A stretch of DNA of 64,000 bases. Origin: Agreia sp. COWG. Lineage in GTDB: Bacteria > Actinomycetota > Actinomycetes > Actinomycetales > Microbacteriaceae. Shown here one piece after another: positions 1-64,000 of the stretch (position 1 is the stretch's first letter; the number at the start of each line of letters is the position of its first letter). A program made the position numbers and the translations under genes. Location: assembly GCF_904528075.1 (NCBI RefSeq), contig NZ_LR882035.1, positions 744,001 to 808,000 on the forward strand. Direction: 5' to 3'. Below the pieces are notes generated by a model, which was not told where the DNA came from, did not search any database, and saw only the letters and a list, made by a program, of their open reading frames with translations.

Positions 1-466
1 CGAGGGTCAACAGGTCGACCGTGGCCTCGGTGTGGCCAGGGCGAACGCGCACGCCCCCGGCGACGGCGCGCACGGGCAGCACGTGCCCGGGGCGAATGAA
101 GCTCTGCGGCGTAGACCTCGTATCGGCCAGTCGCCGGAACGTCTCGGCCCTGTCGGACGCGCTGATGCCGGTCGTGATGCCGGATGACGCGTCGACGGTC
201 ACCGTGTAGTCCGTGCGCAGCGAGTCCTGGTTGCGTTCGACCATGCGGGGCAGGCCGAGCCTGTCGGAGATGGCCGGCGGCATGGGCGCGCAGAGGAAGC
301 CCGAGGTGTGCCGCACCATCCAGGCGATCCACTCGGGCGAAGCGAGCTCGGCGGCGAGAATCGCGTCGCCCTCGTTCTCGCGATCCTCCGCGTCGGCGAC
401 GATCACCGGCTTGCCGGCCCGCAGCGCGTCGAGCACGTCCGACATGGGGGAGAGCGCGGCACTCAC
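1..466 (-). CDS. ribBA: 3,4-dihydroxy-2-butanone 4-phosphate synthase / GTP cyclohydrolase II, N-terminal part
   Basis: The first 155 codons are visible and the gene runs off the left edge. The protein makes 3,4-dihydroxy-2-butanone 4-phosphate from ribulose 5-phosphate for riboflavin synthesis. The diagnostic DHBP synthase loop EDRENEGD is at residues 27-34, and the conserved [10 protein letters not shown] segment follows near residue 134. Actinobacterial homologues usually carry a C-terminal GTP cyclohydrolase II (RibA) half; it lies outside the window and is assumed, not seen. The GTG at 464-466 is chosen because it forms a four-base GTGA overlap with the ribE stop codon, implying translational coupling. 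An ATG seven codons further in (443-445) is possible. It is the third gene of the riboswitch-controlled rib operon. Confidence 0.88.
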
Positions 467-1089
467 GATGCGCTCCCGAACCGCGTGCTGCCGAACGAGA
501 GCAGCCGCTCCACGTGCCTCGCGAGAATATCGGTCTCGAGGTTGACTCGATCTCCCACCTCGAGTGCGCCCAGGGTCGTTGCGCTGAGCGTCTCGGGGAT
601 GAGCGACACCTCGAACCAGTCGCCCTCGTCGTCGCGTCCGATGGTGGACACGGTGAGCGAGACGCCTGACACGGCGATGGATCCCTTGTCGACGACGAGC
701 CGCGCGAGCTCCGCGGCGAGGCGGAAGCGCAGAACACTCCAGGCCTCGCCCGGGGTGGCGGCGAGCAGCTCTCCCGTGCCGTCGATGTGTCCCTGCACGA
801 TATGCCCGCCCAGCCTGTCGCCGACTTCGGCGGCGCGCTCGAGGTTCACGGTGTCGCCGACCGTGAGCGATCCGATCGTCGACATCGACAGGGTCTGGGC
901 CATGACGTCGGCGGTGAAGGAGTCGTCTGCCATTCCGACGACCGTCAGGCACACCCCGTTCACCGAGATGGAGTCGCCGTGCCGAGCGCCGGTGACGGCG
1001 AGCGGGCCGTGCACGGTCAGTCTCAATGCGTCGGCCGATCGGGCGACGGCCGCGACCGTGCCACGTTCTTCGATGATTCCGGTGAACAT
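463..1089 (-). CDS. ribE: riboflavin synthase alpha chain
   Basis: A 208-residue protein with the family length and the hallmark start [12 protein letters not shown]. It consists of two tandem lumazine-binding beta-barrel domains (about residues 1-97 and 98-195); the second opens with [13 protein letters not shown]. The enzyme dismutates two 6,7-dimethyl-8-ribityllumazine molecules to riboflavin in the cytoplasm. Its ATG shares one base with the ribD stop (TGATG), and its own stop overlaps the ribBA GTG, so ribD-ribE-ribBA is one tightly coupled operon under the FMN riboswitch. No ribH (lumazine synthase) is visible; it would be expected beyond the left edge. Confidence 0.95.
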
Positions 1090-2138
1090 CAGCTGTCCTT
1101 CGATTCGGGAGGGGTGGTGGTCAGTGGGTGGGCGATGAGCAGCACGTCGTCGCCGAGTCGATGCACGGAGTCGAAGCTCAGCCGTCGCTGGTCGGTGATG
1201 GTCGGAACGTCGATATTCGTCACGGCCACGCGCGGCCCGCCGAGCAGGGTGGGAGCCACATAGGCCAGTACCTCGTCGGCGAGGCCGGCGGCCAGGAATG
1301 CGCTCGCGAGCGTCGGGCCGCCCTCGACGAACACGTGATGCACCGAGCGGGCGGCGAGGCGGCCGAGCAGGTCTGTCAGGTCGTGTCCGTCGAACACGAA
1401 GACGCCGGCCGGATGGGCGAGTACCCTCGCATCGCGAGCTATCGCGCGGCGTCCGACCACGACCGCGAGGGGCTGTTCCGAGAGCAGGGCGCCGTCGCGG
1501 TCACGCGCCGTGAGACCGGGATCGTCGGCGAGCACGGTGCCGGTCCCCACCAGGATCGCTCCGGCCTCGGATCGCCGACGATGCACGTCGTCCCTGGCCT
1601 CGACGCCGGTGATCCACTGGCTGCTGCCGTCGGCCGCGGCCGCCCTGCCATCGAGGCTCGACGCCCATTTCACGGTCACGAACGGCGTTCCCCGGCGCAC
1701 GGAGGTGAGCCAGGGCCGGATGTTCGCCTCGGCCTCGGCGCCGAGGAGCCCCGCCTCGACGCTGAGCCCGGCCTGGGCCAGACGGGCCGCCCCGCCCGAA
1801 GAGGCCGCTCCCGGATCGGCCACGGCATAGACCACGCGCGAGATCCCCGCGTCGATCAGGGCCACGCTGCACGGGCCGGTACTTCCGGTGTGATTGCAGG
1901 GTTCGAGGGTCACGATTGCGGTCGCGCCCCGGGCGAGATCCGGATGCGCCAGCGCCGACAGCGCGGCGACCTCCGCGTGCGGCGTTCCCTTGCCACGGTG
2001 CCAGCCCTCGGCGATCACCGATCCCCCTGCATTCAGGAGTACGCAGCCGACGCGCGGATTCGGGCCGTTGGCGGGACCGCGACGAGACAGCAGAATGGCG
2101 CGGCCCATGGCCTCGCGCTCCTGCAGTGTGGTCGTCAT
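1089..2138 (-). CDS. ribD: bifunctional riboflavin deaminase/reductase
   Basis: About 349 residues. The N-terminal cytidine-deaminase-like domain has the zinc site HAE (residues 54-56) with [11 protein letters not shown] near 80-90. The C-terminal reductase domain starts near residue 150 with the [12 protein letters not shown] signature. It performs the second and third steps of riboflavin synthesis from the GTP cyclohydrolase II product. The ATG at 2136-2138 is preferred over an upstream in-frame GTG (2204) because AGGAG sits about a dozen bases before it and the protein then begins just ahead of the conserved [14 protein letters not shown] region. It is the first gene of the rib operon; a leader of roughly 110 nt separates it from the riboswitch. 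Confidence 0.93.
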
Positions 2139-2246
2139 CCGGTTCCCGTCTCCTGTGACGTGTTCCGGGGCCCCACAGACCGCACGGGTCGTGAGTTCGC
2201 TCACTGCGGTGAACGCACCCTGGGGTGCGGCGACCGCGGGTCGCGC

Positions 2247-2409
2247 GTGCTACCTCTCATCCGGACTTTGGAGGCGATGAAGCTGCCTCGTTACCGTCGG
2301 CCCTGGAATTCCACCAGGTCAACCGCGTTCGTCTCCCTCTGGAGGAGGGTTACTCGCGCGGCTCGCGGACTATCACCGCCGGTTCGGAATTCCACCGACC
2401 CCGGAGCAC
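2247..2409 (-). promoter_or_regulatory. FMN riboswitch (RFN element) of the rib operon
   Basis: Read on the minus strand, all core blocks of the RFN aptamer are present in order: GGTGGAATTCCGAACCGGCG, then GTGATAGTCCGCGAGCC, later GGTGGAATTCCAGGGCCGAC, and finally AGTCCGGATGAGAG. The closing P1 helix can be formed by GTGCT (2405-2409) with AGCAC (2247-2251). Binding of FMN should shut off ribDE-BA. No U-tract terminator follows. Instead several GC-rich hairpins (for example GCGACC/GGTCGC) lie between aptamer and ribD, so control may be translational or Rho-mediated; that part is inference. The promoter must lie in the 3' end of the upstream mannosyltransferase gene, which ends 11 bp away. Confidence 0.95.
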
Positions 2410-2419
2410 GTGTTACTTG

Positions 2420-3193
2420 CTATTTGCTACTTATACCACCAACGCCGGGGCGTCGAGAAAATTCCCCGACGTCGCGCGACCGGCCGAAACGCTCTGCCAA
2501 GCCCCACGAGGTGACCTTCGTGAGCGCCTCGACCACGATGGTGGAGCTCATCTTCGAGGTTCCCTGAACGCGCTCGACGAAGGTGATGGGGAACTCCCTC
2601 ACATCGCCGCCGCTCTTCTCGACGAGCCAGGCCATCTCGATCTGGAAGACGTAGCCCTGGCCACCCACGCTGTCGAGATCGATCGCCCGGAGCGTGTCGG
2701 CGCGGAAACCACGGAAGCCGGAAGTGATGTCGTGCAGGCGCGACTTGAGCAGGATGCGGGCATAGAACGTGCCGCCGCGCGAGATCAACTTGCGATAGTA
2801 CGGCCAGTTGCGCGTCTTGCCGCCGGGGATCCAGCGCGCCCCGATAGAGAGGTCTGCCCCGGCCTCGAGCTGGGCGATCATCAACGGAAGCTCTTCCGGC
2901 TGGTGCGAGCCGTCGGCATCCATCTCGATGACGAAATCGACGTCGTGCTCCTCTGCCCACGCGAAGCCGGCCTTGTACGCCGCGCCGAGTCCGTTCTTCT
3001 CCGTGCGGTGCAGCACACTCACCCGGTCGTCTTTCGCGGCGATCTCGTCGGCGAGTCTGCCCGTGCCGTCGGGGCTGTTGTCATCGACCACCAGTACGCG
3101 GGTGGTCGGCACGGCGAGCAGCGTGCGCTCGATGGCCTCACCGATGGCGTGCAACTCGTTGTACGTCGGGATGATGACGAGGGTGGATGACAT
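2420..3193 (-). CDS. ppm1: polyprenol monophosphomannose synthase (GT2)
   Basis: A 257-residue GT2 enzyme of the dolichol-phosphate-mannose synthase type. It transfers mannose from GDP-mannose to polyprenyl phosphate at the inner face of the membrane, providing donor for extracytoplasmic mannosyltransferases. VIIPTYNE at 6-13, DDNSPDGT near 37-44, and the metal-binding DAD at 92-94 in EMDADGSHQPEE are visible, as is the family block TSGFRGFR. Unlike M. tuberculosis Ppm1 it carries no Lnt domain. The last codons overlap the region that must hold the rib operon promoter. It is divergent from a GtrA gene, a pairing often seen for polyprenyl-phosphate-sugar systems. Substrate identity as mannose follows family similarity. 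Confidence 0.9.
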   Translation of the reverse strand: MSSTLVIIPTYNELHAIGEAIERTLLAVPTTRVLVVDDNSPDGTGRLADEIAAKDDRVSVLHRTEKNGLGAAYKAGFAWAEEHDVDFVIEMDADGSHQPEELPLMIAQLEAGADLSIGARWIPGGKTRNWPYYRKLISRGGTFYARILLKSRLHDITSGFRGFRADTLRAIDLDSVGGQGYVFQIEMAWLVEKSGGDVREFPITFVERVQGTSKMSSTIVVEALTKVTSWGLAERFGRSRDVGEFSRRPGVGGISSK

Positions 3194-3402
3194 GTGGTGC
3201 CTCTTCTTGCGGGATAAATTCGCCAGTCGGTCACGGCCGGGCTGTCGTCACTGTAGACCGAGGGAGGCGGGGCGAGACTGGGGATTTGGTGAACTGCGGG
3301 TTAAGGCATGGCCTGTTCCCAGTTTTAATGTGCCAACACTTGTTAGCCTTTTGCTACCACGACAGCGTAGTCGGTCATCCTTCTTTTGCGTTTGGAACAT
3401 CT
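3194..3402. other. divergent intergenic region between ppm1 and gtrA
   Basis: 209 bp without a gene. It must contain the promoters of the two divergent genes, but I could not identify a convincing -35/-10 pair on either strand. No significant repeat or terminator was seen. An in-frame extension of the GtrA reading frame back to 3187 exists but shows no coding character (no membrane segment, overlaps the ppm1 start). Confidence 0.6.
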
Positions 3403-3933
3403 ATGGCCCCGATCGACCTGCTTGGCTTCGTGCCCGAGCGATTCCGGCGACTTGTTCTCGAGCTCGTGCAGTTCGGCCTTGTCGGCGGCATCGGCTTCGT
3501 TGTCCAGGTATCCGTCTTCAACGTCCTGCGGGCAACCGTCTTCTCTCCGACGGCGGTGCACGCCGGTCCGATCCTCGCCATGCTGGTGTCCACTCTGCTG
3601 GCGATCATCGTGAACTGGCTCGGCAATCGGTACTGGACCTTCCGGGCCAAGCGCCAGGAGCGCATCCTGCGTGAGAGCGTCGAGTTCTTCGCTGTCAGCG
3701 TCGTGGGCATGATGATCGGCCTCGGCTGCCTCTGGTTCTCGCACTACGTGCTCGGCTTCCGCAGCGTCTTTGCAGACAACGTCTCCGGCAACGTGATCGG
3801 CCTCGTACTCGGAGCCGCGTTCCGCTTCGTGCTCTACCGCTTCTGGGTCTTCGACCCCAATCGGTCTATCCCCAAGGCGTCCGTTCCCGCCGTCGTACCG
3901 GCTGCAGCAACCGAGCGGGTCGCCTCCCGCTAA
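3403..3933 (+). CDS. GtrA family membrane protein
   Basis: About 176 residues with four predicted membrane helices, typical of GtrA proteins, thought to help move polyprenyl-phosphate-linked sugars across the membrane. Family features are the N-terminal FGLVGGIGFVVQ segment and the end of the last helix with FRFVLYRFWVF. The ATG at 3403 is used because it begins the conserved amphipathic entry to helix 1; only a weak GGA is upstream. Its divergent neighbour is a polyprenol-phosphate-mannose synthase, so a role in translocating that lipid-linked mannose is a reasonable inference, not shown. Confidence 0.82.
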   Translation: MAPIDLLGFVPERFRRLVLELVQFGLVGGIGFVVQVSVFNVLRATVFSPTAVHAGPILAMLVSTLLAIIVNWLGNRYWTFRAKRQERILRESVEFFAVSVVGMMIGLGCLWFSHYVLGFRSVFADNVSGNVIGLVLGAAFRFVLYRFWVFDPNRSIPKASVPAVVPAAATERVASR

Positions 3934-3934
3934 G

Positions 3935-3940
3935 TAGGCT
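3935..3940 (+). promoter_or_regulatory. -10 box TAGGCT for the FUSC gene
   Basis: TAGGCT ends seven bases before the GTG start codon at 3948, the geometry of an actinobacterial leaderless promoter. A GGGGAGG run in the spacer could also serve as a ribosome site if transcription starts further upstream, so leaderless use is less certain here. Confidence 0.4.
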
Positions 3941-3947
3941 GGGGAGG

Positions 3948-5081
3948 GTGACTTCCTCTGGCTCATCGGGCGTTCCGCGGCGCGGCACGTTCGCTCGCCG
4001 CATGGCGGAGGCCGGTCTCACCCCTGCCCGCTACGCTCGGGTGCTGCAGGCCGACGACCGCACTCCGCTGCTTCAGGTCGTCAAGACCTGCGTGGCAGCG
4101 TCGCTCGCCTGGGTGGTGTGCCTGGCCATCCTGCCGGGACAGCTCCCCGTCTTCGGGGCGATTGCAGCGATCCTGGTGGTGCAGCCGAGCGTCAACCAGT
4201 CGTTCGCCAAGGGTCTCGAGCGCACGGTCGGCGTCATCGTCGGAGTGGTGATCGCCTACCTGGTGGGCTTGGTATTTGGGCCTTCCACCTGGATCGTGCT
4301 GCTGGCGATCCTCCTCGCGTTGCTCACGGGGTGGGTGCTGAGACTCAGCCAGTCCACGACGACCCAGCTTCCGATCAGCGCGATGTTGGTACTGACCATC
4401 GGTGCTCAGACTCCCGGCTACGCGGGCGGGCGCATCATCGAGACGGCCCTGGGTGCGGTCATGGCGGTCATCATCAATCTGGTCGTCGTGCCGCCCGTTC
4501 GGCTGCAACCAGCCCACGACGCCGTCGCCGCGCTCGGTCGGGAGACCGCGCGCTGCCTCGACACGCTCGCGAGGCTCATCGAGAGGCCGTCCACGGAGGC
4601 CGAGCGCAGCGCGGCGCTCGTCGAGGTGCGGCTGATCGCTCCCATGCTCGCGAAGGCCAAGGCCGAGGTCACCGCGGCCGAGGAGAGTCTACGCTTCAAC
4701 CCACGACGAAAGGCCGCTTCGGAGGCGATCGAGCTCGACGACGACCTGATCGCCATGCTCGGGGTGATCGCCCAACGGGTGCCGGGCATGGTCAGGGGGG
4801 TCGTCGACAATTACGACGAGTCCCTGCACGACGAGCCCACCGTTCCCGGCCTCGTCGAAGAGATGTCGAAGGCCTCTCACGATCTTCGCCTCGTGCTGCG
4901 GCAGTCAGACGCCTACGAAGCGCCGGCGGCGGCAGACAACGACGAGTCGCCCGCTCTGACGGCGCCTCTCAGGGTGGTGACGCCCAGCCCTGGGCACTGG
5001 ATACTCATCGGCTCGCTGATCGAGGACCTGCGTCGAGTTCACGAGGTGATCGTCGAGGCGGCAGAGAGCGTCCGTCACTGA
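3948..5081 (+). CDS. FUSC family (aromatic acid exporter-like) membrane protein
   Basis: A 377-residue protein with about six hydrophobic helices between residues 40 and 180, followed by a soluble, helical, charged C-terminal half. The segment FGAIAAILVVQPSVNQSFAKG and the next TVGVIVGVVIAYLVG match the FUSC/ArAE fold of efflux proteins such as AaeB and of the actinobacterial one-module relatives. Substrate is unknown. It is followed in convergent orientation by trpS after a 27-bp gap. The GTG at 3948 starts 14 bp after the GtrA stop codon; co-transcription with gtrA is possible. Confidence 0.78.
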   Translation: MTSSGSSGVPRRGTFARRMAEAGLTPARYARVLQADDRTPLLQVVKTCVAASLAWVVCLAILPGQLPVFGAIAAILVVQPSVNQSFAKGLERTVGVIVGVVIAYLVGLVFGPSTWIVLLAILLALLTGWVLRLSQSTTTQLPISAMLVLTIGAQTPGYAGGRIIETALGAVMAVIINLVVVPPVRLQPAHDAVAALGRETARCLDTLARLIERPSTEAERSAALVEVRLIAPMLAKAKAEVTAAEESLRFNPRRKAASEAIELDDDLIAMLGVIAQRVPGMVRGVVDNYDESLHDEPTVPGLVEEMSKASHDLRLVLRQSDAYEAPAAADNDESPALTAPLRVVTPSPGHWILIGSLIEDLRRVHEVIVEAAESVRH

Positions 5082-5108
5082 GGCAGGGCCCGTTCCGCCG
5101 CCGACCGC

Positions 5109-6119
5109 TCAGCTGCGGCGCGGCAGGAAGCCGATCTTCTCGTATACATCGGCCAGCGTGGCCTCCGCCACCTCGTTCGCCTTCTCCGCATTGACCGCGA
5201 GGATGCGATCGAGCTCTGCGGGATCTGACAGCAGCTCTCGGGTGCGTTCTCGAACCGGGCCCAGGATGGACTCCACGAGCTCGACGAGTGCCTTCTTCAG
5301 ATCGCCGTAACCGCGTCCCTCGAACTGCGCCTCGAGCGACGAGAGGGGCGTATCGCCCAGCACAGAGAAGATCGTCAGCAGATTGGCGACGCCCGGCTTC
5401 GCCTCGCGGTCGAAGACCACCCGGCCATCGGCATCCGTCACCGCACGCATGATCTTCTTCGCCGTGGTCTTCGCATCGTCGAGCAGCCACACGATGCCGG
5501 CGGGCGACTCCGACGACTTCGACATCTTCGACTGCGGGTTCTGCAGGTCGAAGATCTTGGCGGTGTCCTTCAGGATGTAGGGCTCTGGCACCCGGAACGT
5601 CTCGCCGAAACGCGAGTTGAAGCGATTAGCGAGGTCGCGGGTCAGCTCGATGTGCTGGCGCTGGTCTTCACCGACCGGCACCTCGGCCGCCTGGTAGAGC
5701 AGGATGTCGCCGGCCTGCAAGATGGGGTACGTGAAGAGCCCGACCGAGGCCGCGTCGGAGCCCTGCTTGGCCGCCTTGTCTTTGAACTGGGTCATGCGGC
5801 TCGCCTCGCCGAAGCCCGTGAGGGAGTTCAACACCCAGGCCAGCTGGGCGTGCGCGGGAACCTGCGACTGCACGAACAGGGTCGACTTCGACGGGTCGAT
5901 TCCGGCCGCGATGTACTGGGCCGCGGTGAGCCGCGTGTTCCGGCGCAGCTCCGCCGGGTCCTGGGGCACGGTGATGGCGTGCAGATCCGCGATGAAGAAG
6001 AACGCGTCGTGGGTCTCCTGCAGAGCCTTCCAGCTGAGCAGGGCGCCGATGTAGTTGCCGAGGTGCAGGGATGCGGCGGAGGGCTGCATGCCAGAGAGGA
6101 GGCGAGGCTTTGACGTCAT
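5109..6119 (-). CDS. trpS: tryptophanyl-tRNA synthetase
   Basis: 336 residues, the normal length of bacterial TrpS, a class I aminoacyl-tRNA synthetase that charges tRNA-Trp. The HIGH-type motif is HLGN at 19-22 in [19 protein letters not shown], and KMSKS appears near residue 200. The ATG at 6119 is preferred over a longer upstream frame because the conserved SGMQPS block starts nine residues later and AGGGAACG sits at a workable distance upstream. Single-copy housekeeping gene; convergent with the FUSC gene. Confidence 0.97.
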
Positions 6120-6177
6120 GGTGATTCGTTCCCTGAGCTTGTGTATGTCGTACCCTGAGCCCGTCGACGGGCCAGGT

Positions 6178-7026
6178 TCAGATCGAGTAGTCGACGACGA
6201 CGGGGGCGTGGTCGCTCCAGCGCTCGGCGTAGCTGGCGGCGCGGTCGACCGTGTAGTTCGTGACCGCGGCCGCGAGCTGGGGCGTGGCCAGCTGGTAGTC
6301 GATGCGCCATCCGGTGTTGTTGTCGAACGCCTGGCCGCGAGCCGACCACCACGTGTATGGACCCTCGACCTCGCCTGCCGCGCGTCGGCCGATGTCGACG
6401 AAGCCGAAGCCCGCTCCCGCGTTGTAGTCGGGGTCGCCTTCGGCCCCGAGGAAGCGATCGAAGTAGGCGCGCTCCTCGGGCAGGAATCCGGCACGCTTCA
6501 CGTTGCCGCGCCAGTTCTTGATGTCGAGTGTGCGGTGGCCCACGTTCAGGTCGCCGACAACCACGGCGAGCGGGTTGTGCTCTGCGAGGCGCGGAAGGCG
6601 CTCGATCATGGCGTCGAGGAACTTGTACTTCTCGACCTGCTTCGGCGTGCCGGCCTCGCCGGAGTGCACGTACGTGGAGACGACAGTGACGACCTTGCCG
6701 CCCACCTCGTAGTCGGCCTCCAGCCAGCGGCCGGCGCTGTCGAAGTCGTCTGCGCCGAGCTCTACCCGGTGGATCGAGGCCTTGTTGCGGCTCGCCAGGG
6801 CGACGCCCGCACGGCCCTTGGCCGTGGCCGCATCGTGCAGGATGTCCCACTCGCTTCCGAGCAGGTTCTCGAGGTCGCTCGTCGCCGCCCGCACCTCCTG
6901 CAGTGCCAGGATGTCGACCTCGCGAGCATCCAGCCATGCGCCCATGCCGTTGCGGAACGCGGCGCGAACCCCGTTGACGTTGACCGAGGCGATGCGAAGG
7001 GGGGTGGCGGCGTTCGACGAGGACAT
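6178..7026 (-). CDS. xthA: exodeoxyribonuclease III
   Basis: 282 residues, an exonuclease III/AP endonuclease of the EEP fold acting in base excision repair. Key residues are in order: SVNVNGVRA, then LALQEVRA with the metal-binding glutamate, [16 protein letters not shown] with the catalytic Asp-Asn pair, and the final [11 protein letters not shown]is. All catalytic residues appear intact. The start at 7026 lies seven bases after a TAAACT -10 box and has no ribosome site, consistent with a leaderless mRNA. That -10 box overlaps the stop codon of the preceding YihY gene. Confidence 0.95.
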
Positions 7027-7033
7027 GCCGACC

Positions 7034-7039
7034 AGTTTA
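7034..7039 (-). promoter_or_regulatory. -10 box TAAACT for leaderless xthA
   Basis: On the minus strand TAAACT is followed by seven bases and then the xthA ATG; no Shine-Dalgarno sequence is present. The hexamer includes the TAA stop codon of the upstream gene. Confidence 0.5.
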
Positions 7040-8143
7040 CCGAGGCGGCGGAGCCTGCTCCTTCAGCTTCGCCTCTTCGCGTACCGCCTTCTTCAGGCGC
7101 CGTGTCAGGCTACGGCGCCTCAGGCCGTGGGCCTCGCGAAGCTCGTCTTCGAGTCGCCGTCGCTCGGCGGCGGCCAGCACGACCTTCGCCTCGGCCTGCT
7201 GCAGCTGGCCCTCGGCCGCGATCTGTTCCGGCGATAGCCCGCGCACATCGAGCCCGGTGTCGGAGACGCCGACCGAGATCCAAGCGGCCGCGATCAGGAT
7301 CACCTGGCAGACGAGGTTGAAGAAGATGAGCAGACCGGCGATCACCGCGAACGAGGCGATCAGCGGGTTGTTGCTCGCACCCCCCAACAGCAGGCTGCCG
7401 AGGGCCTTCAGAATGCCGAGCGCGGCCGCGCCGATGAGTGCGCCGCTGGCGACACGACGGAAGGGCAGCTCGATGCCCGTGAGCACTCGGTAGAGCCCGA
7501 GAAGCACGAGCGCGTCGAGCACGAAGGCGATCACCAGGCCGATGATGCGCGCCACGACGATGGCGAACAACGACTCGTTGTCGATGCCCAGCAGACCGAA
7601 GACGAGGGAGGTGAGTGACGTGCTGGCTATGCTCACGACCGCAGACACGACAAGCACGATCCCGAAGCCCACAGCGAGACCGGCGTCTTTCAGCTTCAGC
7701 AGGAGGAAGAAGGTCGTGTCCGGGCCGACGGCGAAGATGCGTCGAACCGCGTCCCTGGTGGAGGCGAGCCAGCCGAGGGCGGTGAACGCCAGGCCGACGA
7801 CAGCGATGGCACCAGACCAGCTGAGGGCCGGCGCATTGAGCAGGGCCTGGGCATCGATGGCCCCGTTTTCACCGATCAGGCCGGGCACGGCGGCAGAGAT
7901 CGTCTTGATGAGCTCGTCGAGCAGTTGGGGATTGCCGCGCAGCACGAGTCCCGCGATCGAGAAGCCCGCCCAGAGCGCGGCGAACACCGCGAACAGAGCC
8001 TGGTACGACATTCCCGCGGCCATGAGTGGGCCGCCGTTCGAGGCGTAGTGCATGAAGACCCGCACGGGCTTCAGCTTCATCACTTTCTCGATAAGCGCCG
8101 GGATGCCGGTGGCCGGCTTGTCGGTGGTGTCTGCGTTGGTCAC
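7037..8143 (-). CDS. YihY/BrkB family inner membrane protein
   Basis: 368 residues with six predicted transmembrane helices in the central 250 residues and a charged C-terminal tail rich in Arg, Lys and Glu. GGPLMAAGMSYQALFAVFAALWAG at the first helix and the ANSWERING-type C-helix region FNLVCQVILIAAAWISVG are characteristic of the YihY/YhjD family (UPF0761-like). Function is unknown; the older ribonuclease BN label for this family is not supported. Start GTG at 8143 lies six bases after TAGGCT, suggesting leaderless transcription. Confidence 0.88.
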   Translation of the reverse strand: MTNADTTDKPATGIPALIEKVMKLKPVRVFMHYASNGGPLMAAGMSYQALFAVFAALWAGFSIAGLVLRGNPQLLDELIKTISAAVPGLIGENGAIDAQALLNAPALSWSGAIAVVGLAFTALGWLASTRDAVRRIFAVGPDTTFFLLLKLKDAGLAVGFGIVLVVSAVVSIASTSLTSLVFGLLGIDNESLFAIVVARIIGLVIAFVLDALVLLGLYRVLTGIELPFRRVASGALIGAAALGILKALGSLLLGGASNNPLIASFAVIAGLLIFFNLVCQVILIAAAWISVGVSDTGLDVRGLSPEQIAAEGQLQQAEAKVVLAAAERRRLEDELREAHGLRRRSLTRRLKKAVREEAKLKEQAPPPR

Positions 8144-8149
8144 CGCTAC

Positions 8150-8155
8150 AGCCTA
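8150..8155 (-). promoter_or_regulatory. -10 box TAGGCT for the leaderless YihY gene
   Basis: TAGGCT on the minus strand, six bases (GTAGCG) before the GTG start at 8143, with no ribosome site between. Confidence 0.5.
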
Positions 8156-8206
8156 TTCAGACACGAAGCATCCGGTGGCCCGCTTGACGGCGACGAACAA
8201 AGCAGA

Positions 8207-8236
8207 AGAGGCCGCCCCGGCGACGGGACGACCTCT
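8207..8236 (-). terminator. rho-independent terminator of the sdh operon
   Basis: A 13-bp stem (8207-8219 with 8224-8236, two G-U pairs on the minus-strand RNA), four-base loop, followed on the minus strand by TCTGCTTTGTT. It lies 26 bp after the sdhB stop codon and ahead of the next minus-strand promoter. Confidence 0.75.
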
Positions 8237-8261
8237 TTCTGATGATGCGCTGGGCGGATGC

Positions 8262-9020
8262 CTACGCCTTGCCTCGCATGATGGCCTGCTTGACCTCGGC
8301 GATGGCCTGGGTCACCTGGATGCCGCGCGGGCACGCCTCGGAGCAGTTGAAGGTGGTGCGGCAGCGCCACACCCCCTCTTTGTCGTTGAGGATGTCGAGG
8401 CGCACATTAGCGCCCTCGTCGCGGCTGTCGAAGATGAAGCGGTGGGCGTTGACGATGGCGGCGGGGCCGAAGTACTGGCCATCCGTCCAGAAGACCGGGC
8501 AACTCGACGTGCACGCGGCGCACAGGATGCACTTAGTGGTGTCGTCGAAGCGGGCGCGTTCGGCGACCGACTGGATGCGTTCCTTCTCTGGCTTCGATGA
8601 CGCGATGAGGAACGGCTGCACCTCGCGGAATGACGCGAAGAACGGCTCCATGTCGACGATCAGGTCCTTCTCGAGCGGCAGGCCCTTGATGGCCTCCACG
8701 TAGATGGGCTTCGTGATGTCGAGATCTTTGATCAGCGTCTTGCAGGCGAGGCGGTTGCGGCCGTTGATGCGCATCGCGTCCGATCCGCAGATGCCGTGGG
8801 CGCACGAGCGACGGAAGGTGAGCGAGCCGTCCTGCTCCCACTTGATCTTGTGCAGCGCGTCGAGAACACGGTCCGTGGGGTACATCTCCACGTCGAAGTC
8901 CTGCCACGTCGGCTCGTCATCGGTGTCGGGGTTGAACCGCCTGATGATCAGCGTGACGGTGAACGTGGGTGCTACGTCGTCAGCGGGAGCCGGCGGAGAA
9001 TCCAGGGTTGCTGTACTCAT
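8262..9020 (-). CDS. sdhB: succinate dehydrogenase iron-sulfur subunit
   Basis: 252 residues. It carries the three Fe-S clusters of complex II that pass electrons from the flavin subunit to menaquinone. The plant-type 2Fe-2S loop RSCAHGICGSDAM with a downstream ACKTL cysteine, and the two ferredoxin-type motifs CILCAACTSSCP and CSEACPRGI, are complete. The ATG shares one base with the sdhA stop (TAATG), so it is translated by coupling with sdhA. Last gene of sdhCDAB; a strong terminator follows. Confidence 0.97.
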   Translation of the reverse strand: MSTATLDSPPAPADDVAPTFTVTLIIRRFNPDTDDEPTWQDFDVEMYPTDRVLDALHKIKWEQDGSLTFRRSCAHGICGSDAMRINGRNRLACKTLIKDLDITKPIYVEAIKGLPLEKDLIVDMEPFFASFREVQPFLIASSKPEKERIQSVAERARFDDTTKCILCAACTSSCPVFWTDGQYFGPAAIVNAHRFIFDSRDEGANVRLDILNDKEGVWRCRTTFNCSEACPRGIQVTQAIAEVKQAIMRGKA

Positions 9021-10822
9021 TAGTACTTCCTCTCCATGGGCTGGTAACGGGTCACGACGACCGGCTTCCAGTCGAGTCTGATGTGGTCTCCTGCGTCGGC
9101 CGACAGGGGGTCGCCCGAGAGATAGGCCATCGTGTGCTGCATGTGGTTCACGTCGTCGCGCGTGGGGAAGTCCTCGCGCATGTGCGCTCCGCGGCTCTCC
9201 TTGCGGTTGCGCGCCGAGTACACGACGACCTCGGCGAGGTCGAGCAGGAAGCCGAGCTCGATGGCCTCGAGAAGATCGGTGTTGAACCGCTTGCCCTTGT
9301 CTTGCACGAGGATGTTCTTGTAGCGCTCGCGCAGGTTGTGGATGACCTCGGTCACCTCGGTGAGGCTCTCCTCGGTTCTGAACACCTGGGCATTGCGGTC
9401 CATCGACTCCTGCAGCTCGCGGCGGATGATCGCGATGCGCTCGATTCCGTTCGAGTTGCGGGCATTTTCTACGAGAGCACGAACTCCGGCGGCAGGGTCG
9501 TGGGGGAGCTCGACCCATTCGGCGGTCTTCACGTAGTCGGCCGCAGAGTTGCCGGCGCGCTTACCGAACACATTGATGTCGAGAAGCGAGTTCGTTCCGA
9601 GTCGGTTCGAGCCGTGCACGGAGACGCACGCGCACTCGCCGGCCGCGTAGAGCCCGGGGACGACGGTGGTGTTGTCCGAGAGCACCTCGGCCTGGATGTT
9701 GGTCGGGATGCCGCCCATGGCGTAGTGGGCCGTGGGGAGCACGGGAACCGGCTCTGTGTACGGCTCGACACCCAGGTAGGTGCGTGCGAACTCCGTGATG
9801 TCGGGGAGCTTGGCATCGATCACCGCGGGATCGAGGTGCGTGATGTCGAGGTACACGTAGTCCTTGAGCGGTCCGGCACCCCTGCCTTCCCTGATCTCGA
9901 GGGCCATACAGCGCGCGACGATGTCACGCGGCGCGAGGTCTTTGATCGTGGGGGCGTAGCGCTCCATGAAGCGCTCGCCCTCGCTGTTTCGCAGGATGGC
10001 TCCCTCGCCGCGGGCGGCTTCGGAGAGCAGGATGCCCAACCCGGCGAGACCGGTCGGGTGGAACTGGTAGAACTCCATGTCCTCGAGCGGCAGGCCCTTG
10101 CGCCAGATGATGCCGACGCCATCGCCCGTGAGGGTGTGGGCGTTGGAGGTCGTCTTGTAGATCTTGCCGAAACCGCCGGTCGCGAAGATGACGGCCTTGG
10201 ACTGGAACACGTGGATGTCGCCGGTCGCCAGCTCGAACGCGACCACGCCGGCCGGCTTCTGGCCACCGAAGCCATCGCTGACCATGACGAGGTCGAGAAC
10301 GTAGTACTCGTTGAAGAAGTTGATGCCGAACTTGACGCAGTTCTGATAAAGCGTCTGCAGGATCATGTGGCCGGTGCGGTCGGCGGCGTAGCAGGCCCGG
10401 CGAACGGGCGCCTTGCCGTGGTCGCGGGTGTGTCCGCCGAATCGGCGCTGGTCGATCTTGCCGTCGGGCGTGCGGTTGAAGGGCAGACCCATGTTTTCGA
10501 GGTCGTAGATCGCGTCGATGGCCTCTTTGGCGAGAATCTCGGCTGCGTCCTGATCGACCAGATAGTCACCGCCCTTGACCGTGTCGAAGGTGTGCCACTC
10601 CCAGTTGTCCTCCTCGACGTTCGCGAGGGCGGCCGCCATGCCGCCCTGCGCCGCACCCGTGTGGCTGCGTGTCGGATAGAGCTTCGAGATCACGGCTGTC
10701 TTCGCCTTGGGGCCGGCCTCGATGGCTGCGCGCATGCCCGCGCCGCCGGCACCGACGATGACAATGTCGAACTGGTGGTAGTGGACGCCGTCGACGACGG
10801 ATCCGTCTGCGTATTCAGTCAT
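9020..10822 (-). CDS. sdhA: succinate dehydrogenase flavoprotein subunit
   Basis: 600 residues, oxidises succinate to fumarate in the TCA cycle and holds covalent FAD. The dinucleotide fold [14 protein letters not shown] is at about 20-33; [11 protein letters not shown] contains the flavin-attaching His; [20 protein letters not shown] carries active-site residues; [22 protein letters not shown] is the conserved FAD-binding block. The reading frame continues upstream without a stop, but the ATG at 10822 is the only start that fits the family N-terminus. It lies 11 bp after sdhD. Confidence 0.97.
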
Positions 10823-10833
10823 AGCGGTCGCCG

Positions 10834-11286
10834 TCAGCTCGCCGAGCAGAACGAGGCGAGGAGGTCGGCGGGGGCGCCTGCGGGGCAGGGGTCGAACGTG
10901 AAGATCACAAGAGTTCCGAGCGTTATGAGGACGATGACTGAGAAGAGAAGGGCGCCCTTGAGGATGCCCCGGGTTGTGCGGTGGGATGCGTAGTCGTTGA
11001 CGAGGGTGCGCATTCCGTTGGCTCCGTGGATCATGGCGAGCCACAGCATCAGGCAGTCCCACACCTGCCAGAACGGGTTGGACCACTTGCCGCCGACGAA
11101 GGCGAAGTCGATCGCCTTGATGCCGTCGCCGAGAACGAGGTTCACGATGAGGTGGCCGAAGATGAGCACGACGAGCACGAGGCCGGAGGCGCGCATGTAC
11201 ATCCAGCCCCACTTCTCCCAGTTGATGCCGCGCGTGCGCGGTGCCCGGGAGTAGGGGCTGCGGGGGGATTCGATCGTGGTGGCCAT
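10834..11286 (-). CDS. sdhD: succinate dehydrogenase membrane anchor subunit
   Basis: 150 residues with three hydrophobic helices. It anchors complex II together with SdhC and forms part of the quinone pocket. [23 protein letters not shown] contains the helix-1 His, and [15 protein letters not shown] contains the second conserved His expected for heme or quinone contacts. The ATG at 11286 overlaps the sdhC stop by one base (TGATG). Length and gene order match actinobacterial sdhCDAB. Confidence 0.93.
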
Positions 11287-11720
11287 CAGTGTGCAACCTC
11301 GCTGAAGACATTGATCAGGTGACGGGGAACGAAGCCGGCCATCGTGACGACCCACAGGCCGATGACGACGTAGAACATCACCTTCTGGTACTTCGGGCCC
11401 TTGGTCCAGAAGTCGATGAGGATGATGCGGATTCCGTTGTAGGCGTGAAACGCGATCGCTCCGACCAGGGCCGTCTCGCCCAGACCCATGATCGGGTTCT
11501 TGTAGGTACTCATCACGGCGTTGTAGGCCTCGGGAGCCACGCGCACGAGCGCGGTGTCGAGGATGTGCACGAGCAGGAAGAAGAAGATGGCGATGCCCGT
11601 GATGCGGTGCAGCACCCAGGACCACATGCCTTCGCGCCCTCTGTAGAGAGTGCCCTGGGGCCTCTTGCCCGTCGGCGCCAGGGTTCCTGGTGCGTGGGTT
11701 CCTGTCTCGGTTTTAGACAC
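11286..11720 (-). CDS. sdhC: succinate dehydrogenase cytochrome b556 subunit
   Basis: 144 residues and three membrane helices; [23 protein letters not shown] is the diagnostic first helix with two histidines, and [13 protein letters not shown] follows the second. The GTG at 11720 is selected because AAGGAGG lies seven bases before it; the in-frame TTG at 11726 lies too close to that site. First gene of sdhCDAB. A sigma70-like promoter lies about 130 bp upstream, leaving a long leader. Confidence 0.93.
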
Positions 11721-11845
11721 GAACAACCCTCCTTGGTTGAGAGGAGCCCTGCAAGATGACTCATCGTGAAATGGCTCATCGCGGTCGGGCCGGTCGAAAA
11801 ATTCTCGTTCGTGGAGATCGGACGAAGGCGAAGATGGTATTCAGT

Positions 11846-11874
11846 TTATAAGTTCTGGCGGATCGTGGGTGTAA
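11846..11874 (-). promoter_or_regulatory. candidate sdh operon promoter
   Basis: On the minus strand TTACAC (11869-11874) and TTATAA (11846-11851) are separated by exactly 17 bp. It is the only well-spaced promoter-like pair between sdhC and the upstream gene. A sequence resembling half of a DtxR/IdeR iron box, TGTAAGGCAGCCCTAACCC on the plus strand at 11870-11888, overlaps the -35 element. Confidence 0.5.
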
Positions 11875-11897
11875 GGCAGCCCTAACCCTCAGTGGCG

Positions 11898-13049
11898 TCA
11901 GAACGCCGAGGCCACCGGCACCGCTGCGCGATCGCTGATGACCTGCGTGTAGTGGCCCTCGAGCTCCCCGCAGACCTTCTTCCAAGTCGTGGCGTGCACG
12001 GCGCGTCGCCCCGCCTCTCCCATGCGCAGCCGCAGCTCGGTCGAGACCACCAGGTCCTCCGCCAGGGTGCGCATGCTGGATGCGCCGCGCGGCGCATCCG
12101 GATCGAAGAGGTAGCCGTCGTGACCATCGCGCACCAGATCGATCGGACCACCGGAGCGGGGAGCGATCACGGGCAGTCCGGCGGCGTGGGCCTCCTGGAT
12201 GGTCTGGCCGAACGTCTCTTCCGTGCCGGTGTGCATGAACACATCGAAGCTGGCGTAGGCCAGGGCGAGCTCTTGGCCGCCGAGTCGCCCGAGCCACGTG
12301 ACGGGCATGCCGCCGAGGAGACGGCGCACGGCCGGGACGGACGGGCCGTCGCCGACGATCGCGAGCGAGATGTTCGTGACCCCGCGAAGCTCGTCGAAGC
12401 GCTCGAGCTGCTTCTCGGGGGCGACGCGGCCGACGTAGCCGAGCACGACCTCGCCGTGGGGCGAGAGGCGAGCGTGCAGGTCGAGGGCCCTGGGGTCCTG
12501 GCGCAGGCGGGGGTGGTAGCGCTCCACATCGACGCCCCTGCCCCAGCGGGCGAGCCTCGTCACACCCGCGGCCACGAGGTCGCGCTCCGAGCTCGACGAT
12601 GGCACGAGGGTGAGGTCGGCGGCCTCATGGATCCAGCGCACGAACCTCCAGGCCAGGCCCGTGGCGGGACCGAGGTGATTGCGTTTCGCGTAGCCGGCCA
12701 CGTCGGTCTGGAAGATGGCAACGCTCGGCACTCCGAGGCGGTTAGCGGCAGCGATCGCCTGTGCGCCGAGCAGGAACGGGGATGCGGCGTGCAGCACGTC
12801 GGGGCGGAATGCGGCGAGTGCGCGCTGCACCTGCGGGTGGGGGAGTCCGACAGGGAACTGCCGGTAGGCGACGGCCGGAACAGCGTGGATGGCGAAGCCC
12901 CGATAACTCGACGGGGTGTGACGGGCGGCCGGAGCGATCAGGATCGCCTCGTGGCCCGCGTCGGCGAGGAAGTCGAGCACTTTGCAGACGCTGTTCGTCA
13001 CCCCGTTTACGGTGGGAAGAAAACTCTCGGTGACCACGGCTATTCTCAC
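11898..13049 (-). CDS. GT4 glycosyltransferase, alpha-mannosyltransferase type
   Basis: 383 residues with the GT-B two-domain layout. The N-terminal block MRIAVVTESFLPTVNGVTNS and DVLHAASPFLLGAQAI, and the C-terminal LGYVGRVAPEKQLERFDEL and FMHTGTEETFGQTIQEAHA with the E-x7-E motif, match actinobacterial GDP-mannose-dependent alpha-mannosyltransferases such as MgtA/PimB. A role in glycolipid or lipomannan assembly is inferred from this similarity and from the divergent neighbour manC, which makes the GDP-mannose donor. GTG start at 13049 follows a GGGAGC site. Confidence 0.85.
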   Translation of the reverse strand: MRIAVVTESFLPTVNGVTNSVCKVLDFLADAGHEAILIAPAARHTPSSYRGFAIHAVPAVAYRQFPVGLPHPQVQRALAAFRPDVLHAASPFLLGAQAIAAANRLGVPSVAIFQTDVAGYAKRNHLGPATGLAWRFVRWIHEAADLTLVPSSSSERDLVAAGVTRLARWGRGVDVERYHPRLRQDPRALDLHARLSPHGEVVLGYVGRVAPEKQLERFDELRGVTNISLAIVGDGPSVPAVRRLLGGMPVTWLGRLGGQELALAYASFDVFMHTGTEETFGQTIQEAHAAGLPVIAPRSGGPIDLVRDGHDGYLFDPDAPRGASSMRTLAEDLVVSTELRLRMGEAGRRAVHATTWKKVCGELEGHYTQVISDRAAVPVASAF

Positions 13050-13178
13050 GGCTGCTCCCGTCGGCCCGTGGATGCTCCGGGCACATTCTCGACGTTACGA
13101 GCGTTGGGTAGCGGCGGGGTGAATAAGGGGTGGAGGAGAGGTGAGCATCCGTATCTGCCGGGCCCGTGGCGGCACCGC

Positions 13179-13184
13179 TAGGGT
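13179..13184 (+). promoter_or_regulatory. -10 box TAGGGT for leaderless manC
   Basis: TAGGGT followed by six bases and the ATG at 13191. The spacer GGGGCC is too close to the start to act as a ribosome site, so a leaderless transcript is likely. Confidence 0.5.
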
Positions 13185-13190
13185 GGGGCC

Positions 13191-14309
13191 ATGGGTGAGA
13201 ATTCTGCGATGGATCGTTTCTACAGCGTCATTCCGGCCGGGGGAATCGGCTCGAGACTCTGGCCGCTCTCCCGCGCCGACGCCCCCAAATTCCTGCACGA
13301 CCTGAGCGGCTCCGGACAGAGCCTGCTCCGCGACACCTGGGAGCGGCTCGCGCCGATCTCGGGCGAGCAGCGGGTCATGGTCGTGACCGGCCGTGCGCAC
13401 CGCGCCGCCGTCGAGAAGCAGATCCCCGAGCTGGCCGATGCCAACGTGGTGCTCGAGAGCGAGCCGCGCGAATCCTCCGCTGCCATCGGCCTGGCCGCCG
13501 CCATCCTCGAGCAGCGGGAACCGGGCGTCATCATCGGATCGTTCGCCGCCGACCACGTCATCACGCAGTCCGAGGCGTTCCGCGACACCGTCGTTCAGGC
13601 GGTGAACGCAGCAGACGCGGGCTACATCGTGACCATCGGAATCACCCCGACCGAACCGTCCGTGGGCTTCGGCTACATCCGTAGCGGCGCCGCTCTCCAC
13701 CTTCCCGGTGCCCCGACGGCCATGGTGGCCGAGCGCTTCGTCGAGAAGCCCGACCTCGATACCGCGAAGAAGTACGTCAAGAGCGGCAAGTACCTCTGGA
13801 ATGGCGGCATGTTCATCGCGAGGGCCGACAAGCTGCTCGAGCAGCTGGGTAAGGCAGAGCCCGAGCTGCTGGCCGGCCTGCTCGAGCTCGCCGATGCCTG
13901 GGACACCCCCCGCCGCGGCGCCGTGGTCGACCAGGTCTGGCCGAAGCTCAAGAAGATCGCCATCGATTACACGGTCGCAGAGCCCGCGGCGATCGACGGC
14001 AACCTCGCCGTGGTTCCCGGCGACTTCAGCTGGGACGACGTGGGCGACTTCGCCTCGATCGCCAAGCTGCACTCCACGGGCCGTGGCTCGGAGCTCGCCA
14101 TCCTGGGCAAGAACGCGCGAGTGCTCTCCGATTCCTCCAGCGGCGTGGTCGTCTCGCAGAGCGGGCGGGTCATCAGCCTCATCGGCGTGAAGGACATCGT
14201 CGTCGTCGATACTCCGGATGCGCTGCTCGTCACCACGAGCGAACACGCCCAGCGTGTGAAGAGCGTCGTCGACGCGCTCCGCCTCGGCGGCTCGGGAGAC
14301 GTTCTCTGA
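13191..14309 (+). CDS. manC: mannose-1-phosphate guanylyltransferase
   Basis: 372 residues, makes GDP-mannose from mannose 1-phosphate and GTP. The nucleotidyltransferase signature is PAGGIGSRLWPLSRADAPKF near residues 15-34. FVEKPD, GKYLWNGGMFI and VPGDFSWDDVGDF are further ManC/RfbM landmarks. No C-terminal phosphomannose isomerase domain is present. GDP-mannose would feed the divergent mannosyltransferase and the ppm1 product. The stop codon overlaps the start of a BMP-type lipoprotein (TGATG), an unexpected coupling to nucleoside uptake genes. An internal Met at codon 7 is an alternative start. Confidence 0.93.
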   Translation: MGENSAMDRFYSVIPAGGIGSRLWPLSRADAPKFLHDLSGSGQSLLRDTWERLAPISGEQRVMVVTGRAHRAAVEKQIPELADANVVLESEPRESSAAIGLAAAILEQREPGVIIGSFAADHVITQSEAFRDTVVQAVNAADAGYIVTIGITPTEPSVGFGYIRSGAALHLPGAPTAMVAERFVEKPDLDTAKKYVKSGKYLWNGGMFIARADKLLEQLGKAEPELLAGLLELADAWDTPRRGAVVDQVWPKLKKIAIDYTVAEPAAIDGNLAVVPGDFSWDDVGDFASIAKLHSTGRGSELAILGKNARVLSDSSSGVVVSQSGRVISLIGVKDIVVVDTPDALLVTTSEHAQRVKSVVDALRLGGSGDVL

Positions 14310-15364
14310 TGCGGCCCAGAACGGTCGTGCGTTCAGCTGTCGCGCTCGCCGCGTCGTCTCTCGTGCTCGCCGGATGCGCGGCTGCGCCCGACTCCACGAG
14401 TGCCGCGAGCGACTACTGCGCGCGCATGGTCACCAACTCCGGCGGCCTCGAGGACCGTTCGTTCAACCAGTCGAGCTGGGAGGGCCTCGAGAAGGCCAAA
14501 TCCGAGCTGTCGATCGACGCCGAGGTGATCGTGTCGACGAACGAGACAGACCTCGCGCCGAACGTGACGCAGGCCGTCGAGAGCGGCTGCCAGTTCGTGC
14601 TCACCGTGGGCTACGAGCTCGCCGACGCGACCATCGCCGAGGCCAAGGCGAATCCCTCTGTGCACTTCTCGATCGTCGACGAGCAGGTCGAGGGAGAGAA
14701 CATCAAGCCGATCGTGTTCGACACGGCCCAGGCCGCCTACCTCGCGGGGTACCTCGCCGCCGGCACCAGCACCACGGGCAAGGTCGCGACCTTCGGCGGC
14801 GGCAACCAGCCCCCGGTGACCCTGTTCATGGACGGCTTCGTCGACGGTGTCGCGAAGTACAACGAGGTGCACAAAACGACGGTGCAGGCCCTCGGCTGGA
14901 ACAAGCAGAGCCAAGACGGCGTCTTCACGGGCGACTTCGAAGACATCAACAAGGGCAAGGTCACCACGCAGGGCTTCATCGACCAGGGCGCAGACGTCAT
15001 CCTGCCCGTTGCGGGCCAGGTGGGCGAGGGCGCAGCGGCGGCCGCGCTCGAGAATCCGAACGTCTCCATCATCTGGGTAGACAACGACGGATACGACACG
15101 CTCCCGGCGACGTACAAGCCCATCGTTCTGACCAGCGTGCTGAAGAACACGGGCGACGCCGTCGTGCAGATCGTCGGCGACGACAAGAAGGGCTCGTTCG
15201 AGAACACGCCCTTCGTCGGCACGCTCGGCAACGGCGGCGTCGCACTCGCCCCGTTCCACGACAGGGCCGCGAGTGTGAGCCCCGCTCTGCAGGCCGAGCT
15301 CGACGGCCTCAAGGCCGACATCGTGGCGGGCACGATCACCGTGACGAGCCCCAGCACACCCTGA
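14309..15364 (+). CDS. BMP family nucleoside-binding lipoprotein, copy 1
   Basis: 351 residues. A short basic N-terminus and hydrophobic stretch end in the lipobox LVLAGC (Cys about 23), so it is an exported lipoprotein. The mature part matches the BMP/PnrA/Med family of purine-nucleoside receptors for ABC importers: GGLEDRSFNQSSWEGLEKA, VESGCQFVLTVGYELADATIAEAK, FDTAQAAYLAGYLAAG and VGTLGNGGVALAPFHD. It is the first of two tandem receptors ahead of the transporter genes. Its ATG overlaps the manC stop. A short inverted repeat rather than a clear terminator separates it from copy 2. Confidence 0.92.
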   Translation: MRPRTVVRSAVALAASSLVLAGCAAAPDSTSAASDYCARMVTNSGGLEDRSFNQSSWEGLEKAKSELSIDAEVIVSTNETDLAPNVTQAVESGCQFVLTVGYELADATIAEAKANPSVHFSIVDEQVEGENIKPIVFDTAQAAYLAGYLAAGTSTTGKVATFGGGNQPPVTLFMDGFVDGVAKYNEVHKTTVQALGWNKQSQDGVFTGDFEDINKGKVTTQGFIDQGADVILPVAGQVGEGAAAAALENPNVSIIWVDNDGYDTLPATYKPIVLTSVLKNTGDAVVQIVGDDKKGSFENTPFVGTLGNGGVALAPFHDRAASVSPALQAELDGLKADIVAGTITVTSPSTP

Positions 15365-15377
15365 ACATTTCCGGGCT

Positions 15378-15469
15378 GTTACAGCGCGGACGCGTCTTTG
15401 TAACGACTGGGCCGCGAAGACCGGATGCGCGTCGGCGACGTCGTCACATTAGGTAACGTGAATGATCAC
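15378..15469 (+). promoter_or_regulatory. possible promoter/operator region of the second BMP gene
   Basis: The 153-bp gap between the two receptor genes holds GTTACA (15378-15383) inverted to TGTAAC (15399-15404), a -10-like TAACGT at 15454-15459, and the palindrome GTGAATGATCAC at 15458-15469. The last overlaps the presumed start of transcription. These could be operator half-sites for a nucleoside-responsive repressor, but no regulator gene is near and the identification is tentative. Confidence 0.3.
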
Positions 15470-15517
15470 ACAGCCCCTGCGCCGCGCCAGAGTTCGCGGC
15501 AATCCTTGGAGGACATC

Positions 15518-16597
15518 TTGAGCAAGACCATTCGCCGTGCCGCCATGGGTGGCATCGCCACCCTCGGCCTCGCCGCACTTCTCGCCGGGTGCGCATCTGC
15601 GCCCGCCGAAACCGGTTCGACCGACGCCGCTGGCTCGAAGGCGCTTCCCTGCATGGTGTCCGACGCCGGTGGCTTCGACGACAAGTCCTTCAACCAGGCC
15701 GGCTTCGAGGGCCTGAACGAGGCCGCGAAGAAGCTCGGCGTCGAGCCCATCACGGTTCAGTCCGATTCCGAGACCGACTTCGCGCCGAACATCTCGAGCC
15801 TCGTCGACCAGGGCTGCACGCTCATCGTCACGGTCGGCTTCGCGCTGGCCGATGCGACCAGCGCAGCCGCGAAGGCGAACCCCGACGTCGAGTTCGCCAT
15901 CATCGACGACGCGTCCATCACGGCCGACAACGTCAAGCCGATCACGTTCGACACCGCCGGTGCCGCGTTCCTCGCCGGATACGCCGCCGCCGACTACTCC
16001 AAGACGGGCACCGTCGCGACCTGGGGCGGAATGAACTTCCCCACCGTCACCATCTTCATGGACGGCTTCGCCCAGGGCGTCAAGTACTACAACGAGCAGA
16101 AGTCCAAGTCCGTCAAGGTGCTGGGCTACGACCTCGCCAACCCCGATTCCGCCACGTTCACCGGCGGCTTCGAGGCGAATGACGTCGCCAAGACCACCGC
16201 CCAGAACTTCATCGACCAGGGCGCCGACGTGCTGCTCCCCGTCGGTGGACCGATCTACCAGAGCGCGGGCGTCGCGATCCAGGAGTCCGGCAAGGCCATC
16301 TCCCTGGTGGGCGTCGACTCCGACCTGTACGAGAGCGACCCGACCTACAAAGACCTCTACCTGACGTCGATCCTCAAGGGCATCAAGACCGCGACCTCCA
16401 CGGTCGTCTCCGATGCCGCCGCCGGCGACTTCAAGAGCGAGCCCTACGTCGGAACCCTCGACAACGATGGCGTCGGCATGGCGTCCTTCCACGACTTCGA
16501 GTCGAAGGTCAACAGCTCGCTGCAGGGCGAGATCGACGACATCAAGGCGAAGATCATCTCGGGCGACATCAAGGTCACCTCGTACCTGAACAAGTAG
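15518..16597 (+). CDS. BMP family nucleoside-binding lipoprotein, copy 2
   Basis: About 359 residues, paralogous to the preceding gene over its whole length (GGFDDKSFNQAGFEGLNEA against GGLEDRSFNQSSWEGLEKA; FDTAGAAFLAGYAAAD against FDTAQAAYLAGYLAAG). The lipobox is LLAGC near residue 25. The TTG at 15518 is chosen because GGAGG lies five bases upstream and the signal peptide then begins with SKTIRR; the longer frame from 15425 adds a non-signal-like segment. The receptor should deliver nucleosides to the ABC genes downstream. A hairpin at 16641-16663 separates it from the ATPase gene, perhaps to favour higher expression of the receptor. Confidence 0.92.
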   Translation: MSKTIRRAAMGGIATLGLAALLAGCASAPAETGSTDAAGSKALPCMVSDAGGFDDKSFNQAGFEGLNEAAKKLGVEPITVQSDSETDFAPNISSLVDQGCTLIVTVGFALADATSAAAKANPDVEFAIIDDASITADNVKPITFDTAGAAFLAGYAAADYSKTGTVATWGGMNFPTVTIFMDGFAQGVKYYNEQKSKSVKVLGYDLANPDSATFTGGFEANDVAKTTAQNFIDQGADVLLPVGGPIYQSAGVAIQESGKAISLVGVDSDLYESDPTYKDLYLTSILKGIKTATSTVVSDAAAGDFKSEPYVGTLDNDGVGMASFHDFESKVNSSLQGEIDDIKAKIISGDIKVTSYLNK

Positions 16598-16640
16598 TCG
16601 CACAGCACGTCGCTGTACAAGCACCACCCGCGTGAATCGG

Positions 16641-16663
16641 GGGGCCAGCTCATCGCTGGTCCC
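16641..16663 (+). terminator. hairpin between receptor and ABC ATPase genes
   Basis: A nine-base-pair stem with one G-U pair (16641-16649 with 16655-16663) and a five-base loop, 44 bp after the receptor stop codon. There is no U-tract, so it may be an attenuator or an RNA-stabilising structure rather than a full terminator. Confidence 0.4.
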
Positions 16664-16705
16664 TCGACCACGTTAACCACACGCCTCTCGCAGCAACCGG
16701 ATGGG

Positions 16706-16711
16706 TAGATT
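16706..16711 (+). promoter_or_regulatory. -10 box TAGATT for the leaderless ABC ATPase gene
   Basis: TAGATT, six-base spacer GTCCCT, then ATG at 16718, with no ribosome site. It would give the ATPase-permease genes their own promoter downstream of the receptor hairpin. Confidence 0.5.
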
Positions 16712-16717
16712 GTCCCT

Positions 16718-18249
16718 ATGAAGCTCGAACTCCGCGGCATCACGAAACGCTTCGGCGCCCTGACGGCCAATGACCACATCGACCTCACCATCGAAGAGGG
16801 TGAGATCCACTGTCTCCTCGGCGAGAACGGTGCAGGTAAGTCCACGCTGATGAACGTTCTCTACGGTCTCTACAAAGCCGAAGAGGGCGACATCCTGCTC
16901 GACGACGTCGTGCAGCACTTCACGGGCCCCGGCGACGCCATGGCGGCCGGCATCGGCATGGTCCACCAGCACTTCATGCTCATCCCCGTCTTCACGGTCG
17001 CCGAGAACGTCATGCTCGGGCACGAGAAGACCAATGCCGCCGGCGTGCTCGACCTCGGGGCAGCGCGTCAGAAGGTACGCGAGATCAGCGAGAGGTTCGG
17101 CTTCGACGTCGACCCCGACGCACTCGTCGACGACCTTCCCGTGGGGGTGCAGCAGCGGGTCGAGATCATCAAGGCCCTCTCTCGCGATGCGAAGGTGCTC
17201 GTCTTCGACGAGCCGACCGCCGTGCTCACACCGCAGGAGACCGACGAGCTGATGTCGATCATGCGCCAGCTCAAGGCCGCCGGTACCTCGATCGTCTTCA
17301 TCACGCACAAGCTGCGCGAGGTGCGCGAAGTGGCCGACCGCATCACCGTCATCCGGCTCGGCAAGGTCGTGGGCGAGGCATCGCCCACCGCCACGAACGC
17401 CGAACTCGCCTCCCTGATGGTGGGCCGCGCCGTCGAACTGACCGTGCACAAAGAACCTGCGACGCCGGGGTCAGACGCGTTCGTGGTCTCCGGTCTGAGC
17501 GTCATCGACCCCCACGGCCAGCTGGTCGTCAACAATGTCAGTTTCGACGTGCGCGCAGGAGAGATCCTCGCGATAGCCGGAGTGCAGGGAAACGGCCAGA
17601 CCGAGCTCACCGAGGCCATCATGGGCCTGCAGCCTCGGGTGCGCGGCGAGATCACCCTCGACGGAACGTCGATCAGGGGCCTGTCCGTGAAGCAGGTACT
17701 GGCTGCGGGCATCGGCTTCGTGCCGGAGGATCGCAAAGAAGACGGTCTCGTCGGGGAGTTCACCATCGCCGAGAACCTGATGCTCGACCGCAGCGACGGG
17801 CCGCCCTTCGTCAAGCGCGGCACGCTGCAGTTGAACTACCTCGCCGAGTTCGCCGAGCAGAAGTCGAAGGAATTCGACGTGCGCAGCCAGGGCATCACCA
17901 CGCCCGTCGGTCGACTCTCCGGTGGCAACCAGCAGAAGGTGGTGTTGGCACGCGAGCTCAGCCGTGACCTGCGCCTCTTCATGGCGGCCCAGCCCACACG
18001 GGGAATCGACGTCGGTTCCATCGAGTTCGTGCACAAGCGCATCGTGGCGACACGTGACGCCGGCATCCCCGTGATCGTCGTCTCCACCGAACTCGACGAG
18101 GTCGTCGCGCTCGCCGACCGCATCGCGGTCATGTACCGCGGTGCCATCGTCGGCATCGTTCCTGGAGACACCCCCCGCGACGTTCTCGGCCTCATGATGG
18201 CCGGCGAAGTACCCGAATCCGTCATCTCTCCACCCGAAGGAGCGGCCGC

Positions 18250-18253
<4 letters not shown>
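16718..18253 (+). CDS. nucleoside ABC transporter ATP-binding protein
   Basis: 511 residues with two fused ABC domains, as in RbsA-type and BmpA-NupA-type importers. Domain 1 has Walker A GENGAGKST near 35-43, signature VGVQQRVEI and Walker B VLVFDEPTAVLTPQE. Domain 2 (from about residue 255) has the degenerate Walker A GVQGNGQTEL, signature LSGGNQQKV and the subfamily block AAQPTRGIDVGSIEFVH. It energises import of nucleosides bound by the BMP receptors. Its stop overlaps the next GTG (GTGA). Confidence 0.95.
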
Positions 18254-19526
<1,273 letters not shown>

Positions 19527-19530
<4 letters not shown>

Positions 19531-20921
19531 CCGACGACGACAACCTCAAAGGACGAGACGCCGTGAATGCCGAACGCCCCATCATCGACGAATCCGTGAA
19601 CGGGGCCGAGTCGACGACAACCGTCGCCGACGCACCTCCGCAGCACAATCATCCGGACACCCTGCTGCCGGCTCTCGAGAAGACCGTCGTCAAAAGCTGG
19701 AAGTCGCCGATCGCGTTCGGCGTGTTCTCGATCATCGCGATCCTGCTCTTCGTGGTCTTCGGTCGCCAGGGCACCAGCGGCTTCCGCCTGTCCACCGAGT
19801 CCGATTTCGTTCAGATCCCCACCATCCAGGCGCCGACCTATGCGACCGGCATCGTTCTGACGGTGCTGATGGTTGCGCTGGCGGGCTACAGCGCTTTCCT
19901 CGTGTCGAGAAGCCGCCCGGTGCGACTGTGGATCACCGTGGTGTTCGCCCTGCTCTTTCTCGTCGCCTTCCTCACCTGGGCATCCGCCGATGCCACCATT
20001 CCGGTGCCAGGACTGCTCGTGGGCGCTGTCGGTCTCAGCGTTCCGCTCGTCTTCGGTGCGCTCGGTGGCGTGATCTCAGAGCGGGTGGGCGTGGTCAACG
20101 TGGCCATCGAGGGTCAGCTGCTCGCCGGCGCCTTCGTTTCGGCCGTGGTGGCGTCTGTCACGGGCCAGCCCGTGCTCGGTCTGCTTTCGGCGATGGCAGC
20201 CGGTGTGCTCGTCTCGTTCGTGCTCGCGGCGTTCTCGATCAAGTACTTCGTAGACCAGGTGATCGTGGGCGTCGTGCTGAACGTGCTCGTCACGGGCCTG
20301 ACGAGCTTCTTGTACTCTCAGGTGCTCACGAAGAACACCGATCTCCTGAACAACAGCGCCACGATCCGCCTGCCGAGGCTCCCCATTCCGGGGCTCAGCG
20401 AGATTCCCCTCATCGGACCCGTCTTCTTCCGGCAGACGATCATCGTCTACATCCTCTACATCGCCGTGGCCGTGGTGTTCTTCGCGCTGTTCAAGACGCG
20501 CTGGGGCCTTCGACTGCGAGCGGTCGGCGAGCACCCCCAGGCGGCAGACACCGTCGGCATCAACGTGGCGCGCACCCGGTTCTGGAACGTGTCGCTCGCC
20601 GGCGCGATCGCCGGCCTAGGCGGGGCGTACTTCACGATGGGAAGCGTGGGGTCGTTCAATAAGGAGATGACGGCAGGCGCCGGATTCATCGCGCTGGCCG
20701 CCGTGATCTTCGGCCGCTGGGATCCCATTCGGGCCACTCTCGCGGCGCTCCTCTTCGGGTTCGCGTCCAACCTGCAGAGTGTGCTGTCGATCATCGGCTC
20801 GCCCGTGCCCAGCGAGTTCATGCTGATGCTGCCGTACCTCGTGACGATCTTCGCGGTGGCGGGGGTGGTCGGTCGTGTGCGGGGACCAGCCGCATCCGGC
20901 AAGCCGTACATAAAGTCATAG
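19527..20921 (+). CDS. nucleoside ABC transporter permease, subunit 2
   Basis: 464 residues, a BPD_transp_2 permease of the NupQ/YufQ type. A polar N-terminal extension of about 60 residues precedes the first helix. GGVISERVGVVNVAIEGQLLAGAF and RAVGEHPQAADTVGINVARTR are the family blocks. The GTG at 19527 overlaps the stop of subunit 1 (GTGA). The gene is followed 9 bp later by cytidine deaminase, which places intracellular processing of imported nucleosides in the same transcript. Confidence 0.93.
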
Positions 20922-20930
20922 GAACACGAC

Positions 20931-21353
20931 GTGACAGACACCATCACCGACGCCGTCGACTGGCAGCTGCTGCGCGAGCAGGCGCTGCTGGCCATGAAGA
21001 ACGCCTACGTTCCGTATTCCAAGTTCCCGGTGGGGGTCGCCGCCCTGGTCGACGATGGGAGGGTGATCTCGGGCTGCAACGTCGAGAACGCCAGCTACGG
21101 GCTGACGCTCTGCGCGGAGTGCGCCCTCGTCTCCTCGCTGCATATGACGGGCGGTGGCCGCCTCGTGGCCTTCACCTGCGTCGACGGCGACGGCAACGCC
21201 CTCATGCCCTGCGGTCGCTGCCGCCAGCTGCTCTTCGAACATTCCACTCCGGGAATGCTTCTGCAGACGGTGTCGGGCATCCGCACCATCGACGAGGTTC
21301 TGCCGGATGCCTTCGGGCCGCGCACGCTGCAGGCGTACGTCGAGACCCACTAG
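20931..21353 (+). CDS. cdd: cytidine deaminase
   Basis: 140 residues, the tetrameric-type length. It converts cytidine and deoxycytidine to uridine and deoxyuridine. The zinc and catalytic residues are in CNVENASYGLTLCAE (Cys and catalytic Glu) and PCGRCRQ (two Cys). FPVGVAALVDDG is the substrate loop. GTG start at 20931 has AGGAA seven bases upstream. It lies between the nucleoside importer and thymidine phosphorylase, as in many actinobacteria. Confidence 0.96.
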   Translation: MTDTITDAVDWQLLREQALLAMKNAYVPYSKFPVGVAALVDDGRVISGCNVENASYGLTLCAECALVSSLHMTGGGRLVAFTCVDGDGNALMPCGRCRQLLFEHSTPGMLLQTVSGIRTIDEVLPDAFGPRTLQAYVETH

Positions 21354-21374
21354 CTCCAACGAAAGGCTCCACCC

Positions 21375-22664
21375 GTGTCTGAATCCTTCGACGCCATCGA
21401 CCTCATCCGTACCAAACGCGACCACGGTGCACTCAGCACCCCGCAGATCGACTGGCTGGTCGATGCGTACACCCGCGGCTTCGTGGGCAACGAGCAGATG
21501 GCGGCCATGGCGATGGCCATCGTGCTGAACGGCATGGAGCGCCAGGAGATCCGTGACCTCACGCTCGCGATGATCGCCTCGGGTGAGCGAATGAGTTTTG
21601 CGGGCCTCGGCAAAGTGACCGTCGACAAGCATTCGACCGGGGGAGTCGGCGACAAGATCACGCTGCCGCTCATGCCGCTCGTCGCCTCGTTCGGGGTCGC
21701 CGTTCCTCAGCTCTCCGGTCGTGGCCTCGGTCACACCGGGGGAACCCTCGACAAGCTCGAGAGCATCCCCGGCTGGCGGGCGGACATCTCGAACGACGAG
21801 ATGTTCGCGCAGTTGCGCGACGTGGGCGGGGTGATCTGTGCCGCAGGCTCGGGACTGGCCCCGGCCGACAAGAAGCTCTACGCGCTGCGCGACATCACGG
21901 GCACGGTCGAGGCCATCCCCCTGATCGCCTCGAGCATCATGTCGAAGAAGATCGCCGAGGGAACCGACTCGCTGGTGCTCGACGTCAAGTTCGGCTCTGG
22001 TGCCTTCATGGTCGACATCGAGAAATCCAGGGAACTCGCCCGTACCATGGTCGACCTCGGCAACGATGCGGGCGTCGCGACGACCGCCCTGCTCACCGAC
22101 ATGAATGTACCGCTGGGCCTCACCATCGGCAACGCCAACGAGGTGCGGGAGTCCGTCGAGGTTCTGGCGGGCGGAGGGCCGGCCGACGTCGTGGAGCTCA
22201 CCGTCTCGCTCGCGCGGGAGATGCTGCGCCTCGCGGGCCAGCCCGACGCCGATGTCGAGGCCGCCTTGAAGGACGGACGAGCGATGGACACCTGGCGCCG
22301 AGTCATCGAGGCGCAGGGCGGCGACCCGGATGCGGCGCTGCCGGTCGCACAGGAAACCCACGTCGTGACGGCCGATCGCGACGGAGTTCTGCTGACCCAG
22401 GAGGCGCTTCCCTTCGGCATCGCAGCGTGGCGGCTCGGCGCAGGAAGGGCGCGGGCGCAGGACCCGGTTCAGCACGCCGCGGGCATCGAGCTGCATGCCA
22501 AGCCCGGCGACACCGTAAGGGCCGGACAACCGCTCTTCACCCTCTCGGCCGACGAACCCGATCGTTTCGATCGTGCGCTGGAGGCCGTGGAGGGCGCCTG
22601 GAGCATCGGTGACGCCGCATCCTGGAGCCCGCGCGGTCCCCTCGTCGTCGAGCGCATCGAGTAG
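21375..22664 (+). CDS. deoA: thymidine phosphorylase
   Basis: 429 residues. It cleaves thymidine or deoxyuridine with phosphate to base and 2-deoxyribose 1-phosphate. The phosphate-binding loop KHSTGGVGDK is near residue 82, and SGRGLGHTGGTLDKLESIPG is the signature block. The full C-terminal domain is present. GTG start at 21375 follows GAAAGG. Product sugar phosphate would go to the phosphomutase encoded at 27.9-29.6 kb. A small hairpin follows the stop codon. Confidence 0.96.
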   Translation: MSESFDAIDLIRTKRDHGALSTPQIDWLVDAYTRGFVGNEQMAAMAMAIVLNGMERQEIRDLTLAMIASGERMSFAGLGKVTVDKHSTGGVGDKITLPLMPLVASFGVAVPQLSGRGLGHTGGTLDKLESIPGWRADISNDEMFAQLRDVGGVICAAGSGLAPADKKLYALRDITGTVEAIPLIASSIMSKKIAEGTDSLVLDVKFGSGAFMVDIEKSRELARTMVDLGNDAGVATTALLTDMNVPLGLTIGNANEVRESVEVLAGGGPADVVELTVSLAREMLRLAGQPDADVEAALKDGRAMDTWRRVIEAQGGDPDAALPVAQETHVVTADRDGVLLTQEALPFGIAAWRLGAGRARAQDPVQHAAGIELHAKPGDTVRAGQPLFTLSADEPDRFDRALEAVEGAWSIGDAASWSPRGPLVVERIE

Positions 22665-22674
22665 TAGACGGCCC

Positions 22675-22692
22675 ATGGGGAGTTGTCCCCAT
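22675..22692 (+). terminator. short hairpin after deoA
   Basis: Perfect seven-base arms ATGGGGA and TCCCCAT with a four-base loop, 11 bp after the deoA stop. No U-tract is present, so termination is plausible but weak. A separate promoter (TAGTGT at 22715-22720) appears to serve the next gene. Confidence 0.4.
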
Positions 22693-22771
22693 CGCCCCAC
22701 CTTCGGTGATCTTCTAGTGTGGTCACGGGACGAGGGCTCCCGGGCAACGTCGAGGCGGGGAGAAGTCGAAC

Positions 22772-23965
22772 ATGGCCGTTTACGGTGCCGATGTCGCACA
22801 GCTCAGGGCGCTCGCCAAACAATTCCGGCGCGCATCCGAGGAGCTGCTGAACTCGACGAGCACCGTCACGACGGCCGTGAACAGCACGGCCGCCTGGCGA
22901 GGGCCCGACGCCGGACAGTTCCGTTCGAGTTGGAACACGGAACAGACGTCGAAGATCTCGTCGGCGGTGAGGGCACTCGACCAGGCCAGCGAGGCCCTGG
23001 TGCGCAACGCGCAGGAGCAGGAGACGGCGAGCACGGTGGGCACGACCGGTTCAGGCGGGTCAGGCGGGTCAGCCGGCTCCGGAGGATCGAATTCGCCGAG
23101 CTCGGGATCGTCACCAGATACCGGCGACATCGACCACAACGTTCCGCGACCCGACATCGCCGGCAATACGGGGGACCTCTCGGATCCGCCGCGCCACCGC
23201 GCCGACGATGGCCCGCGCCATTCGGCGGGCGATCCCCCCACCCGTTCTGGCTACGGCACCTCGACGGGCGCCGGCAAGTGGACCGATGAGGACACGGACG
23301 GCAGCTACAGCTTCGGCGGCGGACAGGCGGACGCCAGTTCGGGAACGACCTACGGCCCCGACGGCGCGGTGTCGCACGATGCCAACTCCGAGGCTCTGTG
23401 GGGTGCGGGCGCGGGGACGCGAGGCTCGAGCGACGATCTGCCCTTGGGCATGTCGTCATCGGGCACCGCTGATGCGTTCGTCGGCGGTTACACGACCGCG
23501 GACGCTCACGCCGGCATCGACGAGAACGGGCAGGCGAACGCCTCGGCGAGCGCGGGCGGGTTCTTCGGCGGTGAGGCGAGTGCAGGGGGACGCCTGGAGA
23601 GCGGCTCCGGTTCCTCGGTCGGAGGCTCCGTCGGCACGATGGTCGGAGTGCAGGCGAACGCCGCCGTGGGCGGTTCAATCGGCGACCATGGCATCAGCGC
23701 CAACGCAGGAGTCCAGGCGATGGCCGGCGCCTCGGCGACGGCGGCGGCAGACATGGATGTCGCCGGCGTCGACCTCGGCGGCTCGGTGACCGGATATGCC
23801 GGGGCGGGGGTCGTGGCGAACGCCGACGCCGCGCTCACCTATGACGATGTTCACCTCAGCCTCGACTTCGGCGTCGCGTACGGGCTGGGCCTCGGCGGCG
23901 GCCTCGATGTGTCCTTCAGCCCCAAGGACGCCCTGAAGAGCGCCGGCATCGACTTCGATTGGTAA
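22772..23965 (+). CDS. protein with WXG100-like N-terminus and long Gly/Ala/Ser-rich tail
   Basis: 397 residues. Residues 1-85 look like a WXG100 helical hairpin: two amphipathic helices joined by AAWRGPDAGQF with the W-x-G at 42-44. Residues 90-235 are a low-complexity Gly/Ser/Asp region without hydrophobic helices. Residues 236-385 alternate Ala/Gly with polar residues (for example SASAGGFFGGEASAGGR, ATAAADMDVAG), a beta- or glycine-zipper-like pattern, and end in DFDW. No signal peptide is visible. WXG100 domains usually mark type VII secretion substrates; no secretion genes are in the window. Start is supported by GGGGAGAAG. The function is unknown and a toxin role is not demonstrated. 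Confidence 0.75.
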   Translation: MAVYGADVAQLRALAKQFRRASEELLNSTSTVTTAVNSTAAWRGPDAGQFRSSWNTEQTSKISSAVRALDQASEALVRNAQEQETASTVGTTGSGGSGGSAGSGGSNSPSSGSSPDTGDIDHNVPRPDIAGNTGDLSDPPRHRADDGPRHSAGDPPTRSGYGTSTGAGKWTDEDTDGSYSFGGGQADASSGTTYGPDGAVSHDANSEALWGAGAGTRGSSDDLPLGMSSSGTADAFVGGYTTADAHAGIDENGQANASASAGGFFGGEASAGGRLESGSGSSVGGSVGTMVGVQANAAVGGSIGDHGISANAGVQAMAGASATAAADMDVAGVDLGGSVTGYAGAGVVANADAALTYDDVHLSLDFGVAYGLGLGGGLDVSFSPKDALKSAGIDFDW

Positions 23966-24026
23966 CGTGCGGGTACACCGCGCTCATCACAGCTCCCATC
24001 TCTTCGACGAAAGGTCCCCTCCTCCC

Positions 24027-24503
24027 GTGACGACTCGAATCTCCTTCCCCAGCGCGGATTTCCCCGCCCCGAGTGCGCTTGCGCTGGAGCTGCCGGACGG
24101 TTGGGTCGGCCAGCCCACATCCGGAACGGTACTGGCCGCGTTCAAGCCGGGCGCACCCGGTGAGTTCACCCCGAATGTCGTCGTCACAGCGTCGCGATTC
24201 GGGGAAGACTACGAGCTGTCGTCGGCGATCACAGCGGTTCGTGCCAATGTCGACGGCATTGCCGGTGTCTCCATCCTCGGTTCGGAGACGGTCGAGGTGG
24301 CCGGCTCGCCCGGCTTCCGCATCGAGTTCAGCTTCGACGAGAGCCGCGCGGGAACGCTCATCCAGGCCGTGCGTGTCGCCGTGATAGCGAATGGCAACGT
24401 CGTGGACCTGATCACGGTGACGGGAACGGCCACCGCACTGCAGGCGCAGACGGTGTGGGGCGAGATCCGGGCCGTGCAAGAGAGTCTGACGGCCGGCGAG
24501 TGA
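24027..24503 (+). CDS. hypothetical protein, LpqN/DcrB-like fold suspected
   Basis: 158 residues, no signal peptide or membrane helix. The pattern FPSADFPAPSALALELPDGWVG followed by VVVTASRFGEDYELSSAITAVRANVDGIAGVSILGSETVEVAGSPGFRIEFSF-like strands resembles the LpqN/DcrB/PsbP-like alpha-beta sandwich seen in small actinobacterial proteins. Identification is by general pattern only. The GTG at 24027 begins at the first recognisable domain residues; a frame extension to 23967 has no support. It lies 61 bp after the WXG100-like gene and 2 bp before the next gene, so the three are probably one transcript and may act together. Confidence 0.6.
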   Translation: MTTRISFPSADFPAPSALALELPDGWVGQPTSGTVLAAFKPGAPGEFTPNVVVTASRFGEDYELSSAITAVRANVDGIAGVSILGSETVEVAGSPGFRIEFSFDESRAGTLIQAVRVAVIANGNVVDLITVTGTATALQAQTVWGEIRAVQESLTAGE

Positions 24504-24505
24504 CG

Positions 24506-24967
24506 ATGGCGACTGGTACCCCGTGGCCGGAGGAGGCGCTGCTCAGCGCCATCACCGCGTTGAACGACCCCTCGCTCCCGTTCTCTTACTCGATCGACGG
24601 TCATGTCGTTAAGGGTTCCTGGAAATTCGATGATCCGATGTGGGGCCCGCGACTCGCGGCGTCCGGGGCATCGAAGAACTTCAGCTACAGCGTGCGGCTC
24701 AAGGCGGGCTCGTCGTCGTTCCGCTGGTTCGAGCAGGATGCCGGTATCAATAACGGCAGGTACCGCGCGTATCGCGGCTACAACCGCGGCTTCTCCATCA
24801 ATCTCTTCACGATCATCGTGGGCCTCGTGCGTCGAATGAGCCGGCCTGTCTCGCCCCAGCTGGAATCGTCTGCCCCCGCCGAGAGCTTCACCCGCGAGCA
24901 GATCAAGACCCCCCTGAACGACCTGCTGGCTCGCGCCGGCTGGAGGAACAAGGGCGTCACCGTCTGA
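24506..24967 (+). CDS. hypothetical protein, no family recognised
   Basis: 153 residues. It begins with a helical, acidic segment and continues with aromatic- and Gly-rich stretches (SYSIDGHVVKGSWKFDD, RYRAYRGYNRGFSINLF). One moderately hydrophobic segment (SINLFTIIVGLV) is too short to call a membrane helix. I do not recognise the family. GGCGAG is correctly spaced from the ATG at 24506; a GTG at 24500 would overlap the previous stop as GTGA and cannot be excluded. It is the third gene of the unit starting with the WXG100-like protein, and is convergent with the broken nucleoside hydrolase gene. Confidence 0.6.
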   Translation: MATGTPWPEEALLSAITALNDPSLPFSYSIDGHVVKGSWKFDDPMWGPRLAASGASKNFSYSVRLKAGSSSFRWFEQDAGINNGRYRAYRGYNRGFSINLFTIIVGLVRRMSRPVSPQLESSAPAESFTREQIKTPLNDLLARAGWRNKGVTV

Positions 24968-24983
24968 CGAGTCCGGTCTCGCA

Positions 24984-25928
24984 CTATGCGGGGTCGCCGA
25001 TCCGCAGCAGCGCGTCCTCGATCAGCCTCCAGAACCTGTCGGTGTCGAGGTCGACGGCAACCTGGGTCGTGCAGTCCTCGGGTGGCGGTGAGCGGAAGTC
25101 CGCCACGGTCATGCCGAGGGTGAGCGTTCCGGTGAGTTCGACATCCAGGAGAGCCTTTCGCACCGTCATCACGCTGGGATCGATCACGTAGGCCACCGCG
25201 CACGGGTCGTGTACGGGAGGATGCTCGAAGCCCTGCGCCTCGAGGTAGCTCGACGCGAAGAAGTCGAGCAACTCGCCGACGAACCGCGACGGGGCCGTGC
25301 CGATGGCGGCGATCCGCTCGCGCACCTCGAGGGTGGCCAGGGCCTGGTGGGTGAGGTCGAGGCCCACCATGGTGAGCGGCCAGGCCTCGTTGAACACGAT
25401 GTGCGCTGCTTCGGGGTCGATGACGATGTTGAACTCGGCGGTCGCCGACCAGTTGCCGCCGTGGAAGCCGCCGCCCATCAGCACGACCTCGCGCACGCGC
25501 TGGGCGATGCGGGGCTCCTTGCGCACGGCGAGGGCGATGTTGGTCAGGCCGCCGGTGGGCACGAGGGTGATTTCACCCGGCTCGCAGGACATGATCGTGT
25601 CGATGATGAGGTCGACCGCATGGCGATCATCGACCGTGCGCGCGGATCTCGGCAGCACGGGTCCGTCCATGCCCGACTCCCCGTGAATGCTCTCTGCCAC
25701 CTCGATGCCCCGAACGAGCGGGCGTGGGCATCCGGCCGCGAACGGCACGTCCACGATTCCGGCGATCTCCGCCACCGCGAGGGCGTTGCGCGTGACCTTC
25801 TAGAGGGTCTGGTTGCCGACGACGGTGGTCACGGCTACCAACTCGATGTCGGGGTTGCCGTGGGCGAGCAGAATGGCGATGGCATCGTCGTGTCCGGGGC
25901 CGCAGTCGAGGATGATTTTGCGTGGCAT
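24984..25928 (-). pseudogene. nucleoside hydrolase with in-frame amber codon and lost calcium ligand
   Basis: The frame from the ATG at 25928 encodes a 314-residue inosine-uridine nucleoside hydrolase closely matching the Crithidia-type enzyme throughout: [61 protein letters not shown], and VHDPCAVAYVIDP with the active-site His-Asp. Codon 43 is TAG (25800-25802) where homologues have a sense codon between NQTL and KVTRN. In addition the DCDPG motif reads DCGPG, replacing the Asp-10 metal ligand by Gly. The remainder (24984-25775) stays open and could start at an internal GTG, but would lack the metal loop. It lies in a nucleoside salvage cluster, so loss is recent and probably tolerated because phosphorylases are present. 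Confidence 0.85.
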
Positions 25929-25983
25929 GCACGTGCTCCTTCACAAGTCCTTCTGAGCTTCAAAGATAGAAGAGCCGACGCCG

Positions 25984-25989
25984 TAGGCT
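25984..25989 (+). promoter_or_regulatory. -10 box TAGGCT for leaderless add
   Basis: TAGGCT, seven bases, then ATG at 25997; no ribosome site. Confidence 0.5.
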
Positions 25990-25996
25990 GGGCAGC

Positions 25997-27118
25997 ATGA
26001 ACGACTCTCGAGAGCACTACACGCTGGCCGACGGCCGCACCGGCATCAACGCCCTCCCCAAGATCTCCCTCCACGACCACCTCGATGGGGGCCTCCGGCC
26101 CCGCACCATCATCGAACTCGCCGACTCGATCGGTCTCGAAATTCCGAAGACGGATGCGGCCGAGCTGGGCGAGTGGTTCGAGAACTCGGCCGACTCCGGT
26201 TCGCTCGTGAGCTACCTCTCGACGTTCGACGTGACCGTGGGTGTGATGCAGACGACCGAGGGTCTCAGCCGGGTCGCCCGTGAGTTCGTGCAAGACCTGG
26301 CAGCCGACGGGGTCATCTACGGCGAGGTGCGCTGGGCGCCGGAACAGCACGTCGGCAAGGGGCTCTCGCTCGATGAGACCGTCGAGGCAGTGCAGGCCGG
26401 TATCGAGCAGGGCATCGACGACGCGAAGAACGAGGGAAAGCGCGTTCGCGTAGGTCAGCTCGTCACGGCCATGCGGCACGCCGACCGTGGCCTCGAGATC
26501 GCCCAGTTGGCCGTCAGGCACCGCGAGCGCGGCGTCGTGGGCTTCGACATCGCCGGCGCTGAACTCGGATTTCCGGCGGGCAATCACCGCGTGGCCTTCG
26601 ACTATCTCGCCGAGAACTACTTTCCGGTCACCGTGCACGCAGGCGAGGCCGACGGGCTCGACAGCATCAGGGGCGCCCTCTTCGACGGCCGCGCGCTGCG
26701 GCTCGGCCACGGCGTTCGCCTTGCAGAAGACATCAGCATCGAATCGAGCGACGACGAGAACACATTCGTCACGATCGGCAGGCTCGCGCAGTGGGTGAAA
26801 GATCGGGAGATCGCACTCGAGCTCTCCCCATCGTCGAACCTGCAGACCGGCGCGATCGAGGCGTGGGGCGACGAGATCGAAGACCACCCCTTCGACCTGC
26901 TCTACCAGCTCGGCTTCGCGGTCACGGTCAACACCGACAACCGACTGATGAGCAACACGTCGATCAGTCGCGAGCTCTCGTTGCTCTCGGACGCGTTCGG
27001 CTACGACCTCGACGACCTCGAGGTCTTCCAGCTCAACGCCGCGGCCGCCGCATTCCTACCGCTCGACGAGCGTCAAGACCTGGCCGATGCGATCACGTCG
27101 GGCTTCGGACGCGCGTAG
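25997..27118 (+). CDS. add: adenosine deaminase
   Basis: 373 residues. It deaminates adenosine and deoxyadenosine to inosine and deoxyinosine. Metal and catalytic residues are in order: LHDHLDGGLRP (His-x-His), HAGEADG (His and catalytic Glu), LGHGVRLAED (His), and NTDNRLMSN (Asp), the last in the form usual for actinobacterial enzymes. The product inosine is the substrate of the purine nucleoside phosphorylase encoded nearby. Four bases after its stop codon comes a PTS EIIA gene, suggesting co-transcription. Confidence 0.96.
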   Translation: MNDSREHYTLADGRTGINALPKISLHDHLDGGLRPRTIIELADSIGLEIPKTDAAELGEWFENSADSGSLVSYLSTFDVTVGVMQTTEGLSRVAREFVQDLAADGVIYGEVRWAPEQHVGKGLSLDETVEAVQAGIEQGIDDAKNEGKRVRVGQLVTAMRHADRGLEIAQLAVRHRERGVVGFDIAGAELGFPAGNHRVAFDYLAENYFPVTVHAGEADGLDSIRGALFDGRALRLGHGVRLAEDISIESSDDENTFVTIGRLAQWVKDREIALELSPSSNLQTGAIEAWGDEIEDHPFDLLYQLGFAVTVNTDNRLMSNTSISRELSLLSDAFGYDLDDLEVFQLNAAAAAFLPLDERQDLADAITSGFGRA

Positions 27119-27122
27119 CCCG

Positions 27123-27578
27123 ATGCGCCTCGCGCCCGTGCCCGACGAGGGGATCCACCTGCGTGCGCACGCGGACGACTGGCGCCAAGCGGTTCACCTC
27201 GCCGGCCAGGCCCTCGTCGACACGGGTGCGACGCGCCCGGAGTACACCGAGCGTATGGTGCAAGCGGTCGACGAGTTCGGCGCCTACATCGTCATTGCTC
27301 CCGGCTTCGCCCTCGCGCACGCCCGACCGGGATCCGACGTGCTGCGTGACGGATGTGCCGTCGTGACGCTCGATCAAGCGGTGCCGTTCGGCCACCCGAG
27401 CAACGACCCCGTCTCCGTGGTCCTGGCGATCGCAGCGATCGACGCCGATGATCACGTCGGCGCGGTGTCAGAGCTGGCCACCGTGCTCGCCGACCCCGGG
27501 GCCATCGTGGCCCTTGCCGCAGCGAGTTCGGGCTCCGAAGTACGCGCGATCCTGCGTGGGAGCCACGGTCACTCGTAG
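27123..27578 (+). CDS. PTS EIIA component, ascorbate/mannitol type
   Basis: 151 residues with the PTS EIIA type-2 fold. GFALAHARPG contains the phosphorylated His (near residue 69) in the context of fructose/mannitol/ascorbate EIIA. The ATG at 27123 follows the add stop codon by four bases and starts the recognisable domain. EIIB follows but there is no EIIC here, so either the permease is encoded elsewhere or the pair now has a regulatory role. Sugar specificity is not deducible. Confidence 0.85.
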   Translation: MRLAPVPDEGIHLRAHADDWRQAVHLAGQALVDTGATRPEYTERMVQAVDEFGAYIVIAPGFALAHARPGSDVLRDGCAVVTLDQAVPFGHPSNDPVSVVLAIAAIDADDHVGAVSELATVLADPGAIVALAAASSGSEVRAILRGSHGHS

Positions 27579-27589
27579 GCGCCGGTTGC

Positions 27590-27595
27590 TATCGT
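27590..27595 (+). promoter_or_regulatory. -10 box TATCGT for the leaderless EIIB gene
   Basis: TATCGT, seven-base spacer, ATG at 27603, no ribosome site. It lies within the 24-bp gap after the EIIA gene, so EIIB may be transcribed independently. Confidence 0.4.
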
Positions 27596-27602
27596 TGACC
27601 CC

Positions 27603-27875
27603 ATGAAGATCGTGACGTTCTGCGGTGCCGGAATCGGAACGTCGGCCATCCTGAAGGTGAATGCCGAGCGGGCCCTTGCGAGGCTCGGTATCGACGCGCG
27701 TATCGAGGCGACAGATGTGGCCGGGCTCGCGGTCGCCTCCGAGGATGCCCAGGTGATTCTCGCCTCGCCCGAGCTCGTGAAGTTCATCGGCAAGACGTAC
27801 GCAGACGTCGTGGTGATCGAAAACTACTTCGATCTCGACGAGCTGACGACGAAGCTCGAGGCTGCGCTGGGCTGA
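27603..27875 (+). CDS. PTS EIIB component, ascorbate (SgaB/UlaB) type
   Basis: 90 residues, the size of stand-alone SgaB-type EIIB. The phosphocysteine loop is VTFCGAGIGTSA with Cys at residue 7. It would accept phosphate from EIIA and pass it to sugar bound by EIIC; no EIIC gene is present in this window. The stop codon is 10 bp from the convergent mutase gene. Confidence 0.85.
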   Translation: MKIVTFCGAGIGTSAILKVNAERALARLGIDARIEATDVAGLAVASEDAQVILASPELVKFIGKTYADVVVIENYFDLDELTTKLEAALG

Positions 27876-27885
27876 TCGATCGCCA

Positions 27886-29616
27886 TCAGTCCGCGAGCAG
27901 CGAGCGCACCCCGTCTGTGAGCGCGGCGAGTGCATCGCGTGCCGCCGACCGTCTCTCATCGAGGCTGCCGTCACTCGACGACGTGTCGAGATAGATCTTC
28001 AGCTTGGGCTCCGTTCCGCTCGGCCGAACCATCACGCGCGACCCGTCGTCGAGGGTGATGCGCAGCACGTCGGACGCGGGCAGGGCTCCATCGTTCGTCA
28101 GCAGATCCTCGATGGAGGACACGCGGATTCCGCCGATCTGCGCCGGTGGCTGCGACCGCAGCCGCGCCATCACCCGGGTGATCTCCCCGAGGTCGGTGAC
28201 CCGCACCGAGACCTGGCCCGATGAGAACTGCCCGAAGCGCATGGCGAAGGCATCCAGCTGATCGTCGATGCTGAGCCCCCGCGAAGCGAGTGCGCTCGCG
28301 AGGTCGAGAAAGGCGAGCGCTGCGGAGATGCCGTCTTTGTCGCGCACGGTGCCCGGGTTCACCAGGTAGCCCAGGGCCTCCTCGTAGCCGTAGACGATCC
28401 CCGGCGTCCGCGACACCCACTTGAAGCCGGTGAGGGTCTCTGCGAAGTCAAGGCCATAGTCGGTCGCGACCGCGCGGAGCGCCGGAGAGGAGACGATCGA
28501 ACAGGCCAGGGTGCCGGATGCCGATTGCTCGTCGTGCGCCGCTGCATCCAGCAGCTCGGCAGCGCGCCATCCCAGCAGCGCACCGACCTCGTTACCCGTG
28601 AGCGCGCGATATCCGGCGGGGTCTGCCGAATCGCGCACGGCGATGGCGAGCCTGTCGGCGTCGGGGTCGTTCGCGATGACGAGGTCGGCGTCGACCTCAC
28701 GTGCCGTTTCGAACGACAGATCCAGAGCGCCGGGTTCCTCGGGATTGGGAAAAGCCACGGTGGGGAAAGCCGCATCCGGCTCGATCTGCTGCGAGACGAC
28801 CGTGGGCTGGTCGAAGCCGGCGGCCTCGAGCACGGCCGAGAAGGTCTGCCAGCCGACGCCGTGCATCGCCGTGTAGACGACCGTGGGCTGGGTGGCGGGG
28901 ACGGACGCCAGGGCGGCCGTCTCGGCGATGTAGGCCTCGACCACCGACTCGGGCGCGATCTCGTAGGCCTCTGAGCGGGGCAGTTCGAGTACGTTCTCCT
29001 CGGCCGCGACTCTCAGGATGTGCTCCGCGATCCGGGTGTCGGCGGGCGAGACGATCTGCGATCCACCGTCTGCATCGCCGAGGTACACCTTGTAGCCGTT
29101 GTCGTTCGGCGGATTATGCGACGCCGTGACCATGACGCCCGCGCTCACGTCGAGGTGCCGCACCGCGAAGGCGACGAGGGGGGTCGGCAGAAGGCGGGGC
29201 AGCAGGATGGCCCGGACCCCCGCGCCAGCCATCAGCTCGGCCGTGTCGCGTGCGAAGACGGCGGAGTTCTTGCGGCCGTCATAGCCGATGACCACGCTCG
29301 GAGTGTGGCCCTCCGTGGCACGCTCGAGCAGGTAGGCCGCGAAGCCGGCCGCGGCCTGCGAGACGAGCACGCGGTTCATGCGGTTGGGGCCGGCGGCGAT
29401 CTCGCCGCGCAGTCCTGCGGTGCCGAAGGCCAGCCGCTCGTCGAAGCGGGCGTGCAGCTCAGCCGTGGCCGTCTCATGATGCCTCTCGGCGCCCTCGATG
29501 AGTGCCGACAGTTCCGAGCGTGTCTCCTCGTCGGGATCCTGCGCCAGCCAGGCGCGTGCCGCGTCGAGCAGCTGCGCGTCGGTCAGGGGGCCGACGCTGG
29601 GCCCGGCATCGCTCAC
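27886..29616 (-). CDS. pmmB: phosphohexomutase/phosphopentomutase-type phosphosugar mutase
   Basis: 576 residues in the four-domain alpha-D-phosphohexomutase layout. The catalytic serine loop is TASHNPPNDNGYKVYLGD, the metal loop NDPDADRLAIAV, the sugar loop GYEEALGYLV, and the phosphate loop VRPSGTEPKLKIY; FGTAGLRGEI is the N-terminal signature. Length and the FGTAG start resemble the PgcA/PmmB group that can act on ribose and deoxyribose phosphates. Placed directly after and overlapping purine nucleoside phosphorylase (GTGA), it most likely isomerises ribose 1-phosphate and deoxyribose 1-phosphate, although hexose phosphates are possible. Confidence 0.9.
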   Translation of the reverse strand: MSDAGPSVGPLTDAQLLDAARAWLAQDPDEETRSELSALIEGAERHHETATAELHARFDERLAFGTAGLRGEIAAGPNRMNRVLVSQAAAGFAAYLLERATEGHTPSVVIGYDGRKNSAVFARDTAELMAGAGVRAILLPRLLPTPLVAFAVRHLDVSAGVMVTASHNPPNDNGYKVYLGDADGGSQIVSPADTRIAEHILRVAAEENVLELPRSEAYEIAPESVVEAYIAETAALASVPATQPTVVYTAMHGVGWQTFSAVLEAAGFDQPTVVSQQIEPDAAFPTVAFPNPEEPGALDLSFETAREVDADLVIANDPDADRLAIAVRDSADPAGYRALTGNEVGALLGWRAAELLDAAAHDEQSASGTLACSIVSSPALRAVATDYGLDFAETLTGFKWVSRTPGIVYGYEEALGYLVNPGTVRDKDGISAALAFLDLASALASRGLSIDDQLDAFAMRFGQFSSGQVSVRVTDLGEITRVMARLRSQPPAQIGGIRVSSIEDLLTNDGALPASDVLRITLDDGSRVMVRPSGTEPKLKIYLDTSSSDGSLDERRSAARDALAALTDGVRSLLAD

Positions 29617-30446
29617 AGCTGGCCCACGATGCGGGCGAGGAGGGAGCCGATCACGCCTTCCGCGCTGCGGCCGGCCTCGATGACCTCTTCGTGACTCAAC
29701 GGGGTCTTCTGGATACCGGCGGCGAGGTTGGTGATGAGCGACATTCCGAGGATCTCCATGCCGGCCTGCCGGGCGGCGATGGCCTCGAGGGCGGTGGACA
29801 TGCCCACGATGTGGCCACCGATCGCCTTCGCCATCTGCACCTCGGCGGGCGTCTCGTAGTGCGGGCCGCGGAACTGCACGTAGACGCCCTCGTCGAGCGA
29901 GCCGTCGACGCCGCGGGCGATGTCGCGGAGCCGCGATGAATACAGATCGGTCAGGTCGATGAACGTGGCACCCTCGAGCGGCGAGTCGGCCGTCAGGTTG
30001 ATGTGGTCGCTGATCAACACGGGGGTGCCGGGGGTCCAGGTCTCGCGGATGCCGCCGGCACCGTTGGTGAGGATCATGGTGGTGGCGCCGGTTGCGGCGG
30101 CCGTGCGCACACTGTGCACGACGCGCCGCACGCCGTGGTTCTCGTAGTAATGCGTGCGTGCGCCGATAACCAGGGCGTACTTGCCGTTCGGCAGCAGGAT
30201 GGAGCGCAGCGTGCCGCCGTGGCCGGGAACGGCCGAGGCCGAGAAGCCGACGATCTCCGTCGCATCCACCGTCGCCACCGTCTCGCCGAGCAGATCGGCG
30301 GCCTTACCCCAGCCGCTGCCGAGGGTGAGGGCGATGTCGTGCTGCGCCACGCCGGTCTTCTCGGCGATCTGGGCGGCGGCGTCGCGGGCGACCTCGAACG
30401 GGTCGGCATCGGCGGAATCAAGGGGATTCGGTGTGGTGGAGAGCAT
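29613..30446 (-). CDS. punA: purine nucleoside phosphorylase
   Basis: 277 residues, the trimeric PNP size. It cleaves inosine and guanosine with phosphate. LTLGSGWGKAADLL (phosphate-binding), GHGGTLRSILL, GARTHYYENHG, LTNGAGGI, and MSTALEAIAARQAGMEILGMSLITNLAAG match the family in order; the purine-site Asn is in SLITNLA. The ATG at 30446 lies six bases after TATGGT, so the message is probably leaderless; a longer open frame upstream is antisense to lpdA and not real. The stop overlaps the mutase start. Confidence 0.95.
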   Translation of the reverse strand: MLSTTPNPLDSADADPFEVARDAAAQIAEKTGVAQHDIALTLGSGWGKAADLLGETVATVDATEIVGFSASAVPGHGGTLRSILLPNGKYALVIGARTHYYENHGVRRVVHSVRTAAATGATTMILTNGAGGIRETWTPGTPVLISDHINLTADSPLEGATFIDLTDLYSSRLRDIARGVDGSLDEGVYVQFRGPHYETPAEVQMAKAIGGHIVGMSTALEAIAARQAGMEILGMSLITNLAAGIQKTPLSHEEVIEAGRSAEGVIGSLLARIVGQL

Positions 30447-30452
30447 TGAACA

Positions 30453-30458
30453 ACCATA
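30453..30458 (-). promoter_or_regulatory. -10 box TATGGT for leaderless punA
   Basis: On the minus strand TATGGT, six bases, then the ATG at 30446; no ribosome site. Confidence 0.5.
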
Positions 30459-30542
30459 GATTAATGCCGTGTTCACTCGCAGGCGGCCCCGTGGCGTGGC
30501 ACCGGTTTGGTGGGGGCTCCCCGACACGGAAGAATGACGAGC

Positions 30543-31979
30543 ATGGTCTATGAGTTCGAGCGCAAGCAGAGAATCGCCGTCCTCGGGGGTGGACCTGGTG
30601 GATACGATGCAGCGATCGCCGGGGCCCAGCTCGGAGCGGATGTCACACTGATCGAACGGGTCGGCGTGGGCGGTTCCGCCGTTCTCACCGACGTGGTGCC
30701 ATCGAAGACCCTCATCGCCACGGCCGAGGCCACGAATGCGATCGGCGAGGCGGCCGATCTCGGCGTGCAGTTCTTCACCCGCGGCGGCACCGGTAAGCCG
30801 GTGCGACCCGAGATCGCGGTGAACCTCGCCGCCGTCAACAAGCGTCTGCTCGGCCTCGCTCGCCAGCAGTCCGAAGACATGAAGTCGAGCCTCATCCGCT
30901 CGGGAGTGCGCATCGTCACAGGCGAGGGCCGCCTCGACGGCCCGAACTCGGTCGTCGTCTCCACCTCCAAGGGCGAGGACGGCACGGACTTCGACGAGAT
31001 CGAGGCCGACACGATCGTCGTCTCCGTGGGCGCGAGCCCCCGCATCCTCGCCTCGGCAGTGCCTGACGGCGAGCGCATCTTCACGTGGACGCAGCTGTAC
31101 ACGCTGAAGACCATCCCCGAACACCTGATCGTGGTGGGCTCGGGCGTCACCGGCGCCGAGTTCGCGTCCGCGTACACGGCGCTCGGCTCGAAGGTCACGC
31201 TCATCTCGAGCCGCGACCAGGTGCTGCCCGGCGAGGACGCCGACGCCGCCGCGGTCATCGAGAACGTGTTCAAGCGCAACGGCATGACCGTGCTCTCGAA
31301 GTCCCGCGCCGATTCCGTCGTGCGCACAGACAAAGGAGTGCTCGCAACGCTCGCAGACGGCCGCACCGTCGAGGGCAGTCACTGCCTGATGGCGGTGGGC
31401 TCGATTCCGAACACCGAGGGGATCGGTCTGGCCGAGGCCGGCGTGCAGCTCACCGAGTCGGGCCACATCCGGGTGAATCGTGTCGCGCGCACGTCGATGC
31501 CGTCGATCTACGCGGCGGGCGACTGCACGACGTTCCTTCCGCTGGCGTCCGTCGCCTCGATGCAGGGCCGCACGGCCGTGTTCCACGCGATGGGCGACGC
31601 CGTGAATCCCACCGAACTGCGTAACGTCTCATCGAACATCTTCACGCAGCCCCAGATCGCCACCGTCGGCTGGACCCAGCAGCAGATCGAAGAGGGGATC
31701 GCGCAGGGCGACATCTACAAGCTGCCGCTGAGCGAGAACCCGCGCGCCAAGATGATGGGTATCAAAGAGGGCTTCGTCAAGCTCTTCGCCCGCACGGGGT
31801 CGGGCACCGTCATCGGCGGCGTGGTCGTAGCCCCCAATGCCTCCGAGCTCATCTTCCCGATCGCCCTCGCAGTGGAGCACAGGCTCACCGTCGATCAGGT
31901 GTCACGCGCGTTCAGCGTCTACCCGTCGCTGTCCGGCAGCATCTCGGACGCGGCCCGCGCCATGCACATCGTCCTCTAG
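30543..31979 (+). CDS. lpdA: NAD(P)H-quinone dehydrogenase, LpdA type
   Basis: 478 residues in the flavoprotein disulfide reductase fold: FAD motif VLGGGPGGYDAAIA, NAD(P)-binding VVGSGVTGAEFASAY, SIYAAGDC, and the C-terminal dimerisation domain. The redox CxxxxC is absent: the segment reads GGSAVLTDVVPSKT, with no cysteine pair. This matches M. tuberculosis LpdA (Rv3303c), which is a quinone reductase and not a lipoamide dehydrogenase. The ATG at 30543 has GGAAGA nine bases upstream; the ATG at 30534 is too close to that site but possible. Confidence 0.9.
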   Translation: MVYEFERKQRIAVLGGGPGGYDAAIAGAQLGADVTLIERVGVGGSAVLTDVVPSKTLIATAEATNAIGEAADLGVQFFTRGGTGKPVRPEIAVNLAAVNKRLLGLARQQSEDMKSSLIRSGVRIVTGEGRLDGPNSVVVSTSKGEDGTDFDEIEADTIVVSVGASPRILASAVPDGERIFTWTQLYTLKTIPEHLIVVGSGVTGAEFASAYTALGSKVTLISSRDQVLPGEDADAAAVIENVFKRNGMTVLSKSRADSVVRTDKGVLATLADGRTVEGSHCLMAVGSIPNTEGIGLAEAGVQLTESGHIRVNRVARTSMPSIYAAGDCTTFLPLASVASMQGRTAVFHAMGDAVNPTELRNVSSNIFTQPQIATVGWTQQQIEEGIAQGDIYKLPLSENPRAKMMGIKEGFVKLFARTGSGTVIGGVVVAPNASELIFPIALAVEHRLTVDQVSRAFSVYPSLSGSISDAARAMHIVL

Positions 31980-31993
31980 ACCGAAGCGCTCCC

Positions 31994-32080
31994 CTTTCGC
32001 GGATGAGGAAATATCCGCGACACGCCGTCGTCGGCACCACGACACGCCTGTGGATCGAGATTCTTCCTCATCCGTGAAAG
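31994..32080. repeat. intergenic inverted repeat with nested hairpin and direct repeats
   Basis: The gap between the convergent genes lpdA and accA3 holds arms of 17 bp, CTTTCGCGGATGAGGAA (31994-32010) and its complement with one mismatch (32064-32080). The left arm can instead pair locally: TCGCGGAT (31997-32004) with ATCCGCGA (32013-32020). Between the arms CGACACGCC occurs twice (32018-32026, 32040-32048). The element could be a bidirectional terminator or a small mobile palindromic repeat; copy number in the genome cannot be judged here. Confidence 0.7.
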
Positions 32081-32087
32081 CGGAAAG

Positions 32088-33860
32088 CTAGTCCGCGATC
32101 TCTAGCAGCACGGTTCCGCTCGAGACGGTGGCGCCGACGGCCGCGTGGATGGCACCGATCGTGCCGTCCTTGTGCGCCGCGATCGGCTGCTCCATCTTCA
32201 TGGCTTCGAGCACGAGAATGAGATCGCCCTTCACCACGGCGTCGCCCTCGGCCACGGCGATCTTGACGATGGTGGCCTGCATGGGCGCCTTCACCGAGTT
32301 GCCCGTGGCCGTGATGACGCCGGATGCCGCACCGCGGCGCTTCGGGGGAGCCCCGGCCGTCGCTGACGTGCCCACAGAGCGGCCCCCGCCGAAGCCGGCG
32401 GGCAGGGCCACGGTGACGCGCCTGCCGTCGACCTCGAGAACGACGGTCGTGCGCTCGACCGGCGCGGCACTCGGTGCGATCTCGCCGGCCCACGGCTCGA
32501 TCGTGTTCACGAACTCGGTCTCGATCCAACGGGTGAAGATGCTGAAGGGCTCTCCGTCTGCCGGGGCGAACGCGGGGTCGCGAACGATCGCGCGGTGGAA
32601 GGGCAGCACCGTCGGGAGTCCCTGTACTTCGAACTCGTCGAGGGCCCTACGGGAACGCTCGAGCGCGTCTTCTCGCGAGCTGCCCGTCACGATGAGCTTG
32701 GCGAGCAGCGAGTCGAACGATCCGGAGATCTCGTCGCCGGCCCTGACGCCCGTGTCGATGCGCACGCCGGGGCCCCCGGGTGCCGTGAACGTGTGGATCG
32801 GGCCGGGGCTGGGCAGGAATCCGCGGCCGGCGTCTTCGCCGTTGATGCGGAACTCGAAGGAGTGCCCGCGCGGGACGGGGTCGTCGTAGTCGAGCACGCC
32901 GCCTTCGGCTAGACGGAACTGCTCGCGCACGAGGTCGATGCCCGTGACCTCTTCGGACACCGGGTGCTCGACCTGCAGGCGCGTGTTGACCTCGAGGAAC
33001 GACACCGTTCCATCGGCTGCGACCAGGAACTCACAGGTTCCTGCGCCGACGTAGCCGACCTCTTTCAGAATGGCCTTGGATGCGCGGTACAGCTCGGTGT
33101 TCTGGGTCTCGGTGAGGAACGGGGCCGGGGCCTCCTCGACCAGTTTCTGGTGACGGCGCTGCAGGGAGCAGTCGCGCGTCGAGACGACGACGACGTTGCC
33201 GTGGGCGTCTGCCAGGCACTGGGTCTCGACGTGGCGGGGCTTCTCGAGGTATTTCTCGACGAAGCACTCGCCCCGACCGAAGGCGGTGATGGCCTCGCGG
33301 GTGGCCGACTCGAACTGCGAGGCGACCTCGTCTTCGGCGTACGCGATCTTGAGGCCGCGGCCTCCACCCCCGAAGGCCGCCTTGATGGCGACGGGGAGGC
33401 CGTGCTCGGCGACGAACGCCAGCACCTCTTCAGCTCCCGAGACGGGGTCGATCGTTCCGGGGGCGAGCGGCGCCCCGACCTTCTCGGCGACGTGTCGTGC
33501 AGAGACCTTGTCGCCGAGCTTGGCGATCGCGGCGGGGGACGGTCCGATCCAGACGAGTCCGGCGTCGATCACGGCCTGCGCGAAGTCGGCGTTCTCGGCA
33601 AGAAAGCCGTAGCCGGGGTGCACGGCGTCGGCGCCGCTGCGCCTCGCGATCGAGAGGATCTTCGGGATGACGAGATACGTCTCTGCGCTCGTGGTGCCCT
33701 CGAGGGCATACGCCTCGTCGGCGAGTTGCGAGTGCAGGGCGTCCCTGTCTTGATCGGCATAGACGGCGACGGATGCGATGCCGCTGTCTTTGGCGGCCCT
33801 GATGACCCGGACTGCGATTTCGCCTCTGTTGGCGATGAGGACTTTGGTGATACGCGGCAT
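32088..33860 (-). CDS. accA3: acyl-CoA carboxylase biotin carboxylase/BCCP subunit
   Basis: 590 residues, the alpha chain of actinobacterial acetyl/propionyl-CoA carboxylase. The ATP-grasp biotin carboxylase occupies about residues 1-450: [67 protein letters not shown]. The biotin carboxyl carrier domain is at the C-terminus with the biotinylated lysine in EAMKMEQ. It supplies malonyl- and methylmalonyl-CoA with AccD and AccE encoded 5 kb away. Biotin ligase birA lies just beyond accD5. A -10-like TAGGCT lies nine bases before the ATG. Confidence 0.95.
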
Positions 33861-33952
33861 AATCCACCCAGCCTATTGGGCGTTGTCGGTGCTTCTTTGG
33901 CAGGCACGAACAAATTTGCGCCGCGCCCCCTGTGGAATCCTCCACACGGCTG

Positions 33953-34588
33953 CTACGAGCGCAGCGTCATCCAGTCGACGTCGAGCTCGGCGAGCATCGT
34001 ACGAAGTGTCGGCAGCGACATGCCGATGACGGCGGAGGGAGCTCCTGTGACCGAGCGGATGAACGGGGCCGCCAGCCCGTCGACGGTGAACGCCCCGGCC
34101 ACCTGCAGCGGCTCGCCGCTCGCCACGTAAGCGTCGATCTCGGCGTCGGTGATGTCGGCGGCGAATTCGACGGATGCGTGAGCCGTCGTTCCGAGCGCGC
34201 GTCGCGCCGTGCCATCGACCACCTCGATCATCCAGTGGCCGGAGTGCAGCGTGCCCGTCTTGCCGCGCTGGGCGCACCAACGCTCGCGGGCGATCTCGGG
34301 CTCGTGCGGCTTGCCGTAGATGACGCCGTCGAGCTCGAAAGCGGAGTCGCCGCCGAGGACGACGCCGTCGATCTGCTCACCGCCCGGCAGTGAGCCGAGG
34401 ACGGCCTCGGCCTTCAGCCGGGCCAGCAGTGTGACCATGGCCGAGGCATCCAGTTCGCCGTTCTCGTCGGCCGCGCGACGAACGGCGGCCTCCTCGTCGA
34501 CGTGGGAGGGGATGACGACGGGCTCGATTCCCACCTGGCGAAGAAGTGCGAGGCGGGCGGGCGAGGTCGAGGCGAGGTACAGGCGCAC
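33953..34588 (-). CDS. maf: Maf family nucleotide pyrophosphatase
   Basis: 211 residues. Maf proteins hydrolyse non-canonical or modified NTPs and have been tied to septum formation. LYLASTSPARLALLRQVGIEP at the start, SHVDEEA, GGDSAFELDG with the catalytic Asp, and GKPHEP are the family motifs. The GTG at 34588 is chosen because it starts at the conserved LYLASTSPAR and follows GGAG; the ORF extends 19 codons upstream without homology. Its neighbours in this order (accA3, maf, accD5) are conserved in mycobacteria. Confidence 0.93.
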   Translation of the reverse strand: MRLYLASTSPARLALLRQVGIEPVVIPSHVDEEAAVRRAADENGELDASAMVTLLARLKAEAVLGSLPGGEQIDGVVLGGDSAFELDGVIYGKPHEPEIARERWCAQRGKTGTLHSGHWMIEVVDGTARRALGTTAHASVEFAADITDAEIDAYVASGEPLQVAGAFTVDGLAAPFIRSVTGAPSAVIGMSLPTLRTMLAELDVDWMTLRS

Positions 34589-34623
34589 GGAGTGCTCCGC
34601 CTTTCGTATGGGATGCTCGAAGC

Positions 34624-35910
34624 ATGGCGTCTGAGCAGGGAACACGGGTCGAGCTGGAGATTACCAACGTAGCCCACGGAGGTATCTCGGTAGCGAGGCT
34701 CGACGGCCGCGTGGTGTTCGTCACGGACACCCTTCCGGGGGAGCGGGTCGTCGCCCGCATCACAGACGACGAGCACGCGTCGTTCTGGCGTGCTGACACG
34801 GTGGAGGTGCTCGAGGCGTCGCCGCACAGGGTGCCGCACGTCTGGAACGAGGCCAGCGTCGACCGCGACCCGAACGATCGCCCCGGTGGCGCGGAGTTCG
34901 GCCACATAGAGCTGCCCTGGCAGCGCGAGCTCAAACGCCAGGTGATCGTCGACTCCCTGAAACGCTTCGCGGGTATCGAGCGCGAGATCGAGGTCGAGCC
35001 GGTCGCGGGCGACGACGAGCGCAACGGCCTCGGCTGGCGCACCCGGGTTCGGCTGCACGTCGATGCGGACGGTCGCGTCGGTCCGTTCGCGGCGCGTTCG
35101 CATCGGGTCGTGACGGTCGACGATCTTCCGCTCGCCACCCCGCAGCTGGCGGCCGAGGCCCCGCTCGGAGAACGACCGGATGGGTCGGACTTTCCGGCCG
35201 ACGGCTTCATCGACCTGGTCGCTCCCTCCGCCGGAGCGCCGCGCTTTCTCACGTCGAACGAGACGGGTGAGAAGCCTCGTGGCGGGCGGCCGGCCGGTCG
35301 CCGCGGTCGCAGCATCACGGAGGTCGTCGACGGGCGGGAGTTTCTGCTCGACGAGCAGGGTTTCTGGCAGGTGCACCATGGCGCGGCCTCGACGCTGTCG
35401 CGGGCGGTGCAGAGCGAGGTGAACGACGAACTGCTCGATCCATCCGCGTTCAACCTCGACCTGTACGGCGGTGTGGGGCTCCTCGCCGCCGCACTCGGCG
35501 GCAAGGCCGGTGCCGGTCTCCGCATCACCAGCGTCGAGGGAAACGACCTCGCCACGGACTACGCATCCGAGAACCTGTCCGAGTGGATCGGCGCGACCGC
35601 GGAGACCAACAGGGTCGACCGGTATCTGCGGCAGCTCGAGAAGAACGCCTCCGCCTCGGAGCGCGAACGCCTCGCCCGCGCCACGGTGATCCTCGATCCG
35701 CCCCGCGCGGGCGCGGGCAAGCAGGTGGTGAACTCCCTCGTGGCCCTCGGTGTGGCGCAGGTGCTGTACGTGGCCTGCGACCCCGTGGCTTTCGCTCGCG
35801 ATGCCGGGCAGTTCGAGCGCGGCGGCTACGCCGTGCGATCGATGAGGGCGTTCGATCTGTTTCCGCACACGCACCACGTCGAGTCCGTCGCGCTACTCAC
35901 CGCGAACTGA
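34624..35910 (+). CDS. TrmA/RlmD-family SAM-dependent RNA uridine methyltransferase
   Basis: 428 residues. An N-terminal TRAM domain (EITNVAHGGISVARLDGRVVFV) precedes a class I methyltransferase. FNLDLYGGVGLLAAALG is the SAM-binding motif, ILDPPRAGAG the substrate block, and LYVACDPVAFARD contains the catalytic cysteine with the variant surroundings ACDP instead of SCNP, common in actinobacterial members. It likely makes 5-methyluridine in rRNA or tRNA; the exact site is unknown. The start lies 35 bp from the divergent maf gene. Confidence 0.85.
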   Translation: MASEQGTRVELEITNVAHGGISVARLDGRVVFVTDTLPGERVVARITDDEHASFWRADTVEVLEASPHRVPHVWNEASVDRDPNDRPGGAEFGHIELPWQRELKRQVIVDSLKRFAGIEREIEVEPVAGDDERNGLGWRTRVRLHVDADGRVGPFAARSHRVVTVDDLPLATPQLAAEAPLGERPDGSDFPADGFIDLVAPSAGAPRFLTSNETGEKPRGGRPAGRRGRSITEVVDGREFLLDEQGFWQVHHGAASTLSRAVQSEVNDELLDPSAFNLDLYGGVGLLAAALGGKAGAGLRITSVEGNDLATDYASENLSEWIGATAETNRVDRYLRQLEKNASASERERLARATVILDPPRAGAGKQVVNSLVALGVAQVLYVACDPVAFARDAGQFERGGYAVRSMRAFDLFPHTHHVESVALLTAN

Positions 35911-35947
35911 GCCCCCGCTACGATCGGAGTGACCGGAGGGAGTCAGC

Positions 35948-36655
35948 ATGGTGCAGCCGCCGAATGATCGAGCGTTCACCGTCGGCTCGGAGAACGCAGA
36001 CGATACTGTTCGCGTCGCCATCGTCGACGACCACGAGTCCGTACTGCTCGGCCTGAAGACCGCCTGCCGGGAGGCCGGCTACGAGGTCGTCGCCACGGGG
36101 CTCTCCGTGGCCGCTCTCATGGCGGCCCTCGACGGAAGATCCGTTCACGTCGTGGTGCTCGACCTCAGCCTCGGCGACGGATCCAGCATCACCCGCAACG
36201 TCGAGACGGCTCGCGAGACCGGAGCCGCCGTTCTCGTGCACAGCATCGCCGACCGAACGGCCAGCGTGCGCGAGGCGCTCGCGGCGGGCGCCGCCGGGGT
36301 CATCCCCAAGTCGGCGGCAACCAGCACGGTGATCGCGGCCATCGCGACCGTCGCCGAGGGCGGGGTGCTCAACAACCTCGAGTGGGCGAGCGCTATCGAC
36401 GCCGACGCCGAGTTCTCCCGTGCACGTCTCACCGCACGAGAGAGGGACGTGCTGCACCTGTACGCCGCTGGGCTTCCCCTCAAACTGGTCGCCCTGAACC
36501 TCGGCATAGCGACGCCCACCGCCAGGGAGTACCTCGACCGCGTGCGAGCCAAATACGTCGAGGTGGGCCGCCCCGCGCCGACCAAGGTCGACCTGCTGAA
36601 GCGGGCCGTCGAGGACGGCATCCTGGCGCTCGGCGAGCACACCGGCGGCAGGTGA
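35948..36655 (+). CDS. response regulator, NarL/LuxR-like
   Basis: 235 residues. The receiver domain (about 20-140) has VAIVDDHESV with the acidic pair, the phosphoacceptor in VVVLDLSLGDG, and the conserved Lys in VIPKSAA. The C-terminal part contains a helix-turn-helix of the LuxR type (LTARERDVLHLYAAGLPLKLVALNLGI). The ATG at 35948 has GGAGGG seven bases upstream, and TACGAT at 35919-35924 is a likely -10. It is followed by its histidine kinase, with a 5-bp gap. The regulated genes are unknown. Confidence 0.9.
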   Translation: MVQPPNDRAFTVGSENADDTVRVAIVDDHESVLLGLKTACREAGYEVVATGLSVAALMAALDGRSVHVVVLDLSLGDGSSITRNVETARETGAAVLVHSIADRTASVREALAAGAAGVIPKSAATSTVIAAIATVAEGGVLNNLEWASAIDADAEFSRARLTARERDVLHLYAAGLPLKLVALNLGIATPTAREYLDRVRAKYVEVGRPAPTKVDLLKRAVEDGILALGEHTGGR

Positions 36656-36660
36656 TCGCC

Positions 36661-37911
36661 ATGCCGGCGACTCCGAGCGTCCAGAGCCCAGGGCAGCCGT
36701 CGGTGCGCCCGCCCGCGGGCATCCTGAACCGCATGCGAGGATCGATCAGTCGCGTGCGCATCGAGGGTGTCGTGAGCCGAGCCACTGGCATCTTCGGATT
36801 CGCCTTCGCGCTGCAGTCACTGCCCTCGGTCATCGACTCCGGCACCTACCTCAAGCCCGCCTGGGCCCTCGCCCTGCCGATTGTTCTGTTCGGATGTCTG
36901 CTCGCGGTGGTCGTCACGTCGATCGTGGGCCGTGGTGTCGCCATCGCCACGGGGGTGATGGCCCTGGTGTTCGTGCTGGCCCTGGTGCTGTGGCCCGCGG
37001 CGGTGCTCTATCCGGATGCGGTGGCCGGCACCCAGCCGTGGCTCTGGTACCTCATGGTGATCGGCATGTCCTGCGCCGCAGTCTCGTTCAGTGTCTGGCT
37101 CGCTGCGTTCTACATCGGCATCCTGCCGTTCATCTACGCGGTCGTGCGCACACTTCCCTCGGGTGGGGAGGCATCTGTCGCCCTTGCCTCGCTCGATGCG
37201 TTCTACGTGTTCATCCTCGGGGCCTTCGCCCTGATTCTGGTGACCAGTCTGAGGCAGGCGGCCGATCGCGTCGACCGGGCGCAGGGCGCGGCCATGCTGC
37301 GCTATTCGGTGGCGGTCAAACAGGACGCGCTCGAGACCGAGAGGGTGCATGTCGACGCGCTGGTTCATGACAGGGTGCTCACGACGCTTCTCACCGCCGC
37401 GCGCAGCAGCACGGCGATGGAACGCGACCTCGTCGTGACGATGGCCGAGGGTGCACTCGACGCGCTTCGCTCCTCGGGCGATGGCGGCAATCCGGGGTTC
37501 GAGGTCGAGCTCGCCGATCTCGCGGACAGGCTGTCGGATGCCGCGCGAGTGCTCTCGTCGAGCATCGGTTTCGCCCGCGAGACGGTGCCGCAGCGAGCCA
37601 TTCCCGGAGACGTGGCCGAGGCGGTCTTCTCTGCGGCCGTTCAGGCGATGGTGAACAGCCTCCAGCACGCCGGAGTGCAGGCTGGAGCGGGGGAGCCCCT
37701 TCGTATCGTGTCGCTTCACGCCATGCACGGGCGCGGCTTCACGGTGCAGGTGTCCGACACCGGTGTCGGCTTCGATCCCGGAACCGTTCCCCAAGAGAGG
37801 TTGGGACTTCGGGTGAGCATCTGCGAGCGGGTCGCCGCGGTCGGCGGAGTAGTGCACGTGCAGTCGGTGCCCGAGGCCGGCACCTCGATCATGATCGTCT
37901 GGCCGGCATGA
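36661..37911 (+). CDS. sensor histidine kinase
   Basis: 416 residues. Six predicted transmembrane helices between residues 40 and 210 form the sensor, with no large extracellular loop. The phosphoacceptor His lies in the HisKA_3-like ALVHDRVLTTLLTA. The ATPase domain has the N-box VQAMVNSLQHAG and the G1 motif VSDTGVGFDPG, then GLRVSICERVAAVGG. The ATG at 36661 is favoured by the GGCAGG spacing; a GTG at 36652 would overlap the regulator stop. Its stop overlaps the next ATG (ATGA). Confidence 0.88.
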   Translation: MPATPSVQSPGQPSVRPPAGILNRMRGSISRVRIEGVVSRATGIFGFAFALQSLPSVIDSGTYLKPAWALALPIVLFGCLLAVVVTSIVGRGVAIATGVMALVFVLALVLWPAAVLYPDAVAGTQPWLWYLMVIGMSCAAVSFSVWLAAFYIGILPFIYAVVRTLPSGGEASVALASLDAFYVFILGAFALILVTSLRQAADRVDRAQGAAMLRYSVAVKQDALETERVHVDALVHDRVLTTLLTAARSSTAMERDLVVTMAEGALDALRSSGDGGNPGFEVELADLADRLSDAARVLSSSIGFARETVPQRAIPGDVAEAVFSAAVQAMVNSLQHAGVQAGAGEPLRIVSLHAMHGRGFTVQVSDTGVGFDPGTVPQERLGLRVSICERVAAVGGVVHVQSVPEAGTSIMIVWPA

Positions 37912-38927
37912 TCTCTGCACCGAGGTACGTCGTCATCTCACTGGCCGCCCTCTTCTCCGCCTACCACCTGGTTCTCGCCGTCTCGTCGATCGCCGTGCCA
38001 CGGGAGCCCGGGCCCGTGGTGGTGGCCATGATCATCTACGCCGCCATGACCATCCTGAGCCTGTGGGGGTCGCCAGCCCGCTCGATGCCTGCCTGGAACG
38101 CCGCCCTCAACGTCGCCGTGGGCATCGCCGTGTGCGTGCTCGTGCTGCCGCAGCTCGATCCGCGTGCGCAGAACGGCTACGCCACGTGGTTCGTCGCCGC
38201 GATTCTCACCCTGATGGTGATCACGGTCGTGCGGGGCCAGGTCATCTTCGCCTGGCTCGGGGTGGGAGCGACGACCGCGGCGATCACTGTCTGGGCCGAC
38301 CCCTTGGCGCTGACCACCACCGGCGTCGTGGGCGGCGCGATCATGGTGGGCATCGCGCACGCGTTGTCGGTGGCGCTCGTGCGGGCGCAGCAGGATGCCG
38401 CCCAGTACGCTCGGGCGGGCATCAAGGCGGCGGAGTGGCAGGCGAACCAGGAGGCCGTCCTGTACGAGCGGCGCCTCCGCCTCGAGCAGATGGACAGGCT
38501 GGCCGCCCCCATGCTGCACAGGATCGTCGCCACCGGCGGAGTCCTCGACGATGAGGAGAGGCGCGAGTGCCTGCACCTCGAGGCCGCCATCAGAGATGAG
38601 ATCCGCGGCCGATTGCTTCTGACCGACGAGGTGCGAGCCGAAGTCATGGCGGCCCGGCGGCGCGGCGTGCACGTCACGATGCTCGATGACGGTGGCCTGG
38701 ATGCGCTGCCCGAGGCGGACAGGCTGGCGGCTCTGGCCGAGCTCGTCGAGGTCGTCGACGGGGTCGAGGTCGACAGGCTCATCATCCGAACGGGAACAGA
38801 GGGCTCAGACACGGCGGTCTCGGTCGTGGGCCTCCGCGACGTCGGCGATGACGGAACGGCTGCCGCGTTGGGCCACGACACCGGTGACGATGAAGTGACT
38901 CTCTGGAGAGAGATTCCCCGACCGTAG
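37908..38927 (+). CDS. kinase-like membrane protein lacking catalytic motifs
   Basis: 339 residues. About six membrane helices occupy the first 165 residues, followed by a cytoplasmic helix (AEWQANQEAVLYERRLRLEQMDRLAAPMLHRIV) that looks like a histidine kinase dimerisation helix, and then a compact C-terminal part. No N, G1 or G2 box of a histidine kinase ATPase is visible. It is translated by coupling with the kinase gene (ATGA) and probably modulates that two-component system. Assignment as a degenerate kinase is inference. A strong hairpin follows the gene. Confidence 0.6.
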   Translation: MISAPRYVVISLAALFSAYHLVLAVSSIAVPREPGPVVVAMIIYAAMTILSLWGSPARSMPAWNAALNVAVGIAVCVLVLPQLDPRAQNGYATWFVAAILTLMVITVVRGQVIFAWLGVGATTAAITVWADPLALTTTGVVGGAIMVGIAHALSVALVRAQQDAAQYARAGIKAAEWQANQEAVLYERRLRLEQMDRLAAPMLHRIVATGGVLDDEERRECLHLEAAIRDEIRGRLLLTDEVRAEVMAARRRGVHVTMLDDGGLDALPEADRLAALAELVEVVDGVEVDRLIIRTGTEGSDTAVSVVGLRDVGDDGTAAALGHDTGDDEVTLWREIPRP

Positions 38928-38951
38928 CTTCCCCCGCTACGGTTGTTAATC

Positions 38952-38988
38952 CGAGTCAGGGCGCTAACCCGAATAGCGCCCTGACTCG
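38952..38988. terminator. perfect 15-bp stem after the two-component operon
   Basis: CGAGTCAGGGCGCTA (38952-38966) and its exact complement (38974-38988) with a seven-base loop, 24 bp after the last stop. No U-tract, but the stem is strong and symmetric, fitting a bidirectional terminator between this operon and the accE side. Confidence 0.65.
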
Positions 38989-39016
38989 CCCCCGATTCAC
39001 TGCCCGCTTACCCTAG

Positions 39017-39106
39017 ATGACAGTGACCGGCGATGCGGATCCCGAAGGACAGCACCTAGCAATGTCAACTATCGTGCACTGGTCGAGGGCGTACCAGTCG
39101 GCATAA
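39017..39106 (+). CDS. possible small protein of 29 residues
   Basis: An ATG at 39017 opens a 30-codon frame (MTVTGDADPEGQHLAMSTIV, ending RAYQSA) in the gap between the terminator and accE. An internal ATG at codon 16 has AAGGA about 18 bases upstream. A -10-like TACCCT lies two bases before the first ATG and eight bases before the in-frame GTG at 39023. I know no homologue; coding status is uncertain. Confidence 0.25.
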   Translation: MTVTGDADPEGQHLAMSTIVHWSRAYQSA

Positions 39107-39123
39107 ATGAGGACATGCCTTAA

Positions 39124-39381
39124 TCAGGTGTGACGCCGCCATTCGCCGGGGCTGGGGTGGATGGGCGTGCGCAGGTCGCGGCGAGACTTCTCCCAGCCGC
39201 TGGAATCGACCTTCGAGGCCGTGTCGGAACCTGTAGAGGACGCGCCTGCGCCAGCGAAGGCGGTCTGGGCGACGGCCGTGACGGCCGCGATCTGCTGCGC
39301 GGTGAGATCACCGGTCACGATCGTGATGTCGGTGGCGCCTGGCTCGGGTTGGGGCACGGCGCGAGGGGTCGATTCGATCAC
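39124..39381 (-). CDS. accE: acyl-CoA carboxylase epsilon subunit
   Basis: 85 residues. Actinobacterial epsilon subunits are small, have an Ala-rich helical middle and end in a basic, Pro-Gly motif; here the tail is LRTPIHPSPGEWRRHT, and a central helix DLTAQQIAAVTAVAQTAF is clear. It stabilises the AccA3-AccD5 holoenzyme. The GTG at 39381 is the only in-frame start before a stop; no good ribosome site is evident. It lies 76 bp after accD5, its normal partner in gene order. Confidence 0.8.
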   Translation of the reverse strand: MIESTPRAVPQPEPGATDITIVTGDLTAQQIAAVTAVAQTAFAGAGASSTGSDTASKVDSSGWEKSRRDLRTPIHPSPGEWRRHT

Positions 39382-39457
39382 GGTGTCGAGGCTACATGAG
39401 GGTATTCGGGCGGGAGGACCTCACCAGGACCCCCGCCTGCGACTCGTTCGCGAGATA

Positions 39458-41092
39458 TCACAGCGGAATGTTGCCGTGCTTCTTCGTCGGCAATGACGCG
39501 CGCTTCGTGCGCAGCGCGCGCAACGCCTTCACGACCGCCACCCGCGTGGCGGCCGGCTCGATCACACCGTCGAGCTCGCCGCGCTCGGCCGCGAGGAACG
39601 GAGAGGCCACGTTGTAGGTGTACTCGTTGGCCAGCTTCGTGCGCACGGCCGCCACATCTTCGCCGGCCTCCTCGGCTCGCTTGATCTCGCCGCGGTAGAG
39701 GATGTTCACCGCGCCCTGGCCTCCCATGACCGCGATCTCCGCTGTCGGCCAGGCGAGGTTGATGTCGGCTCCGAGCTGCTTCGAGCCCATCACGATGTAC
39801 GCCCCGCCGTAGGCCTTGCGGGTGATGACGGTGATGAGGGGAACGGTCGCCTCGGCGTACGCATAGAGCAGCTTCGCGCCGCGCCGGATGACGCCCGTCC
39901 ACTCCTGATCTGTTCCGGGAAGGTAACCCGGAACATCCACCAGCGTGAGGATCGGGATGGAGAAGGCGTCGCAGAAGCGCACGAAGCGCGCGGCCTTCTC
40001 GCCGGCCTCGATGTTGAGTGTTCCGGCCATGGCGTTCGGCTGGTTCGCCACGATTCCGACAGAGCGGCCCTCGATGCGTGCGAAGCCCACCACGATGTTC
40101 GGCGCGAACAGGGGCTGCGTCTCGAGGAACTCGCCCCCATCGACGATGTGCTCGATGACCGTGTGCACGTCATAGGGCTGGTTCGGCGAGTCGGGGATGA
40201 GGGTGTTGAGGCGGCGATCGGCATCGGTGATCTCGAGCTCGACCTCGCTGTCGTACACCGGGGCATCGGACAGGTTGTTGTCGGGCAGGTAGCTGATCAG
40301 GCCGCGCGCGTAGTCGAGCGCGTCGTCTTCGTCGCTCGCGAGGTAGTGCGAGACGCCCGAGACCGTGTTGTGGGTGAGGGCCCCTCCCAGCTCCTCCATT
40401 CCGACGTCTTCTCCGGTGACGGTCTTGATCACGTCGGGGCCGGTGACGAACATCTGGGAGGTCTTGTCGACCATGATCACGAAGTCGGTGAGGGCGGGGG
40501 AGTACACCGCGCCGCCCGCGGCGGGGCCCATCACGATGGAGATCTGCGGGATGACGCCGGACGCCTGCGTGTTGCGGCGGAAGATCTCTCCGTACTTGCC
40601 CAGGGCGACGACGCCTTCTTGGATGCGCGCCCCGCCCGAGTCGAGCATGCCGATAATGGGCACGCCTGTCTTCAGTGCCAGATCCATGACCTTGATGATC
40701 TTCTCGCCGGCGACCTCGCCGAGCGAGCCTCCGAAGATCGTGAAGTCCTGCGAGTACACAGCGACCTGGCGGCCGTGGATGGTGCCCGTTCCGGTGACGA
40801 CAGCGTCGCCGTAGGGCCGGGACTTCTCCATGCCGAACGCGACCGTGCGGTGACGCACGAACTCGTCGATCTCGACGAAGGAGCCCGCATCGAGCAGCTC
40901 GTCGATGCGCTCTCGGGCGGTCTTCTTGCCCTTCTTGTGCTGCTTCGCGATGGCGGCCTCGCCGCTGGCGGTCACCGCCTCGTGGTACCGGTTCTTCAGA
41001 TCGGCCAGCTTGCCCGCCGTGGTGTACATATCTGGCACGGTCATGTCGGGGACTGTCGTTTCGGGCGCCTGTGCGGCTACGTCTTCGCTCAC
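39458..41092 (-). CDS. accD5: acyl-CoA carboxylase beta (carboxyltransferase) subunit
   Basis: 544 residues, carboxyl transferase fold in two halves. [16 protein letters not shown] and [17 protein letters not shown] bind biotin and CoA in the N-half; [21 protein letters not shown] and [12 protein letters not shown] are in the C-half. It moves the carboxyl group from biotin on AccA3 to acetyl- or propionyl-CoA. The N-terminus contains a short tandem repeat [10 protein letters not shown]. The GTG at 41092 lies six bases after TAGAGT and lacks a ribosome site. Divergent from birA. Confidence 0.95.
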
Positions 41093-41098
41093 CGGTTC

Positions 41099-41104
41099 AC
41101 TCTA
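41099..41104 (-). promoter_or_regulatory. -10 box TAGAGT for leaderless accD5
   Basis: TAGAGT on the minus strand, six bases, then GTG at 41092; no ribosome site. Confidence 0.5.
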
Positions 41105-41208
41105 CCGGCCAGCCATCCTCGCCAACCGTTGGTCGAAAGCTACAAACTTGGCGTGCATCCGTTGGCCTTGGCCCGGGTGACCGACCCTGTGTGTGCACCC
41201 TCGCCGCC

Positions 41209-41214
41209 TAAAGT
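41209..41214 (+). promoter_or_regulatory. -10 box TAAAGT for leaderless birA
   Basis: TAAAGT, six bases (GAGCCT), then ATG at 41221; no ribosome site. With the accD5 box this makes a compact divergent promoter region. Confidence 0.5.
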
Positions 41215-41220
41215 GAGCCT

Positions 41221-42051
41221 ATGAATCTGCCCCTGAGCACCGCCGTCGCAGAGAGACTCGACTGGCTCTCGCACACCGGATCCACGAACGACGACCTCGT
41301 CGAGCGCGCCACGGGCCCGGATGCGGCTGCCTGGCCCGATCTGTCGGTCGTCGCCACCGACACCCAGACCAGGGGCAGGGGCAGGCTCGGCCGAGAGTGG
41401 ATCGCGCCCGCCGGAAAGTGCCTCGCGGCATCGGTACTGCTACGGCAGAAGATAGGCGCGGGCTCGGCCGTTCCCGCCGACAACCTCGGTTGGTTGCCCC
41501 TGATGGCGGGTGCCGCAATGACTCGGGTCGTGCGCTCTCTCATCGAGGGCGAGGTCGGCCATGCGACGGACGTGCATCACCGCCCCGTCACCAGCCTCAA
41601 ATGGCCGAACGACGTACTGGTCGACGGCCGCAAGGTCAGCGGTATCCTCAGCGAGCTCGTTCCCGACGTGGGCGTCGTTGTCGGCGCAGGGCTCAACATC
41701 TCGCTCGAGGAGCACGAGCTGCCCGTGCCCACCGCCACCTCGCTCACCCTCGCCGGGGTGAGCCACGCGTCGCTCGATTCTGCGCTCGCGGGCTACATCA
41801 TCACCCTGTCGCGCCTGTATCGCGATTTTGTCCGCTACGACGGCGACGCCATCGAGAGCGGCCTGCACGCCACGGTCACGGCTCTCTGCGGCACCCTCGG
41901 CGCCCCCGTGCTGGCCGAGTTGCCCGGGGGAGAGGTCGTCTCCGGCATCGCTCGGGAGATAGACGAATGCGGGCGCCTCGGTATCGATCGGGACTCGGAT
42001 GGCTGGAGAGTCGTCGTGGCCGCGGGGGATATCACCCACCTGAAGGTTTAA
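41221..42051 (+). CDS. birA: biotin-[acetyl-CoA-carboxylase] ligase
   Basis: 276 residues, without the N-terminal helix-turn-helix of E. coli BirA, so an enzyme only. HTGSTNDDLVERA and the biotin-binding TQTRGRGRLGREWIAP block are near residues 20-60; LKWPNDVLVDGRKVSGILSEL is the second signature, with the catalytic lysine. It biotinylates the BCCP lysine of AccA3. Divergent from accD5, consistent with biotin-dependent carboxylation. Confidence 0.95.
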   Translation: MNLPLSTAVAERLDWLSHTGSTNDDLVERATGPDAAAWPDLSVVATDTQTRGRGRLGREWIAPAGKCLAASVLLRQKIGAGSAVPADNLGWLPLMAGAAMTRVVRSLIEGEVGHATDVHHRPVTSLKWPNDVLVDGRKVSGILSELVPDVGVVVGAGLNISLEEHELPVPTATSLTLAGVSHASLDSALAGYIITLSRLYRDFVRYDGDAIESGLHATVTALCGTLGAPVLAELPGGEVVSGIAREIDECGRLGIDRDSDGWRVVVAAGDITHLKV

Positions 42052-42058
42052 TAGGCCC

Positions 42059-42772
42059 ATGCCTGCCTCGTACCAGACGCCTCCGAGCTTCGGCGAGCTC
42101 GTGCACGGTACCGACGCGGCGACCGAGATCTACCCGCGCACCCCGGCCGGCCCCGCGCCATCGGCGTGGTCCGAGACCGTGGCAACCGAGGGCATCCGGC
42201 CCCCCGTGCGGGAGACCGCGGATTCGGCCGCTGTGCACGCCGAGCCCGAGCGGGTCGTCGCGCGTTTTCGCTCGCACGGACGGGCCCTCTTCTTTCCGAC
42301 CGTCTTCGTGATCGCGCTGGCGGGGGCGACGGGGTACTTCGCGGGCTGGTTCGCGATCGAGTGGCAGAATTGGGCCGTGCTCGCGGGTGCCGCCGTGCTG
42401 AGCGTGCTGTTCTTCTTCGCGCCGCTCGTGCGATGGCTGAGCACCCGCTACGTGATCACCACACGGCGCATCATCTTCAGACGGGGCCTCGTCATCAACA
42501 CCCGCAGCGAGCTGTTGATGGGACGGGCTCACGAGTTGACCGTGCGCAAGTCGTTGCTGCAGTCGATGTTCCGTTGCGGAGACGTGCGCATCGGCACGGG
42601 GCCGGGGGAGTTCGTGGTCTTGAAGGATGTGCCCCAGGCGGATCTGGTGCTCACCGTGCTGGGAGATCTGCTGGAGACGCAGCATGTTCCCGCGCATTCC
42701 ACGGTGCGGTTCCGCCGCACGCAGGCCGACATCCCGTGGTGGGAAGACCCGGCGCTGGCTCAGCGCGAGTAG
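42059..42772 (+). CDS. bacterial PH domain membrane protein
   Basis: 237 residues. A Pro-rich cytoplasmic N-terminus of about 75 residues, two membrane helices (LFFPTVFVIALAGATGYFAGWF and WAVLAGAAVLSVLFFFAPLV), then a bacterial PH-like domain (bPH2/DUF304) beginning STRYVITTRRIIFRRGLVI and containing the RAHELTVRKSLLQSMFRCGDV pattern. The role is unknown; the homologue sits beside purK and birA in mycobacteria too. The gene starts seven bases after the birA stop. Confidence 0.82.
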   Translation: MPASYQTPPSFGELVHGTDAATEIYPRTPAGPAPSAWSETVATEGIRPPVRETADSAAVHAEPERVVARFRSHGRALFFPTVFVIALAGATGYFAGWFAIEWQNWAVLAGAAVLSVLFFFAPLVRWLSTRYVITTRRIIFRRGLVINTRSELLMGRAHELTVRKSLLQSMFRCGDVRIGTGPGEFVVLKDVPQADLVLTVLGDLLETQHVPAHSTVRFRRTQADIPWWEDPALAQRE

Positions 42773-42787
42773 CACGCACCGACTAGT

Positions 42788-42793
42788 TAAACT
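42788..42793 (+). promoter_or_regulatory. -10 box TAAACT for leaderless purK
   Basis: TAAACT, six bases (GGCCCC), then ATG at 42800; no ribosome site. Confidence 0.5.
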
Positions 42794-42799
42794 GGCCCC

Positions 42800-43936
42800 A
42801 TGGCATATCGCGTGGGTGTAATCGGTGGCGGACAGCTGGCTCGAATGATGGTTCCCGCGGCGGTGAACCTCGGGTTGGACATCTCGGTTCTGGCCGAGAA
42901 CGAGGGATCGTCGGCGAACATCGCGGCGAGCGTCGTGGGTGACTACCTCGACCGCGAGACGGTGCTCGCCTTCGCCCGCACCGTCGACGTCGTCACGTTC
43001 GACCACGAGCACGTCCCCCAGCCCATCCTCCGCGCTCTCGTCGAGGCCGGTCACGCGGTGCATCCCGGACCGGATGCGCTGCGGTACGCGCAGGACAAGA
43101 TCGCGATGCGGCAGAAGCTCGAGCAGCTCGGGGTGCCCGTGCCCGTCTGGGCTGCCGTCGGCACCGCGTCCGAGCTCGACGCCTTCATCGCCGACAACGG
43201 CGGGCACGCCGTGGTGAAGACCCCGCGCGGTGGCTACGACGGCAAGGGCGTGCGGGTCGTCTCGAGCGCCGCTGAGGTCGCGGACTGGTTCATCGCTCTC
43301 GCCGAGGACGGCAATGACGGGGCGTTGCTCGCCGAAGAGCGAGTGGACTTCCGCCGAGAACTGGCCCAGATGGTCGCCCGCCGGCCGTCGGGCGAGACGC
43401 AGCTGTGGCCCGTGGTCGAGTCCGTGCAGCTCGGCGGCGTGTGTGCCGAGGTCATCGCCCCCGCTCCGCGGAGCGCGGGCGTTGTCGCCGACGCCGCAGC
43501 CGACATGGCCATCGCCATCGCGGAGGGAATCGGCGTGACGGGCGTCCTCGCCGTCGAGCTCTTCGAGACGACCGACCAGCGCCTGCTGGTGAATGAGCTG
43601 GCGATGCGGCCGCACAACACCGGACACTGGACGATCGACGGCTCGACGACGAGTCAGTTCGAGCAGCACCTGCGGGCCGTTCTCGATCTTCCATTGGGCG
43701 CGACCGGATGCCGCGACACGTGGAGCGTGATGGTCAACATCCTGGGCGGGCCCGCCGACGGCTCGTTGGCCGACCGCTACGCCCTCGCTTTCGCAGACCA
43801 GCCCACGGTTAAGGTGCACAACTATGGCAAGGCTCCCCGGCCCGGCCGCAAGGTGGGCCATGTCACCGCCTGTGGAGACGACCTCGACCAGGTTGTCTTC
43901 GAGGCGCGCGCCGCAGCAGCTTTCTTCAAGAACTGA
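42800..43936 (+). CDS. purK: 5-(carboxyamino)imidazole ribonucleotide synthase
   Basis: 378 residues, ATP-grasp enzyme of purine synthesis converting AIR and bicarbonate to N5-CAIR. VGVIGGGQLARMM at the start, TFDHEHVP, VKTPRGGYDGKGVRVV, VELFETTDQRLLVNELAMRPHNTGHWT in order are family signatures. Works with PurE directly downstream. ATG at 42800 begins a leaderless-type message. Confidence 0.96.
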   Translation: MAYRVGVIGGGQLARMMVPAAVNLGLDISVLAENEGSSANIAASVVGDYLDRETVLAFARTVDVVTFDHEHVPQPILRALVEAGHAVHPGPDALRYAQDKIAMRQKLEQLGVPVPVWAAVGTASELDAFIADNGGHAVVKTPRGGYDGKGVRVVSSAAEVADWFIALAEDGNDGALLAEERVDFRRELAQMVARRPSGETQLWPVVESVQLGGVCAEVIAPAPRSAGVVADAAADMAIAIAEGIGVTGVLAVELFETTDQRLLVNELAMRPHNTGHWTIDGSTTSQFEQHLRAVLDLPLGATGCRDTWSVMVNILGGPADGSLADRYALAFADQPTVKVHNYGKAPRPGRKVGHVTACGDDLDQVVFEARAAAAFFKN

Positions 43937-43940
43937 CGTT

Positions 43941-43946
43941 TAGCAT
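43941..43946 (+). promoter_or_regulatory. -10 box TAGCAT for leaderless purE
   Basis: TAGCAT, six bases (GGGCAA), then ATG at 43953, inside the 16-bp gap after purK. It would allow purE to be transcribed separately from purK. Confidence 0.45.
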
Positions 43947-43952
43947 GGGCAA

Positions 43953-44453
43953 ATGCCCGAACACATGCCGCTCGTCGGTGTCGTCATGGGGTCTGACTCA
44001 GACTTCTCCGTGATGGCCGCCGCTGTCGACGTCCTCAAGGACTTCGGCGTCTCCCACGAGGTCGAGGTCGTATCGGCCCATCGCACCCCCGAGAAGATGA
44101 TCGAATACGGGCGCTCCGCCAGGGATCGCGGACTCAAGGTCATCATCGCCGGTGCCGGCGGCGCCGCACACCTGCCAGGAATGCTCGCAGCCGTCACGAC
44201 CCTCCCCGTCATCGGCGTGCCCGTACCCCTCGCCCGCCTCGACGGCCTGGACTCGCTGCTGTCCATCGTGCAGATGCCCGCGGGCATCCCCGTCGCCACC
44301 GTGTCGATCGGCGGCGCGACGAACGCCGGGCTTCTGGCCGTCGGCATCCTGTCGACGTTCGACGAGATCCTCGCGGGCAAGCTCGGTGACTACAGGGAGA
44401 GCCTCACGACGCTCGTCGAGAAGAAGAATCAGGATCTGAAGTCGAGATTATGA
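43953..44453 (+). CDS. purE: N5-carboxyaminoimidazole ribonucleotide mutase
   Basis: 166 residues, class I Pur[15 protein letters not shown] carries the active-site [14 protein letters not shown] the catalytic His, and [14 protein letters not shown] the third signature. It converts N5-CAIR to CAIR. Its stop overlaps the LCP gene start as ATGA, so the two are translationally coupled despite unrelated functions. Confidence 0.96.
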
Positions 44454-45808
44454 GTACAACCTCCGCCCCGATCCGCTACCCGGATGTGAGTTCCCCGAAG
44501 GTCATGACGGCCCGTGCCTGGGTGCTCGTCGTCTTGAACTTCGTGCTGCCCGGATCGGCCCAGGTTCTCGCCGGAAACCGAAAACTGGGACGTTTAGGAC
44601 TCGGCTGCACGCTGGCGCTCATCGGGCTCGCCGTCGTGGGCATGGTGGTCTACTTCATCTGGCCACAGATGATCTATTCGATCCTGACCATCGAGTGGAC
44701 ACTCTGGGCCCTGCAGATAGTGCTCATCGCTTATGCCATCCTGTGGGTGGTCTTGACGCTCGACGCCCTCCGCCTGGTGCGACTCGTGCGCACGAGGCCA
44801 AAGGCCCGGGGCTGGATCGCGGCATTCACCACGATTCTCCTCGTCGTCGTGGCCGGGGGAGCGGGCTACGGCGCCTACCTCGTGAACGTGACGAGAGACA
44901 CCGTGTCGTCGATCTTCGCCGTGCAGGCCGCCGCCGCGCCGCCCGTGAACGGGCGCTACAACATCCTGCTGCTGGGCGGAGACGCGGGCGCCGACCGCGA
45001 CGGGCTCCGCCCCGACAGCATGACCGTCGTCAGCATCGAGGCCGACACGGGCAGGGCCACCATGATCGGCATCCCGCGCGATCTGCAGCAGGTCCCTTTT
45101 CCGAAGGGCTCGCCGCTCATCGGCTCGGACTTCGATGAGAACGGCACCGGTTCCTACGACTGCGGTTCCGATTGCCAGATCAGCTTTCTCTACCCGCGCA
45201 TGGAGGCATACCCCGAGTACGCGGCGCTGTATCCGGATGCCGAGGCCCAAGGGTCGAACCCCGGCATCGAGGCGACGAAGGATGCTATCGAGGGAGCACT
45301 CGACATCAGCATCCAGTACTACGTGCTCATCGACATGCAGGGCTTTGCTCAGCTGATCGACGCATTGGGCGGGGTCGACATCAACGTCACCGAGCGGCTG
45401 CCGATCGGCGGCGACGAGAACCTCAACGAGGTCGAGGGCTGGATCGAACCAGGCGAACAGCACATGGATGGCACGACCGCGCTCTGGTACGCACGCTCCC
45501 GGCACACGACGAGCGACTACGACCGGATGGGCCGCCAGCGCGAGCTGCAGACGGCGATCCTCACCCAATTCACCCCGGCCAACGTGTTGAGCAAGTTCCA
45601 GGGGATTGCCAACGCGGGTGCCGACGTCGTCAAAACGAATGTGCCGCAATCGACGCTGGCGTACTTCCTCGATCTGGCGCTGAAGACCAAGAGCCTGCCC
45701 ATAGACAACGTCGAGCTGGTTCCGCCGCAGGTCGACCCCGAGAACCCGGATTGGGATACGGTAAGGCAGACGGTCGCCGCCGCTATGGTGCTGAGCAGCG
45801 CGAAGTAG
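44450..45808 (+). CDS. LytR-CpsA-Psr (LCP) family glycopolymer ligase
   Basis: 452 residues. Unusually for LCP proteins it has about four N-terminal membrane helices (residues 20-150) before an extracytoplasmic LCP domain. [39 protein letters not shown] with the conserved Arg, [19 protein letters not shown], and [23 protein letters not shown] are the core motifs. LCP enzymes move lipid-linked glycopolymers onto peptidoglycan. Placed at the edge of the polysaccharide locus, it is a candidate ligase for its product; that link is inference. Confidence 0.92.
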
Positions 45809-45965
45809 GCGGTGCGGCGCAGCATTAGTTCGATGCTCAGCTCGCAGGGGCGACGGTGGGGATTCGACGTCGCAACGCCGATGTCACCGACGCATCGTGC
45901 GTTGGGTATGCTCCCAAAGGCCACGGCCAGTGATTCGCGAGCAAGCTCTGAGGGACTGATTACCA

Positions 45966-47477
45966 ATGTTGCAAGACCAGGCCGTGCGCCGACGCCCTCT
46001 ATTCGTGTTCGTCATATCGTGGCTCTCGCTCGCTGTCATGGCGATCCTCTGGGCCGTCACCTCGCCCATCGGTGCGAGCATGGACGAGCCCTCGCACTAC
46101 ATCAAGGCTGCGTCTGTCGTGCGCGGCCAGCTGGTGGGTGAGCCCGGAGCTCGCGCCCAGGATCGGGTCGTGACGGTTCCCGAGACGGTGGCCCTGACGT
46201 TCAACGTGCACTGCCTGGCATTTCGCGCCGACGTGACAGCAGACTGCATCCAGCCCTTCGGCTCAGCCTCCAAAGATGTCGAGGTCACCACAGCCGCCGG
46301 ACTGTACAACCCCACCTACTACGTTCTTGTCGGCTGGCCGTCTCTTCTCGATGTCGGAGGGTCGGCGTTGTACTTCATGCGTTTTGCCAGTGCCATCCTC
46401 TGCTCGCTCTTCTTCGCGATCAGCATCACCTTCCTCTCGAGGCTGCCCAGGCCGACCCTGCCGGTCCTCGCCGCAATTGCTGTCATCACCCCGACGACGG
46501 TGTTTCTCAGCGGCTCGGTCAACCCGAACGCATTCGAGATCGCAACGACGGCGGCGTTCTTCGCCGGTCTCCTCTACGCGGTATCGACTGTGCACACCAG
46601 ATCGTCTCGTCTCTGGACCGCAGCAGCTTTGGCGGTCTCTGGCGCCTTGCTCGCCCACGCTCGGGGGTTGTCGATGCTGTGGCTCGGTATCGCGGTGGTC
46701 GTCGTCGCGATCTCGGTGGGTGTCGGCCATTTCGTGAGGGTGATGGTGCGACCTCCCTTCGTGATCGCGGTGGCGCTGGTCACCGTGTCGCTGGTGCTGG
46801 CCGGCATATGGACACTCAAGACGAATTCACTTCCGGCCGTGGGCGAATATCCCGGAGCCGGGTCGACATTCGGAGAGGGCTTTCTCACAATGCTGTCGTC
46901 GACCGTCGACTACATGCGACAGGCCGTCGGGGTGTTCGGCTGGCTAGACTCCTTCGCCCCCACGTGGGTGCTGGTCATGTATTACGCGCTCCTCTGCGTC
47001 GTCGTGGTCTACGGGCTGTTGTTCGCACGGCCATCGAGATCGTGGGCGGCGCTGTGGGTCGCGCTGGCATCGTTCTTGTTCGTGCCACCCCTCGTGCAGG
47101 CGTCGACGGTCACCGTCTCGGGTTATGTCTGGCAGGGCCGGTACACGTTGCCGTTGATCGTCATTCTGGTGGTCATGGCTGCGGTGGTCGGATCCACGCG
47201 GTTCGCTGAGCTGCCGTGGCGCGATGCCAAACGGGTCGTCATCTTCGTTCTCGTGGTCACCTCCCTGGGGCAGTTGGTCTCGGCCGTGACGAACCTCAAG
47301 CGATACGTCGTCGGCGCCTCTGCCAGCTGGGGCGAGTACTTTTCGGCGCCTCGCTGGAGCCCGCCGTTCTTCAACGCACCCGCGTGGTTCGTCGTCTGTG
47401 GGATCGTTGTAGTCATGTACTTGGGGGCAGGACTCGCGGTGACACTTCTTCGAGACAAGAAGAAGGTGACCGCATGA
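45966..47477 (+). CDS. DUF2142 family polytopic membrane protein, copy 1
   Basis: 503 residues with about eleven membrane helices. After helix 1 an outer loop has SPIGASMDEPSHYIKAASVV (D40, E41, H44), followed by an extracytoplasmic region with YNPTYYVLVGWPSL and later SVNPNAFEIATTAAF and YVWQGRYTLP. Two paralogues share these motifs (54401-55969 and 59733-61262). Family function is unknown. The acidic residue pair in the first outer loop and the overall topology resemble GT-C glycosyltransferases that use polyprenyl-phosphate sugars, which is my inference. Its stop overlaps the next gene, a GtrA protein (ATGA), supporting a link to lipid-linked sugars. Confidence 0.85.
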   Translation: MLQDQAVRRRPLFVFVISWLSLAVMAILWAVTSPIGASMDEPSHYIKAASVVRGQLVGEPGARAQDRVVTVPETVALTFNVHCLAFRADVTADCIQPFGSASKDVEVTTAAGLYNPTYYVLVGWPSLLDVGGSALYFMRFASAILCSLFFAISITFLSRLPRPTLPVLAAIAVITPTTVFLSGSVNPNAFEIATTAAFFAGLLYAVSTVHTRSSRLWTAAALAVSGALLAHARGLSMLWLGIAVVVVAISVGVGHFVRVMVRPPFVIAVALVTVSLVLAGIWTLKTNSLPAVGEYPGAGSTFGEGFLTMLSSTVDYMRQAVGVFGWLDSFAPTWVLVMYYALLCVVVVYGLLFARPSRSWAALWVALASFLFVPPLVQASTVTVSGYVWQGRYTLPLIVILVVMAAVVGSTRFAELPWRDAKRVVIFVLVVTSLGQLVSAVTNLKRYVVGASASWGEYFSAPRWSPPFFNAPAWFVVCGIVVVMYLGAGLAVTLLRDKKKVTA

Positions 47478-47911
47478 GCATCCTGACCAAATCGAACGTG
47501 ATGTCCGTGCTGGTGTACGGCCTCGTCGGCGGCACCGCATTCTTTATCGACCTCGGCACCCTCATCCTGTCCCGAGACGTGGCCGGACTCGTCCTCCCGG
47601 TCGCCACGGCGATCGCGCTCCTCGCTGGCCTCGTGGCGAGTTACCTCATGCAGCGGTTCCTGACATTTCGCCAGTCGCAGGTGACCTGGCACAGCCTGTG
47701 GAAGTACGCGCTGCTCGTCACCGCCAACTGGGGGGCGACTCTGCTCATCATCCACCTGGTCGAGACCGCGAGCGTCAACTATGTCTGGGGCAAGGTTCTT
47801 GCGACGGCCGTCATCACCGTCTGGAACTACTTCATCTACCGCTTCTGGATATTCCGGGGGACATCCGGGGCCGCTGCGGCCACCCCGTATCTGGACAATC
47901 CGGCCCGATAA
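47474..47911 (+). CDS. GtrA family membrane protein
   Basis: 145 residues and four helices. VLVYGLVGGTAFFIDLGTLIL is the GtrA entry, and VWNYFIYRFWIFRG closes the last helix as in the copy at 3.4 kb. GtrA proteins are believed to flip polyprenyl-phosphate-linked sugars. The ATG overlaps the DUF2142 stop by four bases. The pair probably forms one functional unit. Convergent with a GT4 gene. Confidence 0.88.
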   Translation: MSILTKSNVMSVLVYGLVGGTAFFIDLGTLILSRDVAGLVLPVATAIALLAGLVASYLMQRFLTFRQSQVTWHSLWKYALLVTANWGATLLIIHLVETASVNYVWGKVLATAVITVWNYFIYRFWIFRGTSGAAAATPYLDNPAR

Positions 47912-47921
47912 GCGGTTCAGC

Positions 47922-47935
47922 CCCCGGCTGCGGGG
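47922..47935. terminator. short GC hairpin between convergent genes
   Basis: CCCCG (47922-47926) and CGGGG (47931-47935) with a four-base loop in the 51-bp gap between gtrA and the minus-strand GT4 gene. Only five base pairs and no U-tract; weak support. Confidence 0.3.
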
Positions 47936-47962
47936 AGGGCGGCTGGAGCCGGAACCTCTGGG

Positions 47963-49105
47963 CTACAGATCAGCGTGCAACTGCCAGACCTTCTCGGCTG
48001 AATCACGCCAGCTGAAGGCCCGTGAGCGATCGTAACCGCCGACCGACAGCCGCTCGAAGAGCTCACCGTCGCCCAGGACGCGTGTGATCGCCTCTGCCAG
48101 ACGTTCGGGATAGCCTTCGGGGTCGTGACGCTCGACGGACACGCTCGCACCCGCGGTCACCTCGAGCAAAGCGGGCACGTCGGAGTGCACGACAGGGGTG
48201 CCGAAGTTCATCGCCTCGATGACCGGCAATCCGAAGCCCTCGGCGAGACTCGGGTAGACGAAGAGCGACGCTCGATCGAGCAGCAACGCGAGGTCGGAGT
48301 CGCTGACGAAACCCATGGCGCGCACCCGCTCGGGGGGGAGGCCGGCAGCGGCGGCCACGTGGGCGACGTCGACGTCGCCCCACCCGTCGGGGCCCGCGAT
48401 CAGGAGTGGCAACTCGGGCACGTTCGGCTGGGCGAGCGCCTTGATGAGCGGCGCCAGTCCTTTACGCGGTTCGAGGGTGCCGACGGTGAGCATGAACTCG
48501 TCGGGTAGGTCGAGTTCGGCGGCCCGCTCGTCCGCGTTGTGGGGCAGGACGAGTTTCGAGCTCACCGCACCCCCGATAACGCGGATCCGGTCACCGAAAT
48601 TCACGAATTCCTGCAGCTCGGCGGCGACGGCGTGGGTGGGTACGACGATGGCGTCGGCGTAGCGTCGGGCGCGTCTGGCGAGTCCCTTGTGCCAGGCGAC
48701 ACCGTGCTTCGTGAGGGTCTCCGGATGAGTCCACGGCACGACGTCGTGGATCGTGACGGCCACCTGTTCGCCGATGGAGTTCACGTGGTCGATCTTGCGC
48801 AAGGGTGCGAGGAGGCTCGTGGCGTGGATCATGCCGCGACCCTTGGCACCGGTCGCGAAACCGTGCTGCCACGCTCGTGCGAGCTCCCGGCGTGGAAGGC
48901 TCAACTGGGTCAGGCCCGACAGGCCCGGCAGCTTCGCCAGCGCCGCGCTCTGCTCTTCCGGCGACACCTTCGAGATCAGCCCCTCGACGTCGCATCCGCG
49001 CGGTCTCGTGGCGATCAACTCACGTGTCAGTTCTTCTGTATAGCGGCCGATTCCCCCCGGCACGGTCGCTACCATCTGATCAATGATCACCCTGAGGGTT
49101 GTCAT
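47963..49105 (-). CDS. GT4 glycosyltransferase
   Basis: 380 residues, GT-B fold. DQMVATVPGGIGRYTEELTREL opens the N-domain; TIHDVVPWTHPETLTKHGVAW is typical of GT4 enzymes acting on mannose or rhamnose donors; FMLTVGTLEPRKGLAPLIKAL and FVYPSLAEGFGLPVIEAMNFGTPVV carry the donor site and E-x7-E motif. The ATG at 49105 has GGAG five bases upstream and begins at conserved sequence, whereas the longer frame overlaps the tRNA-like element. Donor and linkage unknown. It is the first glycosyltransferase of the locus and is divergent from rmlA. Confidence 0.87.
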   Translation of the reverse strand: MTTLRVIIDQMVATVPGGIGRYTEELTRELIATRPRGCDVEGLISKVSPEEQSAALAKLPGLSGLTQLSLPRRELARAWQHGFATGAKGRGMIHATSLLAPLRKIDHVNSIGEQVAVTIHDVVPWTHPETLTKHGVAWHKGLARRARRYADAIVVPTHAVAAELQEFVNFGDRIRVIGGAVSSKLVLPHNADERAAELDLPDEFMLTVGTLEPRKGLAPLIKALAQPNVPELPLLIAGPDGWGDVDVAHVAAAAGLPPERVRAMGFVSDSDLALLLDRASLFVYPSLAEGFGLPVIEAMNFGTPVVHSDVPALLEVTAGASVSVERHDPEGYPERLAEAITRVLGDGELFERLSVGGYDRSRAFSWRDSAEKVWQLHADL

Positions 49106-49119
49106 CAGACTCCAAATAT

Positions 49120-49187
49120 TCCCGAATGCACTGCAGACCGCAGTGTGATGAACAGTCCAAACAAGGGTTCGAATCCCGCTCGGGACC
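49120..49187 (+). other. tRNA-like fold or decayed tRNA remnant
   Basis: In the 222-bp gap between the GT4 gene and rmlA, TCCCGA (49120-49125) pairs perfectly with TCGGGA (49180-49185) like an acceptor stem. Inside lie a 6-bp hairpin CACTGC-AGACC-GCAGTG (49129-49145) and GGG-TTCGAAT-CCC (49165-49177) with the loop sequence of a T-arm. The anticodon arm and most of the D-arm layout are missing, and the T-stem has only three pairs, so this is not a working tRNA gene. It may be a degenerate tRNA end left at an integration point or a chance structure in a promoter region. Confidence 0.35.
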
Positions 49188-49313
49188 TCGCAGCCCCACC
49201 TGCCAATGGCCAGTCCGAGCACGGGGCGGGGTGAACAAAACTAAGGATCCGTCCGTGGCCCCGACACTATCAGGGTCGTTCGATGCTTCCTGGGAGGACC
49301 CCCGGCGGGCCGG

Positions 49314-49319
49314 TAGACT
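49314..49319 (+). promoter_or_regulatory. -10 box TAGACT upstream of rmlA
   Basis: TAGACT, eight bases, then ATG at 49328; no ribosome site between. The spacing is one base longer than in the other leaderless genes here. Confidence 0.4.
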
Positions 49320-49327
49320 ACTCGACC

Positions 49328-50194
49328 ATGCGAGGAATCATTCTCGCCGGGGGCTCAGGCACCCGGCTCTGGCCCATCACGAAGGGCATCAGCAAGCAGC
49401 TGATGCCGATCTACGACAAGCCCATGATCTATTACCCCCTGTCGACGCTGATGATGGCGGGGATCAGCGAGATCCTCATCATCACGACACCCGAGTACAA
49501 CGAACAGTTCAAAGCTCTCCTCGGAGATGGATCCGACCTCGGGATCCGCCTTGAGTACGCGGTCCAGCCCTCCCCGGATGGTCTCGCCCAGGCATTCATC
49601 ATCGGTGAGGAGTTCATCGGCGACGAGAGTGTTGCTCTGGTTCTCGGTGACAACATCTTCCACGGAACCGGACTCGGCTCGAGCCTGAGAAACAACACGG
49701 ACTTCGATGGTGCCCTGATCTTCGCCTACCACGTGGCCAATCCCCGTTCCTACGGGGTCGTCGAATTCGACGAAGACAACGTGGCCGTCTCGATCGAGGA
49801 GAAGCCGACGACGCCGAAGAGCAACTACGCGGTTCCCGGACTCTACTTCTACGACAACTCGGTCGTCGCGATCGCCAAGACCATCGAGCCGAGCGCACGC
49901 GGGGAGCTCGAGATCTCGACGGTCAACGAGCGCTATCTGCATCAGGGCAACCTCAAGGTGCAGGTTCTCGACCGGGGAACGGCCTGGCTCGATACCGGCA
50001 CATTCGAATCCATGGTGCAGGCCACCGAATTCGTGCGCGTCGTCGAAGATCGCCAGGGATTCAAGATCGGCTGTATCGAGGAGATCGCCTGGCGCGCAGG
50101 CTGGATCGACGACGCGCAGCTGCGCGCTCTCGCGGCACCGCTCGTCAAGAGCGGCTATGGCGCCTACCTGAATACACTGCTCGACGCACGCTGA
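49328..50194 (+). CDS. rmlA: glucose-1-phosphate thymidylyltransferase
   Basis: 288 residues, the normal RmlA length. It makes dTDP-glucose, the first step to dTDP-L-rhamnose. [20 protein letters not shown] with the following [16 protein letters not shown] is the nucleotide-binding signature; [19 protein letters not shown] and [10 protein letters not shown] complete it. The other dTDP-rhamnose genes (rmlBCD) are not in the window. The presence of rmlA with several rhamnosyltransferase-like genes points to a rhamnose-containing cell-wall polymer. Confidence 0.96.
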
Positions 50195-50241
50195 CGCCGA
50201 CGCCGAGCCCGTCGCCGACGTCTGATCGATCGAGAATTCCC

Positions 50242-51474
50242 ATGAAGACCGTTCTTCTGCGCCTGTCCGGCTTCACGTTCTTTCCGCTGCTCTCTCTGAT
50301 CACCCCGCTCCTCCTTCTGCCTATCGTCGCCGGAATCGTCGGAGGAGACGGGGTATCGAGTGTGATCTCGGGGCAGTCCATCGGAACGTTCGCTGCGACC
50401 GCACTCATGTGGGGGTGGAACGTCGATGGCCCGGTGGCGATAGCCCGAGCGACGAACCCGAGCGACAGGGCGATCGTCTACCTGAGAAGTGTGCGCACCA
50501 GGATTGTGCTCCTCGTACTCGTTCTTCCCCTCGTCTCCGTGGTCGCGGCAGCCGTGGCCGTTCCCGCATTTCGCGTCGAGGCAGTCTCCATGGCCCTTGC
50601 GACCGCGCTCGTCGGCATGTCGCCGGCGTGGTTCTGCATCGGTCTCGGCCAGCCGAAGCTTCTCGCCCTCTACGACACGATTCCGCGGTTCGTCGCGACA
50701 CTGCTGTCGGTACCGTTGCTTCTGGCCACCCAGCAGGTGTGGAGCTATACGGTCGTCCTTGCCGGGGCCACGCTGGTGAGCCTCATCCTGTTCCATCGCC
50801 GATTCTCGGCAGGGGGCGTCTGGCTGCCGACTCCGTTGCGGGGCGCTCTTCGCGATCTTCGCGCCCAGGGCCACACCGCTGGCATCAGCATGGCGGGCAG
50901 CGCCTATGCGTCGACCCCGGCGCCGATCGCCACCGCGACGACGAGCCCGGCGGCATCCGGCAGCCTGTCGACGGCCGACACGCTCTACCGCTTCGGTCTC
51001 TTCACCGTCATAGCACTGGGCAACGCGTTCCAGAGCTGGACAATCGAGCCCGGCATCGCCAATAGGCGCCAGCGGCATGCCGTCGCCCTGTGGTCGCATG
51101 TGGGCCTCGGACTGGCCGGCCTCGTCATACTCCTCGCGGCCGGACCGTGGGTGAGCGAGCTGCTCTTCGCCGGCCAGGCGCGGGCGTCCGTGGAGGTCTG
51201 CCTCTACTACGGCATCGCGTTCTTCTTTCTCTCCGTCGGTACCCCGCTCATGCGCAACGTGCTCATCCCGGCCGGACGACAGCCCCTGGTCTTGAGGTGG
51301 ACCCTCGCGTCGGCCGTCCTGGGTATCGCGGCCATGCTCGTCGCCGGCCTCTCGGGACACGCGCCGCTGATCGCGCTCGGCATGGCATTGAGCGAGGCTG
51401 TACTGTGCGCCGGTCTCGCCGTCCCCGCTTTCCGGGAACTGCGACGGCACTCGGAGGAGGCTCATGTCGAGTGA
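50242..51474 (+). CDS. polysaccharide flippase, Wzx/O-antigen type
   Basis: 410 residues with about twelve hydrophobic helices and small basic cytoplasmic loops; GDGVSSVISGQSIGTFAATALMWGWNVDGPVAIARA is the conserved start of polysaccharide-synthesis MOP-superfamily transporters. It should export undecaprenyl-linked repeat units assembled by the adjacent cytoplasmic glycosyltransferases. No Wzy polymerase is recognisable in the window. The last 11 bases overlap the next gene. Confidence 0.83.
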   Translation: MKTVLLRLSGFTFFPLLSLITPLLLLPIVAGIVGGDGVSSVISGQSIGTFAATALMWGWNVDGPVAIARATNPSDRAIVYLRSVRTRIVLLVLVLPLVSVVAAAVAVPAFRVEAVSMALATALVGMSPAWFCIGLGQPKLLALYDTIPRFVATLLSVPLLLATQQVWSYTVVLAGATLVSLILFHRRFSAGGVWLPTPLRGALRDLRAQGHTAGISMAGSAYASTPAPIATATTSPAASGSLSTADTLYRFGLFTVIALGNAFQSWTIEPGIANRRQRHAVALWSHVGLGLAGLVILLAAGPWVSELLFAGQARASVEVCLYYGIAFFFLSVGTPLMRNVLIPAGRQPLVLRWTLASAVLGIAAMLVAGLSGHAPLIALGMALSEAVLCAGLAVPAFRELRRHSEEAHVE

Positions 51475-52393
51475 GTCCATGGCTCCGCTGCGAGTCGCGG
51501 CCATCGTCGCCGCTTATCACCCCGACGGCGAGCTCGTCGCCACCGTCGCCGGTCTCGTGGCCACCTTCGATCACGTCGTGGTCGTCGACGACGGGTCGCC
51601 GGCCGCATTCGCGAGTGTGCTCGATCGGATCGAGGGGGTGGGAGCCACCGTCGTCAGGCGCCCGACGAACGCGGGCATCGCCGCCACCTTGAACGCGGGC
51701 ATCAGCGAGGCGGATTCGCTGTGGCGCCCCGATTTCTTCGCCACCTTCGATCAGGATTCCGTGCCGGTTCACGACTATGCCGCCCGTGCGCTCGCCACCC
51801 ACCGTGAGGCGTCGAGGTCTGGGCGACGTGTCGGATTCGTCGTGGCGTCGTCATACAGCGGCCATCCGGTGCACACGAGGCGTTCGTCCGGAGCATTCGC
51901 CGAGGCCTTCGACCCCATGCAGTCCGGGTTCGTCGTTCCGCGGCACACCTTCGACAGCGTCGGTCGGTTCGAGCAGGGCCTCGTCATCGACGGAGTCGAC
52001 AGCGAGTTCACCGCCCGCGTGAGGGCGGCGGGGTTCGACGTGCTCGTGGGTGCCGGATGCGACATCCGGCATCAGCTCGGACGGCGCGACCCCGTGCGGC
52101 TGTTCGGCAGGGAGCTTCGGCTGTTCGGGCGCGAGATCAGCTACAACTACCACTCTCCTCAGCGGGTGTACTACATCGCTCGGAACGGCACGACACTGTC
52201 GCGGCGATACCTGCTCAAGGACCCGTCGTGGGTGCTGCGACGGATGGTCGAGGAGGCGAAGGCGCATGTGCTTCGGCTCGCGTTCAGCCCGAACCGCCGC
52301 GCGGTCGCCACGGCCATGATCGCCGGGTACCGAGACTCGTTCCGCGGGCGCTCCGGCGTCATCGAGCCGTCGGTGCTCCGTCGCCTCCGCTGA
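51464..52393 (+). CDS. GT2 glycosyltransferase, rhamnosyltransferase type
   Basis: 309 residues. VAAIVAAYHPDGELVATVAGL and VVVVDDGSP at the N-terminus, FFATFDQDSVPVHDYAA with the DQDS metal motif, and a C-terminal aromatic GREISYNYHSPQRVYYIARN match bacterial rhamnosyltransferases of the RfbF-like type. GGAGGAGG precedes the ATG at 51464, which overlaps the flippase stop. Donor probably dTDP-rhamnose; linkage unknown. Convergent with the wbbL-like gene across a symmetric hairpin. Confidence 0.85.
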   Translation: MSSESMAPLRVAAIVAAYHPDGELVATVAGLVATFDHVVVVDDGSPAAFASVLDRIEGVGATVVRRPTNAGIAATLNAGISEADSLWRPDFFATFDQDSVPVHDYAARALATHREASRSGRRVGFVVASSYSGHPVHTRRSSGAFAEAFDPMQSGFVVPRHTFDSVGRFEQGLVIDGVDSEFTARVRAAGFDVLVGAGCDIRHQLGRRDPVRLFGRELRLFGREISYNYHSPQRVYYIARNGTTLSRRYLLKDPSWVLRRMVEEAKAHVLRLAFSPNRRAVATAMIAGYRDSFRGRSGVIEPSVLRRLR

Positions 52394-52398
52394 TCCGC

Positions 52399-52426
52399 TG
52401 ACGCCTCGCCTCTCTCGGCGGCGTCA
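52399..52426. terminator. bidirectional hairpin between convergent glycosyltransferase genes
   Basis: TGACGCC (52399-52405) and GGCGTCA (52420-52426) form a seven-base-pair outer stem with a further GCC/GGC pair inside. It overlaps the stop codon of the minus-strand gene. No U-tract. Confidence 0.45.
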
Positions 52427-53281
52427 CCGGCGGGAAAATACGCGGGTCACGAGCAGCGCCCGGGCCCAGAGGCCGGCGCGCACGGCGAATCGTACGGGCG
52501 CCAGGTACCAGCCGCGGTATTTACGTGAGAGGAACCTGTAGGCGCTTTCGTGATGCACAACGACCATCCGGGTCGAATGCTCGTCTGTCGAGTGAGCGCC
52601 GGAGTGCATCACCGTCGCAGATGGTGCGTAACGACTTCGCCAGCCGGCCTTGCCGAGGCGATATCCCAGGTCGACGTCCTCGAAGTACATGAAGAAGCCG
52701 TCGTCGAAACCTCCGAGCTCGTCGAACGCCTTCCTTCTGAGAAGGAGGCACGAGCCCGAGAGCCAGCCCGCGTCGCGCTCGCGCGGCGGGCGTTCGTTGT
52801 CGCTGTGGTAACGCCTCGACCACGGGTTGGCCGGCCAGATGTTGGCGAAGAGCGCGTGGCCGAGTCCCATGCGCAGAGAGGGGATGGCCCGCGCAGAGGG
52901 ATACACCTCTCCGTCGGTTTCGACGAGCGGCCCGACAGCTCCGATTCGGTCGTCGCTCTCACCCACCCGAATGAGTTCGTCGATGGCTCCCGGGCGGATC
53001 TCGATATCGGGGTTGCTGATCAGCACCCACTCGATCGACGCCGGCAGGCTGCGCACGGCCGCGTTCATCGCGCCGCCGTAACCGAGGTTGCGCGGCATCG
53101 GCAGATAGGCGACACCATAACGGTCGGCCAGCTCGCGCACGCGGGACGCGGCATCCGGCCTGTTGTCGGCGACAACGACGGTGAGGGGGGCGCCACTCGC
53201 TGCGGGGAGCGAGGCCAAGAACCCGTCGAGAACCGCCTCTGAGCCGTAGCTGACGGTGACGACCCCCGCCTCGCCGCTCAC
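52424..53281 (-). CDS. wbbL: GT2 glycosyltransferase, WbbL-like rhamnosyltransferase
   Basis: 285 residues. GVVTVSYGSEAVLDGFLASL, VADNRPD, PRNLGYGGAMNAAV, LISNPDIEIRPGAI and GGFDDGFFMYFEDVDLGYRLGKAGW are the landmarks of the WbbL/rhamnosyltransferase family that adds rhamnose to polyprenyl-diphospho-GlcNAc as linker in actinobacterial cell walls. The gene overlaps the upstream GT4 by four bases (GTGA). The exact acceptor is inferred. It is the last gene of a six-gene minus-strand operon. Confidence 0.85.
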   Translation of the reverse strand: MSGEAGVVTVSYGSEAVLDGFLASLPAASGAPLTVVVADNRPDAASRVRELADRYGVAYLPMPRNLGYGGAMNAAVRSLPASIEWVLISNPDIEIRPGAIDELIRVGESDDRIGAVGPLVETDGEVYPSARAIPSLRMGLGHALFANIWPANPWSRRYHSDNERPPRERDAGWLSGSCLLLRRKAFDELGGFDDGFFMYFEDVDLGYRLGKAGWRSRYAPSATVMHSGAHSTDEHSTRMVVVHHESAYRFLSRKYRGWYLAPVRFAVRAGLWARALLVTRVFSRR

Positions 53282-54429
53282 GACCGGCTCCCGACAGCGG
53301 CGAAGGCACGAGCATAGATCGAGGCGCAGGCCCGCCAGGTGAACTCGGCACTGCGTTCGAGGCCGGCGCGGCCCATCTCGTCGCGACGGGGCCGGTCGTC
53401 GAGCAGCGACCTGATGGCTGCGGCGAGGGACGGTGCATCGGGCTCGGCGTAGGCGACAGCATCGCCGCCGACCTCTGGGATGGACAGCCGAGGCGTCGTC
53501 AGAACCGGGGCCCCACTCGACATGGCTTCGAGGACGGGCAAGCCGAACCCTTCTCCGAGGCTCGGGTAGACCACGAGTTGCGAACCGCCGAGGAAGGCGG
53601 ACAGCAGATCGAGCGGTAGATAACCTGCCTCGATGATCGGACGCTGCGCTACGGGCAACGAGGCGTTCGCGTCGAGTGCCTCGTTCGCGGCCTCATCCCA
53701 TCCCCGTGCGCCCGATAGCGCGAGCACGGGCGTGCCCGGGTCGGTCGCACGAAGAGTCGCGTGTGCCGCAATCAGGGCTGGGATGTTCTTGCGGGGTTCC
53801 ATCGTTCCGAGGAAGGCGATCCACGCTTGGGATGCTTCGAGTCCGAGAGTCTGCCTGACCGACTGCACGGCCGCCTCGGACGGCGGGGCGAATACCTCGG
53901 GGTCGACGCCGAGGTAGGCGACGTCGATCTGCGGCTGAGCCCGAGCGACGTAGCGTTGCACCTCGTCGGCCGTGGCCCTGCTGGCAGCGACGAGCCGATC
54001 CGCTCGGGCGTTCGCCCAGCGAATCCAGGTGCGGAAGAAGAGCCCCTTCACGCGAGAGTGTGCCTCGGGCGAACTGTAGAAGGTGGCGTCATGGAGGGTG
54101 ACCACCCGCTTCACCCGCGTGAACAGCGGAAAGGTGTAATGCGGCGAGTAGATGATCTCGGATCGCCGGCGTCGGGCGAGGGCCGGAAGGCCGGTCTGCT
54201 CCCAGACGAAGCGGACGGCCCGCGAAGAGACGAACCGGGGCGCGACGATGTAGGTGTGGCCGGGCGCGGCGGCGTGAAGGGCCGGGATGTCGGATCGTTT
54301 CGCGACGACATCGACGACCATGCCGTTCTGGTCTAGTCCGCCAAGGAGGCCCGTGATGAAGCGAGCCACACCACCATGGCTCGGCGGGATGGAGGTGGCG
54401 TCAAAGAGCACGTGGGGCGCTGGGCTCAC
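53278..54429 (-). CDS. GT4 glycosyltransferase
   Basis: 383 residues. VLFDATSIPPSHGGVARFITGLL, VVTLHDATFYSSPEAHSRVKGLFF, WIAFLGTMEPRKNIPALIAAH and VVYPSLGEGFGLPVLEAMSSGAPVL (E-x7-E) are typical of GT4 mannosyl- or rhamnosyltransferases. The GTG at 54429 lies inside the end of the upstream DUF2142 frame, with 29 bp overlap. Donor unknown. Confidence 0.86.
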   Translation of the reverse strand: MSPAPHVLFDATSIPPSHGGVARFITGLLGGLDQNGMVVDVVAKRSDIPALHAAAPGHTYIVAPRFVSSRAVRFVWEQTGLPALARRRRSEIIYSPHYTFPLFTRVKRVVTLHDATFYSSPEAHSRVKGLFFRTWIRWANARADRLVAASRATADEVQRYVARAQPQIDVAYLGVDPEVFAPPSEAAVQSVRQTLGLEASQAWIAFLGTMEPRKNIPALIAAHATLRATDPGTPVLALSGARGWDEAANEALDANASLPVAQRPIIEAGYLPLDLLSAFLGGSQLVVYPSLGEGFGLPVLEAMSSGAPVLTTPRLSIPEVGGDAVAYAEPDAPSLAAAIRSLLDDRPRRDEMGRAGLERSAEFTWRACASIYARAFAAVGSRS

Positions 54430-55969
54430 GATCGGCCTCCTTGTTCATCACGACGGATCGCCGGTCGAGCACGTGGAGTCTGAGGGCGAGCACAGCGAGA
54501 ATGAGCAACCCGGCTCCGAAGACGGCGAGCACGGCGAAGATGCCTCCCGGCGGCGTCCATTCGGGCGCGGTGACCATCAGCTTCCACGAACCCAGGCTGC
54601 CGACCGCATTGCGATGCAGGGCGCTGAGGAACGCGTACGCCTGGCCGAAGGCCCATCCGGCCACGCCCAGAACCGCCACTCGCGTGAGCGACGAGAAATC
54701 GGTACCGCGCTTCTCGAGGGTCAGCGAGATGACGGCCGCGAGCCCGAAGACGAACATGACGAGAGCGGGAAGCCCGTATCTGCCCTGCCAGATGTAGCCG
54801 CCTGTGGTGATGAACCCGGCCTGGATGACGGGAGGAAGGAAGAAGAACAGAAGAACCAGGAGCCCGGCGAAGACAGCCCGTCTTCCCCTCAGGAGGTAGG
54901 CACCGAGCAGCAGGAGCGACCCCATCAGGATCGTCCAGACGACGATGGTGGTGTCAGGAACCGGAGTGTCCATCCAGCCGAAATTGCCGATCATGTCGTC
55001 GCCGTTGGTGACGCTGAGCGTGATCATCTTCACGAAACCGAAGAGAGGGCTCTGGCCGACGTCGGGGAAGGCCTGCGCAACCGTGGGCGCCGCGGTTGCG
55101 GTCGCGGCGTCTTGGGCCAATCGGGTGCTGAGAGGATTCCATGCCACCGACACGACAGCCACGAGGGCGACGACGGCTGCACCGATGATCACTGCCCGCG
55201 CCCGGAGCAGCTCGACGATTCGCGAACGTGGCACCAGAACCAAAGGGAGGACGAGGGCCAACAGGATCCACAACGGCGAGATCGTGCGAGCGCCGAGCGC
55301 CAAAACCGAGGCGACGACGAGGATCGTCGCGCGCGAGCGCAACAGGTTCGGGTTCGGATGAGTGAGCAGTGTGATCATGGCGACGAAGGCCGTGAGGGTT
55401 CCGCTGATTTCGAAGGCGCTCGGGTTGAGCACACCGTTCACATAGACGACCATGGGGGTCATGGCCGTGAGCAGACCGACCAGAGGGATGAGCCGCCTCG
55501 TCCAGGTGCTCACGAGCATGAACGCCAGGGCCAAGATGCCGGATGCGACGATGCCCGAGACGAAACGCATCGCGTACAGGCCCGACGCATCGTCGAAGAT
55601 GAGCGAAGGCCAGCCGACCACGGCGTAGTAGACGGGGTTGTAGTAGCCGGCCGATGTCTGGGCCGACACGATCTCCCCGGCGTTCCCGGGGGTATCCGGT
55701 GCACAGCTCGCCGACACCGTCGGCTGGAAGTGGAAGCAGTTCTGCGATTCAGTGAACTGAACGTAGCGCGGCACGTCGACGATGTTGCCGTTGTCGCCCT
55801 GGGGCCCCACGAGCTGGCCTCTCACGACAGAGGCCGCCTTGACGAAGTGTGCGGGTTCGTCAGGCCCGGACCCGATGGGAGAGGCCATCGACCAGGCGAC
55901 GGCGAGCAGGGAGAGCGCAGCCCATGCGACGAAGAAGACCCTCCACGGAGACGGTCGAGCGCCGCTCAC
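54401..55969 (-). CDS. DUF2142 family polytopic membrane protein, copy 2
   Basis: 522 residues with about eleven membrane helices. It shares with copy 1 the first-loop motif SPIGSGPDEPAHFVKAASVV (D37, E38, H41), YYNPVYYAVVGWPSL, VLNPSAFEISGT and YIWQGRYGLP. The GTG at 55969 overlaps the stop of the DUF2304 gene (GTGA). In this operon it is preceded by DUF2304 and a polyprenyl-phosphate glycosyltransferase, so a role as an extracytoplasmic transferase using that lipid-linked sugar is inferred. Function is otherwise unknown. Confidence 0.83.
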   Translation of the reverse strand: MSGARPSPWRVFFVAWAALSLLAVAWSMASPIGSGPDEPAHFVKAASVVRGQLVGPQGDNGNIVDVPRYVQFTESQNCFHFQPTVSASCAPDTPGNAGEIVSAQTSAGYYNPVYYAVVGWPSLIFDDASGLYAMRFVSGIVASGILALAFMLVSTWTRRLIPLVGLLTAMTPMVVYVNGVLNPSAFEISGTLTAFVAMITLLTHPNPNLLRSRATILVVASVLALGARTISPLWILLALVLPLVLVPRSRIVELLRARAVIIGAAVVALVAVVSVAWNPLSTRLAQDAATATAAPTVAQAFPDVGQSPLFGFVKMITLSVTNGDDMIGNFGWMDTPVPDTTIVVWTILMGSLLLLGAYLLRGRRAVFAGLLVLLFFFLPPVIQAGFITTGGYIWQGRYGLPALVMFVFGLAAVISLTLEKRGTDFSSLTRVAVLGVAGWAFGQAYAFLSALHRNAVGSLGSWKLMVTAPEWTPPGGIFAVLAVFGAGLLILAVLALRLHVLDRRSVVMNKEADREPSAPRAL

Positions 55970-56331
55970 GACTCTTCCGTCCGCGGCTCCTCCAACTGCC
56001 GGATGCGCAGCTCTTGCAGCGAGACGGTCTCTGCGAGCACTCGCGTCTTGGTCTCGAGGTCGGTCAGCTCGCCGCTGTGCTGGATCGAGACGAAGAACAG
56101 CACCGCCATGCTCACGAAGAAGACGAGGTTGGTGGGAACTGCCACTCCGACGATGTTGGCCGCCCAGTCGAGTACCACGGGGAAGACGCCGACGATCAGA
56201 GCGAGTGTTCCGGCGAGAAGCCACCACACAGCGTGCCGCTCGCGCAGTCGACGCCGCCGCAGCATCTCGACGACGTAGACGAGAGTGAACAGTGCCGCTG
56301 CGACACCGAGAATGTAGGTACCGAGGCTCAT
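55966..56331 (-). CDS. DUF2304 family membrane protein
   Basis: 121 residues: three helices (LGTYILGVAAALFTLVYVVEMLR, VWWLLAGTLALIVGVFPVVLDWAANIVG, NLVFFVSMAVLFFVSIQHSGE) and a short charged coiled-coil-like tail (LETKTRVLAETVSLQELRIRQLEE). DUF2304 proteins are frequently found next to polyprenyl-phosphate glycosyltransferases. The ATG overlaps the preceding GT2 stop (ATGA), and the stop overlaps the DUF2142 start. The tail may bind the glycosyltransferase; that is inference. Confidence 0.85.
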   Translation of the reverse strand: MSLGTYILGVAAALFTLVYVVEMLRRRRLRERHAVWWLLAGTLALIVGVFPVVLDWAANIVGVAVPTNLVFFVSMAVLFFVSIQHSGELTDLETKTRVLAETVSLQELRIRQLEEPRTEES

Positions 56332-57065
56332 GAGGGGCGGGTCTCCTGGGGAAGAAGGGCCGGCGGCCGCAGAAGGGCGATGAAGAGGGCCATCACCGCG
56401 CGTCCCAGATAGATGGCTGCCTTGAACGGGTTGTGCGATGGTGTGCCGCCCGCGCGCGGTCGCATCGCCACACCCACCTGGGCGACGGTGAGATCTGCTC
56501 TGGTCGCGATCACGAGCGACTCGACGGTGTCTCCGAGGTATTCCGCCGGATAATGCGCGGCGAACAGCCGAACGGCTCGAGGGCCGCTCGCTCGGAATCC
56601 CGAGGTGGTGTCGGTCAGACGGGTTCGTGCGAGCTTGCTCAGGATGCCGGAAAGAAGCAGCATCGCCCACTTGCGAGGACCTGTGACCGCGTACTCTCCG
56701 GTGCCGGCGAAACGCGCTCCGAGAACGAGATCAGCGGATGCCAGTGCCTCGATCAGCTCCGGGAGGCCGGCGGGATCGTGCTGGCCATCGGAGTCGATCT
56801 GCACGACGTTGCGGTAGCCGCGTTCGAGGGCGAACTTGAACCCCACACGCATCGCCCCGCCGACGCCCAGATTGAAGGGAAGGCTGGTGACGGTCGCTCC
56901 GGCAGCCTGGGCTACCGCGGCGGTGCGGTCTGTCGAGCCGTCATTGACGACGAGGCAGGTGATCGTGGGGTAGGCCGCCAGGATCTCTCGAACGACGTCG
57001 CCGACGGCCTCTTCTTCATTGAATGCGGGCATCACGATAAGAGTGCCATCTAGGAGGCTGGGCAT
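56328..57065 (-). CDS. GT2 polyprenyl-phosphate glycosyltransferase (DPM1-like)
   Basis: 245 residues. LIVMPAFNEEEAVGDVVREIL, VVNDGSTDRTAAVAQAAGATV, LPFNLGVGGAMRVGFKFA, VVQIDSDGQHDPAGLPEL with the DSDGQH metal site, and LTDTTSGFRASGPRAV resemble dolichol-phosphate-mannose and undecaprenyl-phosphate-glucose synthases. No C-terminal membrane helices are present, unlike GtrB; the DUF2304 partner could supply membrane contact. ATG at 57065 follows TATGAT by six bases, suggesting a leaderless start. Sugar unknown. Confidence 0.88.
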   Translation of the reverse strand: MPSLLDGTLIVMPAFNEEEAVGDVVREILAAYPTITCLVVNDGSTDRTAAVAQAAGATVTSLPFNLGVGGAMRVGFKFALERGYRNVVQIDSDGQHDPAGLPELIEALASADLVLGARFAGTGEYAVTGPRKWAMLLLSGILSKLARTRLTDTTSGFRASGPRAVRLFAAHYPAEYLGDTVESLVIATRADLTVAQVGVAMRPRAGGTPSHNPFKAAIYLGRAVMALFIALLRPPALLPQETRPS

Positions 57066-57071
57066 CCGACA

Positions 57072-57077
57072 ATCATA
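57072..57077 (-). promoter_or_regulatory. -10 box TATGAT for the leaderless GT2 gene
   Basis: On the minus strand TATGAT, six bases (TGTCGG), then ATG at 57065, no ribosome site. It starts the GT2-DUF2304-DUF2142-GT4-wbbL operon. Confidence 0.5.
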
Positions 57078-57111
57078 AGGGGATGGCACGAACCGCAGCG
57101 GCCAGCCATGC

Positions 57112-58053
57112 TCAGCGGTGGAGGATCCGTTCGACGGAAGCCGGCATCCGGCCTCCCTGGCCGCGCACCCCCGCCTTCCAGCCGGCGACGACGAGTCGAA
57201 GGTGGCGCATCCGCCCGGGAACCAGGCAGAGAACGATGATCACGTGGCGCAGGTCGAGAAGAGTCTCGCGCACGGCCCACCGTCGGTACCGGGCGCCGAA
57301 GAGCCTGTTCAGCACGACCCTGTTGCGAGCGATGTAGTAGTAGCGGAACGTCGAGCTGCGCACGATGCTCACGGAGCGGCCTCGAAAGCGCACTGGTCTG
57401 CCGAACAGAGTCGGGCTGTAGCGGCTTCCGAGGGCGTGAGCCAGCAGTGTTCCGGGAGCCAGCACCACGGCCAATCCGGAATCTCTGAGCCGCATGAAGA
57501 ATTCCGTGTCGACAGCGTCGATGAACAGTTCTTCGCGGAACGGGCCGACCTCGTCGATGACGCTCATGGGGATGAGGAGTCCGGACTGGATCGGCTCGAC
57601 TCCGAGGACGACGCCTCCGACCTGCTTATCGACCCGCGAGGGCAGACCCTCCACCGAGTATGGGGCTACCGCGCCCACCTCGAGTCCGGCTGCTCGTGCC
57701 GATTCGAATGCATCGATGGCCCGCCGGACATAGTCCGGTTGGAGAACCGAGTCCTGATCGAGCGTCAGAATGAACTCGGGCGGGCTCGGCAGCGCGCGGG
57801 CGCGCTCGAGGCCCCGGTTCAAAGCGGCAGCGATCCCGGAGTTCGTCTCGAGGCTCTCGACCTCGCATCCGAGGGCGCGGCAGGCCTCGAAGTGATCCTG
57901 GGCCTTCTCTGTGCTGGCATCATCGACGACGACGACACCCGCCACCTGGCCGACGACGGATCGACATGCGTCCACGAGAGTCGAGCTCGGATTGAAGGCC
58001 GAGATGATCGCGACGACACGCGCGGTAGCTGCGGGCACATCGGCTGCAGTCAC
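57112..58053 (-). CDS. GT2 glycosyltransferase, rhamnosyltransferase type
   Basis: 313 residues. VVAIISAFNPSSTLVDACRSV, VVVVDDASTEKAQ, NSGIAAALNRGLERA, FILTLDQDSVLQPDYV (DQDS metal motif) and FIDAVDTEFFMRLRDSGL are typical of TIGR01556-type rhamnosyltransferases and resemble the gene at 51.5 kb. GTG at 58053 follows GAAGG by six bases. It ends 46 bp before the DPM1-like gene, with the intervening -10 box giving the latter its own promoter. Confidence 0.86.
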   Translation of the reverse strand: MTAADVPAATARVVAIISAFNPSSTLVDACRSVVGQVAGVVVVDDASTEKAQDHFEACRALGCEVESLETNSGIAAALNRGLERARALPSPPEFILTLDQDSVLQPDYVRRAIDAFESARAAGLEVGAVAPYSVEGLPSRVDKQVGGVVLGVEPIQSGLLIPMSVIDEVGPFREELFIDAVDTEFFMRLRDSGLAVVLAPGTLLAHALGSRYSPTLFGRPVRFRGRSVSIVRSSTFRYYYIARNRVVLNRLFGARYRRWAVRETLLDLRHVIIVLCLVPGRMRHLRLVVAGWKAGVRGQGGRMPASVERILHR

Positions 58054-58096
58054 ATCGAACCTTCGATCTCTGGTCGGGCGTCGCCGGGGTGGCGAA

Positions 58097-58102
58097 TACT
58101 AT
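58097..58102 (+). promoter_or_regulatory. -10 box TACTAT for the leaderless GT2 gene at 58109
   Basis: TACTAT, six bases (GGTGGC), then ATG at 58109; no ribosome site. Confidence 0.5.
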
Positions 58103-58108
58103 GGTGGC

Positions 58109-58849
58109 ATGGTCCGCGCGAGTGTGTGCATGGCAACGTACCGCGGTGAACCGTACGTGAAAGAACAGATCGATTCGATTCTGCGGCAGCTGGGCGACGA
58201 CGACGAACTCATCGTGGTCGACGATGCATCAGCCGATGCCACCGTGGCCGTGGTCCGGTCGATAGCAGATCCGCGCATCGTGCTCCGGGTGCATTCGACG
58301 AACGTCGGCTACGTCCGTACCTTCGAAGAGGCGATCGGGCATGCTCGCGGCGAGTTCATCTTTCTCTCCGACCAAGACGACGTCTGGAGCGACGGACGCC
58401 TCGATCTCATGCTTCACGCCCTCCAGACCCGCCTCGTCGTGGCCGGCAACTACTCGGTGTTGAACGAAGCGGGTCGGATGCCCGCACGGCGGCCTCTTCG
58501 ACGTGAGTACGACGGACGCACCGCGGCGAACATCGTCGCCGTCATGATCGGCTACAGGCCGTATTTCGGCTGCGCGATGGGATTCCGGCGAGAGCTGACG
58601 CGCGTTCTCCTGCCGTTCCCGGCCGTCTTCGTGGAGTCGCACGACCTCTGGCTCGCCCTCTCGGGCATTGCGCACAGGAGTGTCGCCCACCTGCCCGACG
58701 TCGTCGTAGAGCGCCGCCTGCACGAGTACAACGTGACCCCCCTCCGCTGGCGGCCGCTGCCGACGATTCTGCGTGCGAGGTTCATGTTGTTGCAGGGCTA
58801 CGTTCTTGCCCGGCACCGGGCGAGGCGGCTGTCCCGACCGCTCGGCTAG
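58109..58849 (+). CDS. GT2 glycosyltransferase, alpha-1,3-rhamnosyltransferase-like
   Basis: 246 residues. VCMATYRGEPYVKEQIDSILRQ, IVVDDASADATVAVV, and especially FIFLSDQDDVWSDGRLDLML match the RfbG-like family of bacterial rhamnosyltransferases. The chain is shorter than usual (about 300) with the missing part at the C-terminus. The ATG at 58109 begins exactly at the conserved N-terminus; the longer frame upstream is not supported. A single gene on the plus strand between two minus-strand operons. Confidence 0.83.
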   Translation: MVRASVCMATYRGEPYVKEQIDSILRQLGDDDELIVVDDASADATVAVVRSIADPRIVLRVHSTNVGYVRTFEEAIGHARGEFIFLSDQDDVWSDGRLDLMLHALQTRLVVAGNYSVLNEAGRMPARRPLRREYDGRTAANIVAVMIGYRPYFGCAMGFRRELTRVLLPFPAVFVESHDLWLALSGIAHRSVAHLPDVVVERRLHEYNVTPLRWRPLPTILRARFMLLQGYVLARHRARRLSRPLG

Positions 58850-59736
58850 TTCCAGCCGCCGAAGGCGTGGCGCAGCAGCGACTTCGCGCTTCTCGCATTT
58901 CTGGAGTGCAGAGCACCGGGTATCTCGCTGATCGCGTTCAGCCGGGAGGTTGCGTGGGTTCGCGCGATACGGGCTGCCTTCGTCCAGTGCAGGGAGTCGC
59001 ATTCGACCGCGGCTTCGTAGAACACGTCACGCTCTTCGGCGAATTTCGATCCATCGACGCCGCCCATCGACGAGACGCTGCCCGAATGACGACGGTAGGC
59101 GAACACCGTCTCGTCGTCGAGCACCAGGGACCCGCCGTCGAAGACGATCTGCAGGATCAGCGAGAGATCCTGCACGACGTGCCTGTCCTCGCGGAAGCGG
59201 AATTGGGCCAACCTCGACGATCTCCACGCCAGAGAGGGAAAGTAGCACCAGTTGCCTCGGAGCAGACTGGCCGCCAGCGGCTCGCCCGCATACAGGGACG
59301 GCCTCACACCGACGGGGCGGAGCATCGCCTTTATGCGGTCGCTGAGGGGCCACGCCGGAACGCTGTTCTCATCGATGACCGAGACGCCCGGTTGGATCAG
59401 GTCGCTCTGCGGGTACAGGGCCTGTAACTCCTTGACGCGGGAGACGTAGTTCGGCAGCATCAGGTCGTCGCAGCCGAAGATGACAGCGAACTCGTTCCTC
59501 AGATGGTCGACGCACGAGTTGAAGTTGCCGCTCACGCCCAGGTTGACCGCGTTGCGGTGGTATTCGATGCGGCTGTCGCCGAGCGAGGTGAGCCACGTGC
59601 CCGCGCTCTCGTCGGGGTAGAGGTCGTCGATGACGATCAGGCGCCAGTCGCCGTCCGACTGGTTCCTGACGCTCTCGACGGCGCGTTTGAAGTGGTCGAC
59701 ACGGCCGTAGAACGGCATCGCGATATCCAATGTCAC
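58846..59736 (-). CDS. GT2 glycosyltransferase
   Basis: 296 residues. LDIAMPFYGRVDHFKRAVESVRNQ, LIVIDDLYPDES, AVNLGVSGNFNSCVDHL and FAVIFGCDDLMLPNYVSRV (CDDLM metal motif) define the GT2 A-fold. The C-terminal part has WCYFPSLAWRSSRLAQFRF and HVVQDLSLILQIVFDGG. Donor and linkage are unknown. The GTG at 59736 overlaps the stop of the DUF2142 gene (GTGA). Convergent with and overlapping the end of the plus-strand GT2 by four bases. Confidence 0.83.
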   Translation of the reverse strand: MTLDIAMPFYGRVDHFKRAVESVRNQSDGDWRLIVIDDLYPDESAGTWLTSLGDSRIEYHRNAVNLGVSGNFNSCVDHLRNEFAVIFGCDDLMLPNYVSRVKELQALYPQSDLIQPGVSVIDENSVPAWPLSDRIKAMLRPVGVRPSLYAGEPLAASLLRGNWCYFPSLAWRSSRLAQFRFREDRHVVQDLSLILQIVFDGGSLVLDDETVFAYRRHSGSVSSMGGVDGSKFAEERDVFYEAAVECDSLHWTKAARIARTHATSRLNAISEIPGALHSRNARSAKSLLRHAFGGWN

Positions 59737-61262
59737 GACGAGACGCCCAATGAAGCGCGAGACGGGAGCGGCAGCGCGAGGCGCGAGGCGCCGAGCACGC
59801 TGTGGTATCTGAGCAGCAGGTGCACAGCCACGGCGAAGGCGAGGGATCCGATCACCCACACGAGCATGGGGGACACCGGCAGGCTCCACCACCACTCCAC
59901 GCCGTTATTCAAGTTCCACCCACCCATGTCGACACCTGTCAAGTAGCGTCGCATGTTTTCATGCAACGCGACGGCGTTGGCCACGATGATGGCCGCTTCG
60001 ACGACGTAGACCTGCACTCGTCCGAGCTCGGGTTCACGGGTGCGCATATGAAACAGTGCGACACCCCCGAACATGATGATGAGCGGCAGAACGTAGCGGG
60101 GCTGCACCCCGCTGCCCACGAGAGTGTTGCTTTGAACGAGGATGTACACCGGGATGGCTACGAGTGCTGCGGCGATGGTGCCGAGAACGACCAGCTTGCG
60201 CCACGTGGTGTGGGCGAGGCCGCCGAAGACGACGACCGCGAACGCCGCGAGGCTGCCGACCGAGACGATCCCGGGCATCCGGGTGTCGAACCAGCCGAGG
60301 GCCCACGAGCCGAATCCTCCGGCCCAGAGCAGAGGCACATCCAACAGGTTGCTGGTCAGCAGATAGCCGACATCTGTCGTCGCGACCGTGGTGTCCGTTC
60401 CCATGCCGGTCGAAGCGGTGATGACCTGGTTCGAGGTGAGGTAGAGGGCGAGGGATCCGACGACGAGGAGGGCCGGCAGGATCGTGAGCTTCCAGTACCC
60501 GAACCCCTTTCTGGCCGTGAGGGCCACGGCGACGACGGCTCCGAGCACCGCGTAGAGCGCAGAGTCAGCGCGCGCGCCGGCCCCGAGGGCTGCGGCGACG
60601 AGGGCGAGCATGCCCAACGCGATCCGCTGTCGGCCTCGGGTCTCGAAGTAGCCCACCAGGGCGATCCAGCCGATTCCGCCGGAGATCACGGCCCAGGAAC
60701 TGGGGTTGTTCGAGGCGATCAGGAACATTCCGAGCGGAACGATGCCGATGATCCACGACCACACCAGGGTGGAGCGTCGTCGCCGGGGGAGCAGCGCGTA
60801 GACGCCCACCCACATGGCGACGAAGATCACAATGCTCAGCAACCGCATGGCGATGACGGAGGCCTCGATATCGTCTGTCGCGAAGACGGCCATGACGGCG
60901 TAGTAGACGGGTGGGTAGAGGCCCGCGCTGTTCACCCGATTGGAGTCGACGAGGCTGGCCGAGGATGAGCGCGGCAGCGCATCCTGGCAGGCCGCACTCT
61001 CGGCCGGGGCGAACTTGTAGCACTCGGCGCCGTCCTTGATCAGCGCGGGCACCTTGCGTTCAGCTGCGGTCGTTCCCGCTTCGCAGAGGCCCTCCCGAAG
61101 TCCGAGGCCGCACCACGTGCTGGCGAGATGAAAGTCGTCGTCGGGGCTCGACCCCACGGGCGATGCCAGGGCCCAGCTCGACAGGCTGAGGAACATCAGC
61201 ACGGGCAGCACGATATAGAGGAGGAGGCGCGACGTGCCCGGGCGCGACTGCGTCTCAGTCAT
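59733..61262 (-). CDS. DUF2142 family polytopic membrane protein, copy 3
   Basis: 509 residues with about eleven helices. It is the most divergent copy: first-loop motif SPVGSSPDDDFHLASTWCG (D41-D43, H45) and then YPPVYYAVMAVFA, SNNPSSWAVISGG and GVQPRYVLPLIIM. Four cysteines in the first outer loop (about residues 51-92) could form disulfides. The start overlaps the stop of the upstream GT2 by eight bases, and the end overlaps the next GT2. Its cognate lipid-linked sugar synthase is not obvious. Confidence 0.82.
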   Translation of the reverse strand: MTETQSRPGTSRLLLYIVLPVLMFLSLSSWALASPVGSSPDDDFHLASTWCGLGLREGLCEAGTTAAERKVPALIKDGAECYKFAPAESAACQDALPRSSSASLVDSNRVNSAGLYPPVYYAVMAVFATDDIEASVIAMRLLSIVIFVAMWVGVYALLPRRRRSTLVWSWIIGIVPLGMFLIASNNPSSWAVISGGIGWIALVGYFETRGRQRIALGMLALVAAALGAGARADSALYAVLGAVVAVALTARKGFGYWKLTILPALLVVGSLALYLTSNQVITASTGMGTDTTVATTDVGYLLTSNLLDVPLLWAGGFGSWALGWFDTRMPGIVSVGSLAAFAVVVFGGLAHTTWRKLVVLGTIAAALVAIPVYILVQSNTLVGSGVQPRYVLPLIIMFGGVALFHMRTREPELGRVQVYVVEAAIIVANAVALHENMRRYLTGVDMGGWNLNNGVEWWWSLPVSPMLVWVIGSLAFAVAVHLLLRYHSVLGASRLALPLPSRASLGVSS

Positions 61263-62331
61263 TCACGGTCCACGATCGAACGAAGCGACGAGGCAGCGCA
61301 GAACGGGAATCGAGGGCCCTACCCCTCGCGATGTACTTCGGAAGAAGAACCAGTGCGTCGAGGGTGCCGCGCACCGTTGCCCGAACCTGCACGCGCACGT
61401 CTCGATCAGAGCGATCCCGCACGGCTCGCCGCAAAGCCTTCCCGAGGCTGCCCGCCGTGCGCAGCAGGGCTCGGGCGAGCATGTCGGCCGGCGCGTTCTT
61501 GGCCGTCACGAGGATGCGATTGCGCACGTTCTGACGCAGGAAGAAGGGCGACCGGATGCCGCTCGATGCTGCGTGACGGTGCCACACGACGGCCTGTTCT
61601 GCGTACCGGACCGTCCATCCGGATCGGCGGAAACGCCACGACAGGTCGGTGTCCTCGTAGTACATGAAGAGGTCGTCGTCGAACAGTCCGACGGAATCGA
61701 GTGCTGAGCGCCGGAGAGCCGCGCCGCCTCCCGAGAAGCCGAAGACGTCGGCGGAGTTCTCTTCGCCTTCTGTCGTGTCGAGCCACGATCGGTCGCGCCC
61801 GTTGCCGGAACGGGAGATCTGGTTTCCTGTGCTGTTGATGAGCGCGACTCCTGACCCCGGCGTCGCGTTGCGCTTCACACGCTCCCAGCGTTTGCCGGAT
61901 GCCGAGACGTAGGCGTCCGGGGACGCGGATGCCGGGATGAAACGGCCACTCAGCAGGATGCGTGCCGTGACGGCGGCGACGCGCTCGCTGCCCTTGTCGG
62001 AAAACGGGGCGACGATGGCTGAGATGAACCCGGGGGCAGCGACGGCATCGTTATTGATCAGGATGACAACGTCGCCTGTCGAGTGTGCGATTCCGAGGTT
62101 GACGCCGCCCGCGAAGCCGAGGTTCTTCGCGCTGTGCACGATCGTGTACTCGGGAAACAGTCGGGCGATGGCGTCAGCCGACCCGTCGCTCGATGCGTTG
62201 TCGACGACGAGGACCTCCACCGTCGTTCCTGGAGCCTGCTGCTGCTTCAAGGACTCGAGGCACTCGAGCACGAACGCACCGCCGTTGAAATTCACGACAA
62301 TGACTGTTGCCCGCACAGGGTCATGGGGCAT
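61255..62331 (-). CDS. GT2 glycosyltransferase, rhamnosyltransferase type
   Basis: 358 residues. ATVIVVNFNGGAFVLECLESL, VLVVDNASSDGSADAIA, NLGFAGGVNLGIA, VILINNDAVAAPGF and FMYYEDTDLSWRFRRSGWTV are WbbL/rhamnosyltransferase landmarks. A basic C-terminal region of about 80 residues follows. GGAGGA is placed correctly before the ATG at 62331. First gene of a three-gene minus-strand operon (GT2, DUF2142, GT2). Confidence 0.87.
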   Translation of the reverse strand: MPHDPVRATVIVVNFNGGAFVLECLESLKQQQAPGTTVEVLVVDNASSDGSADAIARLFPEYTIVHSAKNLGFAGGVNLGIAHSTGDVVILINNDAVAAPGFISAIVAPFSDKGSERVAAVTARILLSGRFIPASASPDAYVSASGKRWERVKRNATPGSGVALINSTGNQISRSGNGRDRSWLDTTEGEENSADVFGFSGGGAALRRSALDSVGLFDDDLFMYYEDTDLSWRFRRSGWTVRYAEQAVVWHRHAASSGIRSPFFLRQNVRNRILVTAKNAPADMLARALLRTAGSLGKALRRAVRDRSDRDVRVQVRATVRGTLDALVLLPKYIARGRALDSRSALPRRFVRSWTVND

Positions 62332-62400
62332 GACGATTCCTCCGTCGTTCGGGTCAGAGACAGGTTACTAGCTGCGCGACGGTGCCGCGGAGGGGCCAAG

Positions 62401-62406
62401 TACCAT
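62401..62406 (+). promoter_or_regulatory. -10 box TACCAT for the leaderless WsaF-like gene
   Basis: TACCAT, six bases (GGCACG), then GTG at 62413; no ribosome site. Confidence 0.5.
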
Positions 62407-62412
62407 GGCACG

Positions 62413-63645
62413 GTGAGTTCACTTAAGAGGGTCTGGCAAGTTCTACGCGAGCAGGGCCCCATCGCCCTGTTGGCTCGGGTGGCACGGAGTCTGGCTCGCT
62501 CCATCAAACCGATGCCCAATTCGGTTCCCATCCGGCTGCTGGTCAAGGTCGACGATGCGAGCGAAGTCGACTGGAGCACCCCTCACCCTGCCGTGGCCAC
62601 CCCCCGGGTGGCGAAAGAGCACAAGCTCACGGTCGCCTGGATCATGTCGCCCCCCGGCGAGTCGAGCGGCGGTCACCAGAACATCTTTCGCTTCATGAGC
62701 TACCTCGAGGCTGCGGGACACACGGTGAAGATCTACCTGTACAGCTCGTTGCATCCCTTCACCGTCGCCATCGTGAAGGACATGCTCGCGTCGTCACCGT
62801 CCTACCCGAAGCTCCGGGCGAGCATCGAGGCCCATACCGGTCAAAGCGTGGGCGACGAGGTCGACGCGATCTTCGCGACAGGCTGGGAGACCGCGTACGC
62901 ATCGTTCCGCGACCCGTCCCTGGCGCGTCGCTTCTATTTCGTGCAGGACTTCGAGCCCTTTTTCACACCGGTGGGTTCGGCCTCGGTGCTGGCCGAGAAC
63001 ACCTACCGGTTCGGATTTCACGGCATCACCGCGGGCGGTTACCTCTCGCACAAGCTGTCGACCGAGTACGGGATGCAGGCGTCCCACTACGATTTCGGCG
63101 CCGACAAGACTCTCTACAACATCACCAATACGGGCCATCGCAAAGAGATCTTCTTCTATGCGCGGCCGGTGACCGAGCGTCGAGGTTTCGAGTTGGGCAT
63201 CCTGGCCCTCGCGCACTTCGCCCGCGAGCGGCCGGACTACGTCATCAATCTGGCTGGCTGGGACGTGAGCTCGTACAAGATCCCCTTTCCCTACGTCAAC
63301 CTGCAAGATCTGCGCATCGACGAGTTGAACAGCGTCTACAACCGGTGCGCGGCCGGCCTCGTGATCTCGCTGACGAATATGTCGCTGCTGCCGCTCGAGC
63401 TGCTCGCATCCGGGGTCATTCCCGTCGTCAACGACGGTGCGAACAATCGCCTGGTGAGCGACAACGAGTTCATCGAGTACGCCGACCCGTCGCCCAAGGC
63501 CCTGGCGCGCAGGCTCGTCGACATCGTCGATAGAGAAGATCTCGTCGCGCACTCCCGCGCCGCATCCGCGAGCGTGGACGGCGCCGACTGGGACGCGGCC
63601 GGGACGCGGTTCGTCGAACTGTTCGAGGGTGCCGTTCGTGGCTAG
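62413..63645 (+). CDS. WsaF-like rhamnosyltransferase (GT4 type)
   Basis: 410 residues. The N-domain has LTVAWIMSPPGESSGGHQNI with the following FRFMSYLEAAGHTVKIYLY, then AIFATGWETAYASF and FYFVQDFEPFFTPVGS; the C-domain has RKEIFFYARPVTERRGFELGI and LVISLTNMSLLPLELLASGVIPVV. These blocks are those of Geobacillus WsaF, a beta-1,2-rhamnosyltransferase building S-layer glycan. The GTG at 62413 is favoured by the -10 box; the long upstream frame is antisense to the GT2. Its last eight bases overlap the next gene. Confidence 0.85.
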   Translation: MSSLKRVWQVLREQGPIALLARVARSLARSIKPMPNSVPIRLLVKVDDASEVDWSTPHPAVATPRVAKEHKLTVAWIMSPPGESSGGHQNIFRFMSYLEAAGHTVKIYLYSSLHPFTVAIVKDMLASSPSYPKLRASIEAHTGQSVGDEVDAIFATGWETAYASFRDPSLARRFYFVQDFEPFFTPVGSASVLAENTYRFGFHGITAGGYLSHKLSTEYGMQASHYDFGADKTLYNITNTGHRKEIFFYARPVTERRGFELGILALAHFARERPDYVINLAGWDVSSYKIPFPYVNLQDLRIDELNSVYNRCAAGLVISLTNMSLLPLELLASGVIPVVNDGANNRLVSDNEFIEYADPSPKALARRLVDIVDREDLVAHSRAASASVDGADWDAAGTRFVELFEGAVRG

Positions 63646-64000
63646 CTGTCTCGTCATCGGTGCCAACGGATTTATCGGATCGCATCTGGTCGACGAACTG
63701 GTCGCCCTCGGGCATGAGGTCACCGCTTTCGACAGGTTCTCCGGTGGCGGACCGCCCATGTATTCCGCAGTGGGCGTGCGTCAGTTCGCCGGCGACTTTC
63801 TCAATCAGGCCGATGTGGCTGCGGCTGTCTCGGGCCAGCGATTCGTCTTTCACTTCGTGTCGACGACCACCCCCGCGACGGCCGAGGACGCTCCCACGCT
63901 CGACGTCCGCACGAATATCGCTTCCAGCATCGAGCTGTTCCAGCATTGCGTCGATGCCGGCGTCGAAAAGCTCTACTTCGCGTCGACGGGAGGCGCGATC
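63638..64000 (+). CDS. NAD-dependent epimerase/dehydratase, N-terminal part
   Basis: 121 codons before the right edge. The Rossmann motif LVIGANGFIGSHLVDEL at residues 5-21, FDRFSG, the NAD-site HFVSTTTPATAE and LYFASTGGAI near the end mark the extended SDR family (GalE/WcaG/RmlB group). It probably makes or modifies a nucleotide sugar for this polysaccharide. The GTG at 63638 overlaps the WsaF-like gene by eight bases. Substrate cannot be told from this part. Confidence 0.85.
   Translation, partial: MASCLVIGANGFIGSHLVDELVALGHEVTAFDRFSGGGPPMYSAVGVRQFAGDFLNQADVAAAVSGQRFVFHFVSTTTPATAEDAPTLDVRTNIASSIELFQHCVDAGVEKLYFASTGGAI

Follow-up and report, generated by a model that had tools for sequence, protein, structure and literature searches.

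DUF2142 membrane proteins of Agreia sp. COWG as predicted GT-C glycosyltransferases of a wall-polysaccharide locus

The stretch of Agreia sp. COWG DNA analysed here (the window; 64,000 nucleotides) encodes three membrane proteins of the DUF2142 family (PF09913), all above the curated cut-off of that model (30.1 bits), and a six-frame scan at E ≤ 0.001 found no DUF2142 gene in the genome beyond these three. Copy 1 (45966-47477, + strand; 503 aa, 127.3 bits) and copy 2 (54401-55969, - strand; 522 aa with a GTG start, 127.4 bits) are predicted GT-C transferases, and copy 3 (59733-61262, - strand; 509 aa, 196.8 bits) belongs to a different subfamily from the other two. In an alignment of the three, identity to copy 1 is 36% for copy 2 and 26% for copy 3. 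A preliminary description of the locus had reported that these open reading frames have several motifs in common, and both the frames and the motifs hold up. The first loop reads SPIGASMDEPSH, SPIGSGPDEPAH and SPVGSSPDDDFH in copies 1, 2 and 3, respectively, where the codons of its aspartate lie at 46083-46085 (D40), 55859-55861 (D37) and 61140-61142 (D41), and the same order applies to the aromatic patch (YNPTYY, YNPVYY and YPPVYY), the NP patch (NPNAFEI, NPSAFEI and NPSSWAV) and the RYxLP motif (RYTLP, RYGLP and RYVLP). Judged from the sequences, the common motifs are due to homology and chance is excluded. A recent duplication was considered as their origin and rejected, since the copies fall into three separately supported groups in a quick tree. 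Named homologues from Agreia share 58-80% identity with copies 2 and 3. Agreia pratensis, A. bicolorata and Agreia sp. Leaf210 each have a tandem pair of DUF2142 genes of the copy 2 type in place of the single gene of the window.

The reported coupling of copy 1 to a GtrA gene and of copy 2 to a DUF2304 gene is borne out both by the DNA and by the Pfam matches of the partners. The stop of copy 1 shares ATGA with the start of the gene for a GtrA family protein, a candidate polyprenyl-phosphate-sugar flippase (47474-47911, + strand; 145 aa, PF04138 E 6.7e-19). On the - strand, the genes for a DPM1-like GT2 (56328-57089; 253 aa, PF00535 E 9.2e-22), a DUF2304 small membrane protein (55966-56331; 121 aa, PF10066 E 1.2e-23) and copy 2 follow one another with overlapping ends, with ATGA at 56331 common to the GT2 stop and the DUF2304 start and GTGA at 55969 common to the DUF2304 stop and the copy 2 start. 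The operon of copy 2 with a DPM1-like enzyme thereby stands as described, and the enzyme is predicted to be a polyprenyl-phosphate-sugar synthase. The hydropathy profile of the DUF2304 protein, with a hydrophobic stretch near residues 5-20 and a long one at ~41-81 that has room for two helices, is compatible with three helices, the last two of which it does not separate, and the protein likely activates the GT2 or serves as its membrane partner. Copy 3 is flanked by two GT2 glycosyltransferase genes on its own strand, of which the upstream one (61255-62331; PF00535 E 6.7e-25) has its stop within ATGACTGA at the copy 3 start and the downstream one (58846-59736; PF00535 E 2.2e-13) has a start that shares GTGA at 59736 with the copy 3 stop. 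Among the scanned genes next to copies 2 and 3 there was no recognisable flippase; a 410 aa protein at 50242-51474 (+ strand), which by eye has many hydrophobic stretches and has no Pfam match and a weak hint of the EpaQ family, could be the missing one. Near the start of the window a second DPM1-like GT2 (2420-3193, - strand), which phmmer matches to that at 56328 with E 3e-21, adjoins another GtrA gene (3187-3933, + strand), possibly as a second donor-making pair, and in another region of the same genome (L153, 2322-4396) a GtrA and a PMT_2 open reading frame overlap by 13 bases, a pairing like that of copy 1 with GtrA.

The surroundings fit a wall-polysaccharide locus. The window encodes a glucose-1-phosphate thymidylyltransferase of the dTDP-rhamnose route, RmlA (49283-50194, + strand; TIGR01207 468.7 bits, cut-off 360.65), a glycopolymer-peptidoglycan transferase of the LCP family (44450-45808, + strand; PF03816, with TIGR00350 above its cut-off), and a WsaF-like glycosyltransferase (62083-63645, + strand; PF22772), whose family is associated with an S-layer glycan that contains rhamnose. 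The adjoining 20 kb of the contig (806001-826000, starting 2 kb before the end of the window) were scanned through ten open reading frames, which encode an epimerase, two GT2 enzymes, a Wzm-like permease, a Wzt_C ATPase, RgpF (E 2.4e-148), two acyltransferase-type proteins and two CWB2 cell-wall-binding proteins. Two Wzy_C genes lie ~17.5 to 19.3 kb beyond the window, and there are four matches to PMT_2 elsewhere in the genome. The locus fits a rhamnose-containing wall polysaccharide, which would be the identity of the polymer.

The central claim of the preliminary description, that DUF2142 proteins are extracytoplasmic GT-C transferases, is supported by a predicted structure, by an acidic pair in the first loop and by kinship to the PMT and PMT_2 families. 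The structure model of copy 2 (pLDDT 94.3) matches the GT-C fold across ~340 residues among the Foldseek matches listed, in a comparison that covered the 1000 top-ranked chains and took its GT-C entries from the best 50 of those; the predicted fold is thus GT-C rather than something unlike it, and copies 1 and 3, on their sequences, probably fold in the same way. Twelve helices are predicted from hydropathy, and the patches D/E/H, NP and Q-x-R-Y fall on the outer side (alignments A2 and A3). Conservation was followed in 70 DUF2142 proteins (67 from 60 family or phylum regions and the three window copies), a set from which most of the weakest PF09913 places are absent, such that the conservation reflects the stronger members: D37 (copy 2), R135, P172 and R397 are invariant (70/70), the residue after D37 is E in 45 and D in 23 (E or D in 68/70), H41 and Q395 are found in 67 and 69 of the 70, and the two loop-1 cysteines in 59 and 60, respectively. 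A loss of the acidic pair and the histidine, for which the preliminary description had asked to look, was therefore not seen, and the invariant aspartate of the first loop may be the catalytic residue. The same evidence bears on the idea that DUF2142 proteins flip or transport lipid-linked sugars and look like GT-C enzymes in no more than appearance. They are polytopic, encoded inside a sugar cluster and functionally unnamed, as such transporters might be, but the fold match of copy 2, the invariance or near-invariance of the first-loop D, E/D and H, the outer Q-x-R-Y, and the GtrA gene already paired with copy 1 make this scarcely credible.

The kinship of DUF2142 to established GT-C families emerges from proteins other than those of the window, as the Pfam scan gave zero direct matches of PMT models to the window copies, and one of 28 members of alignment A5 matches PMT_2 (E 0.007). 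Two of the 70 DUF2142 proteins (L100 and L101) match both DUF2142 and PMT_2 over cut-off in overlapping stretches, and L100 matches the PMT model in addition. Counted by eye among 120 listed of 206 relatives of L100, 93 combine PF09913 with PF13231 or PF02366, 19 match DUF2142 only, 6 match PMT types only and 2 match neither; some of these relatives are named as glycosyltransferase family 39 or as ArnT-like. This large subfamily (P0241-P0360) fits the DUF2142 and PMT/PMT_2 models simultaneously, and the Pfam families therefore overlap in sequence space, with the bridging proteins branching far from the window copies in a quick tree. In alignment A8 (37 rows), which includes the window copies and six relatives annotated as PMT/PMT_2 only (P0245, P0340, P0348, P0349, P0355 and P0359), the D, the H and two arginines are invariant, as is a proline in the PxYY patch. 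Profile-profile comparison by hhalign of DUF2142 with 19 PMT_2 proteins gave 96.5% (E 7.4e-10, 186 columns), and a second such comparison also gave 96.5%, with E 7.6e-10 over 352 columns. The identity of DUF2142 with Wzy or the O-antigen ligases (PF04932) was dropped, as DUF2142 (A5) against 20 Wzy_C proteins reached 13.5% over 25 columns, although PMT_2 against Wzy_C reached 44.3% and this control is not wholly silent. An alignment of flippases (A6), intended as another negative control, had N-termini in the wrong frame and was set aside. Sequence searches of the PDB found no match up to E 10 for profiles A2 and A3 and none for a bridge protein alone, and the matches of A5 to TspO (E 0.0027) and an MHC chain (E 0.26) were judged to be chance. 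The dual-domain proteins and the profile-profile alignments nevertheless support placing DUF2142 in the PMT/ArnT-type GT-C superfamily. With the GT-C_A enzymes of that type (PF02366 and PF13231; ArnT, ALG12, PMT and AftD), DUF2142 has in common the predicted fold, the acidic residue of the first loop and the bridging proteins; unlike them, it forms its own Pfam family with no PDB relative by sequence, and it has the conserved cysteine pair of loop 1 and the Q-x-R-Y. Pfam may already have DUF2142 in its GT-C clan; the reading of DUF2142 as GT-C holds up, but the enzyme class is already known.

Kinship to PMT and PMT_2, together with the two CWB2 proteins just beyond the window, would also suit GT-C enzymes that glycosylate proteins in the manner of PMT rather than a polysaccharide. 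This is very improbable, as the neighbours are polysaccharide genes (glycosyltransferases, RmlA, RgpF, Wzm/Wzt and LCP) and the genome has its four PMT_2 matches elsewhere.

Beyond this genome, DUF2142 was matched at E ≤ 0.001 in 46 of 296 Actinomycetota genomes sampled and in 49 of 120 from the Microbacteriaceae; sampling outside the phylum consisted of 14 control genomes, among which Lactococcus lactis has a match. The expectation of a conserved neighbourhood held across the Microbacteriaceae and was weaker beyond the family. By Pfam scans, DUF2304 is over cut-off in 38 of 48 Microbacteriaceae genomes with DUF2142 over cut-off (of the 49 matching) and in 21 of 65 without it (of 71), with a Fisher p of 1.2e-6 that is a guide only, the genomes being related. 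The distance from DUF2142 is at most 700 bases for 14 of 39 DUF2304 places, at most 2 kb for 23 and at most 20 kb for 35, and two places are on contigs other than that of DUF2142. In the phylum sample, DUF2304 is present in 13 of 38 DUF2142-bearing genomes, 3 of which have it at a distance of 2 kb or less and 6 at 20 kb or less; the DUF2304/DUF2142 partnership is therefore not obligatory. The association with GtrA is weak (within 2 kb of DUF2142 in 3 of 38 phylum-set genomes, with Agreia sp. COWG itself counted). A count of DPM1-like neighbours (365 matches) drifted to general GT2 genes and was set aside.

We propose, with good confidence, that the three DUF2142 proteins are GT-C_A transferases acting on a wall polymer and fed by a lipid-linked sugar that is loaded by the GT2 and DUF2304 proteins and flipped. 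The proposal is directly supported by the predicted fold of copy 2, homology, the invariant residues, the gene overlaps and the conserved neighbourhood, and from these we infer the catalysis, donor, acceptor, flippase and polymer identity. On the inner face, the GT2 at 56328-57089, aided by DUF2304, would load polyprenyl phosphate with a sugar taken from a nucleotide donor; GtrA or another flippase would turn the lipid-linked sugar over; and on the outer face DUF2142 would move the sugar onto the wall polymer of the locus. This polymer is probably a polysaccharide that contains rhamnose, leaves the cell through Wzm/Wzt and is attached to peptidoglycan by LCP proteins. Multi-component systems of this kind are described in the available portions of five papers, in which a GT2, sometimes with a small membrane protein, makes a polyprenyl-phosphate sugar, a flippase turns it over and a GT-C enzyme then transfers the sugar outside (PMC8035078, PMC10821137, PMC11754754, PMC9671496, PMC3485146). 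The gene order at copy 2 (GT2, DUF2304, DUF2142) is this scheme minus the flippase, and copy 1 supplies GtrA. The three copies may act at different positions with one and the same donor, or may use different donors, as SccM and SccQ do.

As far as the available text goes, the closest parallels include the streptococcal GacI/GacJ/GacK/GacL and lactococcal WpsA/WpsB/WpsG/WpsJ systems, which, as is predicted here, combine a GT2, a small membrane partner and a GT-C enzyme and serve a rhamnose wall polysaccharide (PMC8035078, PMC10821137); the cluster here has RgpF-type and ABC exporter genes. The present system differs in being actinobacterial and in having DUF2142 as its GT-C part, whereas GacL is listed with a PMT-2 domain (PMC8035078), and a Wzx-type flippase was not recognised among the genes scanned. 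PpgS, Rv3632 and Rv3779 of mycobacteria and corynebacteria, in the sections available, also comprise a GT2, a small membrane protein and a transferase that passes the lipid-linked sugar to the wall polysaccharide (PMC9671496, PMC3485146), but the acceptor is arabinogalactan and the gene numbers place the transferase apart from the synthase pair, unlike here. PpgS is the top NCBIfam match of the GT2 at 56328-57089, though at 92.6 bits, well under its cut-off of 370.

DUF2142 proteins of the same Pfam family but a different phylum, from Lactococcus, Pseudolactococcus and Streptococcus thermophilus, are described in accessible passages of two papers as candidate GT-C-like WpsJ-type transferases or WpsI-type polymerases in rhamnose wall loci, which are predictions too (PMC12599335, PMC9746298). 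These assignments as WpsI-like polymerases and WpsJ-like transferases of whole side chains (also PMC10821137, in the part available) are grounds to ask whether DUF2142 proteins act as polymerases or block transferases of the GT-C type, which join lipid-linked oligosaccharide repeats or move a finished side chain onto a backbone. Copy 3, which is flanked by ordinary GT2 genes and does not adjoin a polyprenyl-phosphate-sugar synthase, would suit such a role, but the genome has its own Wzy_C pair past the window and DUF2142 fails to align with that family. Copy 2 overlaps the GT2/DUF2304 pair, which also argues against it, yet the lactococcal WpsA/WpsB pair, in the same partial source, starts a longer block as well. 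We regard this role as unlikely, with some chance of being correct, and prefer transfer of single lipid-linked sugars.

The products of the overlapping GT2, DUF2304 and DUF2142 genes might assemble into a single membrane complex that synthesises the polyprenyl-phosphate sugar, flips it and transfers the sugar with no need for another flippase, DUF2304 leading the lipid across, an arrangement that we consider improbable. If it were true, DUF2142 would be a broad actinobacterial branch of GT-C enzymes defined by sugar hand-over. Either way, a family annotated as unknown gains a function that can be tested, together with candidate residues of an active site and likely partners for making the donor, and the decoration of actinobacterial wall polysaccharides is tied to the better-studied streptococcal and mycobacterial systems. 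In the literature searched, which mostly lacked subscription papers, three papers mention DUF2142 by name, none of them on an actinobacterium, and experimental work on a DUF2142 protein from an actinobacterium did not come up. The actinobacterial WpsJ of PMC13390465 was rejected as a DUF2142 protein, as the available text means an O-antigen-ligase-like protein. In Corynebacterium glutamicum, infection by a phage requires a related-looking wall modification system, as stated in the accessible part of PMC9671496.
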